Positions 1 through 64,000 of a stretch of DNA of 64,000 nt are shown one piece after another (the first letter of the stretch is position 1; every line of letters starts with the position of its first letter). The notes beneath the pieces are model-generated. The model was not told the origin of the DNA, ran no database searches, and worked only from the letters and a program-made list of their open reading frames with translations. Made by a program: the position numbers and the translations under genes. The DNA comes from an uncultured Sphingomonas sp. (lineage in GTDB: Bacteria; Pseudomonadota; Alphaproteobacteria; Sphingomonadales; Sphingomonadaceae), in assembly GCF_937871615.1 (NCBI RefSeq), contig NZ_CALMPA010000038.1, positions 62,001 through 126,000 on the forward strand. The letters run 5' to 3'.

Positions 1-492
1 CGCTCCCGACTTGGGGAGCCCGGTGAGCGACAGGGCGCGGTCCGGCCGCGCGCGCATTGGCTCGCGCGCGGCCGCCGCTGGCGAAGCGACCGCGGGAGCT
101 GGGAGATCTTCGCCATCGGAAGTCCCGCTGCTGGCCGCGCCGCCGAGCAGCATGGCAGGATTGAGTTCGAGGAGGCGCGCAGCCGTCAGATCCTGACGCG
201 ATTCCATGTCGTAGACACGGCCGATCACCAGATAGCGCGCGGACGCATCGACATAGAAGAGATTGCTGCCGGCAACGACCTCACAAAGGCCACCGATCCG
301 TGCGCAGTCGACCTTGGTGATCTCCGTCTTGGGCAGCCGCGCCTTGAGGAGGGCTGTGACCTTGTTGCCATCGGGCCAGGCAATATCGTTCGCAAATGCG
401 ACGCCGACACCGGCAAGCAGCAATGCGCCGGCGACAAGTCCAGCGTGAATGGAATAGCGCCGTAGCGGGAACCGGGGCTCAGTTGCGGACAT
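1..492 (-). CDS. DsbC-like disulfide isomerase of the transfer operon (partial)
   Basis: The reading frame opens with ATG at 492 and runs off the window edge at base 1, so only the first 164 residues are visible. It overlaps the end of traB by 14 bases. Residues 13-34 form a hydrophobic segment (signal peptide or anchor). The following part, with WPDGNKVTALLKARLPKTEI and a TKVDCARIGGLCEVV stretch, resembles the N-terminal dimerisation domain of DsbC, and an Ala/Pro-rich linker follows. The thioredoxin domain with its CxxC would lie outside the window. F-type transfer operons of sphingomonad plasmids carry a dsbC-type gene between traB and traV, where it would form disulfides in periplasmic transfer proteins. 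The family is inferred from half a protein and its position. Confidence 0.7.
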   Translation of the reverse strand, partial: MSATEPRFPLRRYSIHAGLVAGALLLAGVGVAFANDIAWPDGNKVTALLKARLPKTEITKVDCARIGGLCEVVAGSNLFYVDASARYLVIGRVYDMESRQDLTAARLLELNPAMLLGGAASSGTSDGEDLPAPAVASPAAAAREPMRARPDRALSLTGLPKSGA

Positions 493-1777
493 AGGCGCCC
501 TCCAGGAAAACGATCTCGACATCGATGCCCGTCGGCATCTCGATTACCGGCTGATATTGTTCGGCACGCTCGATCAGATATTGCGAGACCATGTCGCCGG
601 TTTGCGCGACCCCCTCGCCGAATCCGCCCTCAAGGATTTCTCCGGTTGAAAGCCGCTGGCGTTTACCATCCGTCGAAATGTTGGTTCCGGAGAGAAGGGA
701 ACTCGTATTGGCGCTGAAGCCGCGGCCGAACCCACCGACCAGCCCGGCGAGAAACGCCTGGGTGACAAGGGAGCCTTCCCGGCTCACGACACGTCCGCGT
801 ACGCCGGTCTTTCCAGCGAAGGCGATGAAACCCTTTACTTCGGACACAGCGACACGGCCGCCAGGCTGCTCGCAGGTCATTTTCTGGAGTTTCACGTAGA
901 CTTTCTCGGACGAAAGATCGCCGCGCGCCGCGCCATTGACCAGGCAGCCCTCAATCCGTGTCGTCAGCACACGTCCGTTCTGGACGACCGAACGTGCCGG
1001 GCCCGTGATGCGCAGGACTACCGGGAGCGGATCGGTCTGGCTGTTGACGCCAGCACCTGCATCGACGCCGACGATGACACGCGCCGAAGCGAAGCTGTTC
1101 GGCGGCAGATAGTCGGGACTGTCCGAATAGACCGTGTTGCCGCGCTCGACGCGCGCGGCTCCGCCTGTCTCAAAGGCCACCACCTTCACCTGAGACACAG
1201 GCGTGGCGGCAAGAGCCGCAGTTCCGGGAGGCTGCTGATAGGTGCCCGGCGAACCCGAACCGTACATCGCTGCGGGTCCAGGCGCGGGCGTCACTGGGGG
1301 GGCGGCCCTTGCCGCGTTTACTTGCGCGCGCAGCTGTTCGTTTTCCTGCTGATAGGCGCTGAGCACCCGCTGGCCGTCGGCGGCCATCGACTGGTTCTGG
1401 CTCTGGAGGGCTGATACCTGCTGTGCGAGCTGGTCAATCCGCTGCTGCTGCATCCCAACCGACTTCAGCTGGTTTTCGGTGGACTGGAAACGGTTTTCCG
1501 AGGCGGCCATCCATTCGCGCTCGGATATGTTGCGATTGACCATATCATCGGTGGCAATCTTTACGTCCTGCGCGCCGGAGGTTTCGGCGTCGGGCGTGTC
1601 ACCATCGTCAAAGATCCAGAAGGCCGACGCGATCAGAAGGACACCGGAAGCGCCGCCCAACAGCAGGCGCTGCCTGCGGCGCACGGCCTCGTTGCCCGCA
1701 AGATCGTCACCAACCGGAGAAATGTCCGCGGCGTCGAGCGGCTTGCGCTCGCGTGAGAAAAGCGTGCGCAGGTTCAT
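479..1777 (-). CDS. traB: F-type conjugation protein TraB (VirB10-like)
   Basis: A 432-residue protein of the type IV secretion core complex that spans the periplasm and links the inner and outer membranes. It has a cytoplasmic N-terminus, one membrane segment at about residues 33-50, a Gln-rich region at about 85-135 likely to be coiled coil, a Pro-rich linker, and a C-terminal TrbI/VirB10-type beta-barrel domain. The frame stays open upstream to 2569, but that extension lies inside traK. The start chosen is ATG 1777, which overlaps the traK stop by four bases (ATGA), typical of translational coupling. Gene order traL-traE-traK-traB supports the assignment. Confidence 0.9.
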   Translation of the reverse strand: MNLRTLFSRERKPLDAADISPVGDDLAGNEAVRRRQRLLLGGASGVLLIASAFWIFDDGDTPDAETSGAQDVKIATDDMVNRNISEREWMAASENRFQSTENQLKSVGMQQQRIDQLAQQVSALQSQNQSMAADGQRVLSAYQQENEQLRAQVNAARAAPPVTPAPGPAAMYGSGSPGTYQQPPGTAALAATPVSQVKVVAFETGGAARVERGNTVYSDSPDYLPPNSFASARVIVGVDAGAGVNSQTDPLPVVLRITGPARSVVQNGRVLTTRIEGCLVNGAARGDLSSEKVYVKLQKMTCEQPGGRVAVSEVKGFIAFAGKTGVRGRVVSREGSLVTQAFLAGLVGGFGRGFSANTSSLLSGTNISTDGKRQRLSTGEILEGGFGEGVAQTGDMVSQYLIERAEQYQPVIEMPTGIDVEIVFLEGAYVRN

Positions 1778-2577
1778 GGCCGTTCCCCGGTACGAGTGAC
1801 GAGATAGGCAGTGGTCACCTGGCCGGGCGCCAGGCGCGGCTCGGCGACCGAAACGGCAACCGCACTCGCAGGCGCTATCGTTGCGCCGTCGAGTTCGACC
1901 GTCTCCTTTCCGCGATTTTCGATCCGCAGCACCCGGCCGTTGAGTTCGGCGCCGCGATACTCCGCGATCATCTGCACCCGCAGCGTGCCGACCTGCACCG
2001 GACTGCGCACCGACTGGCGCATCTGGTAGCCGTAGATGACCGATTGCGAATACATCGCTTGCACCAGAGCCGCAGCCTCTTCGCGCGGTTCCACGCGGGC
2101 ACGCGTCGCGGCAGGAGCGCGCTCGCTCGCGATCGCCGGGTTGGAGATGAAGACCTGGACGGCATCCTCGCCTGCGATGCGGCAGACGAGCTTGTAGACA
2201 TAGCCGCGCTTCGATGTGGCGAAGAAGGAGAGCGAGGGCCGCGAATAGCCTTCGGGAACCGAGAGATAGATATCGCCGCGCACCGGTTCGTTGACCACAG
2301 TGAAATCTTCGGCGGGATTGCCCGTCGAGACCTTCGAGACCGAGGCGAACTGGTCTTCCACGAGGCTGATGCGGGTGAGATCGCGCGACGATGCCGCACA
2401 ATCGACCCGCGACCCGTCGGCCGCCATCACCGTCTGATCTGCCCATGCTGGCCCGGTAAAGGCCAGGCTCGCGCCGATCGCCAGCAGCACGGCACCTGCT
2501 CCGCGGCTCATCAGGCACCAGGACCGCGATGAAAGTGCAGTGCCTGCCGCAAGCGTGCCGATCGCCCACATGACCAT
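1774..2577 (-). CDS. traK: F-type conjugation protein TraK (VirB9-like secretin)
   Basis: A 267-residue protein of the outer-membrane core complex. Residues 23-46 look like a signal peptide ending in PAWA before DQ, so ATG 2511 is an alternative start that would put the signal peptide at the very N-terminus. The start at 2577 overlaps the traE stop by one base (TGATG), which favours coupling. The mature part is beta-rich, as expected for TraK/VirB9 proteins, which form the outer ring together with TraV and TraB. Assignment is from order and overall sequence character; exact start is uncertain. Confidence 0.85.
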   Translation of the reverse strand: MVMWAIGTLAAGTALSSRSWCLMSRGAGAVLLAIGASLAFTGPAWADQTVMAADGSRVDCAASSRDLTRISLVEDQFASVSKVSTGNPAEDFTVVNEPVRGDIYLSVPEGYSRPSLSFFATSKRGYVYKLVCRIAGEDAVQVFISNPAIASERAPAATRARVEPREEAAALVQAMYSQSVIYGYQMRQSVRSPVQVGTLRVQMIAEYRGAELNGRVLRIENRGKETVELDGATIAPASAVAVSVAEPRLAPGQVTTAYLVTRTGERP

Positions 2578-3143
2578 CAGCTCTTCTCCCCCGGCTTGTC
2601 GGTGACCATGCCGAAGCCGACCAGCTTGAGGCTGAGTCCGGTATAGTCCCAGGTGTAACGGAACCGCCGGTTCTCGACCGAGATGACTCGGTTGCCGACG
2701 ATCGTCTGCAACTCGCCTGCCACTTCGGAAACCAGCGCTTTGGGATCGACCTTCATCGACTGGATCGTGAAGGTTTGCGAAATACTCGAGCCGCGTTGCT
2801 CGTCGAGGATCTTCAGGAGTTCGCCCTTGACCGCGCCTTGCGAGCCGGGATGAGTGACCTCGAGTACCTCGTTCATCCAGTATTCGAGGTTACGTGGGCT
2901 GCGATTCAACGTGAGCACGGCGACGTCGCGCGTGATCATCTCTAGATAGTCCTTCGACACCCCGGCGCTGCTCACGGTCAGATTCGAGCGCAGGACGGGC
3001 TGGAGCACGATCTCGCGGTCGCGGGTCGAAGCGATGAGGAAGAGCACGATGACGAGGGCGCCGAGAAGCAGCGTGGCGAGCGCAAGGAGGTTGCGCTGCC
3101 TGAGTACGCGCTGGCCTTGGGCGTGGCTGTAGCCGAGCTCCAT
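2577..3143 (-). CDS. traE: F-type conjugation protein TraE (pilus assembly)
   Basis: A 188-residue protein with a single strong N-terminal membrane segment (about residues 19-39, LLALATLLLGALVIVLFLIA) followed by a periplasmic domain. This is the size and topology of TraE of F-type systems, which is needed for pilus assembly. The gene ends one base into traK and begins one base after the traL stop, so the genes form a tightly packed operon. The C-terminal part (YTWDYTGLSLKLVGFG) fits the family's end. Confidence 0.88.
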   Translation of the reverse strand: MELGYSHAQGQRVLRQRNLLALATLLLGALVIVLFLIASTRDREIVLQPVLRSNLTVSSAGVSKDYLEMITRDVAVLTLNRSPRNLEYWMNEVLEVTHPGSQGAVKGELLKILDEQRGSSISQTFTIQSMKVDPKALVSEVAGELQTIVGNRVISVENRRFRYTWDYTGLSLKLVGFGMVTDKPGEKS

Positions 3144-3144
3144 G

Positions 3145-3435
3145 TCAGCCCGCCATCAGCCGAAGGTAGGAGGGTGGTGTCGCCCGGAGACCCAGGAAGC
3201 CTGCCGGCAAATACCAGTAAGCCAGATGGATCAGCCAGGAGGCCGCGCGTCCGGACTTCGCCTTTCTCAACCCCCACCAGCCAGCAAACGCCAGAAATAG
3301 ACCGATAAGGATATGCTGGGTCAGGACGCCCCACGCGAAGGGAATGACCATCGCGAGGAACTCGTCCAGCGTCCAGAGCCCGATCAATTCGGGATCATCC
3401 AGATGCGCCGGAATGACGTAAGTGTCGGCCGCCAT
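3145..3435 (-). CDS. traL: F-type conjugation protein TraL (VirB3-like)
   Basis: A 96-residue inner-membrane protein, close to the roughly 90-100 residues usual for TraL. It begins with a short polar stretch ending PELIGLWTLDEFLAMVIPF and carries two hydrophobic segments at about residues 25-55, as in VirB3-type proteins that sit with the secretion ATPase at the inner membrane. It lies between the pilin gene and traE, the canonical position. The 63 bases between it and traA contain no other gene. Confidence 0.88.
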   Translation of the reverse strand: MAADTYVIPAHLDDPELIGLWTLDEFLAMVIPFAWGVLTQHILIGLFLAFAGWWGLRKAKSGRAASWLIHLAYWYLPAGFLGLRATPPSYLRLMAG

Positions 3436-3498
3436 ACACCACCCCCCTGTTGACCGGCGCGCCGCGGCTGACGGCGACCGGCAACGGCTGTCAGTTGA

Positions 3499-3819
3499 TC
3501 AGATCGTTGCGGTGACCGTGGAGGTGACGATCGGAATACCGGTGCCGGCACCGACGCCCACGCCGACCGGGATAGCCACCTGGCCGAGGCTGAAGCGCCC
3601 GGAAGCCAGGCCAACGATGCCGCCGGCAAGCGAAAGCACGGTGATGATCTTGCCGCCCGAGCCTTCGAGGAAGTCGGTGAACTTGGTCAGAGCCGTGTTG
3701 AAGGTCGTGTCGGCACCTGCATAGGCGGTGCTCGCCCAGAAGAACGTGAAGAGCACCAGCGCGAGCACCAGCAGGACGAACTCGGCGTGGCCTGATTTCT
3801 TGATTGCGGTCTCGGTCAT
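3499..3819 (-). CDS. traA: TraA-like conjugative pilin precursor
   Basis: A 106-residue protein. The start is ATG 3819, preceded by AAGGGAT at a suitable distance; the longer open frame to 4020 runs through the control region and is rejected. A charged N-terminus is followed by a long hydrophobic leader (about residues 13-33, ending STAYA before GADTT), then an amphipathic part and two Gly/Ala/Val-rich segments typical of F-type pilins. It is the first gene of the transfer operon, as expected for the pilin. The leader cleavage site after AYA is a prediction. Confidence 0.85.
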   Translation of the reverse strand: MTETAIKKSGHAEFVLLVLALVLFTFFWASTAYAGADTTFNTALTKFTDFLEGSGGKIITVLSLAGGIVGLASGRFSLGQVAIPVGVGVGAGTGIPIVTSTVTATI

Positions 3820-3949
3820 ATCGATCCCTTTCGAGGCATTGGGAGAGGCATGTTCGCCGCGCCCTCCATGAAGACTTGCGAGGATCGTGCACCGACGACA
3901 GCATCGGTTGCCGGAGAAGCGGACTTTCTTCCGATTTTGCGATGAATCG

Positions 3950-4045
3950 TTAATACTGTCCCGATATACCGGACATGGGGTAAGTGTGAGCGGGACAGAT
4001 CGGTGAGCTTTTTGGGACAAGCTGTCCGGGATTTAGGGACACCGG
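3950..4045. promoter_or_regulatory. Control region with repeated GGGACA/TGTCC elements upstream of the tra operon
   Basis: The 326 bases between traA and the divergent gene at 4146 hold no gene. Short copies of GGGACA or its complement occur at 3957-3962, 3971-3975, 3992-3997, 4014-4019, 4023-4028 and 4036-4041. Two of them form a perfect dyad GGACA-AGC-TGTCC at 4015-4027. The spacing of roughly 15-22 bases suits cooperative binding by a small dimeric protein. The region is either the operator and promoter area of the tra operon or part of the transfer origin. No nick site could be recognised. Confidence 0.5.
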
Positions 4046-4145
4046 CGAATCGGGTAATCTACTCTAATATGAGTCGCTTCGCCGGGACGGCCGATCGCTC
4101 GGCCAACTCCGTGACGGAAGCGTCCATTTCGGAGGGAAGCTGACG

Positions 4146-4568
4146 ATGCCGGGCCGTTCTCGCAGCTATGCGCTCAATATATCGGCGGAGCTTTTCAAGC
4201 TCACCACCGAGAGCATAAGGCTGCATTCGAATGAAACGCTTCGCTACCAGACGCTCGCCCAGCTCCTGACGAAGCGTATCAACAACCCAGCGATAACCGA
4301 TAGTCTCGATCCCGAGCAATTGCGCCAATACCTCGATGATCTGCCCACCCGCGGAAACGTTCGCATCCATCTCAATATCTCTCGGACCAGCGCGGATTCG
4401 CTGGTGGAAATCAAGAAACATCTCTCCCGCGAAATCGGTGGCAATTTGACCATCAGCGACGCGATCGCGCTCTTGATTTGCGACTACTTGGTCAAACAGA
4501 GTGCAACGCGCGTTCTTCCAAAAATCGGCCTTGGCGACTCGGGCCGTTCTGAGTCGCCCAAAAAATGA
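4146..4568 (+). CDS. Probable ribbon-helix-helix DNA-binding protein
   Basis: A 140-residue protein transcribed away from the tra operon. Residues about 77-120 show the pattern of a ribbon-helix-helix fold: a strand (NVRIHLNIS), a helix (SADSLVEIKKHLSREIG), a turn and a second helix (TISDAIALLICDYLVK). The N-terminal part, with RSRSYALNISAELFKLTTES, resembles a second strand-helix unit. Proteins of this kind next to tra operons act as relaxosome accessory factors or repressors (TraY-like). The neighbouring GGGACA repeats are possible binding sites. The family is inferred from the predicted secondary structure; no specific homologue is recognised. Confidence 0.6.
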   Translation: MPGRSRSYALNISAELFKLTTESIRLHSNETLRYQTLAQLLTKRINNPAITDSLDPEQLRQYLDDLPTRGNVRIHLNISRTSADSLVEIKKHLSREIGGNLTISDAIALLICDYLVKQSATRVLPKIGLGDSGRSESPKK

Positions 4569-4703
4569 TTGCCCTTCGCCGAACGTGAATCGCAATGCCA
4601 ACGGCCGTAACTGGTGTCGTTGCGAAAGCCCGCTGCACCTTGCGAGAATCAGCAATTTATGATTTTGTTAGGAAGTTCTGACGGCGCGGCGAGGGGACCA
4701 CGC

Positions 4704-5219
4704 ATGTCCTCAACGGACGACCCGGATCACACAGCGATCGACACGAGAACGGCCGACGGTCGGAATGGATATGTTGAACTGATCCTTCGCATGATGCGTG
4801 TTCATCGGGTCAGCTTGCGCACGCTTGAGCGCCGAACAGGTATCGGGAAATCAAGGCTCGGACTGCTTCTGCACAGCGATCCGGCGCGCCGCCCGTCCAT
4901 AACCTTCGACGAACTGAAGGCGCTATTCGCCGCACTCGACATTGACGTGTTTGAAGCTGTCATCTGCGTGGAGGCTTTCAACGATATCGACGTGCTCGAT
5001 GCGCCGCGCCATCGCTCGGTAATCGCCTTGTTGCGAGTGGTGTTCCGCTATCTCCCAGTTGAGCTCCTTGCCGCGCTTGAAGAGTTTGACCACATTGATG
5101 GCTCCGATGTCCGCCCGGAATGGGCGGCCGGACTGCAGCGTGCTGTGGTCAGGAGATTGGTAAGCGAAATCACACGGATTGCAGCCGAGCGCGCGATCGG
5201 ATGGGATCGCGAAATCTGA
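4704..5219 (+). CDS. XRE-like helix-turn-helix regulator
   Basis: A 171-residue protein starting at ATG 4704, behind GAGGGG at a seven-base spacing; the open frame to 4614 lacks such a site. Residues about 23-75 contain an HTH of the XRE type (VSLRTLERRTGIGKSRLGLLL, followed by ITFDELKALFAALDIDVFEA). The C-terminal half is helical and of unknown function. It is convergent with the transglycosylase gene, six bases away. It probably regulates transfer, judged from its position at the edge of the tra region; its target is not known. Confidence 0.65.
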   Translation: MSSTDDPDHTAIDTRTADGRNGYVELILRMMRVHRVSLRTLERRTGIGKSRLGLLLHSDPARRPSITFDELKALFAALDIDVFEAVICVEAFNDIDVLDAPRHRSVIALLRVVFRYLPVELLAALEEFDHIDGSDVRPEWAAGLQRAVVRRLVSEITRIAAERAIGWDREI

Positions 5220-5225
5220 CGAATG

Positions 5226-6122
5226 CTAGAAGATCTGTAGTGAGGCCACTCGCGCTGGCCTGGTTGGCACAATTGAGACCGCCGGGGAGCCAGCGAAGTC
5301 GCCAATCGCAAGAACCTGATGGCGGCCAGCCAGACGAGCCCACTTGTCCAGGACGTTGCGGACATAGGCTTTCGTCTCGGCGATCGGTGGGATTTGTCCG
5401 CCCTTTACACGTCCTGGTCCCGCATTATAGGCAGCAAGCGCAAGATGCACCTTGCCGAACCGGTCGAGCTGCGCGCGAAGATAACGCGCACCGCCGCGCA
5501 GGTTCTGGACCGGATCATAGCGGTCGACACCAAGATCCCCTGCTGTTCCTGGCATGAGTTGTGTAAGTCCATAAGCTTGCTTTGAGGAGATTGCTCTCGG
5601 ATTGTAGGCGCTTTCGGTCAGGACCAATGCATCGAAAAGGCCGACGGGAATCCCAGCATCACAAGCCGCCGCACTCATCGCTGTGTAAGCGGCGCGACGA
5701 CGATCCTCGATGTCGTGTGCTAGGAAGCCCACTGGGCGGTATGGAACGGTTATGCAGTCCGACGGGATATAGCGCCCCTCTTCCGGCCACATGGAAAGCA
5801 GGGGCGGCCTCATCCATGCTGGTACTGCGATATCGGAAAAAGGGGCGAGTGCATCCCGCCGTATCACGTCTCCACCCTCCACAGCCAACGCGCCGAAGCT
5901 TGCCAGCATGGCATCACTGGTCCGCGTCCTCGTGAGATCGAGCAGGTGAAAACCGCCTGCAGCGGTAGTCTGCTGTGAATTTTCTTCCTGTTCCTGCATT
6001 TCGTCGGCCGCGCTCGGACCCATGCGGACGATCTCAACGATACGCGTTGATCCGCCGCTGGCGAGCGCGGGAGCGGGAAGCGCAAGCGCGGCTATCACCG
6101 CCGGGATTATATGTTTCATCAT
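5226..6122 (-). CDS. Lytic transglycosylase of the transfer system (VirB1-like)
   Basis: A 298-residue periplasmic protein with an N-terminal signal peptide (cleavage likely after PALA, residue 21). Residues about 160-265 are an SLT domain: the catalytic glutamate is in LVLTESAYNPRAIS, followed by AYGLTQLMPGTAGDLG and LALAAYNAGPGRV, all hallmark motifs. Such enzymes open local gaps in peptidoglycan for the secretion apparatus. The last 50 residues extend beyond the domain. It lies close to the tra operon in the same orientation, but is separated from it by two genes of opposite strand. Confidence 0.9.
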   Translation of the reverse strand: MMKHIIPAVIAALALPAPALASGGSTRIVEIVRMGPSAADEMQEQEENSQQTTAAGGFHLLDLTRTRTSDAMLASFGALAVEGGDVIRRDALAPFSDIAVPAWMRPPLLSMWPEEGRYIPSDCITVPYRPVGFLAHDIEDRRRAAYTAMSAAACDAGIPVGLFDALVLTESAYNPRAISSKQAYGLTQLMPGTAGDLGVDRYDPVQNLRGGARYLRAQLDRFGKVHLALAAYNAGPGRVKGGQIPPIAETKAYVRNVLDKWARLAGRHQVLAIGDFAGSPAVSIVPTRPARVASLQIF

Positions 6123-6222
6123 ATGGGAGAACCCTGTTTCGTCGGCGTGCCAGAGACAATGCTCGTGCTCACGGCAAGACTGTCAACCCCAGGGCATCGC
6201 GGGCTATCTGGGGACCGAGTGG

Positions 6223-6450
6223 TTATCCGCCAATAGAGGCTTCGGCGATGAAATAGAGCGCCTGGGTGGCACCAACCCAGGCTTCGACACGGATGAGAGG
6301 GTCAGAATCGGCGGCATCCTCGGGGAGATCCGCCTCCGCCCAATGGTCGTCGACATAGCGAACGAGCGCCTCCAGCGCCGCACTGTCGCTATCATGAAGC
6401 GAAAGATACTCGCGCTCCTGACGGGAGATGAACAAGAGGATGTGGCTCAT
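6223..6450 (-). CDS. Small conserved-looking protein, function unknown
   Basis: A 75-residue acidic protein (MSHILLFISRQEREYLSLHD at its start, a central DDHWAEADLPEDAADSDP stretch). It reads in the same direction as the transglycosylase gene, 101 bases upstream of it, and the two may be cotranscribed. Composition is consistent with a real soluble protein rather than a shadow frame. No motif was recognised. Confidence 0.5.
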   Translation of the reverse strand: MSHILLFISRQEREYLSLHDSDSAALEALVRYVDDHWAEADLPEDAADSDPLIRVEAWVGATQALYFIAEASIGG

Positions 6451-6804
6451 CTGCGAGCTACGCCATAAAGAAAGGTGTCATCCGAGGTCTCGGAAGCCGC
6501 ACCTGTCTTGGCTACATCGCCAATCATGGGTTCACCCAATCCTGGCCACGGGTTTCTACTGCTATCAGCGCGCATGCTCACCCGACTGGCTTTGACACAG
6601 TAATCTAATGGTCTGATCCCCGTGCGCACCCTCAAGCTATCGTAGGTCTGAATTTCGCAATTCGCGTATTTTCGTGTACGTTTGAAAACTTACTATGCTC
6701 GGCTTCATTCAATTCGCTAAGGCGGAGCGGGCATCTATCAGTGGCGGAGCAGATGCTTGGCACTATGGGATAGGTGCGATAGCATCTGCTCGCGAGCTTG
6801 ATTT
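6451..6804. other. Gene-free junction between transfer region and catabolic region
   Basis: No convincing coding frame. Small open frames on the minus strand (such as 6447-6635) lack a ribosome-binding site and family features. The stretch ends at the point where lpd homology stops, so it marks the breakpoint where the catabolic block was joined to the backbone. It contains the inverted repeat at 6747-6791. Confidence 0.5.
6747..6791. repeat. Perfect 11-bp inverted repeat beside the lpd breakpoint
   Basis: GAGCAGATGCT at 6747-6757 is repeated as AGCATCTGCTC at 6781-6791, with 23 bases between the arms. It lies just outside the truncated lpd. It may be a terminator-like hairpin (no T-run follows) or the remnant of a mobile-element end. 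Confidence 0.4.
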
Positions 6805-7616
6805 GGGCTGGATACCGATGGCGACGATGACATGGCTGTATTCGCTCGCCGCGACCTTGCCGTCCTTCCCCTTGATCTTCGCGCTGACGCCCTGGGCGCC
6901 GGCCTTGAGCTCTTCCACGCCGGCACCCGTCTGGATCGCGATGCCCTGCTTGGTAAGCGCCTTTTCGAGGAAGGCAGACACATCCTCCACCGGCACGATC
7001 CGGTCGAGCACTCGACCACGGTAACTTCGGCGCCCATATCGTTGTAGAAGCTGGCGAATTCGATGCCGATCGCGCCCGAGCCGATCACCAGCAGCTTGGT
7101 CGGCATTTCCGGTGGGACCATCGCATGGCGATAGGTCCACACCCGCTTGCCATCCGCCGGGGCGAACAGCAGGTCACGCGCCCGCACGCCGGTGGCGACG
7201 ATAATGTGCTTCGCGCTGAGGGTTTCCGTGCCCTTCTCGCCCTTCACTTCCAGCGTGGTGGCGGTTTTCAGCGTCCCTTCGCCGATATGCACCGCGATCT
7301 TGTTCTTCTTCATCAGATGTGTGATGCCCTGGTTGAGCTGCTTCGCCACGCCCCGGCTGCGCTTCACCACCGCATCGAGATCTGCGCTGATCTTCTCCGC
7401 CGCCAGCCCGTAATCCTTGGCATGTTGCATGTAATGGAAGATCTCCGCCGAACGCAGCAGCGCCTTGGTGGGGATGCAGCCCCAGTTGAGGCAGATACCG
7501 CCCAGCAGCTCCCGCTCCACGATCGCGGCTTTGAGACCGAGCTGGCTCGCCCGGATCGCCGCCACATAGCCGCCGGGGCCGGAACCGAGAACGATGACGT
7601 CGTAGCTTTCGGACAT
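6805..7616 (-). pseudogene. lpd: Broken lpd, dihydrolipoamide dehydrogenase (E3) of the PDH complex
   Basis: The first 200 residues are a normal E3: FAD-binding GSGPGG, the redox disulfide in GGICLNWGCIPTKALL, and a second Rossmann motif GSGAIGIEFASF. At about 7010 one base appears to be missing (GAG-TGC where GAG-GTG is expected), after which the family sequence (LDRIVPVED, SAFLEKALTKQGI) continues in another frame. Family homology stops at about 6805 after VAIGIQP. Roughly the last third, including the dimerisation domain and the active-site His-Glu, is absent. The gene therefore cannot make a working E3, and the complex would have to borrow E3 from elsewhere. It is the last gene of the lig-pdh run. 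Confidence 0.88.
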
Positions 7617-7645
7617 TGAACCCTCCGATTGATCGTATTCGGGGC

Positions 7646-8914
7646 TCAGGCCAACAGACCCAGGGGCTTTTCCACCAGCTCGCGGAAAGCGGTCATGAGC
7701 TGGGCGCCATCCGCACCATCGATGGCGCGATGGTCGAAGCTGCCGGTGACGGACATGACGGTGGCGACACCGAGCTGGCCATCCTCCAACACCCAGGGCC
7801 GCTTCTCGCCCGCACCGATGGCCATGATCATGCCCTGCGGCGGGTTGATCACCGCTTCGAACTGCTTGATCCCCATCATGCCCATATTGGAAAGGCTGGC
7901 GGTTCCGCCCTGATATTCGTGCGGTTGCAGCTTTCCGTCCTTGGCCCGGGCGGCGAGATCGCCGATCTCGGCCGATATCTGGGCCAGCCCCTTGGCCGAG
8001 GGATCGGTGACGATCGGGGTGATGAGCCCGCCGGGAATGCTGACGGCCACCGAAATATCCGCGCGCTTGTACTGGCGCATGACATCGCCCGCGAAGGACA
8101 CGTTGCAGGCCGGAACCTGCATCAGGGCCAAGCCCAACGCCTTGATCAGCATATCGTTGACCGAAAGCTTGACCCCGCGCGACGTCAAGGCGTCGTTGAG
8201 TTCCGCACGCAGTTTGAGTAGTGCATCGAGACGCACGTCCACGGTCAGGTAGATGTGCGGCACCTGCTGCTTCGATTCGGTCAGACGGCGCGCAATCACC
8301 TTGCGCATGCTGGACAGCTTCACATCCTCAAACGGAATGCCGAAATCGGGCACAGCTTCGGTCAGCGGCCTGGAAACGGCCTGCGCTTCGGCGGCAGGAG
8401 CGCCCGGCCTCGTCGCTTCGACGTCGGCCTTCACGATCCGGCCATTGGGGCCGCTGCCCTTCACTGCCGCAAGATCGACGCCTTTCTGCTCGGCGATGCG
8501 CCGCGCGAGCGGCGAGGCGACGATCCGGTCGCCTTTCTGCGCCGGTGCGGCTGCGGCTTTCGAAGCGGGTGCGGGCGTTGGGGCAGGAGCGGGTTCGGAT
8601 TGCGCCTCGGCTTTCGTTTCCTTGGGGGCTGGCTTTTCCTTGGCTTTCGGTGCCGGAGCAGCGGCTTCCTCGCCTTCTTCCCCCAGCGTGGCGATCACCG
8701 TGCCGACCTTCACGTCTTCGCTGCCTTCGGGAATGGCGATGGACAGGATCGTGCCCTCGTCCACCGCTTCGAATTCCATTGTCGCCTTGTCGGTTTCGAT
8801 TTCCGCCAGGATATCGCCTGCCGAGACCGTATCGCCTTCCTTGACCAGCCACTTGGCCAGAGTGCCTTGCTCCATGGTGGGAGAGAGCGCGGGCATCTTG
8901 ATATCGATCGGCAT
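7646..8914 (-). CDS. pdhC: Pyruvate dehydrogenase E2, dihydrolipoamide acetyltransferase
   Basis: A 422-residue E2 core enzyme that moves the acetyl group from lipoamide to CoA. It has one lipoyl domain (residues 1-78, lysine in [11 protein letters not shown]), an Ala/Pro-rich linker, an E1/E3-binding domain at about 128-162 ([16 protein letters not shown]), a second linker and the catalytic domain from about 195, with the active-site motif [12 protein letters not shown] near the end. The gene follows pdhB after 18 bases and precedes the broken lpd by 29 bases. All expected domains are intact. Confidence 0.95.
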
Positions 8915-8932
8915 TTGGGAACTCCGGAATCT

Positions 8933-10318
8933 TCAACGGTAACAGACTTTTTTCACCGCCTCGATGACATCCCCAGCCTTGAGGAGTGCTGCCTTTTCCA
9001 GGTTTGCGGCATAAGGCAGCGGCACATCCTCGTTGGTCACGCGCTGCACGGGTGCATCGAGATCATCGAACCCGTCCTCCATAGCGATCGCGGAAATCTC
9101 GGACGCGATCGAGCACACCGGCCAGCCTTCCTCGACCACCACCATGCGGTTGGTCTTTTTTAGGCTTTCCAGCACAGTTGCCTTGTCGAGCGGACGCAGC
9201 GTGCGCAGGTCGATGACTTCCGCCTCGATCCCATCGCTCGCTAGCGTCTCGGCGGCCTCCAGAGCGATCCCCACCCCTATAGAGTAGGATACGAGCGTCA
9301 CGTCCCTGCCCTTTCGGACGATCCGCGCCTTGCCGATCGGCAGGACCCAGTCCTCCAGCTTCGGCACGTCGAAGACCCGGCCGTATGTCAGTTCGTTCTC
9401 GAGGAAAACCACTGGATCCTCGGACCGGATCGCAGCCTTGAGAAGCCCCTTGGCGTCAGCCGCGTCATAGGGTGCGATGACGATCAATCCAGGCACATTA
9501 GCGTACCAAGGGGCATAGTTCTGGCTGTGCTGCGCACCGACGCGGCTCGCCGCGCCATTGGGGCCGCGAAACACGATGGGGCAGCGCATCTGGCCGCCCG
9601 ACATGTAGTTGGTCTTGGCAGCCGAATTTATGATGTGGTCGATCGCCTGCATGGCGAAGTTGAAGGTCATGAACTCCACGATGGGGCGTAGGCCGCCCAT
9701 CGCCGCGCCGGTGCCGACGCCGGCAAAGCCGTATTCCGTGATCGGCGTGTCGATGACGCGCCGGTCGCCGAACTCGTCCAACAGGCCCTGCGTCACCTTG
9801 TAGGCACCCTGATATTGCGCCACTTCCTCGCCCATCACGAAAACGCGGTCGTCGGCCCGCATCTCCTCGGCCATCGCGTCGCGCAGCGCCTCGCGCACGG
9901 TGGTCTTGACCATCTCGGTGCCCGCGGGGATGTCCGGATCGGCGACGGTCGCCTGCGTCGGCGACACCACAAGCTGCTGGCCGCGGTTCTCCGCTCTTTG
10001 GGTTCCCGCGGATTCGGGTTTGGGTACGTCTCGCTTCTCCTCGTCGGCCGAAGCAGTTTCCGCGCCTTCTTCTGCGCCCTCGCCGGCGATCAGCGCGATT
10101 ACCTCGCCCACCTTCACCCCGTCGGTGCCCTCAGCGACGACGATCTTCGCGACCGTGCCTTCGTCGACCGCCTCGAACTCCATCGTCGCCTTGTCGGTCT
10201 CGATCTCGGCCAGGATGTCGCCGGATTTAACCACGTCGCCTTCCGTGACCAGCCACTTGGTGAGCGTGCCTTCCTCCATGGTGGGAGAAAGCGCGGGCAT
10301 CTTCAGTTCAATCGCCAT
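8933..10318 (-). CDS. pdhB: Pyruvate dehydrogenase E1 beta with N-terminal lipoyl domain
   Basis: A 461-residue E1 beta. It carries its own lipoyl domain (residues 1-75, lysine in [15 protein letters not shown]), a feature typical of sphingomonads and related alphaproteobacteria. After a linker the transketolase-type domain begins near 140 ([20 protein letters not shown]) and continues to the C-terminal domain ([16 protein letters not shown]). The start is ATG 10318, whose ATGA overlaps the pdhA stop; a TTG one codon upstream is less likely. E1 beta completes the thiamine-diphosphate site with E1 alpha. Confidence 0.95.
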
Positions 10319-11400
10319 CAATACTGTTCCACCAGCACGTCGGTATATAGTTCGAAAAGCTCCGGCTCCGGCGCCTGCTCGGCGAAATCGGCAGCGTCCT
10401 GCACGATCCGGCGAATGTCCTTCTCCAGCGTCTTCAGTTCGTCCTCGGAAACGCCGGCCGCCTCCAACTCTTTCTTGAGAAGCTCAATGGGGTCGGACTT
10501 TTCGCGCACCGCCTGCACCTCCTCGCGCGAGCGGTATTTGGCGGGATCAGACATGGAATGGCCGCGATAGCGGTAAGTCTTCAGTTCCAGGAGCACCGGC
10601 CCCTTGCCTCCCCGCACTCGTTCAAGCGCCACCTTGGCAGCGCCGTGCACCGCGAGCACGTCCATGCCGTCGACTTGCATCCCGGGGATGCGGAAGCTCT
10701 CGCCCCGGCGATACAACTGGTCCTCAGCTGAGGCGCGGTTGACGCTGGTGCCCATGGCGTACTGGTTGTTCTCGATCACGAAGATGATCGGCAGCTTCCA
10801 TAGCTCGGCCATGTTGAAGCTCTCGTACACCTGGCCCTGGTTGGCCGCGCCGTCGCCAAAATAGGCCAGGCAGACTCCGCCATCCCCGGTATATTTGTGC
10901 TTGAACGCCAAACCGGTGCCGAGACTGACCTGCGCGCCGACTATGCCATGGCCGCCGTAGAAGCCATGCTCGACCGAGAACATGTGCATCGAGCCACCCT
11001 TGCCGCGCGAGATGCCGGCGGCACGACCGGTCAATTCGGCCATGATCACCTTCGGGTCGATGCCGTAAGCGAGCATGTGGCCATGATCGCGATAGCCGGT
11101 GATGACGCTGTCCTTGCCCACCGTCATCGCCGACTGGAGGCCAACCGCCACCGCTTCCTGTCCGATATAGAGATGGCAGAAGCCGCCGATGAGGCCGAGG
11201 CCGTAAAGCTGGCCGGCTCTTTCCTCGAAGCGCCGGATGAGGATCATCTGACGATAAAGATCGATCATTTCCTCTTTGCTTGCCTGGTAGCGTGCAACAG
11301 GCGGGAGATCTTCCTGGTTGGACGACGAGGGCGACGGGAGGAAATTCTTGCGAGATCGGCGTCGTGCAGGTTTTTCGTCGGTTGACTGAAGTTCAGACAC
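10318..11400 (-). CDS. pdhA: Pyruvate dehydrogenase E1 alpha
   Basis: A protein of about 360 residues that decarboxylates pyruvate with thiamine diphosphate. The TPP-binding region is seen in [20 protein letters not shown] and [12 protein letters not shown]; the phosphorylation-loop-like [15 protein letters not shown] is present near the C-terminus. I chose GTG 11400, which has a GGAG upstream; the frame is open to a TTG at 11445, which would add 15 residues. The N-terminal region rich in Arg and Ser before [12 protein letters not shown] is a normal extension for this group. The gene is 108 bases downstream of the aldo/keto reductase gene. Confidence 0.93.
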
Positions 11401-11508
11401 AGGGATTTCTTCTCCTATGGTGCTCGCAGGCGGATTGGCGGACAATTGGACACCGTCTCGGTTCGATGGCCTTGCCGCAAAACGACGACCTTCCTCGAGA
11501 AGCGAAAT

Positions 11509-12501
11509 CTAATTGAAATCTTCCGAATCCATGGTCTTTTGCATCGCGTCTGGATAGCGAGGGCCTGCCACCGTCCGCTGGTTGATCAGCCCGTCCAGCT
11601 CGTCGAGAACGGCCTGATCGGGACGCCAGCCCGGCCGCCCAATATTTTCCCCGAGATGTTCCAGCTTGGAAGTGCCGGGAATGGCGTGAACATGCTCTCC
11701 CCGCGAGAGGACCCACGCCAGCGCCAACTGGGCTGGCGATACCCCTTGTCTGGCGGCGACGAGATTGAAGCTTTCCGCCAGCGAGAGATTTATGGGCCAG
11801 TTCTGGGCACTGAAGCGCGGATGACCGCGGCGGATATCGTGCTCGCCGAGCGTGGATGGATCGCGCACGCCGTTGGCGAAGACGCCACGCCCAAGCGGTG
11901 AAAAAGCGACGAGGGCAACGCCAAGCTCGCGCGATGCGGACAGCATGGCGATCTCAGGATTGCGGGTCCACAGCGAGTATTCAACCTGCACGGCCGCCAC
12001 CGGATGCACTGCGTGGGCTGTGCGGAGCGTTTCGGCGCTCATCTCCGAGAGGCCGTAACCGCCGATCTTGCCCTCGCGAACGAGTTCACCCATCGCGCCC
12101 GCCCATTCCTCGATTGGGACGGTGAAATCGCGACGGTGCAGGTAGTAGAGGTCGATAAAGTCGGTCCGGAGCGCCTTCAGGCTTTCTTCGCAGCTGCGCC
12201 TGATCGTTGCGGGGCTGCAATCGACCCAGCGTTTGGTCCCTTCGGCGAATAGCCCGGTCTTTGATGCGAGGAAGAACTCCGCGCGCCGTCCTTTCAGCGC
12301 CTCGCCAAGCAGCGTCTCGTTACCGCCATTCGCGTAAAGCCGCGCGGTGTCGAGATGCTCGTAGCCAAGGTCGAGCGCCCGATTGAGCAACCGCGCGGAG
12401 TCCTCCTGTGTTGGCGGTGCCGCATAGGCCCAGCTAAGGTTCATGCAGCCGAGGCCGATCGGCGAGATCGACCGGCCCACCAATGGTCGTTTCACGACCA
12501 T
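11509..12501 (-). CDS. Aldo/keto reductase of the lig operon
   Basis: A 330-residue NADPH-dependent oxidoreductase with the (alpha/beta)8 fold. The catalytic tetrad is visible: Asp and Tyr in HLDTARLYANGG, Lys in FLASKTG, His in IDLYYLHRRD. The C-terminal cofactor-binding motif AIPGTSKLEHLGENI is present. It overlaps ligC by 10 bases, so it is translated with the ring-cleavage enzymes. Its substrate is not known; reduction of an aldehyde or keto intermediate or removal of a toxic side product are guesses. No aldo/keto reductase is required in the standard 4,5-cleavage pathway. Confidence 0.88.
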   Translation of the reverse strand: MVVKRPLVGRSISPIGLGCMNLSWAYAAPPTQEDSARLLNRALDLGYEHLDTARLYANGGNETLLGEALKGRRAEFFLASKTGLFAEGTKRWVDCSPATIRRSCEESLKALRTDFIDLYYLHRRDFTVPIEEWAGAMGELVREGKIGGYGLSEMSAETLRTAHAVHPVAAVQVEYSLWTRNPEIAMLSASRELGVALVAFSPLGRGVFANGVRDPSTLGEHDIRRGHPRFSAQNWPINLSLAESFNLVAARQGVSPAQLALAWVLSRGEHVHAIPGTSKLEHLGENIGRPGWRPDQAVLDELDGLINQRTVAGPRYPDAMQKTMDSEDFN

Positions 12502-13448
12502 CCGTCTCGCTTTTCAAAGCTGTCGGCGAGTTCTCCGAGCACACGATAGCAATCAAAAACCTGCCCGACCGAGCTGTTCGGCTCGCGCCCTTCGCGGATC
12601 GCTGCGATGAATTCGCGATCCTGCAGCTCAATCCCGTTCATGGAGACGTCGACATTCGAGACGTCGATCGCCTCCTCTCTGCCGTTCACCAGATCATCGT
12701 ATCGCGCGATGTAGGTGCCGTTGTCACAGATATATCGAAAATAGGTGCCAAGCGGCCCATCGTTGTTGAAACTCAGCGAAAGGGTGCAGAGCGCGCCCGT
12801 CTCGCTCTTGAGCTGGATCGACATGTCCATGGCGATGCCCAGTTCGGGGTGGACCGGTCCCTGCATGGCATGGGCCTCGACGATCTTTCCCGCCTGATAG
12901 GCGAACAGGTCGACCGTATGCGCGGCATGGTGCCACAGCAGATGGTCCGTCCAGCTGCGGGGTTCGCCCTTGGCGTTGATGTTCGTGCGGCGGAAGAAAT
13001 AGGTCTGAACATCCATCTGCTGGACGTTCAGCTCCCCTGCCCTGATACGCTTATGCACATATTGATGCGACGGGTTGAAGCGGCGCGTGTGCCCGACCAT
13101 GCAAACGAGGCCGGTTTCCTTCTGTTTCGCCAGCACCGCTTGCGCATCGGCCCAACTGTCGGCCAGCGGAATCTCCACCTCGACATGCTTGCCCGCCTCC
13201 ATGCAGGCAATGGCCTGCGCGGCGTGCATCTGCGTCGGCGTGGCCAGGATGACAGCGTCGACATCATCGCGAGCCAAAGTTTCATCCAGATCCGTCGTGA
13301 CGTGACCGATGCCGTATTTCTCGGCGACCACCCTGGTTGGCGCGAGCTCACGACCGACGAGCGAGGTAACGGTGACGCCGTCGATATTCTTCAGGCCGTC
13401 GAGGTGCTTTTCACCAAAGGCGCCGGCACCGGCCATGGCAATGCGCAT
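12492..13448 (-). CDS. ligC: 4-carboxy-2-hydroxymuconate-6-semialdehyde dehydrogenase
   Basis: A 318-residue Gfo/Idh/MocA-type oxidoreductase. The NAD(P)-binding motif is AGAGAFGEKHLDGLKN at the N-terminus. Long stretches such as GHTRRFNPSHQYVHK, EPRSWTDHLLWHHAAHTVDL and MNGIELQDREFIAAIREGRE match the LigC sequence of Sphingobium SYK-6 as I remember it. The enzyme oxidises the cyclic hemiacetal of the ring-cleavage product to 2-pyrone-4,6-dicarboxylate. The gene is 21 bases downstream of ligB, and its end overlaps the aldo/keto reductase gene. Confidence 0.96.
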   Translation of the reverse strand: MRIAMAGAGAFGEKHLDGLKNIDGVTVTSLVGRELAPTRVVAEKYGIGHVTTDLDETLARDDVDAVILATPTQMHAAQAIACMEAGKHVEVEIPLADSWADAQAVLAKQKETGLVCMVGHTRRFNPSHQYVHKRIRAGELNVQQMDVQTYFFRRTNINAKGEPRSWTDHLLWHHAAHTVDLFAYQAGKIVEAHAMQGPVHPELGIAMDMSIQLKSETGALCTLSLSFNNDGPLGTYFRYICDNGTYIARYDDLVNGREEAIDVSNVDVSMNGIELQDREFIAAIREGREPNSSVGQVFDCYRVLGELADSFEKRDGWS

Positions 13449-13469
13449 GAGAGGTCTCCTTGTCAGGGG

Positions 13470-14715
<1,246 letters not shown>

Positions 14716-14719
<4 letters not shown>

Positions 14720-15741
14720 AGCCCCCTCTCCTTCAACTGTCGGTCGAGCCTCGGGAAAACACGGCGCGCATTGCCTTCGAAGATCGCGTGGCGCTCCGCC
14801 TCGTTGATCTCGAGCGCGTCGATGTAACGCTTGGTGTCATCGAAGTAATGGCCGGTGGTCGGGTCGATTCCCCGCACCGCACCCACCATCTCGCTGCCGA
14901 ACAGGATGTTCTTGTTCTCGATCACGTCCGCCATCAGGTCGATGCCCGGCTGGTGATAGACGCAGGTGTCGAAGAAGATGTTGTTCATCAGATGGGTGTC
15001 GAGCGACGGCTTCTTCAGCATGTCGGCGAGGCCCCGGTAGCGGCCCCAATGATAGGGCACCGCGCCGCCGCCATGCGGGATGATGAGGCGCAGGGTCGGG
15101 AAGTCCTTGAACAGGTCCCCTTCCAGCAATTGCATGAAGGCCACCGTGTCGGCCGCGATGTAATAGCCGCCCGTGGCGTGCATCGCCGGGTTGCAGCTTC
15201 CCGAGACGTGGATCATCGCCGGCACGTCCAGCTCCACCATCTTCTCGTAGAACGGATACCAGTAGCGGTCGGTCAGCGGCGGATGGGTGAAGTGACCGCC
15301 GCCCGGATCGGGGTTCAGGTTGCAGCCAATGAAGCCCAACTCCGTCACGCAACGTTCCAGCTCGGCGATCGAGTTGGCCATGTCTGCCTTGGGGCTCTGC
15401 GGCAGCATGCACACGCCGACGAAGGTTTCGGGGAACAGGCCGACCACGCGGGCGATCAGGTCGTTGCAGCGGATCGCCCATTCCTTCGCCACTGCCTCGT
15501 CGCCGACATGCGGCGCCATGGCCGAGGCGCGGGGAGAGAAGATGGTGAGGTCCGCGCCACGCTCCTTGATGAGGCGGAGCTGGTTCGCCTCGATCGTCTC
15601 GCGAATCTCATCGTCGGAAATATCGGGATAGGGCGGACAGGGCGTTCCGGCCTTGAATGCGGCCTTCTGTTCTTCGCGCCAGGCGTCGTGCCCCTTGGGA
15701 AGCACCGTGTAATGGCCGTGGCAGTCGATAATCAGCGTCAT
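14716..15741 (-). CDS. ligJ: 4-oxalomesaconate hydratase
   Basis: A 341-residue amidohydrolase-superfamily enzyme that hydrates 4-oxalomesaconate to 4-carboxy-4-hydroxy-2-oxoadipate. The N-terminal IIDCHGHYT supplies the HxH metal site; further family motifs are IHVSGSCNPAMH, LIIPHGGGAVPYHWGRYRGL and ILFGSEMVGAVRGIDP. The length equals that of the SYK-6 LigJ as remembered. It overlaps the DUF1932 gene upstream and ligA downstream by four bases each. Confidence 0.95.
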
Positions 15742-16619
15742 GCGGCATTTGCCTTTCCGTCCTTGTCCATCTCGCTTGCGATGCGGTCGATCTTGGCCGT
15801 CAGGCCCTCGGGCGGCATGACAATGTCGAGCAGGCCGATGCGCCGGTGCAGCGCGATGGCTGCCTGGGTCATTCCGCTGCCCGTGCCCAAGGCATCCAGC
15901 GTGGCGGCCACCTCCTCCATCTCCGCGGCGCGGCGCAGGCCGTGGATCATCATTCGGTCGAGATTATAGTCGGCCTTGGTTTCCCAGTCGGGGCCGAGCG
16001 AACCGAGCACTTCCGCGGTGACTCCGGCTTCCTCCGCCGCCAGAACGCATTCGGCGGTCAGCGCCTCGATACCCTTGACCATTACCGAGCGGATCATCTT
16101 AATTGCGGAGGCCTGACCGATCTCCTCGCCCACCACCCGGATGTTGGTGAAGCCAAGCCCTGCGAGGGCGGTTGCCGCCTGATCCGCTGCCGCCCCACTC
16201 AGCAGCAGCGGCGCGCCGAGCCTCCCCGGCTCGACGGGAGACATGATTGCTACGTCGACATAACGACCGCCGGCGCCTTCGACCGCCTCAGCAGCGCTCC
16301 GCTTGGTAGCAGGCGCAACACTGTTCATGTCGCAGAAAATGGCGCCGCTCTCGATTAGCGGCGCGACCGCGCGTGCGGCGGCCAGTGCCTGATCGGCCGT
16401 GACCAGAGACAGCACCAGCCTCGCGCCTGCGACCGCCTCGGCCAGCGTATTGCATCCCCTGATGCCCGCTACCGCATAGTCGACGCGCTTGTCGTTCGCG
16501 TGGACCGGGTCATCGGTCGCCACATCGAAGACGCGCGCGGAGGCAAACCACAGTCCAGCTTTCGCAAAGCTGCGGCCTGCTTCTCCAAAACCAATGACGG
16601 TGACGCCATGCTGATCCAT
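15738..16619 (-). CDS. NAD(P)-dependent beta-hydroxyacid dehydrogenase-like protein (DUF1932)
   Basis: A 293-residue protein with an N-terminal 6-phosphogluconate dehydrogenase-type Rossmann domain (GFGEAGRSFAKAG; CDMNSVAPATKRSAAE) and a C-terminal helical DUF1932-type domain (IKMIRSVMVKGIEALTAECVLAAEEAGV). The Lys in SAIKMIRSV is at the usual catalytic position. It is the first gene of the lig-pdh run and is coupled to ligJ by an ATGA overlap. A role in protocatechuate breakdown is implied by position; the substrate is unknown. Confidence 0.85.
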   Translation of the reverse strand: MDQHGVTVIGFGEAGRSFAKAGLWFASARVFDVATDDPVHANDKRVDYAVAGIRGCNTLAEAVAGARLVLSLVTADQALAAARAVAPLIESGAIFCDMNSVAPATKRSAAEAVEGAGGRYVDVAIMSPVEPGRLGAPLLLSGAAADQAATALAGLGFTNIRVVGEEIGQASAIKMIRSVMVKGIEALTAECVLAAEEAGVTAEVLGSLGPDWETKADYNLDRMMIHGLRRAAEMEEVAATLDALGTGSGMTQAAIALHRRIGLLDIVMPPEGLTAKIDRIASEMDKDGKANAA

Positions 16620-16683
16620 GGGCCAACTCTAGTGCCGACGCCAGCGGCGCGGCCAATCGGATTGGCTCTCGTTTCATTAGAAT

Positions 16684-17853
16684 TTACGAAGTCTCGTGAT
16701 CGCCTAGCAATCTGGCCTGTCCCTCGATCAGGTTGATCATCGTGGCCTGGGCTGGCGTGGGGCGCCAATCCGCGCGGAGCGTAAGGCCGATGGTGCGTGA
16801 CGGGAGCGATGCCGCGCTCTCTATCTTCACGAGCCAACCTGCTTCGAGTTCTACGCTGACCTGGTCGGGAGACAGCAAGGTCAGGAAATCGCTTTCAATA
16901 AGAATCTGCCTCACCATCATCACGGATCCGCATTCGATGGGAACGCGAGGGGGCTCTACGCCCGCTGTCTCGAATATCGACCGCCAATGGTTCCGCAGCG
17001 GCGTGCCTGCGGCCGCGACAATCCAGGGGAAGCGCGCCAGGTCGGCGATAGTTGGCGCTTCCGCTGCTCTTGCGAGCGGATGATGGGCTGCGGCAAGAAC
17101 AATAAGCGGATCGTCGAACAAGGCCGTTTGCGTGATGTCCGCCGAAACCCGCGGCCTGACGGCGCCGACCATCATGTCGATCTCACCGTCATGCAGAGGC
17201 CCCGCAAGCTCAGCGTAGGATCCCTCGACAACCACCACGTCTATGTCGGACTTAACGCGATGAAAGGCCGCGATCGCGCTGGGCAGGACGCGGGCGCGTG
17301 ACAGTGGCATCGCCCCGATCGTGATCCGTCCGGTCTCCTGTCCCCGCAGAGCCGCCAATTCCACGTCGGCCGAACGCAGTTCCGCCAGCGCCAACCGGAA
17401 GTTACGGGCAAGCGCAAACCCCCGCGCCGTGAGAACTACCCCCCTTCCCCGCCGCTCGACGAGGGTCTGTCCTAAGGCAAGCGAAAGATCGCTGACGGCA
17501 CGGTGCACCGACGCCTCGCTCAAATCCATGGCCGTGGCCGCGCCCGCGTAGCCGCCGGCGCGCGCGAGCGCGAGGAAAGCGGACACCTGCGCTGCGGTAG
17601 CCCGCGCTTGTCCCACGAGCCGCATGATCGGCGCGGCGCGATATGCCAGAAGCTCCGCCGCCGGCGTGGGTATCATCTGGCCAGGTTGCCGCTCGAACAG
17701 CGACGCTTCGAACCGCCGCTCGAGCTTTGCGATGCCCTGCGTGACGGCGGGCTGCGTAAGATGGACGGCGCGTGCGGCGGCCGTGACGCTGCCCGTCTCC
17801 ATGATCGCAAGGAAAGCGCGCAGGTGGCGGAGATTGACGTTGAACCGTTCCAT
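16684..17853 (-). CDS. LysR-type regulator with two tandem HTH domains (LigR-like position)
   Basis: A 389-residue regulator, about 80 residues longer than a standard LysR protein. Residues 7-66 are a first winged HTH (LRHLRAFLAIMETGSVTAAA, then LTQPAVTQGIAKLERRF), and residues about 87-150 form a second one (VSAFLALARAGGYAGAATAM, then SEASVHRAVSDLSLALGQTL). A LysR substrate-binding domain follows from about 170 (GRITIGAMPLSRARVLP). It lies between the divergent lig operons and is transcribed with the ligJABC side. LigR of SYK-6 is a LysR activator of these operons, induced by protocatechuate or gallate; this protein is the obvious candidate for the same task here. Confidence 0.88.
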   Translation of the reverse strand: MERFNVNLRHLRAFLAIMETGSVTAAARAVHLTQPAVTQGIAKLERRFEASLFERQPGQMIPTPAAELLAYRAAPIMRLVGQARATAAQVSAFLALARAGGYAGAATAMDLSEASVHRAVSDLSLALGQTLVERRGRGVVLTARGFALARNFRLALAELRSADVELAALRGQETGRITIGAMPLSRARVLPSAIAAFHRVKSDIDVVVVEGSYAELAGPLHDGEIDMMVGAVRPRVSADITQTALFDDPLIVLAAAHHPLARAAEAPTIADLARFPWIVAAAGTPLRNHWRSIFETAGVEPPRVPIECGSVMMVRQILIESDFLTLLSPDQVSVELEAGWLVKIESAASLPSRTIGLTLRADWRPTPAQATMINLIEGQARLLGDHETS

Positions 17854-17956
17854 GGACGTGACTTAGCAAATTCTTATCAGACAGGCATAGAACCCATTTG
17901 CGGCTTGGCGCGCCATGGGGTCATTCTTTCGACTGTTCTGTCAAAGGAGAAACACC
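17854..17956. promoter_or_regulatory. Divergent promoter region between the LysR gene and ligK
   Basis: A 103-base spacer between the regulator and the ligKUI operon. TTCT at 17871-17874 and AGAA at 17889-17892 form a small dyad that fits a LysR-type binding site. AAAGGAGA at 17944-17950 is the ribosome-binding site that decides the TTG start of ligK. Confidence 0.45.
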
Positions 17957-18623
17957 TTGTCCGGTATCGTCGTTCAGTCGATCGAGCGTGCGGAAGCATC
18001 CGTGGTTGACGGTCTGGCCCTGTGCGGGGTTGCGACCGTCCATGAGGCGCAGGGCCGCACCGGGCTGATGGCGCCGCATATGCGTCCCATTTACGCAGGC
18101 GCGCGCATCGCGGGCAGCGCGGTCACCATCTCGGCGCCCCCGGGCGATAACTGGATGGTGCATGTCGCGATCGAGCAGCTTCAGGCGGGGGACGTTCTCG
18201 TGCTGGCGCCGACCAGCCCCTGCACCGACGGCTATTTCGGCGACCTGCTGGCGACCTCGGCGCAGGCGCGGGGCTGCCGCGGCCTCATCATCGACGCCGG
18301 CGTGCGCGACGTGCGCGATCTCACCCAGATGAACTTCCCGGTCTGGTCAAAGGCGGTTCATGCGCAGGGCACGGTCAAGGCGACGCTGGGTTCAGTAAAC
18401 GTCCCGGTGGTCTGCGCCAATGCTCTGGTCAATCCCGGAGACGTCGTCATCGCCGACGACGACGGCGTGTGCGTCGTGCCGCGAGCCGATGCCGCCGCAG
18501 TATTGAAAATGGCCCAGACGCGCGAAGCCAATGAGGAGGCCAAACGTCAGCGGCTCGCCTCGGGCGAGCTCGGTCTAGACATATACGAGATGCGCGGCCG
18601 CCTTGCCGAGATGGGGCTGAAAT

Positions 18624-18631
<8 letters not shown>
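17957..18631 (+). CDS. ligK: 4-carboxy-4-hydroxy-2-oxoadipate aldolase
   Basis: A 224-residue class II aldolase of the HMG/CHA type that splits its substrate into pyruvate and oxaloacetate. The frame is open from ATG 17915, but TTG 17957 sits six bases behind AAAGGAGA and gives the usual family N-terminus ([20 protein letters not shown]). The active-site region [18 protein letters not shown] carries the expected Arg and Asp. It overlaps ligU by eight bases. Confidence 0.93.
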
Positions 18632-20559
<1,928 letters not shown>

Positions 20560-20700
20560 CGCTTCTCGAAGTCTTGCCATTCACAAAGATGAATGGATAG
20601 GCAAAGGAGCCTGAGGCCCTCAGCTATGCAAACGCGATCGCGTGAATGCACTCCATCGGCTGCTTACCCGGACCGATCCCGTCAAAGTCATCAACGAATT

Positions 20701-20736
20701 GGCCCCTGTGCATTGTAGGGACACAGATTCACGGTA
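20701..20736. repeat. Left terminal inverted repeat of the outer transposon
   Basis: Begins GGCCCCTGTGCATT and ends GGACACAGATTCACGGTA. The right copy at 29906-29941 is its reverse complement except for three bases in the middle. GAATT precedes it directly. Confidence 0.93.
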
Positions 20737-20760
20737 GGCATCGACGTCAGGGGTAGCCAA

Positions 20761-22122
20761 CTATTTGCGCAGGTTCTCGATGCCAAGTTCGCGCCACATC
20801 CAGGTGAAGTCGTAGGTGGCCATCGGGTCGTTCGCGTCGAGTTGGCTGCTGCTGCGGTTTTCGAGATGCTTGAGCCACCCGGCTACTCGGTGCCGGCCTG
20901 CGGCCGTTTGAACGGCTGCGCGCGGGGTGATGTCGCCGAGTATGCCGATGGGTTCATCGAGCGTCGCGCGGTACTGACGGTCGAGCATGGCATGGATGAG
21001 CGGGGTTGCCACCTCTGGCGCAATGGCGGGTGCCGGTTCGGACATTGTCAGTCCCTCGGCCCGCGCCGCCATGGCCTGTTCGACCGTCTCGATCGTGGTC
21101 AGCGGCGAGCCGACCAACCCGGCTAGCGCATCGGTCATGAGCGCGGTGCCGCGTTTCGCCCGCTCGGCCGAGGTGACGGCGAGAATCAGGGCGCGGCCTT
21201 TCAATTCGACATTGCCGAGCACCGGGGTGCCGTCCGCCATCGTCACACCCCACGCCATACGCCCGGTGCTCTTCGCTATTCCGTTCGGTTCCTCGCCCAG
21301 CCAGTTCCAGAAGTGCGTGGTTTCCCGCTGAAGCGCAGGGATAGTATCGAGCCGCTCACCGACCAGCGCCTGGGTCACGCCGCGTGCGAAGGGAAAGCGC
21401 ACGCGGTGGAACACCACTTCCTCGCCATCACTGTTGTGCAGCGTAGGGATCGACGCCGGTCCCATGGTCTTGGGAACGACATCGAACAGCCATGCCATGC
21501 TGATGAGGGCTGGAAGCGCAGCAAGATCGTCGGCGTCTAGGTTCAACGCGGTGCGCGGGCTGCGCTTGCCCTTCGAGCGCCGCAGATCGGCGACGAGCGC
21601 CTCGGCCGCCTCCATCGTGAACGACAGCACGCCGCCCGACAGGAGGTGCTTGCCTCCGACCTGCACGACGCGGGCACCGATCCTGTCCCATTGCTTCAGC
21701 GTCTGCGAGGCGCTGCGCTCGGATACTCGAAGTGGCTCGTCGCCCTGGATCAGGTCGCGCACAAGGAAGCCGCTCCCGGGCTCGACCTCGCTGACTTCGT
21801 AGAGGCTCATCACCGACGATCGAAGGGCACGCAGGTAGATTTTGGTCGAGCCGCTCTCGTTCCAACCCCGGCGCCGAATATAGTCATCAACAATGTTCCG
21901 GTCCCCGGGTTCGATGGTGCGCGTGAGCAGATCCTCGAACGCGCATCCCCACAACACGCCGGCCCAATGATCGCCGACGATGTCTGCCAGCTCGTCCGCT
22001 TCGAAGTCGAACTCCTCCATCGCCAGACCGAGATGATCGCCGAGCGCCTCGCCCAGATGCTCGCCCCAGGCCGGCGAGGTGGCGAACTTCATGACGCCGG
22101 ACAGATCGTGACCACGCTTCAT
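20761..22122 (-). CDS. Transposon passenger protein, function unknown
   Basis: A 453-residue protein starting at ATG 22122, which overlaps the resolvase stop by four bases (ATGA); the longer open frame to 22590 lies inside the resolvase and is rejected. The N-terminal third is acidic (EEFDFEADELADIVGDHWAG). The centre has a helical stretch with SASQTLKQWDRIGARVVQVG. The C-terminal end (ITPRAAVQTAAGRHRVAGWL, then FTWMWRELGIENLR) resembles the tails of SEC-C or related proteins in a general way. It is cotranscribed with the resolvase gene, and its end lies 24 bases from the left terminal repeat. Confidence 0.65.
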   Translation of the reverse strand: MKRGHDLSGVMKFATSPAWGEHLGEALGDHLGLAMEEFDFEADELADIVGDHWAGVLWGCAFEDLLTRTIEPGDRNIVDDYIRRRGWNESGSTKIYLRALRSSVMSLYEVSEVEPGSGFLVRDLIQGDEPLRVSERSASQTLKQWDRIGARVVQVGGKHLLSGGVLSFTMEAAEALVADLRRSKGKRSPRTALNLDADDLAALPALISMAWLFDVVPKTMGPASIPTLHNSDGEEVVFHRVRFPFARGVTQALVGERLDTIPALQRETTHFWNWLGEEPNGIAKSTGRMAWGVTMADGTPVLGNVELKGRALILAVTSAERAKRGTALMTDALAGLVGSPLTTIETVEQAMAARAEGLTMSEPAPAIAPEVATPLIHAMLDRQYRATLDEPIGILGDITPRAAVQTAAGRHRVAGWLKHLENRSSSQLDANDPMATYDFTWMWRELGIENLRK

Positions 22123-22724
22123 GCCTGTTCCCTCTGCTGCTGACTGAATTGCTGGCGGTGCGCGGCGACGATGCGCGAGACCGTGGGTTCGCTGACGCCG
22201 TACAACCGTGCCATCTCGGCACCGGACTTGCGACCGGAGGTGACGGATTCGGCGATTTCGCGACGCTGCTTGTCGCCGAGCTTGCGCCGTCGTCCGCCGA
22301 TCCGCCCTTCGGCACGTGCCTGGGCAAGGCCGGCGCTGGTGCGTTCGCGGATCATGGCCCGCTCGAACTCGGCGAAGCTTCCCACCATTTGCATCATCAT
22401 CCGCCCTGCCGCGGTGGTGGTGTCGATCGCTTCGGTCAACGAACGAAAGCCCGCTCCCGCGAGCTCGATCCGCTCCATGATGTGCAGCATGTCCTTCAGG
22501 CTGCGCGACAGCCGGTCGAGCTTCCAGACGACGACGACATCTCCCTCGCGCAACTGCCCGATCATCTCCAGGAGCTTGGGTCGGTCCCATCGCCCGCCGC
22601 TAGCGGTCTCCTCGAATACACGTTTGCAGCCGAGCGCGTCGAGCGCGCGCCGCTGCGTGGCGTTCGACTGGTCGTCGCCCTTCGACACGCGGGCATAGCC
22701 GATCAGATAGGATTCGCGCGTCAT
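22119..22724 (-). CDS. tnpR: Serine resolvase/invertase of the outer transposon
   Basis: A 201-residue serine recombinase that resolves cointegrates. The catalytic Ser is in GYARVSKGDDQSNATQ. The conserved KLDRLSRSLKDMLHIMERI and the GRMMMQMVGSFAEFERAMIRE stretch follow, and a C-terminal HTH reads GAEMARLYGVSEPTVSRIV. Length is normal for Tn3 resolvases. It is divergent from tnpA, as in the Tn3 subgroup. Confidence 0.95.
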   Translation of the reverse strand: MTRESYLIGYARVSKGDDQSNATQRRALDALGCKRVFEETASGGRWDRPKLLEMIGQLREGDVVVVWKLDRLSRSLKDMLHIMERIELAGAGFRSLTEAIDTTTAAGRMMMQMVGSFAEFERAMIRERTSAGLAQARAEGRIGGRRRKLGDKQRREIAESVTSGRKSGAEMARLYGVSEPTVSRIVAAHRQQFSQQQREQA

Positions 22725-22852
22725 CCAGCTTCTTTCACAAACGGCCGTATCCGGAGGTGGAAACAGGATGCACCAATTTCCGCAGCCTTGGGCCTTTCAC
22801 AATCCTCTTTCATTAAGCGGGCAAAAGGCAAGAGGTTTTTGAAGGATGAAAC
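22725..22852. promoter_or_regulatory. Probable res site and divergent promoters of the outer transposon
   Basis: The 128 bases between the divergent tnpR and tnpA are the usual location of the resolution site and both promoters in Tn3-type elements. TGAAGGATGAAAC before the tnpA ATG supplies its ribosome-binding site. Individual resolvase subsites could not be fixed by eye. Confidence 0.5.
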
Positions 22853-24891
22853 ATGCCCGCACGTATTCCGATGACCCAGCGGCAGCGCGCCGCATTGCTT
22901 GCTTTGCCCGACAGCGAGGCGGCGGTGGTGCGACACTATGGCCTCGATGCCGAGGACCTTGCTGCAATCGGCACCGCGCGCACTCCGGCAACCCGGTTGA
23001 GCTACGCCCTGCAACTCTGTTGCCTCCGCTTTCCGGGGCGGCATCTGCGCGCAGGCGAGCTGTTGCCTGCGATCATGCTCGACCATATCGCCGAGCAGGT
23101 CGGGGTGGATGCAGGCGCCATCGCCGACTTCGCGCGGCGAGCGCCGACCCGCTACGATCAGCTTGCCGCCATCAAGGCGCGCTTCGGCTTCACCGATCTG
23201 AGCCGGCCAGCGCGCGGTATCATGATGACCTGGCTGGAAATCGAAGCCATGCCCATCGTGGACGGGCGTATTCTGCTCGATCGACTGCTCGACGAGCTGC
23301 GCACGCGGCGCATCGTTATCCCCGGCATCAGCGTAGTCGAGCGGATGGCGGCCGAGGCGATGCTGCGGGTGGAAACCGATCTGGTCGCTGCAATCCATGA
23401 TAAACTCGATGCGGATATGCGTCAGCGCCTCGATACGCTGGTCGATGAGAAGGTGCATGATCGACAGAGCCGCTTGTCGTGGCTGCGCGAACCACAGCCC
23501 CGCGTCGCGTCAGCCTCGCTCGCCGAAATCCTTGAGAAGGTCGCTCTGATCCGCAGGACCGGAATTTCCTGTGTTCCGGTCGATCCCCTGCACGAGCCAC
23601 GCATGACGCAGTTCGCCCGCGAAGGCGTGCGCTATACCGCCCAGGCCTTCCAACAGATGCGCGCCTCCCGCAGGCGGGTCATCCTGCTTGCTACGCTGCG
23701 CGAGATGGAAGCCACGCTTACCGACGCGGCGATCGCCATGTTCGGCGCCTTGATGGGACGCGCTCACCTTCGTGCCCGCAAACGCCTGGAACAGGGAATC
23801 GCGATTTCGGGACGCGAAGGCCGTGACCGACTGATGCGCATCGCCACCGTGCTGGAAACAGTTAGCCGGGTAGCACGCACCGGTGAAGATATCGGCGCGG
23901 CCCTCAGGGATATCGTGCCTCTCGACATGCTCGATGCCGATGCCGCGATCATCCGTCGTACCGCGGCACCTCACAGGGACGATGTGTTGAGCGAGATCGC
24001 AGCCGAATACCGGACCTTCAAACGAATAGGACCTCTATTCCTGCAAACGCTCGATTTCCACGGCCGGGCCGGCACCGCGGCGTTGCGCAATGCGATGACG
24101 GTCCTGTCGGATCTTGATGGCGACTGGCGCAAGCCGCTCCCTGCCGACGTTCCGCTCGGTCATGTCGAGCGGCGCTGGCACCGCCATGTCGTGGTCGCCG
24201 GCAAGATCGACCGGACGCATTGGGAGATGGCCACCTACGGGGCGCTCGCCAATGCACTGGCATCGGGTGATATCTGGGTGCCGAGGTCACGGCTGCACAG
24301 GTCGCTGGAGGTGCTGCTCGCGCCATCAAGTGGCGCAGCGCTGCAACCGGTGTTCTCGCTCGGTGATCCACACGCATGGCTCGATCAGCGCGCCGCGCAA
24401 CTCGACAAAGCCTTGTGCGACGTCGCCCAGAATCTGGCCGGACGTGATGCTGCCCTGTTCGCTGGCGAGCGATTGCGCTTCCCCAAGGAACTGAAGGACG
24501 ATGATGCCGGGCACGACGAAGGACGGCATCTGACGCTTGCCTGCTACGGTATGCTGCCTGCCACGCGTATCACCGACGTGCTGTCGCAGGTCGAACGATG
24601 GACCGGCTTCACCCAGCACTTCGGGCACGTCTCGACCGGGTTGCCGCCTGGCGATGAGCAGGCCTTCCTCGCCACTCTGATTGCCGAAGCGACCAATCTT
24701 GGGCTGTCGCGCATGGCCGAGGTATGCGGCGCAGGGTCACGCCGCGCGCTGCTGCGCATGCAGACATGGCACATGCGCGAGGAAACCTTTCGGGCGGCGC
24801 TCGCCTGTCTGACCGACGCCATCCACGCCGAGCCGATCGCCGCCTGGTTTGGGCAAGGACACCGGGCTTCCGCGGATGGCCAGGCCTTCTA
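22853..24891 (+). pseudogene. tnpA: Outer transposon tnpA, 5' part, interrupted by the nested transposon
   Basis: The first 679 codons of a Tn3-family DDE transposase, starting MPARIPMTQRQRAALLALPD (DUF4158 domain) and reaching GHRASADGQAF, which is the catalytic region of Tn3 transposases just before the conserved DGQ-F motif. The nested transposon enters in the codons around 24887-24891. Joining 22853-24891 to 29001-29913 gives an uninterrupted frame of 984 codons (983 residues plus stop), the normal family length. The break is therefore the only lesion seen in the gene. Confidence 0.95.
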
Positions 24892-24929
24892 GGCCCAGTC
24901 GGCCCGAAGCTGCGATTTTGGTCATCTTG
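24892..24929. repeat. Left terminal inverted repeat of the nested transposon
   Basis: Begins GGCCCAGTCGGCCCGAAGC and is preceded by the duplication TTCTA. Confidence 0.95.
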
Positions 24930-25013
24930 GAGAACACGTCGGGAACGGGCTGGTTGTTGTTGACGATCGCCCATGCGAGGAACGACGTTCCGCTCCGATA
25001 AGGGAGCGGCGTT

Positions 25014-27923
25014 ATGAGCCTTGGCGTTTCGAGTGGGGATCTGATCGGCTCCTGGAGCCTGAGTTTTTCGGACATCGCGTTCGTGACCGGCAAAGCGGAG
25101 ACGGCACGACTGGGATTGGCGGTTCAGCTTAGATTTTTCGCCGGGCATGGCTTCTTTGTGCCGGATCATGCGTCGATACCCTCCGACGGTGTCTTGTATC
25201 TGGCGGAGCAACTTGGTCTCGATGCCAAATCCGTGAACCACTATGATTTTTCCGGGCGCACCGCCCGCCGGCATTGCGCGGAGATTTTGCGGCATCTCGG
25301 GTTCCGCCGTATGACGCAGACGGATCGCAGGGCGTTGTCGAGGTGGATTTCCGACGATCTTTGTGCGGGCGGGCAGCCGATCAATGCCATGCTCGAGCAT
25401 GTTTTCCTGTGGTGCCGCGACCGCCGTATCTATGGGCCGTCGCGCAAGGAGCTGGAACGCCTCGTCCGTTCGCAACGACACCTCTATCTGGAGGCCCTGT
25501 TGGCCCGAGTCCGCGATCGGCTTGCGCCGGATGCGGTCGCCTTGCTGGAAGCCTCGCTCGCCGATCCCGATGGCCCGACCGGCTTCAACACGATGAAGGG
25601 GGATGCAGGTCAGGCGACGCTCGAAAACATTCTTGGCGTGACCGCCAAACTCGCCTTTATCCAACGGCTTGCTCTTCCCCGAGATTTCCTATCGGTCACG
25701 GGCAAGGCATGGGTCGATCAGATCGTTCGCCGGGTTGCCGGCGAGAAAGCCTCGGAGATGCGCCGGCATGTACCGGCGCGCCAGCTCGGGCTCTATGCCG
25801 TTTATCTGATGGCGCGGGAAGCTCAGCTTACGGATGCGATGGTCGACCTGCTGATCGAGACGGTCCATAAGATCGGATCGCGCTCGAAACGCAAGGTGGT
25901 GGGCGATATCGCGAAAGACATCGAGCGGGTCTATGGCAAGGAGCGACTCCTGGTCGAGATTGCCAGCGCTTCGATCGACGATCCATCCGGGCGCATCTGC
26001 GATGTCATTTTCCCAATCGCCGGCAAGGACAAACTGGCGGCGATCATCAAGGAAAGCCAGGCAAAGGGCGCCTTGGATCGGCGGATCTACAAGGTGATGC
26101 GGAGGTCATGGGCCAATCATTATCGCCGTATGCTGCCAAGCCTGCTTTCGGCACTGGAGTTCCGGTCGAACAACGCCGTGTGGCGTCCGGTGCTGGCGGC
26201 CCTGGACTGGATCAGAAGCAAAGTGGATGATGGATGCCGCTACGTGCCGCCGCACGCAGTGCCGGTCGACGAGGTCATTCCGGCGAGATGGCGCAGTTCC
26301 GTCATTGATGAAGAGGGGCGCGTAAACCGGATCAGTTATGAGCTTTGTGTCCTCGCGCAACTGCGCGATCGCATCCGTTCTAAGGAAATCTGGGTTGTCG
26401 GGGCGGACCGATACCGCAATCCCGATGACGATCTTCCCAAGGACTTCGATGCGCGGCGAGAAGCATATTACACAGGATTGAACCTGACGGCGGATGCGCG
26501 TGCATTTTCAAGCGCCATCCGGGAAGAGCTTGCTCAGGAACTGTTGCTCCTCAATGCCAATATTCCCCGGAACGACAAGGTTCGGCTGCTGTGGCGCGGC
26601 GAGAACCGTATATCTCTCACCCCGTTCAAACCCTTGCCCGAACCCAGGGGTCTCGCCTCGATCAAGACCGAGATCGGCCAACGCTGGCCGATGACCGGGC
26701 TGCTCGACGTACTGAAGGAGGCTGCCCTTGATACGGGACTTCTCGAAGCGTTCGAAACATCGGCCTCGCGTGTTGCACTGCCGAAAACCGCGCTGGATCA
26801 ACGTCTCCTGCTATGCCTCTACGGCCTGGGAACGAATGCCGGGCTCAAGCGGATCGCCGGCGCCACCCCCGATGTCAGCTATGAAGAGCTGCTGCATGTC
26901 CATCGCCGCTTCGTTCATGCCGCGGCGCTCAAGGAGGCGTGTGCCAGGGTTGCGAATGCGACCCTGGCAATCCGCAATGCTGCAGTCTGGGGGGACGCCG
27001 GCACGGCCTGTGCGTCAGATTCCACAAAGTTCGGAGCCTGGGATCGCAACCTGATGACGGAATGGCATGCGCGTTATGGTGGACGGGGCGTCATGATCTA
27101 CTGGCATGTCGAACGACGCGCGACATGCGTCTATTCCCAGCTCAAGCGCTGCTCTTCCTCCGAGGTCGCCTCCATGATCGAGGGCGTGCTGCGCCATTGC
27201 ACCGACATGGAAATCCAGCGACAATATGTTGATAGTCATGGCCAAAGCGCGGTTGGCTTTGCATTTTGCCGGCTTCTCGGATTTGAGCTTGCACCCCGCC
27301 TGAAAGCGATCGCTCGCCAGAAGCTGGCTCTTCCCGATGTCGGCATGCGAACGCGGCTTCCCCACTTGCAGCCGATCCTCTCCAGTCCGATCAACTGGGA
27401 TGAGATCGAGCAGCAATATGACGAGATGGTCAAATATGCAGCCGCGATGCAGACAAAAACCGCCGACCCGGAGGCGATCCTGCGCCGGTTTAGCCGCTCC
27501 GAGGTGATGCACCCGACCTACAAGGCGTTGAGTGAGCTGGGCCGCGCGGTCAAGACGATCTTCCTGTGCCGGTATCTGCGCGAGGAGTCCTTCCGCCGCG
27601 AAATTCATGAAGGCCTGAATGTCGTTGAAAACTGGAACAGTGCCAATGGGTTCGTTTTCTTCGGCAAGGGCGGCGAGATCGCCACTAACCGCATCGATGA
27701 GCAGCAGCTCTCGGTCCTGGCGCTACATTTGCTGCAAGCGTCGCTTGTCTATGTGAACACCCGAATGCTTCAGAGCGTGCTGGTGGAACCGAAATGGACG
27801 GGCCGGATGACGCCGGATGATTATCGCGGCCTCACACCGCTGATTTACAGCCACGTCAATCCTTATGGCCGCTTCGACCTCGATCTGAATAGCCGGATCG
27901 ATTTTGGGCGGCTTGCTGCCTGA
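25014..27923 (+). CDS. tnpA: Transposase of the nested Tn3-family transposon
   Basis: A 969-residue Tn3-family transposase, full length. The N-terminal DUF4158 region includes [19 protein letters not shown]. The C-terminal DDE_Tnp_Tn3 domain contains [20 protein letters not shown] (first Asp region), [20 protein letters not shown] (second Asp) and [18 protein letters not shown] (Glu). TGA ends the gene at 27923. It acts on the 38-base terminal repeats at both ends of the element. Confidence 0.95.
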
Positions 27924-28065
27924 CCGGGGCCTTTCCGCTCGCACCATTTGGGTGCACCCGAACGTGACGATCGGAAGTGACATATACGACATGTCACAAA
28001 AGGGTGGTTCCGTCACCAATGTTACTGTACGAGGGCAAAGCCACCCTAATGTGACGGATTTGCCC
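27924..28065. promoter_or_regulatory. Probable res site between tnpA and tnpR of the nested transposon
   Basis: A 142-base gap directly upstream of the resolvase. A clear dyad GTGACAT-N7-ATGTCAC lies at 27977-27997, and related GTGAC/GTCAC elements occur at 27964, 28011 and 28051. This is the expected arrangement of resolvase-binding subsites. Confidence 0.6.
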
Positions 28066-28932
28066 ATGACCCGCGTCGGCTACGCCCGCGTCAGCACCAT
28101 CGACCAGGATCTCGACATCCAGGTTGCCCGGTTGAAGGCAGCGGGCTGTGAAATCCTCCGCTCCGAAACAGGCTCGGGCGCATCGCGCACTGGACGCACG
28201 GAGCTTGAGACGATCATGCAGTTCCTGCGCGCCGATGACGAACTCGTCGTCCTGCGTCTCGATCGGCTCGGTCGCTCCACACGCGATGTTCTCAATCTGG
28301 TTCATGAACTCGACCAGAAGGGAGCCTCATTGCGGGTGCTTGAGCCGGAGGTGACGACGGCCGGAAGCATGGGGCGGATGGTGATCACCATTCTGGGCAT
28401 GGTCGCGGACATGGAACTGACGTTCATCAAGGACCGGCAGCGCGCCGGGATCGAGGCGGCGCGCGCCGAAGGCGTCTACAAAGGCCGGAAGAAAAACATC
28501 GATGACGATGAAATCCGACGCCGGATCACCGCCGGCGCGAGCAAGGCCAGCGTCGCGCGCGACCTCAAGATCTCAAGAATGACCGTCTATCGGGCGCTTG
28601 ACGTCATTCCTTCAAGGATCGGGCTGCCGGAAAAGCCGCCTTCTGTCACCATCGCCCTGCATCTGACCATCGAGAACTTCAACAAGCATGGTCGTGGCAG
28701 AAAGCCCGCTCGCGAGCGCATTGAGGCGATGCTGGAGCGGGATTACCAGATGCAAAAGACCGGGAACTGCGATTACACGCTGACCGTCGCCTATGATCAG
28801 GGTGCCGATGGCGTCAGCCTCGATGATGAGATCGCATCTCTCCAGACAGAGATGTTCAACATCGCAGAGAGCTACAGGTGCTCGATCGAGACCGATGTTT
28901 ACGAGATTGGAGGACAAGAGCGAGCCTGGTAG
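28066..28932 (+). CDS. tnpR: Long-form serine resolvase of the nested transposon
   Basis: A 288-residue serine recombinase starting at ATG 28066 (TRVGYARVSTIDQDLDIQV). Catalytic-domain motifs LRLDRLGRSTRDVLNLVHEL and GRMVITILGMVADMELTFIK and a C-terminal HTH (SKASVARDLKISRMTVYRAL) are complete by about residue 185. A further 100 residues follow (HLTIENFNKHGRGRKPARER and on), which most Tn3 resolvases lack. I recall such extensions from resolvases of the ISXc5/Tn5044 branch. Frame open upstream to 27904 overlaps tnpA and the res region and is not used. Confidence 0.9.
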   Translation: MTRVGYARVSTIDQDLDIQVARLKAAGCEILRSETGSGASRTGRTELETIMQFLRADDELVVLRLDRLGRSTRDVLNLVHELDQKGASLRVLEPEVTTAGSMGRMVITILGMVADMELTFIKDRQRAGIEAARAEGVYKGRKKNIDDDEIRRRITAGASKASVARDLKISRMTVYRALDVIPSRIGLPEKPPSVTIALHLTIENFNKHGRGRKPARERIEAMLERDYQMQKTGNCDYTLTVAYDQGADGVSLDDEIASLQTEMFNIAESYRCSIETDVYEIGGQERAW

Positions 28933-28957
28933 ATCGCCATGTTCAATCTTTGTTCTT

Positions 28958-28995
28958 CAACATGGCCAAAATCGCAGCTTCGGGCCGACTGGGCC
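28958..28995. repeat. Right terminal inverted repeat of the nested transposon
   Basis: Ends CTTCGGGCCGACTGGGCC, the complement of the left end, followed directly by the duplication TTCTA at 28996-29000. Confidence 0.95.
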
Positions 28996-29000
28996 TTCTA

Positions 29001-29913
29001 CCTGGGCGGGCCGGGCGAAGCCGGCGGAGCGGTCAACGCCCATTATGGTCGCGACCCAGTGGTCAAGATCTACACCACCATCACCGACCGCTACGCGCCG
29101 CTGCACCAGACGGTGATCGCCGGCACGGCAGGAGAAGCCATCCATGCGCTCGATGGGCTCCTCGGCCATGACAGCAACGCCGATCTGACCGCGCTGCACG
29201 TCGATGGAGGCGGCGTTTCCGACATCGTGTTCGCAACGATGCATCTCCTCGGGCTCGATTTCGAGCCGCGCATTCCTCGCCTGTCCGACCGGCGCCTCTA
29301 CGCATTCGAACCTTCGAAGCGCTATGGCAGGCTTGCGCCACTGTTCGGTCACAGGCTCAACCGGGATCTGATCGTCAGCCACTGGCCGGATATCGAACGC
29401 GTCATCGGCGCGATGCGTGATCGCACCGTTACGCCCTCGCTGATCCTCAAAAAGCTATCCGCCTACCGCCAGCAGAACAGCCTCGCCGCGGCGCTCCGCG
29501 AGGTAGGACGGATCGAGCGCACGCTGTTCACGTTGCGCTGGTTCGACGATCCGGCGCTACGCCGCACGGTCACCGCCGAGTTGAACAAGGGCGAGGCGCG
29601 CAACAGCCTGGCGCGAGCGGTCGCCTTCCATCGGCTCGGTCGCTTTCGCGACCGTGGCTTGGAGAACCAGCAAACCCGCGCGGCTGCCCTCAACCTCGTC
29701 ACCGCAGCGATCATCCTGTTCAACTGTCGCTATCTTGGGCACGCCGTCGAAGAAATGCGCCGCCGCGGAAGCCAGATCGATCCGGCTATGCTGTCTCGGC
29801 TCTCACCATTGGGTTGGGATCGCATCAATCTCACCGGCGATTATGTCTGGTCCGATCACCTCGATCTCGACGCCAATGGCCTCATGCCGCTGCTCATCAA
29901 ACCGCTACCGTGA
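29001..29913 (+). pseudogene. tnpA: Outer transposon tnpA, 3' part
   Basis: Continues the outer transposase from YLGGPGEAGGAVNAHYG to the stop at 29911-29913. It contains the rest of the catalytic domain: the second Asp region (ALHVDGGGVSDIVFATMHLL) and the Glu region (AAALNLVTAAIILFNCRYLG type end). The stop lies inside the right terminal repeat, which is common in this family. It is separated from its 5' part only by the nested element and the duplicated TTCTA. Confidence 0.94.
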
Positions 29914-29941
29914 ATCTGTGTCCGCATAATGCACAGGGGCC
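29906..29941. repeat. Right terminal inverted repeat of the outer transposon
   Basis: Begins TACCGTGAATCTGTGTCC and ends CACAGGGGCC; followed by GAATT at 29942-29946, the copy of the left flank. Confidence 0.93.
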
Positions 29942-30322
29942 GAATTGCAGAAGATCGCGGCCATGCCCTGGCCGCCACCGGCCAACGGCGAGAGTTCTGG
30001 ATGAACGCCCTGCGGCTAGCCGGGCACTGCCAATTTATGAACCTAGCACGAGAAGTCGCATGAAAGCTTCCGCAAGCCGACCACGACCGATCTGGACTAT
30101 GCGATCCAAACGGTTGCCGAGCGGCCCGGGATTGATGCCAATGGGGCAAAGTCGCCAGCGCGCACCAGCGTAACCTTCCCAATCTTTCGCTGCTAACCCG
30201 GCCCGATTTGCGGAACCATCATCATCAATGTCGTCTCATTGTGATTGTGCACACCAAGAAGCGCAGCGAAGCACCGTCAACGTAGGATTACTCTAGTCCT
30301 GATTGCGCAGCTTCCGAAAGCC
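29942..30322. other. Gene-free stretch beyond the transposon, containing its right target duplication
   Basis: Starts with GAATT (target duplication). A plus-strand frame reading ALAATGQRREFWMNALRLAG up to a stop near 30063 looks protein-like, but it has no start on this side of the transposon and no family was recognised. Rejoined across the removed transposon it does not extend far upstream. The rest appears non-coding. Confidence 0.4.
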
Positions 30323-31195
30323 TCATACTGCGTCAATTCTTTCGCCTAACCGCACGCACAATTCGTCGAGCGATCTGACGACGAAATCTGCCTGCTCATC
30401 GGCATGTGCGCCAAAGTCGGTTGCATCTGAGAGACCAGTCGTCACACCAATGCTCGCGGCGGACGCGGCCCGCGCCATTCTCATTTCTAGCCCTGGGTCG
30501 TCACCCACGACGATCAATTTATGCGTCGCATCAGTCGGCAGACCCATCAAAGATCGGGCGCAATGCAGTGCTGCGAGCGATGGCTTGCCGAGTATGACAG
30601 GCTCGATCCCCGTCATCGCGGTGATGGCCGCATTAATCGCGAAGCTAGTTCCGATCTTGCGCCCGCCCTCCGAAGCGAAAAAGGGAACATTGGACGCCGT
30701 TGTGAGCTGCGCGCCGTCTTCGAGGTCCGCGAGCACCGCCTCCAGATCGTCGAACGTGAATGCGCGGTGATAGGCGACATAGACAGCCTCAACCGCGCAA
30801 GAAGGAGCGGCATTTTCGACGACTTCGATACCAGCGGCACGCAGCGGCACGAATGATTCGCTACGCCCCAGCGCCCTGACTTTGCGGATCCCCCGTTCAG
30901 AAAACCAATATGCAGCGGCCGTCGTCGGCGTCATCACAGCACTGTCAGGCACCTTCAACCCGGCAACGCGCAGGTTATACGCATATTGAGCCGGGGCTAT
31001 GGCAGACCCATTGGTGAAAATCCTAAAGGGCATGCCGCGCGCTGTAAGTTCTTCCAGCAGCACTTCTGCGCCCGGAAGCGGGCGATATCCAGAACTGGCG
31101 CTGTCGCCAAGTACAAGCGTGCCGTCCATGTCGAAAATGAAACCCGATGCACCAGCAAGCCGGGCAGCCAAGCCGTCAAGCGATTCACTGACCAT
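30323..31195 (-). CDS. HAD-superfamily phosphatase (NagD/4-nitrophenylphosphatase type)
   Basis: A 290-residue HAD-IIA hydrolase. Motif I FIFDMDGTLVLG (nucleophile Asp), motif II FTNGS, the Lys of motif III in ILGKPS and motif IV VVGDDPGLEMRMA are all present, so it should be active. It is the last gene of the carboxylase operon; its start overlaps the carboxyltransferase stop by one base. In the known route for hydroxyacetophenones a phosphatase removes the phosphate from the phosphorylated aroylacetate after carboxylation; this gene is placed to do that. Phosphoglycolate or another small phosphate ester is an alternative. Confidence 0.85.
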   Translation of the reverse strand: MVSESLDGLAARLAGASGFIFDMDGTLVLGDSASSGYRPLPGAEVLLEELTARGMPFRIFTNGSAIAPAQYAYNLRVAGLKVPDSAVMTPTTAAAYWFSERGIRKVRALGRSESFVPLRAAGIEVVENAAPSCAVEAVYVAYHRAFTFDDLEAVLADLEDGAQLTTASNVPFFASEGGRKIGTSFAINAAITAMTGIEPVILGKPSLAALHCARSLMGLPTDATHKLIVVGDDPGLEMRMARAASAASIGVTTGLSDATDFGAHADEQADFVVRSLDELCVRLGERIDAV

Positions 31196-32679
31196 TACAT
31201 TTTGCCCGCGGAAGCGCCAGAATGAAGTGCCAATCGTAAACCTTTTCTGTCGATTACGACATCTTTCAGGGTCGGGTTAGCAATAAGTTCTCGTAGCAAT
31301 TTCATCAACGGCGCAGCCTCCGGAGTATAGGTTGCGCGGCTGGGTCCCATCGCAAGCATTGCGTCGACCTGATCCGCCGGCATCACGGCGCGCAACAGAA
31401 ATTCCTCATCGTCCAGATGCGCGCCAAACTTGCGACGGAGATCCGAATAGTCAGGGAAATCCGGTTCACCAGCTATCTCCTTTGCCCGCGGTCGATCCAT
31501 GATGACATCCAGGATCACCGGATCGATTGGGCTCGTCGGACGCCCAAGCTTGCCCATTGCATAGCGCAAAATCTGATCCGATACCTGAACGTACCGCTGG
31601 CCGCTGACGATATTTGTTGTCGCCTGCGTCATCACCATCTGGGGAAAGGGCGTTACCATGATAGGATATCCAAGTTCAGCACGAACACGCTCCGTCTCTT
31701 CGACTACCGCGCCAAAAAGGTGCTCGAGCTTCAGTTCACTCAGTTGTCGACGAGTGGTGGTCATCACCCCTCCCGCGATCTGGTGACGCAGAAAACTGGC
31801 ATCGAAGGCTTGAGGCGTGCCCGGTTGGAGGCCTTCCGCCTTAGCCAGACGCCACCAATAATCGGTAACGTTTGCTAGAGCCCTGTCATCGATCGGCACA
31901 CTATGGCCTGCTTCCCGCAAATTCGCGACAAGCCTACCGGCCTCGGGCAACGAACTGCCATCCCCGAGGGGGCCGATACCGACATGAATGCCATCGACAG
32001 CTCCGCAATCGGCGGCCGCCAAAGCGGTAAGTGGACCATAACCGATCGTGCAGTGCGGGTGGACTTCCAGCGATTTCCCGCCGATCACCGCCTTGATCGC
32101 CGGTGCGAGTGTCTTCACGCGATCTGGAGATAGCAGGCCGCCCGGATCTTTGATGTAGAACAGGTCGATATGGGGCGATCTGGCGAGTTTCGCTGCGAAA
32201 TCTGCATAGAATGCATCATCGTGCACGGCAGAGAGGGTGAATGTCAGCGCCGCCATAACTTGCGCATCACCCTCTTCTTTGATGAGCTGAGCTGCTTCAA
32301 GAACCGCATCTATGTCATGCATGGGATCAAGAACAATGAAGCGGCCGATGCCATTATGTTGGAGCCGGCGATAGACGATTCGCATAAATTCGGGACCAGC
32401 CTGCTGCCAAGCAATGAATCGTAGGCCGGTGGTGATAAATTGAAGCGGTGTGTTGGGCATGGCAGCCCGGACACGCCTGATACGCTCCCAGGGATTGTTA
32501 CGGAAATAACGCACTGCTACGGCCATGTGGGTCGATGATGTGAAATCGATTGCTCTAAAGCCTACGCGATCCATCTGGCCGGCGACCTGGAGGATCTTTG
32601 CTGTATCGAGGCCTGTCGCGCCCCACAGCGACTGGTTGCCATCGCGCACCGAAACGTCGACGAGATTTATTTCAGCCAT
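31195..32679 (-). CDS. Carboxyltransferase subunit of a biotin-dependent carboxylase
   Basis: A 494-residue TIM-barrel carboxyltransferase related to pyruvate carboxylase and oxaloacetate decarboxylase alpha. N-terminal motif DVSVRDGNQSLWGATGLDT; lysine normally carbamylated in FYIKDPGGLLSPDRV; metal His pair in EVHPHCTIGYGP. The usual HxHDTSG motif reads HPHCTIG here, so the Asp is replaced by Cys while Thr is kept. No biotin domain is attached; biotin is carried by the separate BCCP gene. Its start overlaps the biotin carboxylase gene by eight bases. Three separate subunits and the changed motif fit a ketone carboxylase rather than ordinary pyruvate carboxylase, but this is inference. Confidence 0.87.
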   Translation of the reverse strand: MAEINLVDVSVRDGNQSLWGATGLDTAKILQVAGQMDRVGFRAIDFTSSTHMAVAVRYFRNNPWERIRRVRAAMPNTPLQFITTGLRFIAWQQAGPEFMRIVYRRLQHNGIGRFIVLDPMHDIDAVLEAAQLIKEEGDAQVMAALTFTLSAVHDDAFYADFAAKLARSPHIDLFYIKDPGGLLSPDRVKTLAPAIKAVIGGKSLEVHPHCTIGYGPLTALAAADCGAVDGIHVGIGPLGDGSSLPEAGRLVANLREAGHSVPIDDRALANVTDYWWRLAKAEGLQPGTPQAFDASFLRHQIAGGVMTTTRRQLSELKLEHLFGAVVEETERVRAELGYPIMVTPFPQMVMTQATTNIVSGQRYVQVSDQILRYAMGKLGRPTSPIDPVILDVIMDRPRAKEIAGEPDFPDYSDLRRKFGAHLDDEEFLLRAVMPADQVDAMLAMGPSRATYTPEAAPLMKLLRELIANPTLKDVVIDRKGLRLALHSGASAGKM

Positions 32680-34009
32680 TGTTCAAATTTCCGAAGAAGC
32701 GGGTGTCGACGTCGCCGGCACGGAATCGCGGATCAGCCGCGATAATGGCGTGAAGCCCAGCTGTTGAATCCATGCCTTCTAGCTCGAATACCGATAAGGC
32801 AGCAGTCAGGCGCTCAATAGCCTCGGCTCGGTCGTTGCCATGGACAATGAGCTTCCCGGCGAGGGAGTCGTAAAAGGGCGGGACGAGGCCGCCATTGAAT
32901 ATATGGGTATCGACGCGTATGCCTTCGCCCGCCGGCCACTTGGCCGATGCGGCGCGCCCGGGCGAGGGCTGGAAATCTTCGCGCCAGTTTTCGGCGTTGA
33001 TGCGCACCTCAATGGCATGACCGCGAGGCCGTATCATCTCCTGTGTCAGCGCCAATTTGCTACCGGCTGCTACTAACAGCTGTTGCTCAATCAGATCGAC
33101 GCCGGTGATCGCTTCCGTTACGGGATGCTCTACCTGGATACGCGCATTCATCTCTAGGAAATAAAAATCGAAAGTAACGGCATCTACCAGAAATTCGACC
33201 GTACCTGCTCCTCGATATGCCAGAAACTTGGCCAAATCGACCGCCGCCTGCTCGATAGCCGTGCGCTTGTCATCGGGAAGAAGGGCTGCTGGAGCTTCCT
33301 CGACCAGCTTCTGGAAGCGGCGCTGTATCGAACAGTCGCGCGTGCCCAGATGAATCGCATTCACACCATCGCCAAGCACCTGCACTTCGATATGCCGGCC
33401 GCTCGTGATAAAGCGCTCGACGTAGATGCGTGGATCCCCGAAGGAAGCCTGCGCTTCAGCCATGGCAAGATCGATCTGACCATCTAGCTGCGATTCATTA
33501 TCGACTCTTTTCATTCCCTTACCGCCGCCCCCGGACACAGCTTTGAGCAATAGCGGATAGCCCGTTTCCTGCGCGCGCCTTCGCGCTTCCTCCTTATCGC
33601 CTGCCTCACCGCCCGGGACCACCGGGAGGCCCGCTTCGATGCCGACCTTACGCGCCATCAGCTTGTCACCCATTGCCTCGAGGCTGGATGAGGAAGGGCC
33701 GACGAAAGCGATCCCCGCTTCCGCGCAAGCACGGGCAAGGCCCACATTTTCGGAGAGAAAGCCATAGCCGGGGTGCAGCGCATCCGCCCCACTTAGTTTG
33801 GTCGCGGCGATCACCTTGGCAACGTCGAGATAGCTTTGCGCCGAGGGAGCCGGACCGACCTTTACGATATGATCCGCCAGCCATGCGGCCGCGCTATTCA
33901 GATCCGCTTCGGACGCCCCAAGGACAGTCTCGATGCCCAGACGCTTTGCTGTGCGAATAACTCTAAAAGCGATTTCGCCGCGATTGGCAATGAGGAGACG
34001 CCTGATCAT
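32672..34009 (-). CDS. Biotin carboxylase subunit
   Basis: A 445-residue ATP-grasp enzyme that carboxylates biotin with ATP and bicarbonate; the length is that of AccC-type proteins. Motifs: LLIANRGEIAFRVIRTAKRL, ATP-binding loop AVSGGGGKGMKRV, EMNARIQVEHPVTEAITGVD with the catalytic region. The start is ATG 34009, overlapping the BCCP stop by four bases (ATGA); the open frame to 34087 is inside BCCP. It is an extra plasmid copy next to a specialised carboxyltransferase, not part of the fatty-acid accBC pair. Confidence 0.93.
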   Translation of the reverse strand: MIRRLLIANRGEIAFRVIRTAKRLGIETVLGASEADLNSAAAWLADHIVKVGPAPSAQSYLDVAKVIAATKLSGADALHPGYGFLSENVGLARACAEAGIAFVGPSSSSLEAMGDKLMARKVGIEAGLPVVPGGEAGDKEEARRRAQETGYPLLLKAVSGGGGKGMKRVDNESQLDGQIDLAMAEAQASFGDPRIYVERFITSGRHIEVQVLGDGVNAIHLGTRDCSIQRRFQKLVEEAPAALLPDDKRTAIEQAAVDLAKFLAYRGAGTVEFLVDAVTFDFYFLEMNARIQVEHPVTEAITGVDLIEQQLLVAAGSKLALTQEMIRPRGHAIEVRINAENWREDFQPSPGRAASAKWPAGEGIRVDTHIFNGGLVPPFYDSLAGKLIVHGNDRAEAIERLTAALSVFELEGMDSTAGLHAIIAADPRFRAGDVDTRFFGNLNNG

Positions 34010-34479
34010 TTGACGAGCATCAAAATGGCGCCGGCATCTACCATCGCGCCATTCTCGACTAAGATTTCCGCGATCTCGCCTGCACAAGCTGCGGGGACGG
34101 GATTGAAGAGCTTCATGGTCTCGATGATACCGACATTGGATTCTGCCTCGACGCTGCTGCCGACCTCAACGAAGTATGCAGTTCCAGGAGCTGGGGAGCG
34201 GTAAAAGACGCCAGGCAAAGGTGCGCGAATGGCATGCATGCCTTCGGGAACCGGGATTTCTTCCTGACCCGACTGGGCAGTCGCCCCGGCAGGCGACGCT
34301 TCGTCTTCGAGCGACCACGCCTGGCTCCAGCCTTCCCCTTGACCTTCTCCTGCATCGGCCCTGCTGACGCGAAGCCGATAGCGATCGGTTCGGATGTCCA
34401 ACCGATCATATTGACTGCCTTTCAGGATTGTGACGATTTCGTTCACATCCTCAGGACTTAGAGGCAGATCACCTTTCAC
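34006..34479 (-). CDS. Biotin carboxyl carrier protein
   Basis: A 157-residue BCCP. The biotinylated lysine lies in GIIETMKLFNPVPAAC near residue 122, followed by the expected second half of the beta barrel (GEIAEILVENGAMVDAGAIL). The N-terminal part (SPEDVNEIVTILKGSQYDRL) resembles the AccB N-terminus and is joined by a variable linker. It overlaps both neighbouring genes by four bases, so BCCP, biotin carboxylase and carboxyltransferase are translated as a unit. Confidence 0.94.
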   Translation of the reverse strand: MKGDLPLSPEDVNEIVTILKGSQYDRLDIRTDRYRLRVSRADAGEGQGEGWSQAWSLEDEASPAGATAQSGQEEIPVPEGMHAIRAPLPGVFYRSPAPGTAYFVEVGSSVEAESNVGIIETMKLFNPVPAACAGEIAEILVENGAMVDAGAILMLVK

Positions 34480-35708
34480 GCATGCACTCCGATCTTGAGA
34501 TAATCGCGGGCCGCGAGAATGATGCGGTCAGCAAACACTTCATCATTAAAGTGAGCATCCACCGCTTCGACCGGAATAGCGCTGGGAATGACTTTGCGAA
34601 GATATTCGGCGAAGGGGCCGGGCACATTGATATCGTGGAGATGCCCTTCCGGGCTGTCATGGCTGGAAAAGCCGCCCAACGGTACGAAAAAGCGTACAGG
34701 TCCTTTCGCTTCAATGACCATTTTGGCATAGTGATCGGCCAGATTTCGTAGCTCCTGCATCTGTGTGCGAACAGCAGTCAGCGCAGCATTATGCATGTGA
34801 TAGCGCGTGCCTGGGAACCGCTTCTTAGCCTCCGCTAACGGCCCGCCGATGATGAAATCGGCATTGCCGGGAGCCAAGATCGTCGGAATGCCCTTTCGCA
34901 GCGCCGCCATCGCACGCTCAGGACCACCATCTGTAAGGCCGCCGTGAAGATGGTCGACGATTTCTGTTGCCGACAAATCGAGCACTAGAGCGACATCACG
35001 TCCTTCAACGATCGCATCGAGGGTTCCGCCGCCGCCGCCAGCACAATGGAACACCATGACTTCGTTGCCGTCGTCCTGAAGCGCTTCCCTTACACGTCGA
35101 ACTGATGCTTCGGTAGTACCCAATGTGGTCATAAGAACGAGAGGTCGATCTTCCCTCTGTGCGGCAGGGTCATAACCCTTCGCCATGCCAGCAATAGCGA
35201 GCGCGGCGTTGCGATAGACATCGCGGCTGATCGAATTGATGCCTGAGACATCCGTGACGGCATTGGACATTATGATGTCCTTCGCCCCTACGAATGGTGC
35301 AGTGAACCCCGACGCCATGGTGGAGACCATCAACTTGGGAAGACCATAGGGAAAGGCCTTCATGACCGCTGTGCCAAGCGTTGTTCCCATCGACCCGCCG
35401 ATAGAGATAATGCCGGAGAAGGGTTGCGCCTCATGATGATGAAGGGCAACTCGGATAGCACCCTCGATCATCACAGCCTGGCATTTGCCCTCATGACCAA
35501 GCGCACGCACTCTCTCAATGCTCCACCCCGCCGCTTCAGCAACCTCTTCGGGTGGAATCTCGGGGCTTCCGACCGTACGCCGCACGCTTGGATCGAGATG
35601 GACTATTTCGCATCCAGCTTCTTCAAGGCAGGTTCTGAGAAAACGTCCCTCGAATTCTTTCGTGTCGTGGGTGACGATCATCAGAACAAGTGGCTTCTTT
35701 CCAACCAT
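34476..35708 (-). CDS. Tm-1-like ATP-binding protein (UPF0261)
   Basis: A protein of about 410 residues of the Tm-1/UPF0261 family. Motifs: LMIVTHDTKEFEGRFLRTCL at the start, GIISIGGSMGTTLGTAVMKA, PKLMVSTMASG, TDVSGINSISRDVYRNAALA and VFHCAGGGGGTLDAI. The family has an ATP-binding N-terminal domain. ATG 35708 sits six bases behind GGAG; a TTG at 35768 overlapping the previous stop is possible and would add 20 residues. Its stop overlaps BCCP by four bases. Within this operon it is the only candidate for an ATP-dependent activation (for instance phosphorylation) of the ketone substrate. That role is a hypothesis; UPF0261 proteins are poorly characterised. Confidence 0.83.
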   Translation of the reverse strand: MVGKKPLVLMIVTHDTKEFEGRFLRTCLEEAGCEIVHLDPSVRRTVGSPEIPPEEVAEAAGWSIERVRALGHEGKCQAVMIEGAIRVALHHHEAQPFSGIISIGGSMGTTLGTAVMKAFPYGLPKLMVSTMASGFTAPFVGAKDIIMSNAVTDVSGINSISRDVYRNAALAIAGMAKGYDPAAQREDRPLVLMTTLGTTEASVRRVREALQDDGNEVMVFHCAGGGGGTLDAIVEGRDVALVLDLSATEIVDHLHGGLTDGGPERAMAALRKGIPTILAPGNADFIIGGPLAEAKKRFPGTRYHMHNAALTAVRTQMQELRNLADHYAKMVIEAKGPVRFFVPLGGFSSHDSPEGHLHDINVPGPFAEYLRKVIPSAIPVEAVDAHFNDEVFADRIILAARDYLKIGVHA

Positions 35709-35764
35709 CCTCTTCTCCATTATAGCCCGCTGATTTGCGCACGCTGATAGACCGGCTCCATCAT

Positions 35765-36652
35765 TCAAGAATTCGGGGTACTCAGGCCGAGGATCTCACG
35801 CGCCTCTGCGGAAGATGCGATGTCAATCCCCAGTTCCGTCGCGATGCGGCGGGTTCGAGCCACGAGCTGTTCATTGGTCGCTAACTGCCCGCGGCTATAG
35901 TAAAGATTGTCCTCTAGGCCGACGCGCACGTGTCCGCCCAACAGCATAGCCTGTGTGGTCGCGGGCAGCTGCGCCGCCCCAATCGCCGACACACAGAAAA
36001 TCGACTGCGGCGGCAAAGCCGCGATCATTGCCGCTAGGATATCGTGACTATAGGGCATGGCGCCTTGAAAGCCCTTGTCTGCGCCCAGGACCATATTGAT
36101 GTAGTAGGGAGGCTTGTCATAGCCTTTCTGAATGAGTCGTGTTACATCCTGCAATATATGGGTTGGTGAAAATACCTCCCATTCAGGCTTGATGCCCCTG
36201 TCCGTCATACGCTGCACCAGCGTTTCGCAGCGGCTGGGCGGCGTGATTACGCATATTTCCCGTCCGCCATGGACGTCGACGAAGGTCATGCCATCGAAGG
36301 TCGCCATCTCCGCACCGGCTTCGCAGCCCTTTAGTCGTTCCTCGAAGCTTGATTCGAACAATCCGTCCGGCCTCTCGACAAGCATGTCACCGCTTGATCC
36401 GCCCCCGGTGGAATTGTTTATAATGATGTCGCAGCAATCGCGAATACGTCCGTTAATATCACGGTAAATATCCGCGTTACAAGTTGCGCCATCATCCGGC
36501 CTACGAGCGTGAAGCGCAGCAACTGCTGCCCCTTCCTTGTAAGATGCGTATACGGAAGCTGCAATTTCATCGGGTTGCGTGGGAAGAAGCGAACTCTGCT
36601 TCTTGGATGCCATGCCGCCCGTAGGAGCAACGGTGATAATCAGCTTGCTCAC
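35765..36652 (-). CDS. Divergent beta-keto acid cleavage enzyme (BKACE, DUF849)
   Basis: A 295-residue TIM-barrel enzyme. BKACE proteins convert a beta-keto acid plus acetyl-CoA to acetoacetate plus a new acyl-CoA, with zinc held by an HxH pair and a Glu. Here the typical HLHxRDP motif reads AALHARRPDDG: one zinc His is replaced by Ala and the Asp by Arg. The later GLEDN with the third ligand is intact (RVGLEDNLYYSRG). The N-terminal TVAPTGG and the central IINNSTGGGS are family-like. In the SYK-6 acetovanillone pathway an acetyl-CoA-dependent enzyme turns vanilloylacetate into vanilloyl-CoA, and this gene could act likewise. It overlaps the thioesterase gene by four bases. Confidence 0.85.
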   Translation of the reverse strand: MSKLIITVAPTGGMASKKQSSLLPTQPDEIAASVYASYKEGAAVAALHARRPDDGATCNADIYRDINGRIRDCCDIIINNSTGGGSSGDMLVERPDGLFESSFEERLKGCEAGAEMATFDGMTFVDVHGGREICVITPPSRCETLVQRMTDRGIKPEWEVFSPTHILQDVTRLIQKGYDKPPYYINMVLGADKGFQGAMPYSHDILAAMIAALPPQSIFCVSAIGAAQLPATTQAMLLGGHVRVGLEDNLYYSRGQLATNEQLVARTRRIATELGIDIASSAEAREILGLSTPNS

Positions 36653-37092
36653 GACGAAACACCTTCATGGATGGAGGGAGTGGAAAGCGCGGACACGATT
36701 TCAGGGGGCAATGGAATGCCTCGCAATCTTCCGCTCTCCTGGTCGATGGCAGACCAAACGCGCTTTTCGAATGCCTCGATCGCCAGATCCTCACCTCTGA
36801 AGACGCGATGTGACACCTCAAAACTACTACGGCCAATCTTGGGAACGGAGGTATGCACCTGAATTTCTTCACCAAACCGACTGGGAATATAAAAACGGGC
36901 TCCGGTATCCACCATCGGAAAACCAACAATCCCGTACCTCTCAATCATAGCGCGCTTGTCAATACCGGTCACCATGCGAAAAATCGCGGCGGTGCAGCTG
37001 TCAAACATTCGGAAATACTGGGGATAATAAACTATCCCGGCGGGATCGCAATCACCCCAACTTATCTCAACGGAGATTTTATTTACAAACAT
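36649..37092 (-). CDS. Hotdog-fold acyl-CoA thioesterase (4-hydroxybenzoyl-CoA thioesterase-like)
   Basis: A 147-residue hotdog thioesterase. The catalytic motif WGDCDPAGIVYYPQYFRMFD at residues 13-32 is the signature of the 4-hydroxybenzoyl-CoA thioesterase group, with the nucleophile or base Asp in DPAG. ATG 37092 is taken as the start; a GTG at 37107 would add five residues. Its end overlaps the BKACE gene by four bases, so the two are coupled. Hydrolysis of a benzoyl-type CoA ester to the free acid is the natural role next to BKACE and with pobA in the same region. Confidence 0.88.
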   Translation of the reverse strand: MFVNKISVEISWGDCDPAGIVYYPQYFRMFDSCTAAIFRMVTGIDKRAMIERYGIVGFPMVDTGARFYIPSRFGEEIQVHTSVPKIGRSSFEVSHRVFRGEDLAIEAFEKRVWSAIDQESGRLRGIPLPPEIVSALSTPSIHEGVSS

Positions 37093-37140
37093 GAGGGCAT
37101 GTCTCACGCTATGCCGGACGCCGGACGTGTCGGCGCCGAA

Positions 37141-37824
37141 TTAAACCAGTTCGAATTGAGATATTAGACCGTTTTGCAGGCCTAGTCTCATCAGACGCCC
37201 GCCTGCATCTAGCAACAGTTCATCGTCCCTCGCGTCCTTCAACGTCGCCGTGGCCACGCCAGCCTCTCTAAGCGAGCCAATCGCGTCTTCATGCGAACTG
37301 GAACGCGTCCCACCGGTGCTGCCCATTTGCAATTGAGCGGCAAGATACTGCCTTGCATTTGCGCCATGCTCATGGGCCAGCGCTGCTTGGAAAGCCTGAA
37401 ACGCGGCTCGCTGAGTAACGTGAGCGCCCAAGCGCGGTAATTTACTCGTTCCATAGTTGACAGGCCAAGTCGCTGCTTTCAGGCGACGAATCCGATTACC
37501 TTCACACTCATATATGATAAAGAACTTCACCGTCATCATGTCGCCTGGCGCCAACGGTCCAAACGGAAAGTCTGGCCGCGACTTTAGTGCATGAAAATCC
37601 ATGTCGATCTCACGAAAATGACCCGACGGGCCATCAAAGCCTGTGATAGGCCGAAATATCTCACGGATACCATTTCGAACGAAATGGAACAAATTCAACC
37701 ATTCATCGCGGCCCGTCACCGTTTGACCGCCATCCTCCCAGACCACATCCTCCGTAAACCATTGATCCACGAGATTAACGTAATCCCCGGAATTGAATGC
37801 ATCTATATATGTGGTGAAATCCAT
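37141..37824 (-). CDS. SnoaL/NTF2-like protein, function unknown
   Basis: A 227-residue protein. The first 130 residues have the pattern of an NTF2-like cone fold (TYIDAFNSGDYVNLVDQWFT, EDVVWEDGGQTVTGRDEWLN, HFREIDMDFHALK). The C-terminal 90 residues are Ala/Gln-rich and helical and do not belong to the fold. ATG 37824 is used; TTG at 37839 is an alternative. Proteins of this fold may be small isomerases, hydratases or binding proteins. It lies between the aldehyde dehydrogenase and thioesterase genes in one operon, so a step in the same degradation is likely but not identified. Confidence 0.65.
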   Translation of the reverse strand: MDFTTYIDAFNSGDYVNLVDQWFTEDVVWEDGGQTVTGRDEWLNLFHFVRNGIREIFRPITGFDGPSGHFREIDMDFHALKSRPDFPFGPLAPGDMMTVKFFIIYECEGNRIRRLKAATWPVNYGTSKLPRLGAHVTQRAAFQAFQAALAHEHGANARQYLAAQLQMGSTGGTRSSSHEDAIGSLREAGVATATLKDARDDELLLDAGGRLMRLGLQNGLISQFELV

Positions 37825-37863
37825 TGTTTTAATTCCCAACTGGTAAGTTTGATTAGACTTGGT

Positions 37864-39261
37864 TTAAATCGGAAACTGTCCTGGCAGGGTTTCAACTGTA
37901 ATCCAGCGAGTTTCAGTAAAACTATCGATCCCCTGTTTGCCTCCGAACCGGCCATAGCCAGACGCTCCGGTACCCCCGAAAGGCATCTGCGGCTCGTCAT
38001 GAACCGTGGGCCCATTGATATGACAGATGCCTGATTTGATCCTCTTCGCGAGCATCAACCCCTTTGCGATATCGCGTGTGAAGATAGCCGCAGAAAGCCC
38101 GTATTGGCTGTCATTGGCAATCTCCACCGCTTGGTCGGCATCGCGAGCACGGATTAAGGCCACGACCGGGCCGAAGCTCTCGTCGCGATAGAGATCCATT
38201 GCGGGAGTTACGCCATCAAGCACGATGGCAGACATCACCACATTGTCCCCTTTTCCGCCCGTCAAGATCTTGGCACCTTTCTCGATCGCATCGTCAACCA
38301 ACTCGTTGACGCGGTTCACAGTGCTCATGTCGACCACCGAACCCAGCGGCGCCTTCCCTTCACGCGGGTCGCTCGCGACAAGGGTCGCCGTCTTTGATGC
38401 AAACTTTTCCGCAAAAGCCTCTGCGACTGCGTCAACCACGATAATTCGCTCGGTGCTCATGCAAATTTGGCCTTGGTTCATAAACGCACCAAAAGCTGCC
38501 GCCTTGACGGCTTCGTCGAGATCGGCATCTTCCAGAATCAGGAGCGGCGCCTTACCGCCAAGCTCGAGCAGGCAAGGTTTAAGATTTTCCGCCGCCCGAC
38601 GAGCGATAATCCGACCGACATGGGTGCTGCCAGTAAAGTTGATACGCTTGATCTCTGGCGCGTCGATCAGCGCGCCGACTACTTCTGCAGCATCTTCTGG
38701 CGCATTAGTCACGATATTTACTACCGACTCGGGAAACCCCGCGTCAGCGAAGGCCTCGACGATAAGCGCGTGGGTATTTGGACATAATTCACTAGCTTTG
38801 AGGATCACCGAGTTCCCACAGGCAAGCGGCACCGCGATAGCACGAACGCCGAGAATAATCGGTGCGTTCCAAGGTGCTATCCCAAGCACGACCCCGACAG
38901 GTTCCTTCATCACAAGGGCCAGACAGCCGGGCTTGTCCGAAGGAATTACTTCACCGCATATTTGAGTAGTCAGCGCTGCCGCTTCTCGGACTATACCGGC
39001 AGCAAGTTCCAGATTGAACAATGCCCAACCACGTGTGGACCCAGTCTCTTGCATCATCGAAGCAACAAACTGGTCCTTGCGGGCCTCCAAGGCCGATGCC
39101 GCCCGCAGCAGAACCATGCGACGAGTGTTGGGACCCAGCGCTGCCCAGACCTTTTGACCTTCGGCAGCCCTATTGCCTAAGTTCGGAATGTCAGCGGCCT
39201 GCATAGCCTCAGCCGAGGATGCTACTTCGCCAGTGAGTGGATTGATTCGTTCAAACCGCAT
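37864..39261 (-). CDS. Aldehyde dehydrogenase (aromatic aldehyde, vanillin dehydrogenase-like)
   Basis: A 465-residue NAD(P)-dependent aldehyde dehydrogenase. Catalytic Glu in LLELGGKAPLL, nucleophile Cys in MNQGQICMSTERII, cofactor loop INFTGSTHVGRIIA, and the C-terminal PFGGTGASGYGRFGG are present. Sequence style resembles salicylaldehyde/vanillin dehydrogenases. It lies in the same operon as the lignostilbene dioxygenase, whose product is a hydroxybenzaldehyde, so oxidation of 4-hydroxybenzaldehyde or vanillin to the acid is the likely job. The exact substrate cannot be read from the sequence. Confidence 0.88.
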   Translation of the reverse strand: MRFERINPLTGEVASSAEAMQAADIPNLGNRAAEGQKVWAALGPNTRRMVLLRAASALEARKDQFVASMMQETGSTRGWALFNLELAAGIVREAAALTTQICGEVIPSDKPGCLALVMKEPVGVVLGIAPWNAPIILGVRAIAVPLACGNSVILKASELCPNTHALIVEAFADAGFPESVVNIVTNAPEDAAEVVGALIDAPEIKRINFTGSTHVGRIIARRAAENLKPCLLELGGKAPLLILEDADLDEAVKAAAFGAFMNQGQICMSTERIIVVDAVAEAFAEKFASKTATLVASDPREGKAPLGSVVDMSTVNRVNELVDDAIEKGAKILTGGKGDNVVMSAIVLDGVTPAMDLYRDESFGPVVALIRARDADQAVEIANDSQYGLSAAIFTRDIAKGLMLAKRIKSGICHINGPTVHDEPQMPFGGTGASGYGRFGGKQGIDSFTETRWITVETLPGQFPI

Positions 39262-39321
39262 GTTTCCACCTCTTTAGTGGTAAATAGAAGATCAATGGAG
39301 AAAGCAGGCCGTCCCTACGAA

Positions 39322-39687
39322 TCAGAAATTAAATCTAGCTCGAATTCCGTAAGTCCGAGGAGCTTCAAGTGTAACTACAGGAAGACCGACGATTGGTTGT
39401 ACAAACGAGGTCGCCTTTAACGTCTCGTTCTCGATATTATCGATATACACAGCAACAGAGTAGCGGTTTTCAGGGCCGCGCCATGTCAAACTCGCATTCG
39501 ACATCATATATCCTTGCTGAGCGAGATCGTCCAGCGGGTAGGCGTCGTTATAGGCTGTCAGTCGTTCGTTTTCGGGACCAAAGAACCATTCGTTCCCGAC
39601 GATCGCGGAAAATTCCGTGAGTGCTGCGCGCATTGACGCCTCAGTCACGCCGTTAGGCAATATCATGGTCATACTCCCGGAACCCAA
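39322..39687 (-). pseudogene. C-terminal remnant of a TonB-dependent receptor
   Basis: About 115 codons with typical last strands of an outer-membrane receptor: LTAYNDAYPLDDLAQQGYMM, then SVAVYIDNIENETLKATSFV and a final ...YGIRARFNF ending in Phe. A complete receptor has 700 or more residues, so plug and most of the barrel are missing. The fragment begins directly at the end of the dioxygenase gene, overlapping it by 19 bases in another frame, which marks a deletion junction. An aromatic-compound uptake receptor was probably once part of the operon. Confidence 0.85.
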
Positions 39688-41108
39688 GTCGTGTGAAAGG
39701 CGCTCCTGAGACGAATCGGCAATCGGGCCGTTGCAAGCGGCCCCTCGGAGATGGCGCGCGCGTCGAAGATCAGCAGATCGGAACGGTTTTGGTCATGTCG
39801 ATCGGCGATATTGATATACCAACCTTCATCTTCGCCAGGCCCGCGCGGGATGAACGCGCCCTCCTGGAAGCTAGTCTCGTCAGTCCCGTGATAGGTTTGG
39901 ACTTCGCCGGTCGTCAGATCGATTTTGCCGATCATGTTAGCGCCCATGTAGGTAGGGCCGGCCATCAATATCCGCCTCTCCGGATCCACCATTGAGATAT
40001 AGGCGTAGCGATAATCCCGACCGACGCATCGCGGATCGATGAGCGGCAGCTCACCGCCATATGGGGCCAAACTCTTCGATGAGAATCCTCCATCGACGGC
40101 GTTCGACGTCATGTCGAAAGACCAACGCGTGGGATAGGGGACGCCATCCTGAGGATCCGCGGCCGATCCTGCGATGTCGCCGATGTAGGGGAAGCCATTC
40201 CGCTTGGAGATCATCATATCGAGATGGACTATTGTGCCTTCGTTAAAGCCGTTGATGACGTGAAAGCCACACGACGTAGGCACTTTGAACCATCGGATAT
40301 CGGTCGTACTGCCGGCTCGCGGCATAATGCCAACCCAACTAGGCAAACTCCCGTCCCACTTCCAATGATCCCCACCTGCCTTCAAGCGCTCGGGATCCAT
40401 TGTCGTCGGAAAGATTGGAAAGATCACGTAATCAGTCGTGATCGCGAAGTCATGGACCATCCCGACATATGGGGGATCGAACCACTCTTCTTTAACAAGA
40501 TTCCCACTTTTGTCCTCGATCAGGAAGCACATTGGCGACGAACCATCACCTTCACATTCATAGCTAAACAGAAGAAGCTCACCCGTAACGGGGTCTATCT
40601 TCGGGTGGGCTGTAACTGTTTTACTTTTAAGCTGCCCATTCCAAGTGAAATCGCCCAAGGTGGCTAGAGTGTCCGGATCGACAGCCATCGGCACATGGTC
40701 CTCCTTGAGCACCAGGAGACGGCCAGCGTGCCAAATTGGCGCGGTATTTGCGGTCCCTCGGCTTTTCCCGGCGACTTCAGGTTTATCAGTCCACGGATTG
40801 CGATATTTCCCATAGAGAGAACGTCGGGCAGCCCGCTCAGCTTTCCATCTTTCGGTCTGAATATAGCGCATCTTGAAATCGACATGGCCGTTCTCGAAGT
40901 TAAACATCGAGATCATCCCGTCCCCATTCACGTAAATGTCGTCTCCCAGATATGGCGGATATTGGGGATCCGGGCCGGAGCGATACCATCTACCATTAAG
41001 ATCCGGGGGAACATCACCCTCCACCTCAAGATCATATATATCGCATTCAATTCTACTTGGAGTGTTGTATCCACTGAAAGAGAGACCGTCAGGAAATAGC
41101 TTAGTCAT
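39669..41108 (-). CDS. Lignostilbene-alpha,beta-dioxygenase-type carotenoid cleavage oxygenase
   Basis: A 479-residue seven-bladed propeller enzyme that splits the central double bond of hydroxylated stilbenes to two aromatic aldehydes, using Fe(II) and O2. Four iron His residues are in place: VTAHPKIDP, GMVHDFAIT, CGFHVINGFN and the C-terminal SAFHTTWVPG. N-terminal DLNGRWYRSGPDPQYPP is typical of the family. It is the first gene of the operon running to the HAD phosphatase. In SYK-6 lsdA also lies near the lig genes. Carotenoid-type substrates are less likely from context. Confidence 0.9.
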   Translation of the reverse strand: MTKLFPDGLSFSGYNTPSRIECDIYDLEVEGDVPPDLNGRWYRSGPDPQYPPYLGDDIYVNGDGMISMFNFENGHVDFKMRYIQTERWKAERAARRSLYGKYRNPWTDKPEVAGKSRGTANTAPIWHAGRLLVLKEDHVPMAVDPDTLATLGDFTWNGQLKSKTVTAHPKIDPVTGELLLFSYECEGDGSSPMCFLIEDKSGNLVKEEWFDPPYVGMVHDFAITTDYVIFPIFPTTMDPERLKAGGDHWKWDGSLPSWVGIMPRAGSTTDIRWFKVPTSCGFHVINGFNEGTIVHLDMMISKRNGFPYIGDIAGSAADPQDGVPYPTRWSFDMTSNAVDGGFSSKSLAPYGGELPLIDPRCVGRDYRYAYISMVDPERRILMAGPTYMGANMIGKIDLTTGEVQTYHGTDETSFQEGAFIPRGPGEDEGWYINIADRHDQNRSDLLIFDARAISEGPLATARLPIRLRSAFHTTWVPGV

Positions 41109-41750
41109 GAACGCATGCCTTTTTAAGTGTTACGCGCCTGCGCTTTGCTGCAGGAACATATTCAGCGAATAAAACATTATGAAGTTTGACTAGCGGCGCG
41201 AATAATCGTGTATCGGTTGGGATTGAGGACTCGCCTATATTCGATGGCCGCCCGTCGCTCCCACTATGAGGCACCTTCAGACGAGATCGGCACGAGTCCG
41301 CCATTTCACGACGCGTACGCGTAGCGTTGCCGCGTTCGCATCGCGGCGCTCCTATCACCATACATCCTCTCCTAACTTCCCAAACCGCTGCGTCCCTTCA
41401 TCGGGATCATGCAAGCTATGAGCGATGTTGTCGGCGCATACATTGCAGGCGAGATTTACGATGTCAAGTGGAGAAGCGAGGCGGGTAGCCGTAGTTCGTG
41501 AGACCTCAATCGAACGCGCCACCTTCGGCTTCCAGATTGGGGAAGGGCCTGAAATAAAGTTTCGCGCAGTTCAGCGGCCAACTAAGTCGTGATCTGTAAT
41601 TTGCGATCGCTTGGCGGTTGTCCCTTGAGGGTCTCAAGGATCTGCCCGCACTCGCCGACCCTGAGGCCGGTGGTGCTGTATCGGGTCTCACAAGGCCGGA
41701 CGTTGCATTGACTTGAAGCGAGCTCGGCGGCCCATCCCTCGACCTTCGCA
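41109..41750. other. Gene-free region upstream of the dioxygenase operon
   Basis: No coding frame with a start site and family features on either strand; the minus-strand frame 41101-41361 is Arg-rich and looks like a shadow. The part next to 41108 should hold the operon promoter, but no clear -35/-10 pair was identified. The part beyond 41500 merges into insertion-sequence debris. Confidence 0.4.
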
Positions 41751-41960
41751 GATCATCCGACCCTGCGTTCCCTCGCGGGACACCGAAGTCGACAAGCTTT
41801 CTCACCGCAATCGGGAGGCAGGGGCGCAGATGCTCGCGAATGTCCGACAGATCGACAAAACCGGTCAATCGAGCGCAGCAGATGATCCGCCGGCACATGC
41901 CGCTCCAGGCTGAAGGTGTAGAACAGCGCCTCCTGCGCCACTGTCAGCTCGCCCATCATC
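41751..41960 (-). pseudogene. IS1182/IS5-like transposase, N-terminal remnant
   Basis: Starts with MMGELTVAQEALFYTFSLER and HVPADHLLRSIDRF, the typical N-terminus of IS1182-type transposases. The expected continuation VDLSDIREHLRP is in another frame (in the region 41800-41860), so a frameshift is present, and family sequence ends soon after. The rest of the element is missing. Confidence 0.75.
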
Positions 41961-41994
41961 GACCCGTCTCCGCCACTCGCGCAGACTGAATCAG

Positions 41995-42433
41995 GACACC
42001 GGCGCTACTTCAAGGCCGAGTCTTTTTAACGGATAGGGACGATAGCCGAATGTGGCGCACAGGCCGCGGATCGTGTTGTCGAGAAGCCGGTGTACGCCAG
42101 TTGGGCAAGGCTGGCCGCATCATGCGGATCGGTCTTGTTCGCCTTCATCGCCTTCAGGCTCTGGTGGGCCTGACGCGCGTCGATGCAGATGATCGCGACA
42201 CCAAGTTCGCGCAGCCCGAGCGCAACCGACGGACTCATCCGGCCCGTTTCGATCACAGCGCGCTCAATGGGACCATAGCGCTCCAGCACCGCGGCGATCG
42301 CCTCTGACGTGCTGTCTACGCATTGCATTCCAACCTTGCGCCCATCGGCATCGACGACGCAGACGTGCGACGTTTCCATCGACAGGTCCAATCCGGCATA
42401 ATTTCGGATCGAACGGTTCCGCAGCATAGCCAC
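41995..42433 (-). pseudogene. IS110-family transposase remnant
   Basis: Begins at ATG 42433 with RNYAGLDLSMETSHVCVVDA, the DEDD-type N-terminal domain of IS110 transposases, and continues to THD-like ANKTDPHDAASLAQLAYTG. There the normal sequence jumps, in another frame, to LLDNTIRGLCATFGYRPY, which belongs about 30-40 residues further on. An internal deletion and the missing C-terminal domain make it non-functional. Confidence 0.8.
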
Positions 42434-42668
42434 CTACTACGACAGGTACCCCAAGAACAATCTCGTCGCCATCAAGCTCGTCTGTACCCACATCTGCGCT
42501 GTGAAATCCGCAGCCCAGGCGGAGATACGACCTTTGAAATTTATGAATATGCCTGCGCACCTCCAATCTGACCCATACACATTCGATCGGGTATTTGGCT
42601 GCTGCGGATTTATCGACCGCTTGTCCGTAATCATTGAGAATACCCGAGGTTTCTGCCAAACTCCTCGC

Positions 42669-43316
42669 ATGAGCAAAGATCGTCCCTACCACCATGGAGA
42701 GCTTCAGAGTGCGCTCCTTGACCTTGCCGTTGTTGAAATCGAACGGGTTGGCTACGGTAACCTTTCCCTTCGGGAAATGGCCGCCGCAACCGGGGTGTCT
42801 CGGGGAGCGCCTTATCGACATTTTGCTAACAGACGCCGTTTCCTGGAAGCCCTGATCTCTCATGGATTAAGGATGATTAATGACGGCTTGGCCCAAGCAG
42901 CCGAGCCTTATGAAGCGCCTATCGAAAAGGTACGTTCCGTATTTGATAGATACCTTCGGTTTTCCGAGGAGCATCCGCAATTATATCAACTATGTTTTGC
43001 AGCAGATATATTTATAGATCTCCCGGCGAGCGACGATTATATGCGAGACGTACAGAATAAGTTTAATATATTTTCTAATTATATATCTCTTTTGGTGCCG
43101 AAACATGATGAGCATTATTTAGAGGCTCTTGCAATTTCTTGCTGGTCTCTCCTGCACGGATTTGCGATGCTTTCGACCACCCGCCGCCTTCAACACATTT
43201 TGCACGATAAAAAGTACGATACTCTATGCAGATCATTTGTGATTGAAAAATGCCTTTCTTTGCCAAATGTTATGCCACGAGTGCGGCATGGAACTATGGT
43301 TATCGGCGCCGATTAG
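42669..43316 (+). CDS. TetR-family regulator
   Basis: A 215-residue TetR regulator beginning MSKDRPYHHGELQSALLDLA, the usual start of this subgroup. The HTH is in LSLREMAAATGVSRGAPYRHFANRRRFLEAL. The ligand domain (residues 60-200) is helical with a TetR_C-type FDRYLRFSEEHPQLYQLCFA. The open frame upstream to 42501 is not used. The second half of the gene is clearly richer in A and T than its surroundings. It stands alone between IS remnants and the AraC/pobA pair, so its target is uncertain; the dioxygenase operon on the other side of the debris is one possibility. Confidence 0.87.
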   Translation: MSKDRPYHHGELQSALLDLAVVEIERVGYGNLSLREMAAATGVSRGAPYRHFANRRRFLEALISHGLRMINDGLAQAAEPYEAPIEKVRSVFDRYLRFSEEHPQLYQLCFAADIFIDLPASDDYMRDVQNKFNIFSNYISLLVPKHDEHYLEALAISCWSLLHGFAMLSTTRRLQHILHDKKYDTLCRSFVIEKCLSLPNVMPRVRHGTMVIGAD

Positions 43317-43515
43317 ACCCCGATTACGAAGTACGCCTAGAAAGTTATGTAGATTATATATGGTGAGTTCCGCTATTCGTGATTTGGATAATTAGGCGTG
43401 CAATTTTCGACTTGATCATCTGTCATCCAACTCTGGATAAGTCATAGGAATTTAATGACATACAAGTCATATGCATTTTTGAGGGGAATAAAACTGACGA
43501 AGCCGTGATGACGCG

Positions 43516-44391
43516 CTATGACGAACGAGAGCTACGGAAGTCCGTTGGAGACAGCCCCACATGGCGGCTAAAGAACCGGGAAAAATAGGCCGGGTCCGGA
43601 AACCCGAGCGAGTAGCCGACTTCAGCGACCGTTAGATTTGTATAAAGTAGCGAGCGCCGTGCTTCGAGCAGAGCGCGCTGATTAAGCACTTGGGTCGGGG
43701 ACATGCCGGCAACTTTCGAGCAGGCCAGGCGTAGGGTCGTTTCGCTCACCCCCAGCGTTTCGGCGTAGACAGAGACGGGCTCTCGTTCCCGGAACCTGTG
43801 CTCGATCCTCTCCCTAAGACGCGCGACGATTCCGGCATAATAGCCTGGTCTTCTAATCGGCCTGTCGTCTAGCGTAGCGTTGCGCAGAACAACGACGAGA
43901 AGCGAGAGAAGAGTTGCATCGACGGCTGCCCGGTGGCCCGGTGCCGACCATGCCAGTTCGCGCATAAGTTCCTGCACAAGACGCTCAGCTGTCTCCTTTT
44001 CGAAATGCGACAACGTTAGCGCTCTTGCGGCGTCAAATATCCGTGCAAGCGCGTGATCATGGCGCGCGAGGTCGCTAATGTATCGCGTCGCCATCGTGAC
44101 GACCGTTCCCGATGAATCCTCATCCCAGGAAAAGCCATGCACCACCGTCGCCGGTACGACCAGAAGGGATGGCGCTATAAAACGCAGCACCTGGCCATCG
44201 GCACGCATACTCCCTCCACCGGCCCAGATCAGGAAAATATGGCAAAGCTCGGCGTGAGCATGTGGCTTGATCGTCCACTCACTTGGCCGGGATCGATCGT
44301 CTAACGACTCGACATGTGTAAAGCAATCTTCGACGAGTCTATGTGGCTCCCCATAGAGGTAAAAGGTTGGGATCTGCTGCCGTGCGGTCAT
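43516..44391 (-). CDS. AraC-family regulator, PobR-like
   Basis: A 291-residue AraC regulator. The N-terminal part is a cupin-type ligand domain (IKPHAHAELCHIFLIWAGGG, VVPATVVHGFSWDED) and the C-terminal part has two HTH units (VSVYAETLGVSETTLRLACS; LTVAEVGYSLGFPDPAYFSR FFSRH region). ATG 44391 is used; the open frame to 44541 crosses the promoter of pobA. It is divergent from pobA with 131 bases between them, the classic arrangement of PobR, which activates pobA with 4-hydroxybenzoate. The assignment rests on this arrangement and family type. Confidence 0.85.
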   Translation of the reverse strand: MTARQQIPTFYLYGEPHRLVEDCFTHVESLDDRSRPSEWTIKPHAHAELCHIFLIWAGGGSMRADGQVLRFIAPSLLVVPATVVHGFSWDEDSSGTVVTMATRYISDLARHDHALARIFDAARALTLSHFEKETAERLVQELMRELAWSAPGHRAAVDATLLSLLVVVLRNATLDDRPIRRPGYYAGIVARLRERIEHRFREREPVSVYAETLGVSETTLRLACSKVAGMSPTQVLNQRALLEARRSLLYTNLTVAEVGYSLGFPDPAYFSRFFSRHVGLSPTDFRSSRSS

Positions 44392-44522
44392 GGTCCGACT
44401 ATAATTTTTGCCGTTGAATCGTCCAATCTTTTTATCGGCCGTGACATGGTGCGTAGCGTATTGCCAGCTAATTTGGGGCGTGGGGTGGCCATGCGAGCCC
44501 GCCGTACCAATAAGAGGATTAG
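44392..44522. promoter_or_regulatory. Divergent control region between the AraC regulator and pobA
   Basis: 131 bases holding the promoters of both genes and, by analogy with pobR-pobA, the activator sites. AAGAGGATTAG just before 44523 supplies the pobA ribosome-binding site. No repeat pair stood out. Confidence 0.45.
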
Positions 44523-45704
<1,182 letters not shown>

Positions 45705-46031
45705 GCACTAAGATTTACGATAACCGCACGTCGGCGCTAAGGGGCGAGTTGTTCGACAGAATGACTATTATGTGGGCGTCTTCGGTTTATCCGGCATGAC
45801 GTGCTTCCCTGATTGTTACCAGTCCGAGGCAGCGTCCGGCTCCTTCATAAACTACACCCGATCATAATTGGAATTTTCCAGCTCAAAACGGTCCAGAATT
45901 CGGGATGCAGTCACCGCTCTCTTCTATCGCAGGGAAACGCCATCTCAAACGGGACTCAGCGCATCTGCCGTCACTCGAGGCGCCCGCAGCGCTGCCGTCC
46001 GCGCTCAGAAGCTTCGTACTGCCGGAGCCCG
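45705..46031. other. Gene-free stretch between pobA and the pcaC remnant
   Basis: No coding frame supported. The region is probably degenerate sequence left from the same ancestral cluster as the pcaC fossil, but no further pca gene could be recognised in it. Confidence 0.4.
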
Positions 46032-46417
46032 ATGAAAAGGCTACCACTCGAGGCTGGCCTGCTCAATCGTCGTCGTGTTTTGGGCGACGAATGGGTGGAC
46101 CGCTCGCTCGCCAATTGCACATCGTGCAATAGCGATTTCTAGGCGATGATTACACGTATCGCCTGGAATGAAATCCAGGCCGCACCGGGCTCGATGACCA
46201 TATCCGGCGCCTACTTGTGCTGGCGTTTGCCGCCAGCCTCGGCCGTTGGGAAGAGTCTGCACTCCATGTCCGCGCCGGCTTGACCGGTGGCGGCTTCACG
46301 CGCGACGAGTTGACGTAAGTGCCCATGCAAATCGCTATCTAAGCCAGCGTGCCCGCCGCCAATACTGCCTTTGCAGAAGCCGGGAAAATCATTTCTGATA
46401 TCGATGCAAACCAGTAA
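46032..46417 (+). pseudogene. pcaC: Decayed 4-carboxymuconolactone decarboxylase
   Basis: Read through its lesions the sequence is a clear PcaC: RRRVLGDEWVDRSLAN, AMITRIAWNEI, then in a shifted frame RRLLVLAFAASLGRWEESAL, HVRAGLTGGGFTRDEL, PMQIAI, and VPAANTAFAEAGKIISDI. Damage: TAG at 46140-46142, a frameshift near 46190, TAA at 46316-46318 and TAA at 46339-46341. PcaC belongs to the 3,4-cleavage (beta-ketoadipate) branch of protocatechuate breakdown, which is otherwise absent from this window. It follows pobA in the same orientation, as in a former pob-pca cluster. Confidence 0.88.
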
Positions 46418-46566
46418 TCGACGTGAAACGAACACCTTCCATAGCTCGCTATCCAGCGGCGCTCTGGTATCAAATATCTCCGATCGCCAGAATGAACCGA
46501 ACCGTCATTCGGATAGTCCAGCTAGATGTGTCCAAACCCAACCAACACCCTGAGCATGGCGGATTT

Positions 46567-47715
46567 CTATGCAGTCGCAAAGCGCTTCGCCATGCGGGCG
46601 CCTGCTCCACCTTTTGCGGCAAGCTTCGCGCCATATCGCATGACGGTCTTGGGATCACGCCAGCGATAGGCCTGCATGATCGCCGGCAGACTTTCAGCGG
46701 CAGCAAAGTTGTCCTGTGCCACCCCGACCCGGATCGAATGCGACGACACCGCCGTCACCCAGCGCTCAAGCTCGGCGTTCGACATCTCGCCGAGCAGCTT
46801 CTTCGCATGGGCCGCGCGGATCAACCGCCTGTAAATGAGCGTGATGCTGTTGGGATGCAGCGCCCTGCGCCCGATCGCCGCGACCGTCCCGTCAAAATGC
46901 GTCTCGACGCGCCGGAACAACGGCCCCTTGTCGATATGCGCGGCCGCGCGCCAGCGCGCGATCGCCTGCATCGTCGGGGGCGCAAGATAGGCCCAGGCCC
47001 CCTCCCCTTCGCGATCTGTCTTGCTTGTCGGAATGAACAAGGCCCCTGCCCCGTCCGCATCCGGCCCGTGGATATGGTCGACGGCGATCGCCACCAACTC
47101 CGAGCGGCGCCCAGCGCTGTCATAGGCCACGCGCAGCAGCGCCGCGTCGCGATAGCCCAGCAGATCGCGCCGGACAGCCTTGAGAAGATGGGCGAGGCAC
47201 ACGCCGGAGGGCGGTGAATCAAAATCGGCAATGTCGCCCTTGAAGCGGATCGCGCGGGCCTGCTTCTGGCGCACGCCCACTGTCTTGCGCGCCGCTTTCA
47301 TTTCGAGCGTGACCAGCTCCCCGGCGGTGGGATCGGGCAGGCCCGCCATACGATAGGCCCAGCCAATGTTGACGATGTAGCGTTCGATCGTCGCCATCGC
47401 GCGGACCTTTTCGGCCGAGGCGTCAATCCCGGCGATCTGGCGGATATAGGCCGCCACGGCGCTGACCTCCGCCTTCGGCGGATCGAGACGCCGGCGACGG
47501 CACCACGCTCCCCAAATTTTCAGATCCGAGCGGAAGGCGCGACGCGTGTTGTGCGACCAGGCCCGCACGGCCGCCTCGATCAGCTCAGCCTTGATCTCCC
47601 GCACGGTTCCGGCGAGCGCGCGCACATCGTCGACAACCTCCCCGACATCGGCCGAGGGGGGCGGCAAGGCCGCTGGCGGCCCGGAAGGAAGAGTTTCAGG
47701 CGGGAGCGCGCTCAT
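46567..47715 (-). CDS. Tyrosine recombinase (integrase/XerC-like)
   Basis: A 382-residue site-specific recombinase. The N-terminal SAM-like DNA-binding domain covers about residues 40-160 (NTRRAFRSDLKIWGAWCRRR). Catalytic residues: first Arg in YDSAGRRSELVAIAVDHI, His-x-x-Arg in SSHSIRVGVAQDN, and the C-terminal nucleophile Tyr in WRDPKTVMRYGAKLAAKGG. ATG 47715 is used; a TTG at 47745 would add ten residues. It is divergent from the gene at 47832. Plasmid dimer resolution or integration are both possible. Confidence 0.9.
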   Translation of the reverse strand: MSALPPETLPSGPPAALPPPSADVGEVVDDVRALAGTVREIKAELIEAAVRAWSHNTRRAFRSDLKIWGAWCRRRRLDPPKAEVSAVAAYIRQIAGIDASAEKVRAMATIERYIVNIGWAYRMAGLPDPTAGELVTLEMKAARKTVGVRQKQARAIRFKGDIADFDSPPSGVCLAHLLKAVRRDLLGYRDAALLRVAYDSAGRRSELVAIAVDHIHGPDADGAGALFIPTSKTDREGEGAWAYLAPPTMQAIARWRAAAHIDKGPLFRRVETHFDGTVAAIGRRALHPNSITLIYRRLIRAAHAKKLLGEMSNAELERWVTAVSSHSIRVGVAQDNFAAAESLPAIMQAYRWRDPKTVMRYGAKLAAKGGAGARMAKRFATA

Positions 47716-47831
47716 GCGCCGAGGGATAGCGCGCCCACTTTCCAATGTATAGGGTGTTGATAACGATCCATTATCAACACTATGCGTCCGGGCATGCTTT
47801 ACCGAGAGGTCGTTTCAGTTCACTATTGGCT

Positions 47832-48854
47832 ATGGAAAACCGGCCCTCGCCCATCCGATACGGTCCCGACTATACCCCAAAAATGGTCACGGCGATAGCG
47901 GCCGCGACAGCCGCGATTGCCCGTCTCGATGCCCGGATTATCGTCAGTCCGGTGGCCAAAGCATGGTCCACGCGCGCCGCGTGGAGCGGCTATGCGCGGG
48001 CCTTGCAATTGCAGTCGGCCGAGGTTGAGGAAATTGACGTATTTTCGTGGGGCTGCGACCTCAAAATCCCTGGTCGTCCTCCCCTCCCCAGCCATCTCGA
48101 CCTGTTCGACCGCTTCGCGGAATGGCGAGCAGCGTTGCAGGATGACGATCGGCTTCGCTGGCGCGACCGCCTGCCGACCGCGATCGGAGATCCAGCAACG
48201 GCGACCGAGCACGCCCCCCTTGTCCGCGCGCTCGATACCGTCCGCCAGCTCGCGCGGATCGACCACAGCATCATGGCCTGGCTGTCCTTGCCATTCGCGT
48301 TGCGCGACCGCGGCCTTGTGGCTAGCCCCCTCCCCTGCCTTGCCGGCGGCGCCAAGGCGTTCCGGCTGAAGCCCCGGCCCAATGACGATGATTGGCTGGC
48401 CGTGCTGCGCGCCCTCGAAAGCGCGGCGACGATCGCGCTGCAGCGGCTGCACAGCCTCGAGCGGCACTATCGCGACGCTCAGCGCGCGATCGCCGCCGAA
48501 TACCGCCCTGGCGCCCTCCCTGCGCTGCTGGCGCTGATCCAATATCGCCCTTTGCTCTCCCCGCAATCGGCTGCAGAGTTACTTTGCATGAGTATCGCCG
48601 GAGCGAGCAAGCTGTTCGAGCGCGCCGCGACGGCCGGTCTGCTCGTGGAAATTACGCAGCGGCGAAGCTGGCGCCAATTTCTGACGCCGGACCTGGCCGC
48701 AGATTTTGGCTATGTGCGGCCAAAGCGGGGACGGCCTGCTAAAGAGCCCCCTCCCCTTCCCGTCGATCGCGATCTGGCTGCGGTATTCGATGCGTTCGAC
48801 ACCGAAATGGCTGCATTAGACAATCTCCTCGCTAGGAAATGCGAGCTCAATTAA
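47832..48854 (+). CDS. RHE_PE00001-family HTH protein
   Basis: A 340-residue protein of the type annotated as RHE_PE00001 family in alphaproteobacterial plasmids. It starts at ATG 47832 (MENRPSPIRYGPDYTPKMVT). Early region with ARIIVSPVAKAWSTRAAWSG; C-terminal winged HTH LLSPQSAAELLCMSIAGASK followed by LTPDLAADFGYVRPKRGRPA. These proteins are predicted DNA-binding and have no established function. It is divergent from the tyrosine recombinase, and such pairs recur on plasmids, which suggests a shared job. Confidence 0.72.
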   Translation: MENRPSPIRYGPDYTPKMVTAIAAATAAIARLDARIIVSPVAKAWSTRAAWSGYARALQLQSAEVEEIDVFSWGCDLKIPGRPPLPSHLDLFDRFAEWRAALQDDDRLRWRDRLPTAIGDPATATEHAPLVRALDTVRQLARIDHSIMAWLSLPFALRDRGLVASPLPCLAGGAKAFRLKPRPNDDDWLAVLRALESAATIALQRLHSLERHYRDAQRAIAAEYRPGALPALLALIQYRPLLSPQSAAELLCMSIAGASKLFERAATAGLLVEITQRRSWRQFLTPDLAADFGYVRPKRGRPAKEPPPLPVDRDLAAVFDAFDTEMAALDNLLARKCELN

Positions 48855-49227
48855 TTCCAAAGCGCGCTTCTCCCTTCCAGGAAATATGCGTTTTATCAGC
48901 CACTTATATTTGTGCAGCGTTATGTGCCGCATATCGTGCGGCGTCTTGTAGCGCAATGTATAACGCGCTGTGTGCTGCGCGGGCGTATTCGCATGTGCGT
49001 GCGACTGCGCGGCTACGCGCGCGCTCTAACGCGCCGCTACAGTGTGATGGTGATGTGCATGCAGCATCGCGTGGCCCAGCACGTTCGAGTGCGGACGCGC
49101 GGCATACTTGCACAGCGCCTATACCCGCGTTATCACATCCGCATACGGTTGGTGCTGCGCATCCTTACGCACGGTCGGCCTGTGCCGCGCAGGTGAACGC
49201 GCGGCCTTATATTAGAGGAGCTAACGA
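48855..49227. other. Gene-free region with dense GCGC/TGCGC elements upstream of parA (candidate centromere or origin element)
   Basis: No supported gene in 373 bases, although short Cys/Arg-rich frames are open. The stretch from about 48920 to 49190 contains many short elements such as GTGCTGCGC, TGCGCGG, ACGCGCG and GTGCGT at irregular spacing, in both orientations. GAGGAGCTAACG precedes the parA start at 49228. Its position directly upstream of a small parA suggests the partition site; no regular iteron could be defined. Confidence 0.4.
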
Positions 49228-49914
49228 ATGCCGGTCATCACCATCGCGCAGAGCAAAGGAGGCGCGGGTAAAACCACACTCGCTCTCGCGCTCGCGTCTG
49301 AATTCGAGGCACTAGGCGGCTCCGTATTCATGCTCGATGCTGACCGCCAGAACAGCCTGCTAAACTGGCACCGCGATCGCCGCGAAGAGGGAAGGGGAGG
49401 TGACTCCCTCATCACTGTGGAGGATGCCTCCCAGATCCGCGACGCCGAGATCGGCGCAGCTATCAAAAGGGCGAGGGAAAGTGCACAACTGGTGATCGTG
49501 GATTCTGAAGGGACGTCCAACTTCAAGACCGCATATGCCGCGATGGACTCTGACTTTGTCGTGATACCAACCCGCTCCTCGCGCCTCGACCTCGAAAGAA
49601 CCGTGGAAACCAGCGAAATGCTGCAGAAGATGGGTGGCGGGGTGCCATACCGAGTCCTCATTACCCAAACCGGACAGGTCGCGCGCTCGCGCGCCGAGTG
49701 GGAAATCGATGCCCAAATCAGCAGTGCATTGCCGATATTCAAGGAGCAAATGCACACACTCGATGCATTCCGCGCCATGTCGAATTTCCGCATGACCCTC
49801 GCGGAAGTGGAGCAAGCTGGTCTCGCCAAAACGGAGAAAGCCCGGCGCATAGCCCAGAGCATCCTCGCCGACGTCCTCGGCGAAATTCAGAACAAGGAAG
49901 CATCCAATGGCTGA
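49228..49914 (+). CDS. parA: ParA-type partition ATPase
   Basis: A 228-residue ParA/MinD-family ATPase of the short type Ib kind, without N-terminal HTH. Deviant Walker A AQSKGGAGKTTLALALA near the N-terminus, Walker A' FMLDADRQNSLLNW and Walker B-like LVIVDSEGTSN are present. GAGGAGC upstream gives a good ribosome-binding site. It overlaps the next gene by eight bases, as in two-gene partition operons. Confidence 0.93.
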   Translation: MPVITIAQSKGGAGKTTLALALASEFEALGGSVFMLDADRQNSLLNWHRDRREEGRGGDSLITVEDASQIRDAEIGAAIKRARESAQLVIVDSEGTSNFKTAYAAMDSDFVVIPTRSSRLDLERTVETSEMLQKMGGGVPYRVLITQTGQVARSRAEWEIDAQISSALPIFKEQMHTLDAFRAMSNFRMTLAEVEQAGLAKTEKARRIAQSILADVLGEIQNKEASNG

Positions 49915-50296
49915 ACCCAAACCCGCAACTCCGGCCATGGGTGACATCATCGGCAAAACCCGGCAGCGCCTCGAAACGAATGACGATCCAACCGCTCGCC
50001 TCAAAAGCCTGATCGCGTCTACACCGCCGGCGGGTGCCGCGGTCGACCCATCCCCAACCCGGGAACCGCTCCGGCCAACGCCCCCGGCGAATTATTTTCC
50101 GCAGGTCCAAGCCGAAACCGCCGCAATTCCCAAGCGCAAACCAATGCGCGGGCCAGCGCGGACCAAACATATCACTATGCGCCTGTCGCAGCCCGAGCGT
50201 GACCGACTAGTCCTCTGGTGCGAGGCCAGAAACCTCAGCCTACCCGACGGCATCATCGCCTTGCTCGATCTCGCCGAAGGGGAGGGGCCGGTCTGA
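49907..50296 (+). CDS. Small partition partner protein (RHH-like C-terminus)
   Basis: A 129-residue protein coupled to parA by an eight-base overlap. The first 80 residues are Pro/Ala-rich and probably disordered. The C-terminal 45 residues (RTKHITMRLSQPERDRLVLW, then LSLPDGIIALLDLAE) have the strand-helix-helix pattern of ribbon-helix-helix proteins. In type Ib systems such small proteins bind the centromere and stimulate ParA through a flexible N-terminal arm. No sequence family is recognised; the role is inferred from position and shape. Confidence 0.65.
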   Translation: MAEPKPATPAMGDIIGKTRQRLETNDDPTARLKSLIASTPPAGAAVDPSPTREPLRPTPPANYFPQVQAETAAIPKRKPMRGPARTKHITMRLSQPERDRLVLWCEARNLSLPDGIIALLDLAEGEGPV

Positions 50297-50308
50297 CGCC
50301 CAGGATGC

Positions 50309-50333
50309 GTTTATGTGAGTAATTGGGGGCAGG
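50309..50333. repeat. Single inverted iteron copy at the 3' side of repA
   Basis: The reverse complement of this site reads GCCCCC, five spacer bases, then CTCACATAAACG, the same pattern as the iterons upstream of repA at 51494-52089. It lies between the partition operon and the repA stop. Confidence 0.6.
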
Positions 50334-50336
50334 GGC

Positions 50337-51455
50337 CTATGCACGCCCACGTTGCTGCACGAAGGATTTACAAAACCCCTCCCACGACTTGTAAAGTGCA
50401 TCCCCAACCAGGTTATCCAATCGAGACCCCATCGTCTTGCGATACCCGCTCGCAATGAGATCCTTGTCCCAACCACCGCCATAATCCGCAACGATCGTCA
50501 ACAAACGCGTGTCGGGGCAGAAGTGCAGGGAATCGCGGGGAAACGGCTTACGCTCGATAATCTTCGGCCGATCCGCGATCGCGATCGTCTCCACCGTGCC
50601 CTCACGCCGCGCGCGCCGACCAACCCTAGGACGATCCAATTCGCGCGCGGTTTCCTTCTGATCCTCAAGATCCTTGGGGTGAAACATCAGTTTCACGGCC
50701 TCGACCGGCCGACCGCGGCCCGATCCCCGGATTTCCTCCCATTCAACCGTGAAATCCGCCAGTTGATCGATCTCCGCCTTCGACTTCGCCAGCACATCGC
50801 GCCGGAACTCGGCAAAGTTCTTAAAGCTGCCGTCAGGAACTCCAAGCTTCCGCCGCAGTTCATCGACCTTCATTTTGTACACCCGGTTCTGCCGATTGAT
50901 GATCAGACACCCCAGATCGTAAAGGGAGAGAGCATAGCGAGACTGCAGCGCAAGCATCACACCGAGATTGACGCGCGCATAATAGTCCGAACGCTGCAAC
51001 ACCCGCTTGAAATTATCCGAGAACTGAAATTCGACGACGCTCATCCCGTCTTCGGAAATTTCCTCGACACAGCTCGCCAGCAACGCCTGGGACATCACCG
51101 CAGGTTTACCCTTCGACGTCGTCGTCCGAATACGAACAATGACCCGAAGCAATTCATCCATCACGGTCTGAATACGCTCATTACCCTTGTGGGAGCCTCG
51201 AAGCTCCTTCTTCGTAATAACGAACGTCTTGTCTTCATAGGCTTCCGGACCAGCCTTGCGCAGCATCAACGCAAAAGCTTTGCGCGCAGCAGCGCCAAGC
51301 GAGCCGGTCTCGAACTCGGACTCGACCAATTCGCCGGGTTTGCTTACAAAATCGAGATCACGGCGGCGAATCACATCCGCAACGCGCAGCGTCCGGCTCA
51401 GACTCTCCAGCCCTGATGTTACCTCGATTTCCGATATGTCCGAATCGAGCTTCAT
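50337..51455 (-). CDS. repA: Replication initiator protein (Rep_3-like)
   Basis: A 372-residue protein with the character of sphingomonad plasmid initiators. Two winged-helix regions are suggested: residues about 60-190 (SLGAAARKAFALMLRKAGPE, KELRGSHKGNERIQTVMDEL) and about 200-290 (SRYALSLYDLGCLIINRQNR, KMKVDELRRKLGVPDGSFKN FAEF region). It is convergent with the partition operon. Iterons of the origin lie directly upstream of its start, as usual for iteron-controlled plasmids, where the initiator both starts replication and limits its own copy number. Confidence 0.88.
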   Translation of the reverse strand: MKLDSDISEIEVTSGLESLSRTLRVADVIRRRDLDFVSKPGELVESEFETGSLGAAARKAFALMLRKAGPEAYEDKTFVITKKELRGSHKGNERIQTVMDELLRVIVRIRTTTSKGKPAVMSQALLASCVEEISEDGMSVVEFQFSDNFKRVLQRSDYYARVNLGVMLALQSRYALSLYDLGCLIINRQNRVYKMKVDELRRKLGVPDGSFKNFAEFRRDVLAKSKAEIDQLADFTVEWEEIRGSGRGRPVEAVKLMFHPKDLEDQKETARELDRPRVGRRARREGTVETIAIADRPKIIERKPFPRDSLHFCPDTRLLTIVADYGGGWDKDLIASGYRKTMGSRLDNLVGDALYKSWEGFCKSFVQQRGRA

Positions 51456-51493
51456 ATGAGTTGCATACCATCAACGTGTCATAAAGAGAACCC

Positions 51494-52089
51494 GCCCCCG
51501 TTTACTCACATAGACGAACCCCCGCCGCCTCATGAAAGAGGGCAGGGCGCTCTGTCACCAGCCCCCTAGTCCTCACATGAACGCGCCGCGAAACCCGCAG
51601 AAATACACGGGTTTAGGAGCGCCCCCGATTCCTCACATAAACACGATCGGTTGGCCTAGATCATTCAGCTGCCGAAAGACCAAACAATGTGCGCCCCCAG
51701 CGACTCACAATAACGCGGCGCCAAGCTGCTGATCCGAATCGGTTTTCCGGGGCTCCCCCGTCCACTCATATAAACGCCGATCCAAAGGACTGACCGCTTA
51801 CCACTGCAAGCCCAGACGCCCCCGATCACTCATATAAAGAACCGCACGACCGGCGTCAGCCAATCCCGACCGCCACCATCGCCCTCAAAATCGACCCCAA
51901 ATCCAGCACAGTCGGCCAACAAAACGATTCATTGGGCTGAATCAAGCCCTTCCAAAGGCCACTTCATATCGAATCCCGGCCACCCCCAATCGCTCACATT
52001 AACCCCCGGACGCTCATTTAGTTGCCCCCTTCCGCTCGCATTAAAGCCCCCTCGCGCTCACGCTAAAGCCCCCACCGGCTCATATAGAG
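51494..52089. repeat. Iterons of the replication origin (about 12 copies)
   Basis: Direct repeats of 20-24 bases with the pattern GCCCCC-N5-CTCAYATAAA. Copies start near 51494, 51519 (degenerate), 51561, 51621, 51693, 51753, 51818, 51982, 52002, 52023, 52046 and 52068. The first seven are spaced 42-72 bases apart, and the last five are almost head to tail. All point the same way and lie just upstream of repA. They are the likely binding sites of the initiator and define the origin. Confidence 0.88.
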
Positions 52090-52530
52090 GCATATCAACG
52101 CATTGAGTTTCAACGACTAAATGGCCCTGAATCTTAGAATCCTGAATCTATAGAAGCTCCCGCGCTCCGCTTGGGCGTTTTTATAAGATGATTCTTTAAG
52201 AGGGATGCAACCGCGAGGTTCGTTCCAGACACCACCGGCCTGCCCAATCGGACACCGTAACCCACAGCGCATCAAACAACGGCCCTGGCACTTTGATTAT
52301 GCTAGAGGCAGCAAACTGTCGACCATCGCAGCGTACATTGCCTCCACCTCCGTTTGCGACGTAACGCGGCTATCAGGGCTATCAGCTGGCGCTGTCCGCC
52401 ACGGTATTCCTCTCATAACGCGCTTCGAGCGACGTCAAGGTCCAAGTAGGGGAGGGGGGAGGGCGATTCACTGCCCAACGCAGGGTTTGCGACAATCCCT
52501 CACCCCTTACTCTGATGAAAGGCCCCTGCT
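52090..52530. other. Gene-free, partly AT-rich region next to the iterons
   Basis: The first 110 bases are AT-rich for this replicon (around 52090-52200) and contain a doubled CCTGAATCT element near 52131 and 52149; this is where an origin might open. The remainder has no supported gene; a plus-strand frame from 52205 is rejected. Two overlapping GGGGAGGG motifs lie at 52449-52463. Confidence 0.45.
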
Positions 52531-52725
52531 ATGCCGACCACGTCGGAAACCTCCGCCGAGCGCAAACTCAACAGCTTCCAGCGCGCCTGGGAATATGCCT
52601 GCCGTCGGAGCGAGCGGGCCGGCTATCCCCAGACCATCGTACGAACCGGTCTTGTCGAACAGCCATTCCTGGTCACCGCAACCCCAGACAAAAACGCCGA
52701 GATTGCTGCACAGGTCATGCCGTGA
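52531..52725 (+). CDS. Small protein, function unknown
   Basis: A 64-residue protein (MPTTSETSAERKLNSFQRAW, then EYACRRSERAGYPQTIVRTG). A purine-rich GATGAAAGG lies upstream of the ATG. Amino-acid composition looks like a real soluble protein. No motif was recognised. It stands between the origin and the hypothetical gene on the other strand. Confidence 0.45.
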   Translation: MPTTSETSAERKLNSFQRAWEYACRRSERAGYPQTIVRTGLVEQPFLVTATPDKNAEIAAQVMP

Positions 52726-52757
52726 CAAAATACCCCGCCCGGAAACCCTCTATTCTC

Positions 52758-53231
52758 TCAACCAGCTGGCGCCCGAAATGTCCGCCACGATCGACCAAGT
52801 GGAAAAGACGGTGTGAACAGGCCGACCGGGCCATCCGGTTCCGGCGATACATAGGGTGAGATCGGATCGCTCACGGGATGGTGACGGGCTACACTGCCCC
52901 GTGTCTTGAGTATCCCGGCAAGCCAGTCGAGATCGTCGAGCATATGGGACGCACCGCGTCCGGCGAGCGCATAATAGATCGAACGCTGGTAATCATCGCC
53001 TCGCTCTCCCAGAATCCGGCCCAGCTTTCGCCGACCATCTGGATGGCGGGTACCGACAAGATGCACAGCCTCGAGCAGCTCCACCACAGAGTAATACGCG
53101 TCGTTCGCTTCGACACCGATCGACAGCGCCGCAATCGCCCGGCGCTCCGGACGCTGCACATGATCCAGCGACGCATCGACAAGCGTGATGTCGATATCGA
53201 TCCGGCCAGGCAGTTTCTTCGGGCTGCTCAT
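52758..53231 (-). CDS. Conserved-looking protein, function unknown
   Basis: A 157-residue protein starting at ATG 53231 behind AGGAG at seven bases; the open frame to 53282 is not needed. Sequence features: KLPGRIDIDITLVDASLDHV near the start and a helical middle (DDYQRSIYYALAGRGASHML). The tail after residue 120 is Pro-rich. No family was recognised. It lies convergent with the 64-residue gene at 52531. Confidence 0.55.
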   Translation of the reverse strand: MSSPKKLPGRIDIDITLVDASLDHVQRPERRAIAALSIGVEANDAYYSVVELLEAVHLVGTRHPDGRRKLGRILGERGDDYQRSIYYALAGRGASHMLDDLDWLAGILKTRGSVARHHPVSDPISPYVSPEPDGPVGLFTPSFPLGRSWRTFRAPAG

Positions 53232-53420
53232 GTGACATCTCCTAGACAAGCAAAAATAGGAACATATCACGAACAGGGCCAATCGACCAGAGCAACTTCC
53301 TCCAGACCGTTATCAGGCGATACGCCATGTGCTATGCTCCTCACCGAACGCCAGTGGACAGGAGAATGTGCATGCTGACAGGATCAGCGGCATGCCCCCG
53401 ATGTCGCCCTGGATCGTTCC

Positions 53421-54704
53421 ATGTGGCTGGTTGATCGCGGGGGCAGGGGGCACCAACGTATCCCGATCGATCCGATCGTGCGCAACGCGCTCGTGCGATG
53501 GTACGTCGGAAAGGGCAATCACGACGACGAAGAAGCCGGCGTGGTGCTCGTCGAACAGGCTAGGCTCGGCGACATGTGGATCGCTTGCGACTGCCTGGGC
53601 GCGCAAGTCGCTCCGCCGCTGATGACCCCGGCCTATCTCAGCGAAGCGGAAACTTTCTACCTCAGACGTCTGACGGGTCCGGGAAGACCCGAACATCGCC
53701 TCGATTGTCCATTCTTCCATGCCCAGGCCGCTCCCGGACACATGGCGGCTGCCGATCCGGTTCGGCCAGTCGACCGTCTCGATGGCTATTTCTCGGTGCT
53801 GAAGAGGGCTCCGGTTCGTCTCGCGCGCGCACCCGACGACAGCGCGAGCGGACGTATTCGCCAACCACATATCCCGCGGCTTGCCCGGTTGATGTGGCGA
53901 CTACTCGATCTTGCAGGTCGCAACCAGGCCATGCTGTCGCCCAGTGACGAACGGGGCATCGCCAGCGAATTTGCCGCAATCCAGCAGGTCGCCGCTCATA
54001 TCGAAGTTGCCCCAGGCGTCGAGTTGGCGAGGGTGCTATGGACGCACGGTTCGGCCTTCCGGCACCGGCGCGTCTATGCCGGTATTCGCGCGCTTGCTCC
54101 CCGTTGGCCACGCGGACACGCGCCGCAAGGTTTCCTCCTGCTGTTTGCCAACAGCATCGAGGGCAATATCATCCATGCCGCCGGCTGCGATCCGATCGAG
54201 ATCGCGACCCGCATCCAGCACCCATCGATCCATGGCACACCCGTCGCCGGCCCCTATCTGGCACTGATCGTCATCGGCGAGCTGCCGCAGGTGAAAGGCT
54301 ACGCGCCGCTGCGCGCTTACGCCCAGCCCATCTATTCCGGCCAGCGCTTCATACCGGTCGATTCCGATTTCGAACGCACCGTCTTGCGCGATCTCCTGCG
54401 GATCCAGCACCGGCTCGACGAACATTATTACGACAGCGCGATCACCAAGCCCTTGTTCGATATCCAGACACCCGTTGGGAACTGCCGGCCCGACTTCATC
54501 ATCGAAACATACTCTCGTGAAACCGGCGAGAACCGTATCGCCATAGTCGAGGCGATGGGCTTCGACACAGACGCCTACCGCGACGCCAAGGCGATCACGC
54601 ATCCGCGCATGGAAAAGATCGGCCCAGTCATCGATATCAATGACGCTGAACTTCGCAACGGCTTACTGCACGCACGTCTGCTGGATTTGATCACCAGCGG
54701 CTGA
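53421..54704 (+). CDS. DUF1173-like plasmid protein with possible PD-(D/E)xK nuclease end
   Basis: A 427-residue protein. The N-terminal part has a Cys/His cluster (MWIACDCLGAQ and HRLDCPFFHAQA) that could bind a metal. The middle is alpha/beta. The C-terminal part, with VGNCRPDFIIETYSRETGEN and RIAIVEAMGFDTDAYRDAKA, resembles a nuclease core of the PD-(D/E)xK type, but the motif is not certain. ATG 53421 is the first ATG; it has only a weak ribosome-binding site, and a few upstream codons are open. Proteins of this kind recur on sphingomonad plasmids upstream of PRTRC genes. Family naming is tentative. Confidence 0.55.
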   Translation: MWLVDRGGRGHQRIPIDPIVRNALVRWYVGKGNHDDEEAGVVLVEQARLGDMWIACDCLGAQVAPPLMTPAYLSEAETFYLRRLTGPGRPEHRLDCPFFHAQAAPGHMAAADPVRPVDRLDGYFSVLKRAPVRLARAPDDSASGRIRQPHIPRLARLMWRLLDLAGRNQAMLSPSDERGIASEFAAIQQVAAHIEVAPGVELARVLWTHGSAFRHRRVYAGIRALAPRWPRGHAPQGFLLLFANSIEGNIIHAAGCDPIEIATRIQHPSIHGTPVAGPYLALIVIGELPQVKGYAPLRAYAQPIYSGQRFIPVDSDFERTVLRDLLRIQHRLDEHYYDSAITKPLFDIQTPVGNCRPDFIIETYSRETGENRIAIVEAMGFDTDAYRDAKAITHPRMEKIGPVIDINDAELRNGLLHARLLDLITSG

Positions 54705-54875
54705 AGCCGCGGCCTGGCTCGCCATCATTTTTTCCAAACACACGAAAACGACCAACCTGGCCTGAGGCCCGATGGGCCACGAAAGGCAAGGGGGAGGGGA
54801 GCGGAATGGACTCGCCGGAATGAAGGCGCACGGCCGTGAAGGACGGGTCCGCGACATTCCGCAAGGAGACGTGTC

Positions 54876-56516
54876 TTGGACGCACTAGAACCCAGTCCCG
54901 AAATCACCCTGCCGCTTTCCAAAATCGTCAAAGGAGATAATCCGCGCCGCTATTTCGACCGAGCCAAGCATGAGGAACTCGTGGCGTCGATCCGTCGGCG
55001 CGGCGTCTTGCAGCCCATCCTGCTCCGACCAAAGGAAGGGTTCTTCGCTATCGTTGCCGGCGAGCGGCGTTATCGGGCCTCACTCGAGGTTTACGGCCCG
55101 GAAGGCGAAATCCCGGTCGTCATTCGCGACATGACCGATCAGGAAGCCCTCGAAGCGGCAATCGCAGAGAACCACGATCGCGACAACGCATCGGAGACCG
55201 AACAGGCCGATGCCGCCGTGCGCGTCCTTGCCGCATGTCATGGTGACCGCGCGGAAGCCGCAAAGCGTCTGGGATGGTCACGCACCATGTTCGATCGCCG
55301 GCTTGCCCTCGCGGAACTATCCGAACCGGTCAAAACCGCGCTGGATGAACGCCGGATCAAGGTCGGCCATGCCGAACTGCTCGCCGCGGTGCCGAAGGAC
55401 AAGCAGGACAAGGCTCTCGAAACCATCCTTACGGCCCAGCTCGACGTCGCCAAGACACAGGAGCTTCTCAAGCGTGTGACACAGGACCTTGCGTCCGCCT
55501 GTTTTGACAAAAGTGAATGCACCAGGTGCCCCTATAATTCCGCAACCCAGCGCGCGCTCTTCGAGACCCATGTCGACGACGGCTATTGCACCAATGCCGG
55601 ATGCTTCCAGCTCAAGACCGAAGCCGCCGAGGTGATCCGGTTTGAGAAAGAAGCGCAGGCTGAAGCCGCGGCAAGGGCTGCGCTCGCAAGATCGCCTAAT
55701 GATGACGGGGCGCCGCCCGCCGATACGGATACCGATACCGTGCCGTCCGCGACTTCGCAGCATGGGGAAGGGGAGGGCGAGCCACCTTCGGCACAGTCCG
55801 AAGCCAATCCATCGCCGACGCTTGCTCCGGCCACTCCGGTGAAAGCGACGCAAAGCTCCCCGAAGCCCGGTGTGACCGCCAAATCGATCGCCGCACGCAC
55901 GAAGGAATTTCGAGAAGCGACATGGCGAACCGCCCTTGCGCGCGCGCTTGCCGGCAATACCGATCACGCCCGGACGACCATCCTTGTTGCGGCGATGTCG
56001 GGCAGCCTTGCACAGATCAAGGCCGAAACGCTGACATCGCGCGCAGGTTTCCTGGTCGGCGAGACTTTCCCGGATCTCGATTATGCGGAAAAGATCGCTC
56101 AGATCCAGGCGCTGAACGATGCCCGCTCGGCGAACGTCTTGTCCGTCATTGGCGCCGCTTATGCCAAGGACGTCCTCAGCTTCAGCCACGTCGCCGATCT
56201 CGCACGCGTGTTCCAGGTCGATCTGCGCGACAGCTGGCAGGCCGATCAATCCTTTCTCGAGCGGTACACCAAGGACGAACTCAGCTTCATCGCCCAGGAA
56301 TGCGGCCTCGTTGCCCACATCGGCGCGAAGGCTTTCGCCAAGCTTCTCGCCTCCAAGAAGACCGAACTCATCACCGGTATGCTCAACCGCAGTGGGTTCG
56401 ACTGGGCCGGACGACTGCCCGGCGCAATGACTCTCGACAGCATCTATGGCCCGCCGCCGGCCCCAACACCCGTTCCCGAGGAAGCCCCCGCGCGCGTCGC
56501 CGAATTCGTCGCCTGA
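54876..56516 (+). CDS. parB: PRTRC system ParB-family protein
   Basis: A 546-residue ParB-related protein. The N-terminal ParB/Spo0J domain is clear: KIVKGDNPRRYFDRAKHEEL, VASIRRRGVLQPILLR, AIVAGERRYRAS (box II) and AIAENHDRDNASETEQADAA. An HTH region follows (AKRLGWSRTMFDRRLALAEL). A Cys cluster (CFDKSECTRCPYN, CTNAGCFQLK) then resembles the metal-binding part of ParB-like PRTRC proteins. After a Pro-rich linker comes a helical C-terminal domain. The start is TTG 54876, behind AAGGAG at seven bases. It opens the PRTRC cassette (ParB-related, ThiF-related cassette). Confidence 0.92.
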   Translation: MDALEPSPEITLPLSKIVKGDNPRRYFDRAKHEELVASIRRRGVLQPILLRPKEGFFAIVAGERRYRASLEVYGPEGEIPVVIRDMTDQEALEAAIAENHDRDNASETEQADAAVRVLAACHGDRAEAAKRLGWSRTMFDRRLALAELSEPVKTALDERRIKVGHAELLAAVPKDKQDKALETILTAQLDVAKTQELLKRVTQDLASACFDKSECTRCPYNSATQRALFETHVDDGYCTNAGCFQLKTEAAEVIRFEKEAQAEAAARAALARSPNDDGAPPADTDTDTVPSATSQHGEGEGEPPSAQSEANPSPTLAPATPVKATQSSPKPGVTAKSIAARTKEFREATWRTALARALAGNTDHARTTILVAAMSGSLAQIKAETLTSRAGFLVGETFPDLDYAEKIAQIQALNDARSANVLSVIGAAYAKDVLSFSHVADLARVFQVDLRDSWQADQSFLERYTKDELSFIAQECGLVAHIGAKAFAKLLASKKTELITGMLNRSGFDWAGRLPGAMTLDSIYGPPPAPTPVPEEAPARVAEFVA

Positions 56517-56553
56517 TTACCCTCCCGATCCCCACACGAAAGGACTGAACACC

Positions 56554-56982
56554 ATGCTTGTCACAAGCCTGCTGCCGCTGCTCGCCCGCTATTCGCTCAG
56601 CTTCGATCTTGTCGCAGGACCTGACGACACCGTCACCCTGACCATCATCCCCCGCAAGGCTGAAGGCGCCAGCGACACTCTCGACAAAAGCGAGACACGC
56701 CCGATCGCCATTACGGCAAGCGCGACCGAGATCGATGCCGAACTCGCCAGGGGATCCGAAGGAGCACTCGGTCAGCTCATCGCCGCGCGCAAGACGCTCG
56801 CTGACCAGCTGGCAGGACAGCGCGAGGTCGCCGAAGCCGCCAAGACGGCCGCGATCGAAGCAGCGAAGGCGAAATCAGCCTCGACCCCCAAGATCCCGGC
56901 ATCCAGCCCCGCGGCCAAAGCCCCGGCTCCGGCCTCTCCGCCCGCGGACGCGAAAGCGGACGAGCCTGCGAGCCTGTTCTGA
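56554..56982 (+). CDS. PRTRC system protein E
   Basis: A 142-residue protein starting MLVTSLLPLLARYSLSFDLV. The first 90 residues are compact (TVTLTIIPRKAEGASDTLDK, then a helix with LGQLIAARKTLADQLAGQRE); the C-terminal 50 residues are Ala/Pro/Lys-rich and likely disordered, ending EPASLF. This matches PRTRC protein E in size, start and place after the ParB gene. Its molecular function is unknown. Confidence 0.82.
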   Translation: MLVTSLLPLLARYSLSFDLVAGPDDTVTLTIIPRKAEGASDTLDKSETRPIAITASATEIDAELARGSEGALGQLIAARKTLADQLAGQREVAEAAKTAAIEAAKAKSASTPKIPASSPAAKAPAPASPPADAKADEPASLF

Positions 56983-57025
56983 TCCCTCACCATCCGTTTC
57001 GACAACCAGCAGTCAGGAGACCCTA

Positions 57026-57232
57026 ATGCAGATCAATCATCTCGAACGCGCCTACCGCTACGATGGCATTGACCTCCCCGTGCCTCCGCACCTCGCGGCC
57101 GAGCCGAACGCCCTGCGCACCTACCATGCGACACTCTATCCCGCGATTATCAACGCAGAGATCGTCGATGCCGGCGTGGTCGGAGGCGTCCATGTCACCG
57201 AATATCGCCGCGCCGTCGGGACAAAGGGCTGA
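57026..57232 (+). CDS. PRTRC system protein C (small, proposed ubiquitin-like)
   Basis: A 68-residue protein starting at ATG 57026 behind AGGAGA. Sequence MQINHLERAYRYDGIDLPVP with a C-terminal VGGVHVTEYRRAVGTKG. Members of this family have been proposed to have a beta-grasp fold and to act as ubiquitin-like modifiers in PRTRC cassettes. The C-terminus here is TKG, not the double Gly of classic modifiers. Assignment is from size, place and sequence style. Confidence 0.8.
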   Translation: MQINHLERAYRYDGIDLPVPPHLAAEPNALRTYHATLYPAIINAEIVDAGVVGGVHVTEYRRAVGTKG

Positions 57233-57234
57233 GT

Positions 57235-57459
57235 ATGGCGCGCCGCAAGCCCGCACCCATACCGCCCGCGCCCCGCAAATCCCTGCTCGAATGGATCGAA
57301 TGCGATGACGGCAATCCTCCTGGAACCCAGCTCCCCGCCTGCAGCATCAAGGCCCAGACCCTCCATGCGCGGGTCGCCACCAATCCAGCCCTGGCCGGGC
57401 ATGGTATCTCCGAACCGATCCCCGCCCCCACGGGACTTGCACTCCCGCCGCTCGGCTAA
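57235..57459 (+). CDS. Small PRTRC-associated protein, function unknown
   Basis: A 74-residue protein directly after PRTRC C (two bases apart), MARRKPAPIPPAPRKSLLEW. It is Pro/Ala-rich with one Cys (LPACSIKA). A short gene in this position is common in PRTRC cassettes, but no function is known. The frame from 57305 that covers its second half in another phase belongs to the N-terminal overrun of the next gene. Confidence 0.55.
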   Translation: MARRKPAPIPPAPRKSLLEWIECDDGNPPGTQLPACSIKAQTLHARVATNPALAGHGISEPIPAPTGLALPPLG

Positions 57460-57481
57460 TCTTGTCGGGCGGTCACCCGCG

Positions 57482-58399
57482 GTGTCGAACAATATCCCCG
57501 TCCTGTTCGATGGACCGCTGGCGCCGCACCACAAGCTGATCGGTCAATGGGTCGCGGCGCGCACTGCGGAGACGCAAAGCTTCACGCGTCCGGAAGCGCG
57601 CCGCCATATCGAACGGGTCTTCAGCAAGGCGGTTCACGAAATCCTCGGCCCCGTCGACATGGTCGAGCTACGCACGGTTGTTCTTCACGGTGACGATCAC
57701 GGACCGCCTGCAATCGCAGTCGTCTGCGATAGCCTGGGCCAGATTGACCTTGGCTGGATCGAAACCGGTGATGCCCCGATCCGTTGGCGCGCCACTGTCT
57801 ACAAGGCGCTTGGGCAGACGCTGGGCCGCGCTCTTCCGATCTTCGGATACGACGACCTCTTCGAAGAAGTCTCGATGTACTATTGGGAAGGCGAGACCGA
57901 CGATGAAGCCGCCCGCCAGAGCATGATCGACATGTACGGCGCCGACGAAATCGAAAACAGCGAGATGACATTGCCGTCGACGATGAACGCGCGGCGCCCC
58001 GAATGGATGATCGCGGACAATGCCGCGCGGCCCTCACGTCTCCCGGCACGCTTGCGCCAGCTCCTCGCCGAACTTCACGACGCCCATGCAGCGCTCGGCA
58101 AATGCGATCCGAAACGCAGCGCCTGGCATTTCGACTTCGAGACGGTCTGCGAATATGTCCCCGGCATCGAGGAATGCGCAACCCTGCCGCCGCTGACCCT
58201 CGTACCCTTCGACCAGTTCGCGCGAGAACTCGACGATATCGGCCGCCATGGCATGGAAATGGGCTTCATGGACTTTTGCGGCCTGTGCCCTCTGCCGGAC
58301 GCCAAGCGTATCGACGACTGGTTCGCCACTTTGCGCGCCGGCGCGCGCTTCCTCGACTGCGCCCAGGCCCTGCTCAAATACGACCCGACAAGAAGGTGA
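57482..58399 (+). CDS. PRTRC system protein F
   Basis: A 305-residue protein beginning at GTG 57482 (SNNIPVLFDGPLAPHHKLIG); the open frame to 57305 overlaps the preceding gene and is rejected. Features: HHKLIGQWVAARTAETQSFT, a central acidic EEVSMYYWEGETDDEAARQS, and a Cys-containing end (MDFCGLCPLPDAKRIDDWFA). The order and length agree with PRTRC protein F. The start codon has a weak ribosome-binding site. Function unknown. Confidence 0.82.
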   Translation: MSNNIPVLFDGPLAPHHKLIGQWVAARTAETQSFTRPEARRHIERVFSKAVHEILGPVDMVELRTVVLHGDDHGPPAIAVVCDSLGQIDLGWIETGDAPIRWRATVYKALGQTLGRALPIFGYDDLFEEVSMYYWEGETDDEAARQSMIDMYGADEIENSEMTLPSTMNARRPEWMIADNAARPSRLPARLRQLLAELHDAHAALGKCDPKRSAWHFDFETVCEYVPGIEECATLPPLTLVPFDQFARELDDIGRHGMEMGFMDFCGLCPLPDAKRIDDWFATLRAGARFLDCAQALLKYDPTRR

Positions 58400-58406
58400 G
58401 ACTTTC

Positions 58407-59234
58407 ATGTCCGATTATTCGACCCATTTCGAAGCCGTTGACGGCCGTCTCGTCCTGGCCAACGCGATCCTGCTCTACCGCAGCGATACACGGGGATTGT
58501 CCCGTTCCTCTGGCGATGACAGCTTCGCCTTCGCCAGCATGCACCCGGTCACGCTCGACAGCGAGGATCGCCCCACTATCGAAGCGGGAACACCGCTGAC
58601 CCGCGCGCATCTGCGCCAGTGGACCGAGGCACTCGGCCGCACCGCCATCCCCCATATCCTCCCCGAGAATGTGCTTGTCTCGAACCCTGACGTCCTCGTC
58701 TGGTGGGTGGCCGAGCAGGTACGTCCTGCCTATTTCGCCTTATCCTCCCCACCGGACGACCTGCGGGTACTTGGCGCACGGACCATCGTCCCCGTTCCCT
58801 ATCCGGCACACCTCTTCGTCGCCACCCGGTCAGGCCTCGGAATCTTCGCCCTGCCGGCCAACCAAAGGCCCACGGCGGATACCAGGCTGCTGCATTCGCC
58901 GATCCTCAACGTCTTTGTCGAAGGACATTTGTGCTGGGGTAACATCGCGCGGCCCAAACAACTCTCTCCCGCCGCCATCCCCGAGTTCGAGCGCGCCGTG
59001 TTCGACAGCTGGTCCACCCATCCCAATCCCGGTCAGGAGTTTACGGTGAAGGGGAAGGGCGGTCTGATCGCGCTTTGGGACGATCTCGCCGCACGTCGGG
59101 CACGCCGGTTTCCGGTGAGCCGCCTCAAGCCGTTCATCGCCGGCGCCCGCCGAAGGACCGGACAAAAGCAGCGCGCCAACCCAGGCGATCCGTTCACCCT
59201 CGAGCGCCTGATCGCCGCAATCGCAAGGAAATGA
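58407..59234 (+). CDS. PRTRC system protein B (E2-like)
   Basis: A 275-residue protein starting at ATG 58407 behind AGAAGGTGAG. It contains LLHSPILNVFVEGHLCWGNI near residue 190; a Cys in this position is consistent with proposals that PRTRC B proteins have an E2-like (ubiquitin-conjugating) fold. Other conserved-looking parts are VLVWWVAEQVRPAYFALSSP and AVFDSWSTHPNPGQEF. It ends with an ATGA overlap into PRTRC A. Confidence 0.83.
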   Translation: MSDYSTHFEAVDGRLVLANAILLYRSDTRGLSRSSGDDSFAFASMHPVTLDSEDRPTIEAGTPLTRAHLRQWTEALGRTAIPHILPENVLVSNPDVLVWWVAEQVRPAYFALSSPPDDLRVLGARTIVPVPYPAHLFVATRSGLGIFALPANQRPTADTRLLHSPILNVFVEGHLCWGNIARPKQLSPAAIPEFERAVFDSWSTHPNPGQEFTVKGKGGLIALWDDLAARRARRFPVSRLKPFIAGARRRTGQKQRANPGDPFTLERLIAAIARK

Positions 59235-59890
59235 CCATGATCGCAGACGATCCGACGGCCGCGGCTATTCTCGCCGCCGTGCCTTGTTACCCCATTCCGC
59301 CATCCGGCAAGTCGCCCGCAATCGATGCTCTGCGATCCGCGCCTGCCGGTCATGGCATCGCGGTGGGATGCGACGCTGTCATGCTGATCCTGCGCCGGCC
59401 TTGGCTCGCGCTCGATGTTCCAATCACTTCCGCGATCGCCGGCTATCTTCCCTATGGCTCTGCAGGAGTGCCCCGTGCCGACCTCCTTTGCGGCCTGATT
59501 CCGCAAGAATTTCGAACCTCCATGCTCGATCACTTTCGCGCCGCACTCCCCAATGAGGCAGCGGTATTCGTGCTATGGAACGAGGTCACCCGGCAATTCT
59601 CGCTCAGTTACCCGACGATCGACGAAGCGACGCCCTCGCGCCTCGTCTACCGTACACCCGTCCTCCCGCCTGGCTGCTATATGGTCGCGGATGTTCACAG
59701 CCATGGGCGAGCGCGCGCCTTCTTCAGCGCCACCGATGATGCGGACGATGCCGATACGACCAAACTGGCGCTCGTGTTCGGCAGGATCGATGATCCCACC
59801 GGCCCCGAAATGGTCTCGCGCCTGTGCGCCGGCGGCATGTTCCTCCCCCTGCCACGCAGCCCATTCGCAGGAGAACGTCATGCACAATGA
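59231..59890 (+). CDS. PRTRC system protein A (JAMM-type protease domain)
   Basis: A 219-residue protein. The C-terminal half carries a full JAB/JAMM metal site: Glu in AVFVLWNEVTRQF, then VHSHGRARAFFSATDDADD, which obeys HxH-x7-S-x2-D. JAMM proteins cleave isopeptide or peptide bonds after ubiquitin-like domains. The start is ATG 59231, overlapping the stop of PRTRC B; a second ATG two codons on is possible. It overlaps the ThiF gene by 11 bases. Confidence 0.88.
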   Translation: MTMIADDPTAAAILAAVPCYPIPPSGKSPAIDALRSAPAGHGIAVGCDAVMLILRRPWLALDVPITSAIAGYLPYGSAGVPRADLLCGLIPQEFRTSMLDHFRAALPNEAAVFVLWNEVTRQFSLSYPTIDEATPSRLVYRTPVLPPGCYMVADVHSHGRARAFFSATDDADDADTTKLALVFGRIDDPTGPEMVSRLCAGGMFLPLPRSPFAGERHAQ

Positions 59891-60638
59891 CATGCCACAG
59901 CGCCATTTCCTCCCCGCCGCCTTCAGCCATCGACCAATCCGGATCCTCCTTGTCGGGTGCGGCGGCTCAGGCTCGCAGATGCTCATGGGATTGACGGCTC
60001 TCGATACCGCCCTACGCGCCATCTCCTCGCGCTCTCTCGATGTGACGACGGTCGATGACGACATCGTCACCCAGGCCAATCTTGGCCGTCAACCCTTCTA
60101 CCCATGCGATGTCGGAACCTCGAAGGCGCGCACGCTAACCGAACGGATCAATCTCGCGCACGGCCTCGACTGGAAGGCCATCCATGGCCGCGCTCCTGAC
60201 GCCGCTAGGCTTGATGCCACCGATCTCCTCATCACCTGTGTCGACACCGCGTCCGCGCGTCGCGCGATCGGCGCGGCGATGGAAGAGGAACGCAACAAGC
60301 CCGACTATTGGATGGACCTTGGAAACCGCGCAAATGACGGGCAGTTCATCATCGGCTGCCCAGCGCCTGAGCGAGGCGAGGAAGAAGCACGCCTGCCCAC
60401 CGTTCTCGAAGCCTTTCCCGAACTCAGCCATGAAACACTGCCCGATAACGACGCGCCCTCCTGCTCGATCGCCGAGGCGCTGGAACGGCAATCGCTGTTC
60501 ATCAACCGCGTCGTCGCGAGCCACGCACTCGCGCTTCTGTTCGACCTCTTTGGCCGCGGTTCCATCGGCCACGCTGGTGCGTTCATCAACCTTGGCTCGG
60601 GTCAGACCGTGCCAATCCCGCTCCCACGAATCTGCTGA
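59880..60638 (+). CDS. PRTRC system ThiF-family protein (E1-like)
   Basis: A 252-residue adenylating enzyme of the ThiF/MoeB/E1 family. Nucleotide loop ILLVGCGGSGSQMLMGLTAL, the conserved VDDDIVTQANLGRQPFYPCD with its Asn, Arg and Gln, and ATDLLITCVDTASARRAIGA are present. It would activate the C-terminus of a ubiquitin-like protein. It is the last gene of the cassette; together with A, B and C it makes a compact E1-E2-JAMM set. Confidence 0.92.
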   Translation: MHNDMPQRHFLPAAFSHRPIRILLVGCGGSGSQMLMGLTALDTALRAISSRSLDVTTVDDDIVTQANLGRQPFYPCDVGTSKARTLTERINLAHGLDWKAIHGRAPDAARLDATDLLITCVDTASARRAIGAAMEEERNKPDYWMDLGNRANDGQFIIGCPAPERGEEEARLPTVLEAFPELSHETLPDNDAPSCSIAEALERQSLFINRVVASHALALLFDLFGRGSIGHAGAFINLGSGQTVPIPLPRIC

Positions 60639-60641
60639 AAC

Positions 60642-60669
60642 TTGCAAAAATTGCCATATTTGCTATTTT
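60642..60669 (+). promoter_or_regulatory. Promoter and possible operator of the toxin-antitoxin operon
   Basis: TTGCAA at 60642-60647 and TATTTT at 60664-60669 with 16 bases between them fit a sigma-70-type promoter. The AT-rich sequence is an imperfect dyad with arms CAAAA and TTTTG, which suits autoregulation by an antitoxin. GGGAGGATC follows. Confidence 0.5.
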
Positions 60670-60698
60670 GGGAGGATCATTTAGCCAAAGAGAGTCGC

Positions 60699-61022
60699 AT
60701 GGCCGATCCCGCAATCGCCGCACCCCCGAAAAAGAAGGTTCCGCTGACCACCTTCCACAACCACACGGGACAATATCTCGATCTCGGGCGCCGGACACCT
60801 GTCACCATCACCAAGCATGGAAGACCTGACATCACGTTGGCCGAAGCTTCCTACTTCGAGCGGCTTGAACGAATTGCGGCCGGTCAAATTCTCTCGGTTC
60901 TGGATCTGGTTGCCGTCGACGCCGCCGACATGACCAGTGAGCATGCGGCCCTCTTCGAAGCGGCCCGTCCGACGAGAGAGGAAATCGCGTCAGATCGTTG
61001 GAACGATGACCCCGCTTCCTAA
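60699..61022 (+). CDS. Phd/YefM-type antitoxin
   Basis: A 107-residue protein starting at ATG 60699. Residues about 15-60 (LTTFHNHTGQYLDLGRRTPV, TITKHGRPDITLAEASYFER) follow the Phd/YefM antitoxin pattern, with its typical PVTITKHGRP. The C-terminal part is acidic and would bind the toxin. It overlaps the toxin gene by 17 bases. The pair would stabilise the plasmid by post-segregational killing. Confidence 0.82.
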   Translation: MADPAIAAPPKKKVPLTTFHNHTGQYLDLGRRTPVTITKHGRPDITLAEASYFERLERIAAGQILSVLDLVAVDAADMTSEHAALFEAARPTREEIASDRWNDDPAS

Positions 61023-61395
61023 GGTCGGTGACATACTCCACTACGTCTACCTGTTCACCCACGAACAGCAAGCTGGTCGCGACGAGGGCGTCAAAACACG
61101 CCCTGTCATGGTAATCGCCACACAGGGACAGCGGGTGTTTACAGTCGCGATCACGACGAAGGCCGACAGGCAAGCCTCAACCCTGGCAATACCCGATCAG
61201 GTAGCGGACGCTGCGGGGATCGCCCGCGGCACCTCAGTCGTCGTCGACCAGTATAATCACTTCACCTGGATTGGTTACGATATCCGACCTGTGTCACCGG
61301 AACCTTCCTATGTTGCCGGTCGCATGCCTCCAGGCTTCACCAATGCAGTTATTTCCGCTCTCAAAGCCAACGCGACCGGAATCAATCGAGATTGA
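61006..61395 (+). CDS. PemK/MazF-like toxin
   Basis: A 129-residue protein starting at ATG 61006 (MTPLPKVGDILHYVYLFTHE). The sequence GVKTRPVMVIATQGQRVFTV and VVVDQYNHFTWIGYDIRPVS has the strands of PemK/MazF endoribonucleases, which cut mRNA. The typical start of the family is GDI-x-x-V, seen here. The family is inferred from pattern and the antitoxin gene just upstream; another type II toxin fold is possible. Confidence 0.7.
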   Translation: MTPLPKVGDILHYVYLFTHEQQAGRDEGVKTRPVMVIATQGQRVFTVAITTKADRQASTLAIPDQVADAAGIARGTSVVVDQYNHFTWIGYDIRPVSPEPSYVAGRMPPGFTNAVISALKANATGINRD

Positions 61396-61536
61396 GTCCT
61401 CACATTACTCACGCTCAAGCATAAGCATTTGAGGTGATCAATGCCTCCAAATCAGCAAACCCAGACGGTTCTCAGGCCCTACGGGCCGCGTTAGGGAAGG
61501 GGGAGGGGCAATGGTGATCCAAAGGAGATCACCATC

Positions 61537-62409
61537 ATGCTCACCACACGCAGCCAGCGCTGGCGCGACCGGCGCTGCCACTGGATACCAGACGCGACGG
61601 AAATCGATCCGAAACAGCTTGCCGTCGATGTCATAAGCACGAAGAACCAGGCGGCCCCATTCGTGCGGGCACATCACTACACCGCCTCGATGCCTGTCGC
61701 GCGCCTGTCGGCCGGCCTTTTCGCCAATGCGGGAGGCGGCCGCTCGGAACTGGTCGGCGTTTGCGTCTTCTCGCACCCGGTCAACAACGCCAGCGTTCCC
61801 AAGAGCGCGGGCCTTGCCGATCCGCGCACCGCCTGCGATCTCGGTCGTCTTGTCATAGACGATTCTCAGGGTGGCAATGCCGAGACCTTCCTGATCGCCC
61901 GCGCGTTTCGGCTCCTGCGCCGCGAGAAACCCGAAATCCTCTCCGTCATCTCCTATGCCGATCCGGTCCGCCGCGTTGATCCCGACGGGCGGGTGATACT
62001 CCCCGGACATTGCGGCCTCATTTATCGCGCCGCAAACAGCCAATATTCCGGCAGATCGAGCCCGCGCACCGACCTCATCCTGCCCGACGGGCAGCCGATC
62101 TCTTCACGCGCGCTGTCCAAGATCCGCAACGCCGAATGCGGACAACGCTATGCGATCGATGCGCTCCTCAGTGCCGGGGCACGCCCACCCCGCTTCGGCG
62201 AAGACCGCGCGGACTGGCTCGCCGATCTTGAGCGCACGGGCTTCCTGCGCCGACGACGCCATCCCGGATGTCATACCTATCTCTTCCCCCTCACAAAAGC
62301 GGCACGGATCGCGGCGCGCAAGGTTCCGAGCCTGCCCTATCCGGTACTCGATCGAAGCGCGACGCTGGGCGATGTAACCGCATTGCCGCTGCTCCACCAT
62401 GCAGCGTGA
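61537..62409 (+). CDS. Mom-like DNA modification protein
   Basis: A 290-residue protein starting behind AAAGGAGATCACC. The central part reads CDLGRLVIDDSQGGNAETFL, LSVISYADPVRRVD and HCGLIYRAANSQYSGR, which follow the order of the Mom family as I remember it from phage Mu (acetyltransferase-like fold, modification of adenine to N6-carbamoylmethyladenine). In Mu this protects DNA against restriction enzymes. The N-terminal AAPFVRAHHYTASMPVARLS also fits. The C-terminal 80 residues contain a winged-helix-like segment (ADWLADLERTGFLRRRRHPG). Activity is unproven; the resemblance is by motif only. Confidence 0.7.
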   Translation: MLTTRSQRWRDRRCHWIPDATEIDPKQLAVDVISTKNQAAPFVRAHHYTASMPVARLSAGLFANAGGGRSELVGVCVFSHPVNNASVPKSAGLADPRTACDLGRLVIDDSQGGNAETFLIARAFRLLRREKPEILSVISYADPVRRVDPDGRVILPGHCGLIYRAANSQYSGRSSPRTDLILPDGQPISSRALSKIRNAECGQRYAIDALLSAGARPPRFGEDRADWLADLERTGFLRRRRHPGCHTYLFPLTKAARIAARKVPSLPYPVLDRSATLGDVTALPLLHHAA

Positions 62410-62433
62410 GCCCTCGCGCGAGGACCAGTCGAC

Positions 62434-63672
62434 ATGACCGACGCCTTCGATCCCGCCGATGCGGCGTGCTGGATAGCGCATGGCCGTGCCCCGCATCATG
62501 CTCATGCCATAGCCAATGCCTGGCGCGCCTTTCCTGACCTGCCAAACGATACGCCGCTCGAAGCGCGCATGGCCCGCACCCGCGAGCGCACCGCGATGCT
62601 CAAGCCACTCCACGAACGAATAGTGCAAGAAGGCGAGCAACAACGCCAGGCGGCAAACTTCGCCCATGTCGAGCGGAAGGTTGCCGGGGGCAGCACCGAC
62701 AGCCGGGATAGGGGCATTCTCCATGCCCGTGCCGTCTATGGCTATGACTGGGACGAAGCGGTAGCCTGGGCCGATGGCAATTACGCAGCGAAGGCAGGAT
62801 GGGAGGCCCGGCCACCATCCCTTACTCGCCAGGGCAAACCCGATCGCCGCCGCGGCGCCTACGACCAGGGATTTCTCGATGGGGGAGGGCGGCCCGATGA
62901 CATTTTCGACGTCGCCCGCCGATCCCTTGCCGCAGTCACCCCCGAACCTGCCACAGCCACCAGCCCGCCCTCCTCACGGCCTCTGCCTAGCCAGTGGCCC
63001 GCGCCCACCGATCTGCCGACACCCGTCTCATGGCACCGGCGTTTACTGCTTCTCGGCGCGACTGAACACGCCGCGGGGACAATCGGCATCCTCGCCATGC
63101 TCCATGAGCGGATAGGCCATGACGAAACCACAGTTTGTCTGATCGACGCCCAGACCGGCCTTTACGCCCTTTCTGGCGCGACCGGGCTGCCACCCGGGGA
63201 TGACGAAGCACTCCGGGCGCATCTTCGTCAGCGTGATTATGCCGACATACTCGCGGTTGCGGAAGAAGCTGAACTCGCACGACTCGATACCGACTCTCAT
63301 ATCTTGCCACTTGCGCGAACAATGGAGCGCACGCGCAACTCGCTGCTCCAACAACGGACGCAGTTTCGTCTCTGGCTTGCCCGCGGTCGGGCTCGAGGCG
63401 AGCAGTTTGCAGCCGGCCATATTCGCTGGAGCAAAATGGCAGCAGGGCTCTCCGGACGTCTCGGCGATTTCACTGTCCGCTACGCCGGCCCCGCGCATCC
63501 GCGGGGACACCGGATCATCGTCGAAGACGCCTATGGCGAGACCGCAACAGGTTACCGCACTGCGCGCGGCCATGATCTCAATCCCGAAATCGTTATCGGC
63601 AACAAGAGCCATCTGCGATCCGCGATGACCGAGCTGCTGCGCCAATATGCCGCGGCCCTGCGCCTGGGATGA
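62434..63672 (+). CDS. Plasmid protein of unknown function
   Basis: A 412-residue protein 24 bases downstream of the Mom-like gene, probably cotranscribed. The N-terminal region is charged and helical (EARMARTRERTAMLKPLHER), the middle Pro/Ser-rich linker covers about 165-200, and the C-terminal half has LLLGATEHAAGTIGILAMLH and a basic segment (RTQFRLWLARGRARGEQFAA). No family is recognised. The short motif GILHARAVYGYDWDEAVAWA near residue 95 may be useful in a search. Confidence 0.6.
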   Translation: MTDAFDPADAACWIAHGRAPHHAHAIANAWRAFPDLPNDTPLEARMARTRERTAMLKPLHERIVQEGEQQRQAANFAHVERKVAGGSTDSRDRGILHARAVYGYDWDEAVAWADGNYAAKAGWEARPPSLTRQGKPDRRRGAYDQGFLDGGGRPDDIFDVARRSLAAVTPEPATATSPPSSRPLPSQWPAPTDLPTPVSWHRRLLLLGATEHAAGTIGILAMLHERIGHDETTVCLIDAQTGLYALSGATGLPPGDDEALRAHLRQRDYADILAVAEEAELARLDTDSHILPLARTMERTRNSLLQQRTQFRLWLARGRARGEQFAAGHIRWSKMAAGLSGRLGDFTVRYAGPAHPRGHRIIVEDAYGETATGYRTARGHDLNPEIVIGNKSHLRSAMTELLRQYAAALRLG

Positions 63673-63780
63673 TCCGATGCGCGATCAGCTCCAATCCGAC
63701 CGCCCCGCTTCGCGCTGACAGGAAAGGGAAGGGGGAGAGGGGCGGGTGCTTGCCATTGGAGCATCACAGGAGTCCCCCTA

Positions 63781-64000
63781 TGAAAATCGAACTGCGACGT
63801 ATCACCCACAGCGCCGCGCTATCCCAAGAAACCACTGCCTATCGCGCGGAAATCTGGATCGATGGCGAATTGGCCTTCCATGCCCATAACCAGGGGCACG
63901 GGTCCGCCGATTTCTTCGACAAGGTCGGTTGCTGGGATCTGGCTGAGGTCGATACGTGGCTGAAGGCCAACCGGGCGCCAACCGTTCTGGGCGACATAAC
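63781..64000 (+). CDS. Protein of unknown function (partial)
   Basis: Starts at ATG 63781 behind ACAGGAG and continues past the window end, so 73 residues are visible: MKIELRRITHSAALSQETTA, then EIWIDGELAFHAHNQGHGSA. The style is that of a small soluble plasmid protein. No family was recognised. It follows two GGGNAGGG-rich bases stretches and belongs to the same plasmid-backbone block. Confidence 0.5.

Follow-up and report, generated by a model that had tools for sequence, protein, structure and literature searches.

Which compound does an operon process when its carboxylase genes lie beside a gene for a lignostilbene-type dioxygenase? The question is raised by a 64,000-nucleotide stretch of DNA from an uncultured Sphingomonas sp. 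(here called the window, at its full length), for which an earlier note, made from the letters alone, had proposed a plasmid-borne funnel for lignin-type ketones ending in 4-hydroxybenzoate or vanillate. From sequence comparisons, we consider it likely that the operon, part of a mobile module on a plasmid, serves the lower pathway of bisphenol A (BPA) degradation as its 4-hydroxyacetophenone branch; it probably turns one of the two BPA halves, 4-hydroxyacetophenone, into a food molecule through the addition of phosphate and carbon dioxide. BPA is a mass-produced endocrine disruptor. In those portions of the literature that were examined, a gene has been proven only for the first enzyme of its degradation (BisdAB); either the enzymes that follow or the genetic mechanism are described as unknown, as in the available text on a BPA-degrading community (PMC6366072). 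The module, part of a plasmid segment that occurs in several genera, contains a candidate for each of the subsequent reactions as far as 4-hydroxybenzoate. The pathway type is already known (Hpe, Acv, MarK); the wiring and BPA role of this operon look new when judged against the open-licence literature.

According to the ORF list and Pfam searches, positions 30323–37839 hold a tightly packed minus-strand operon with overlapping gene ends. In order of position, it encodes a HAD-IIA phosphatase with a proposed HpeD/AcvF-like role (30323–31195; Hydrolase_6, 1e-16), a free-standing biotin-dependent carboxyltransferase (31195–32679; PYC_OADA, 4.8e-19; HMGL-like, 4.3e-8), a biotin carboxylase (32672–34009; Biotin_carb_N, 1.5e-39; CPSase_L_D2, 5.6e-67; Biotin_carb_C, 3e-31), a biotin carboxyl carrier protein (BCCP; 34006–34479; Biotin_lipoyl, 6.8e-18), a UPF0261 or Tm-1-like protein (34476–35708; UPF0261, 6.6e-55; C-terminal domain, 4.9e-60), a BKACE-family enzyme (35765–36652; BKACE, 3.7e-78), a hotdog thioesterase (36649–37107; 4HBT_2, 1.4e-12) and a SnoaL/NTF2-like protein (37141–37839, or to 37824; SnoaL_2, 1.7e-6). 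The earlier note had named the first seven, and all seven were found, each with Pfam support, on the minus strand and with overlapping ends; it had overlooked the SnoaL-like protein. The biotin carboxylase, its start chosen as in the identical pBAR1 annotation, scored 576 bits against the NCBIfam AccC-type model, under the cut-off of 686. The BCCP translation contains ETMKL, which we take to be a biotinylation-type motif.

The co-directional run extends past the SnoaL gene to position 41108, through an aldehyde dehydrogenase (37864–39261; Aldedh, 3.5e-142), a short ORF (39322–39687) and the lignostilbene-type dioxygenase (39669–41108; RPE65, 3.8e-124), all on the minus strand. The short ORF had no match in a Pfam search; read by eye, its translation is possibly a C-terminal scrap of a TonB-dependent receptor. 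By blastn, 39273–39636 is missing from the Pseudomonas putida copy and 39503–39615 from the A3 copy. A chance neighbourhood was ruled out for the core of the operon: the order UPF0261, BCCP, biotin carboxylase, carboxyltransferase, HAD is conserved in 13 of 15 near-group loci, and in the remaining two a contig end truncates the locus. No relative was found in the viral contigs searched. Outside the window, at roughly 28.4–36.3 kb of the same contig (C38) and about 60 kb off, the operon has a diverged second copy.

The operon sits within a segment (24892–48652) made up of Tn3-family genes, the operon, pobA and an integrase region. In blastn searches this segment matched plasmid pBAR1 of the BPA degrader Sphingomonas bisphenolicum AO1 at 99.996% and 100%, in two pieces spanning the start of the plasmid record, and most of it was also present in the BPA degraders Sphingobium A3 and YC-JY1. 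Positions 30300–41200 are 100% identical to pBAR1 and 99.9% identical to A3 plasmid pSYA3-2 and to YC-JY1. A Novosphingobium humi plasmid, whose record is without annotation, was also matched. The P450 (at ≥98% identity), dioxygenase (≥99%) and SnoaL-like protein (≥99%) match the same four of 72,556 plasmid records; we took this P450 to be BisdB, the records themselves giving only ‘cytochrome P450’. BisdB and the module occur together in all four plasmid records with the dioxygenase at ≥99% (AO1 pBAR1, YC-JY1, A3 and P. putida YC-AE1, all with bisdAB), the module at 99.9–100% in three and as its upper cassette in the fourth. In that fourth plasmid, from YC-AE1, the genes for the dioxygenase, aldehyde dehydrogenase and SnoaL-like protein lie directly beside those for the BPA P450 and its ferredoxin, the SnoaL gene adjoining the P450 gene; the plasmid also carries its own UPF0261–carboxylase–HAD operon.

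Because the module is common to plasmids of BPA degraders that carry the BPA P450, the ketone is most likely 4-hydroxyacetophenone derived from BPA. According to the available text on YC-JY1, this strain converts BPA through an alpha-methylstilbene to 4-hydroxyacetophenone and 4-hydroxybenzaldehyde, and grows on either product as sole carbon source (PMC7278973). These comparisons bear out the plasmid location that the earlier note had proposed and lend no support to the lignin-type funnel as the main role. Its linkage held in part: the stilbene-type dioxygenase and pobA (44523–45704, plus strand; FAD_binding_3, and pobA in the identical pBAR1) share the module, but the protocatechuate 4,5-cleavage genes (LigB, LigA, LysR, amidohydrolase and others; 13473–20556, or some 13.4–20.6 kb) lie outside it. 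4-Hydroxybenzoate, which pobA of the same module can take, is supported as a product; a main role ending in vanillate is not.

Weighing against the BPA reading, the window’s draft genome held no close BisdB relative (best match 32%), and none was found in A. xanthus or G382, two genomes with an identical operon (best matches 26% and 33%). Judged by their assemblies, which lack this enzyme, the three strains may be unable to attack BPA itself. A family-wide search for BisdB found it in none of 397 genomes, a set without a positive control genome. The BPA plasmids differ here from the window’s genome in carrying BisdB, and in the partial literature examined a proven role attaches only to their P450 and ferredoxin.

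The genes at the stilbene end of the run suggest how the ketone might arise. The SnoaL-like protein, proposed as the dehydratase of 1,2-bis(4-hydroxyphenyl)-2-propanol, would yield the stilbene; compared with solved structures, it had no match at E-values up to 1. The dioxygenase would cleave this 4,4'-dihydroxy-alpha-methylstilbene to 4-hydroxybenzaldehyde and 4-hydroxyacetophenone. It fell short of the NCBIfam equivalog cut-offs (LigStilDioxAlpha, 550 bits against 800; a further model, 533 against 650), yet lignostilbene dioxygenases are still its closest family (PDB isozyme I, E 2.8e-127). The aldehyde dehydrogenase would oxidise 4-hydroxybenzaldehyde to 4-hydroxybenzoate.

For the ketone half, the chemistry that the earlier note had drawn from the Hpe and Acv systems gains support from the comparison, because the carboxyltransferase shares a tree with kinase-linked carboxylases, the HAD phosphatase is retained and the pyruvate-type Arg is replaced. 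The biotin carboxylase is in three parts, and its free-standing carboxyltransferase falls in the Hpe/Acv group, as defined by loci with a two-component kinase rather than by GD02 sequences. A HAD gene lies beside the carboxylase here, and 74 of 80 related loci have one close to the carboxyltransferase. The carboxyltransferase keeps D13, K177, H207 and H209 and has T84 in place of the pyruvate-type Arg; in the alignment, Thr occupies this position in 84 of 86 carboxyltransferases and Arg in the two outgroup rows only. We take the Arg of the LLRGQN segment to be a substrate-site residue of pyruvate carboxylase and oxaloacetate decarboxylase, and an ordinary enzyme of either kind was ruled out on its replacement by Thr. 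The earlier note had held that close kinship to pyruvate carboxylase and to an amino-acid-fermentation BKACE would tell against its reading: the nearest solved structures are pyruvate carboxylase subunit beta for the carboxyltransferase and 3-keto-5-aminohexanoate cleavage enzyme for the BKACE, and we count both against our explanation.

The same note had suggested that the Tm-1-like protein might be what activates the ketone, since no other kinase was present, and exchange of kinases among related loci supports this role. Of 54 loci with full flanks, 13 have UPF0261 beside the carboxylase and 39 a two-component kinase, none having both and two neither; mapped on the carboxyltransferase tree, the exchange requires at least six changes. 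The window’s genome gave no PPDK_N match, and UPF0261 stands in place of a two-component HpeHI/AcvAB kinase; there are just two UPF0261 matches in that genome, one per operon. The protein matches PDB 9mpy (E 9e-173), with 66.5% identity as measured on 100%-identical copies in loci L043 and L087. That structure is of a UPF0261 protein that shares 88–91% identity with its counterparts in five Novosphingobium operons, and is probably MarK. A single-component kinase for such aromatic ketones, MarK of Novosphingobium aromaticivorans, is already published (JBC 2025, 110606), as the introduction of PMC13101465 reports, and the proposed MarK-like kinase of the window would resemble it in this respect. 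Those five Novosphingobium operons differ in lacking BKACE, thioesterase, stilbene and bisphenol genes within 8.5 kb on the same strand (for L098, within 2.9 kb downstream only). By this comparative argument, UPF0261, the family to which the tomato virus-resistance protein Tm-1 belongs, can probably act as a small-molecule kinase.

On our reading, the UPF0261 protein would phosphorylate the phenol of 4-hydroxyacetophenone, the complex of BCCP, biotin carboxylase and carboxyltransferase would carboxylate the methyl ketone, and the HAD enzyme would dephosphorylate the product to 4-hydroxybenzoylacetate. From this aroylacetate and acetyl-CoA, the BKACE would then form 4-hydroxybenzoyl-CoA (the aroyl-CoA) and acetoacetate, and the thioesterase would release free 4-hydroxybenzoate, the substrate of PobA. 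Earlier work by others has established the BPA metabolites, BisdAB and the kinase–carboxylase–phosphatase chemistry of the Hpe system. The Hpe genes of Rhodococcus rhodochrous GD02 (hpeHICBADEF) share with the operon separate carboxyltransferase, biotin carboxylase and BCCP, a HAD phosphatase, overlapping genes and the logic of a phosphorylated ketone, a likeness drawn without the GD02 sequences; the operon differs in having UPF0261 for HpeHI and in its linkage to bisphenol genes. The Acv/Vce system of Sphingobium lignivorans SYK-6 has a homologous carboxylase and phosphatase, whereas the operon has UPF0261 for the two-component kinase and holds the last-step genes within it. In genome G144, presumably SYK-6, the carboxyltransferase is 56% identical, the biotin carboxylase 60% (to the second operon’s copy) and the BKACE, elsewhere in that genome, 71%.

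The BKACE matches the Pfam (DUF849) family but departs from its HxH zinc motif, with A46 in place of the usual zinc-ligand His, which all five aligned solved relatives have, and because of this Ala its reaction may differ. All 12 of the family loci to which it was compared share the AxH form; three of these, at 57–61% identity, come from genomes without this carboxylase. A BKACE at ≥69% identity occurs in nine family genomes, every one of which also encodes a carboxyltransferase of this group; such carboxyltransferases occur in 46 of 397 family genomes. Against our explanation, BKACE adjoins the carboxylase in just one of 80 named loci, the identical A. xanthus copy. The genome’s only two BKACE matches are those of the two operons.

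Tentatively, and with not quite even confidence, we put forward a joint reading in which the module would supply all of the route from BPA to 4-hydroxybenzoate except the P450: a new SnoaL-fold dehydratase, a dioxygenase that cleaves the alpha-methylstilbene, and a route of carboxylation in which the kinase is a UPF0261 protein and the BKACE belongs to a subfamily of altered metal site. Across bacteria, two unrelated kinases would substitute for each other ahead of a single carboxylase, and the second operon would form a sister route in which a CYP199-type O-demethylase takes the first step on 4-methoxyphenyl ketones.

Three other explanations were weighed. The operon might serve lignin-type ketones (acetovanillone and plant 4-hydroxyacetophenone), travelling with genes for natural-stilbene cleavage until BPA degraders recruited it; this would suit the related operons without these stilbene genes across Sphingomonadaceae and beyond, the three genomes with the operon but no close BisdB, and the lig genes on the same contig. 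We think it unlikely, given that on plasmids this dioxygenase and SnoaL-like protein (≥99%) occur only alongside the BPA P450 and that three of the four plasmid hosts are BPA degraders by literature, and AO1 is named as one too in the available text of PMC7278973. Marginally less probable is a UPF0261 protein that is merely an accessory factor, with an unlinked kinase phosphorylating the ketone or the free ketone being carboxylated: UPF0261 repeatedly replaces the two-component kinase and never stands beside it, the HAD phosphatase is retained, the genome yielded no PPDK_N protein, and for these ketones a single-component kinase, MarK, has been reported (PMC13101465). Elsewhere, UPF0261 proteins do often occur with a TIM-barrel partner and are termed uncharacterised in the part of PMC5028733 available.

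The BPA reading has also to be set against a published route to hydroquinone, in which a Baeyer–Villiger monooxygenase and an esterase would degrade 4-hydroxyacetophenone, leaving the operon to another purpose. We regard this as improbable, with the carboxylation genes and pobA both within the shared module, although we gave it more weight because of two results in partially available reports: a ‘4-hydroxyacetophenone hydrolase’ gene is among those raised on BPA in P. putida YC-AE1 (PMC9733184), and isolate Sph-2 is slow on 4-hydroxyacetophenone (PMC6366072). The window’s genome has three FMO-like matches elsewhere, and both Sphingomonas genomes of the BPA community are annotated for conversion of 4-hydroxyacetophenone to 4-hydroxyphenyl acetate (hapA/hapB-type), but hapA/hapB expression did not track the BPA pattern in that community, as far as the available text goes (PMC6366072).

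Translation and Pfam searches showed the operon of the earlier note to be real and complete, with every gene that it named. On the minus strand, from 41108 down to 30323, the genes encode a lignostilbene-type dioxygenase, a short ORF, an aldehyde dehydrogenase, a SnoaL-like protein, a 4HBT thioesterase, a BKACE enzyme, a UPF0261 protein, a BCCP, a biotin carboxylase, a carboxyltransferase and a HAD phosphatase. From the thioesterase onward, adjacent frames overlap slightly, to an extent that varies with the chosen start codon; some start codons follow those annotated in pBAR1, the identical plasmid of S. bisphenolicum AO1. The contig that contains the window is 141,960 bases long, in a 3.99 Mb genome of 71 contigs. 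Ketone-carboxylation chemistry of this kind is already known from the Hpe pathway (passages of PMC9618137) and, second hand, from Acv and MarK.

PPDK_N, the ATP-grasp half of the two-component HpeHI-type kinases, was not found in the genome of the window by a search that was positive in 13 of 14 control genomes; its only two UPF0261 matches lie one in each of two operons. A survey of 397 family genomes gave 68 carboxyltransferase places, two being the window's own, from which 40 loci were retrieved (38 of the 46 lying in other genomes at ≥46% identity and two of the 20 lower ones); a P. putida plasmid locus made 41, and kinases were scored on the same strand within 8 kb. Where carboxyltransferase identity was ≥60% (15 of 41 loci), UPF0261 lay upstream in 13, the remaining two (L045, L053) ended at a contig edge and no two-component kinase was found within that range, whereas all 24 retrieved loci at 46–56% carried both kinase parts and none carried UPF0261. 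Seven kinase proteins from L057, L060, L070 and L075 were tested, and each had a Pfam match to PPDK_N or PEP-utilizers. Two distant loci (about 36%) showed neither kinase type and no HAD gene on the same strand within 8 kb. Sixteen of the 24 two-component-kinase loci (L061, L063, L064, L067, L069–L080) have no biotin carboxylase between BCCP and carboxyltransferase, so their carboxylases may borrow one from elsewhere.

Among the best 80 of 588 carboxyltransferase matches in a collection of named genomes, 18 loci had UPF0261 only, 52 the two-component kinase only, none both and 10 neither, eight of these ten being short of flank (scored on the same strand within 8.5 kb, from 45% identity for UPF0261 and HpeH-like proteins and 40% for HpeI-like, leaving out weaker kinase matches in L102, L107 and L166). 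With ≥6 kb on both flanks (n = 54), the corresponding counts were 13, 39, 0 and 2; the last two are L141, from Maritimibacter, and L166, a Chloroflexi locus that matches both types only weakly. On a tree of 86 carboxyltransferases, kinase state needs a minimum of six changes by a quick method with open forks, and well-supported branches alone still force five for either group. This repeated swapping of kinase types before a kept carboxylase and phosphatase backs the earlier proposal of the Tm-1-like (UPF0261) protein as activating enzyme, and is the best evidence here that it would perform the kinase's job. MarK, reported in passages of PMC13101465 as a single-component kinase in N. aromaticivorans, agrees with this reading. 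The best solved relative, 9mpy, shares 88–91% identity with the UPF0261 proteins encoded in five Novosphingobium operons (L095–L099), and we infer that it is MarK.

The ITTGLR motif of the window carboxyltransferase aligns with LLRGQN of pyruvate carboxylase subunit beta, oxaloacetate decarboxylase and transcarboxylase 5S, in which arginine presumably binds pyruvate. Thr84 stands there in 84 of 86 rows and arginine only in two outgroup rows, making pyruvate an unlikely substrate; Asp13, Lys177, His207 and His209, which we take to be the metal site, are conserved in 84 to 86 of the 86 rows (one has a gap at 13). Seven of the 40 family loci (L062, L066, L067, L068, L073, L074, L077) and five of the best 80 of 588 (L143, L149, L150, L151, L155) have a biotin synthase gene near the biotin-dependent ketone carboxylase, which suggests that biotin is co-supplied.

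BKACE was found in 12 of the 397 family genomes: the nine at ≥69% identity are all among the 46 (our count from the carboxyltransferase matches) carrying this carboxyltransferase group, and the three at 57–61% (G028, G220, G303) are without it. Because five of these nine genomes (G008, G034, G076, G144, G391) carry BKACE far from the carboxylase or on a different contig, the co-occurrence is more than mere synteny. The nine are not independent, one genus accounting for three. All 12 family BKACE loci compared share AxHARRPDD, with alanine replacing the first histidine, presumably a zinc ligand, of HxH in five solved members; since the three outlying enzymes have it too, the motif marks a BKACE subfamily and not the ketone pathway. 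BKACE rarely adjoins the carboxylase (3 of 40 family loci, L043, L051 and L056, and one of the best 80 of 588, L087); among the same 80, an acetoacetate-CoA-ligase-like gene lies near it in 18 and an amidohydrolase in eight. Both are present in the P. putida operon and bring to mind the ligase and hydrolase of the Hpe pathway.

The operon region is 99.9–100% identical to plasmids of S. bisphenolicum AO1 and Sphingobium A3 and YC-JY1; the block common with pBAR1 (24892–48652) spans, in order, Tn3-family genes, pobA and an integrase region. pBAR1 additionally has a P450 and ferredoxin pair, and this P450, which plasmid records do not so name, is taken as BisdB of the first bisphenol A step because it is the sole P450 common to four bisphenol A hosts (98.3–100%). 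The BisdB-type P450, the window dioxygenase (≥99%) and the SnoaL protein occur in the identical set of four among 72,556 plasmid records; 29 further records match the dioxygenase below 60%. P. putida YC-AE1 has the dioxygenase, aldehyde dehydrogenase and SnoaL genes next to the P450/ferredoxin pair, flanked by transposons, and a separate UPF0261-carboxylase-HAD operon about 55 kb from that cassette on the same plasmid.

Passages of PMC7278973 list 1,2-bis(4-hydroxyphenyl)-2-propanol, the alpha-methylstilbene, 4-hydroxybenzaldehyde and 4-hydroxyacetophenone among YC-JY1 metabolites of bisphenol A, the last two each serving as sole carbon source. In passages of a bisphenol A community study (PMC6366072), enzymes past the first step are stated as unknown, a 4-hydroxybenzaldehyde gene seemed missing from its Sphingomonas genomes and hapA/hapB did not track bisphenol A; the window module offers a candidate for each gap. 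The SnoaL-like protein is a putative dehydratase by elimination only, and distant relatives near two-component-kinase operons (38–41% in five of the best 80 of 588; 35–43% in six family loci) could mean another role. Searches of open-licence literature found no paper joining bisphenol A, 4-hydroxyacetophenone and biotin carboxylase; for bisphenol A with bisdB, lignostilbene or carotenoid oxygenase they found only PMC9733184, passages of which point toward hydroquinone.

Against a bisphenol A role, no close BisdB was found in the genome of the window, Aurantiacibacter xanthus or G382 (another genus), all carrying the operon: either bisdAB was lost or unassembled there, or the module is used for other stilbenes or ketones. 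Also counting against it are three FMO-like matches outside the operon in the window's genome, a 4-hydroxyacetophenone hydrolase reported up on bisphenol A in P. putida YC-AE1 (passages of PMC9733184) and, in passages of PMC6366072, gene annotations for converting 4-hydroxyacetophenone into 4-hydroxyphenyl acetate in both community Sphingomonas genomes and slow 4-hydroxyacetophenone degradation by isolate Sph-2.

The loci of A. xanthus (19.5 kb, L087) and G382 (18.8 kb, L043) match the module at 100% identity along their full span, which points to very recent transfer. The plasmid backbone at 1–5219 is 88% identical to a Rhizorhabdus wittichii plasmid, and that at about 47750–64000 is 86% identical to R. 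wittichii and Sphingopyxis granuli plasmids; as it differs from the pBAR1 backbone, the shared module has evidently moved between replicons.

A paralogous operon lies on the same contig at about 28.4–36.3 kb (locus L003). With surrounding genes (L003 1929–18106, contig about 26–42 kb), it comprises a TonB receptor, P450, UPF0261, BCCP, biotin carboxylase, carboxyltransferase, HAD, thioesterase, BKACE, SDR, biotin synthase, zinc alcohol dehydrogenase (class III in the annotation of plasmid relatives), a small 2Fe-2S-type ORF judged by eye (L003 15239–15556), an esterase and a ferredoxin-reductase-type protein. Identity to the window operon is 84% for BKACE, 73% for carboxyltransferase, 71% for biotin carboxylase, 61% for UPF0261, 55% for HAD and thioesterase and 46% for BCCP. 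The closest solved structures to its P450 are CYP199; CYP199A4 is a para-methoxybenzoate O-demethylase. Together with formaldehyde-oxidation-type genes, this P450 suggests a likely route for 4-methoxyphenyl ketones. The P450-containing layout was seen again in one of 40 family loci examined (L056), and two matches of agreeing length and near-equal score suggest that A. xanthus has this P450 too. The second-operon carboxyltransferase looks frameshifted near its start, with two frames around L003 8634–8720.
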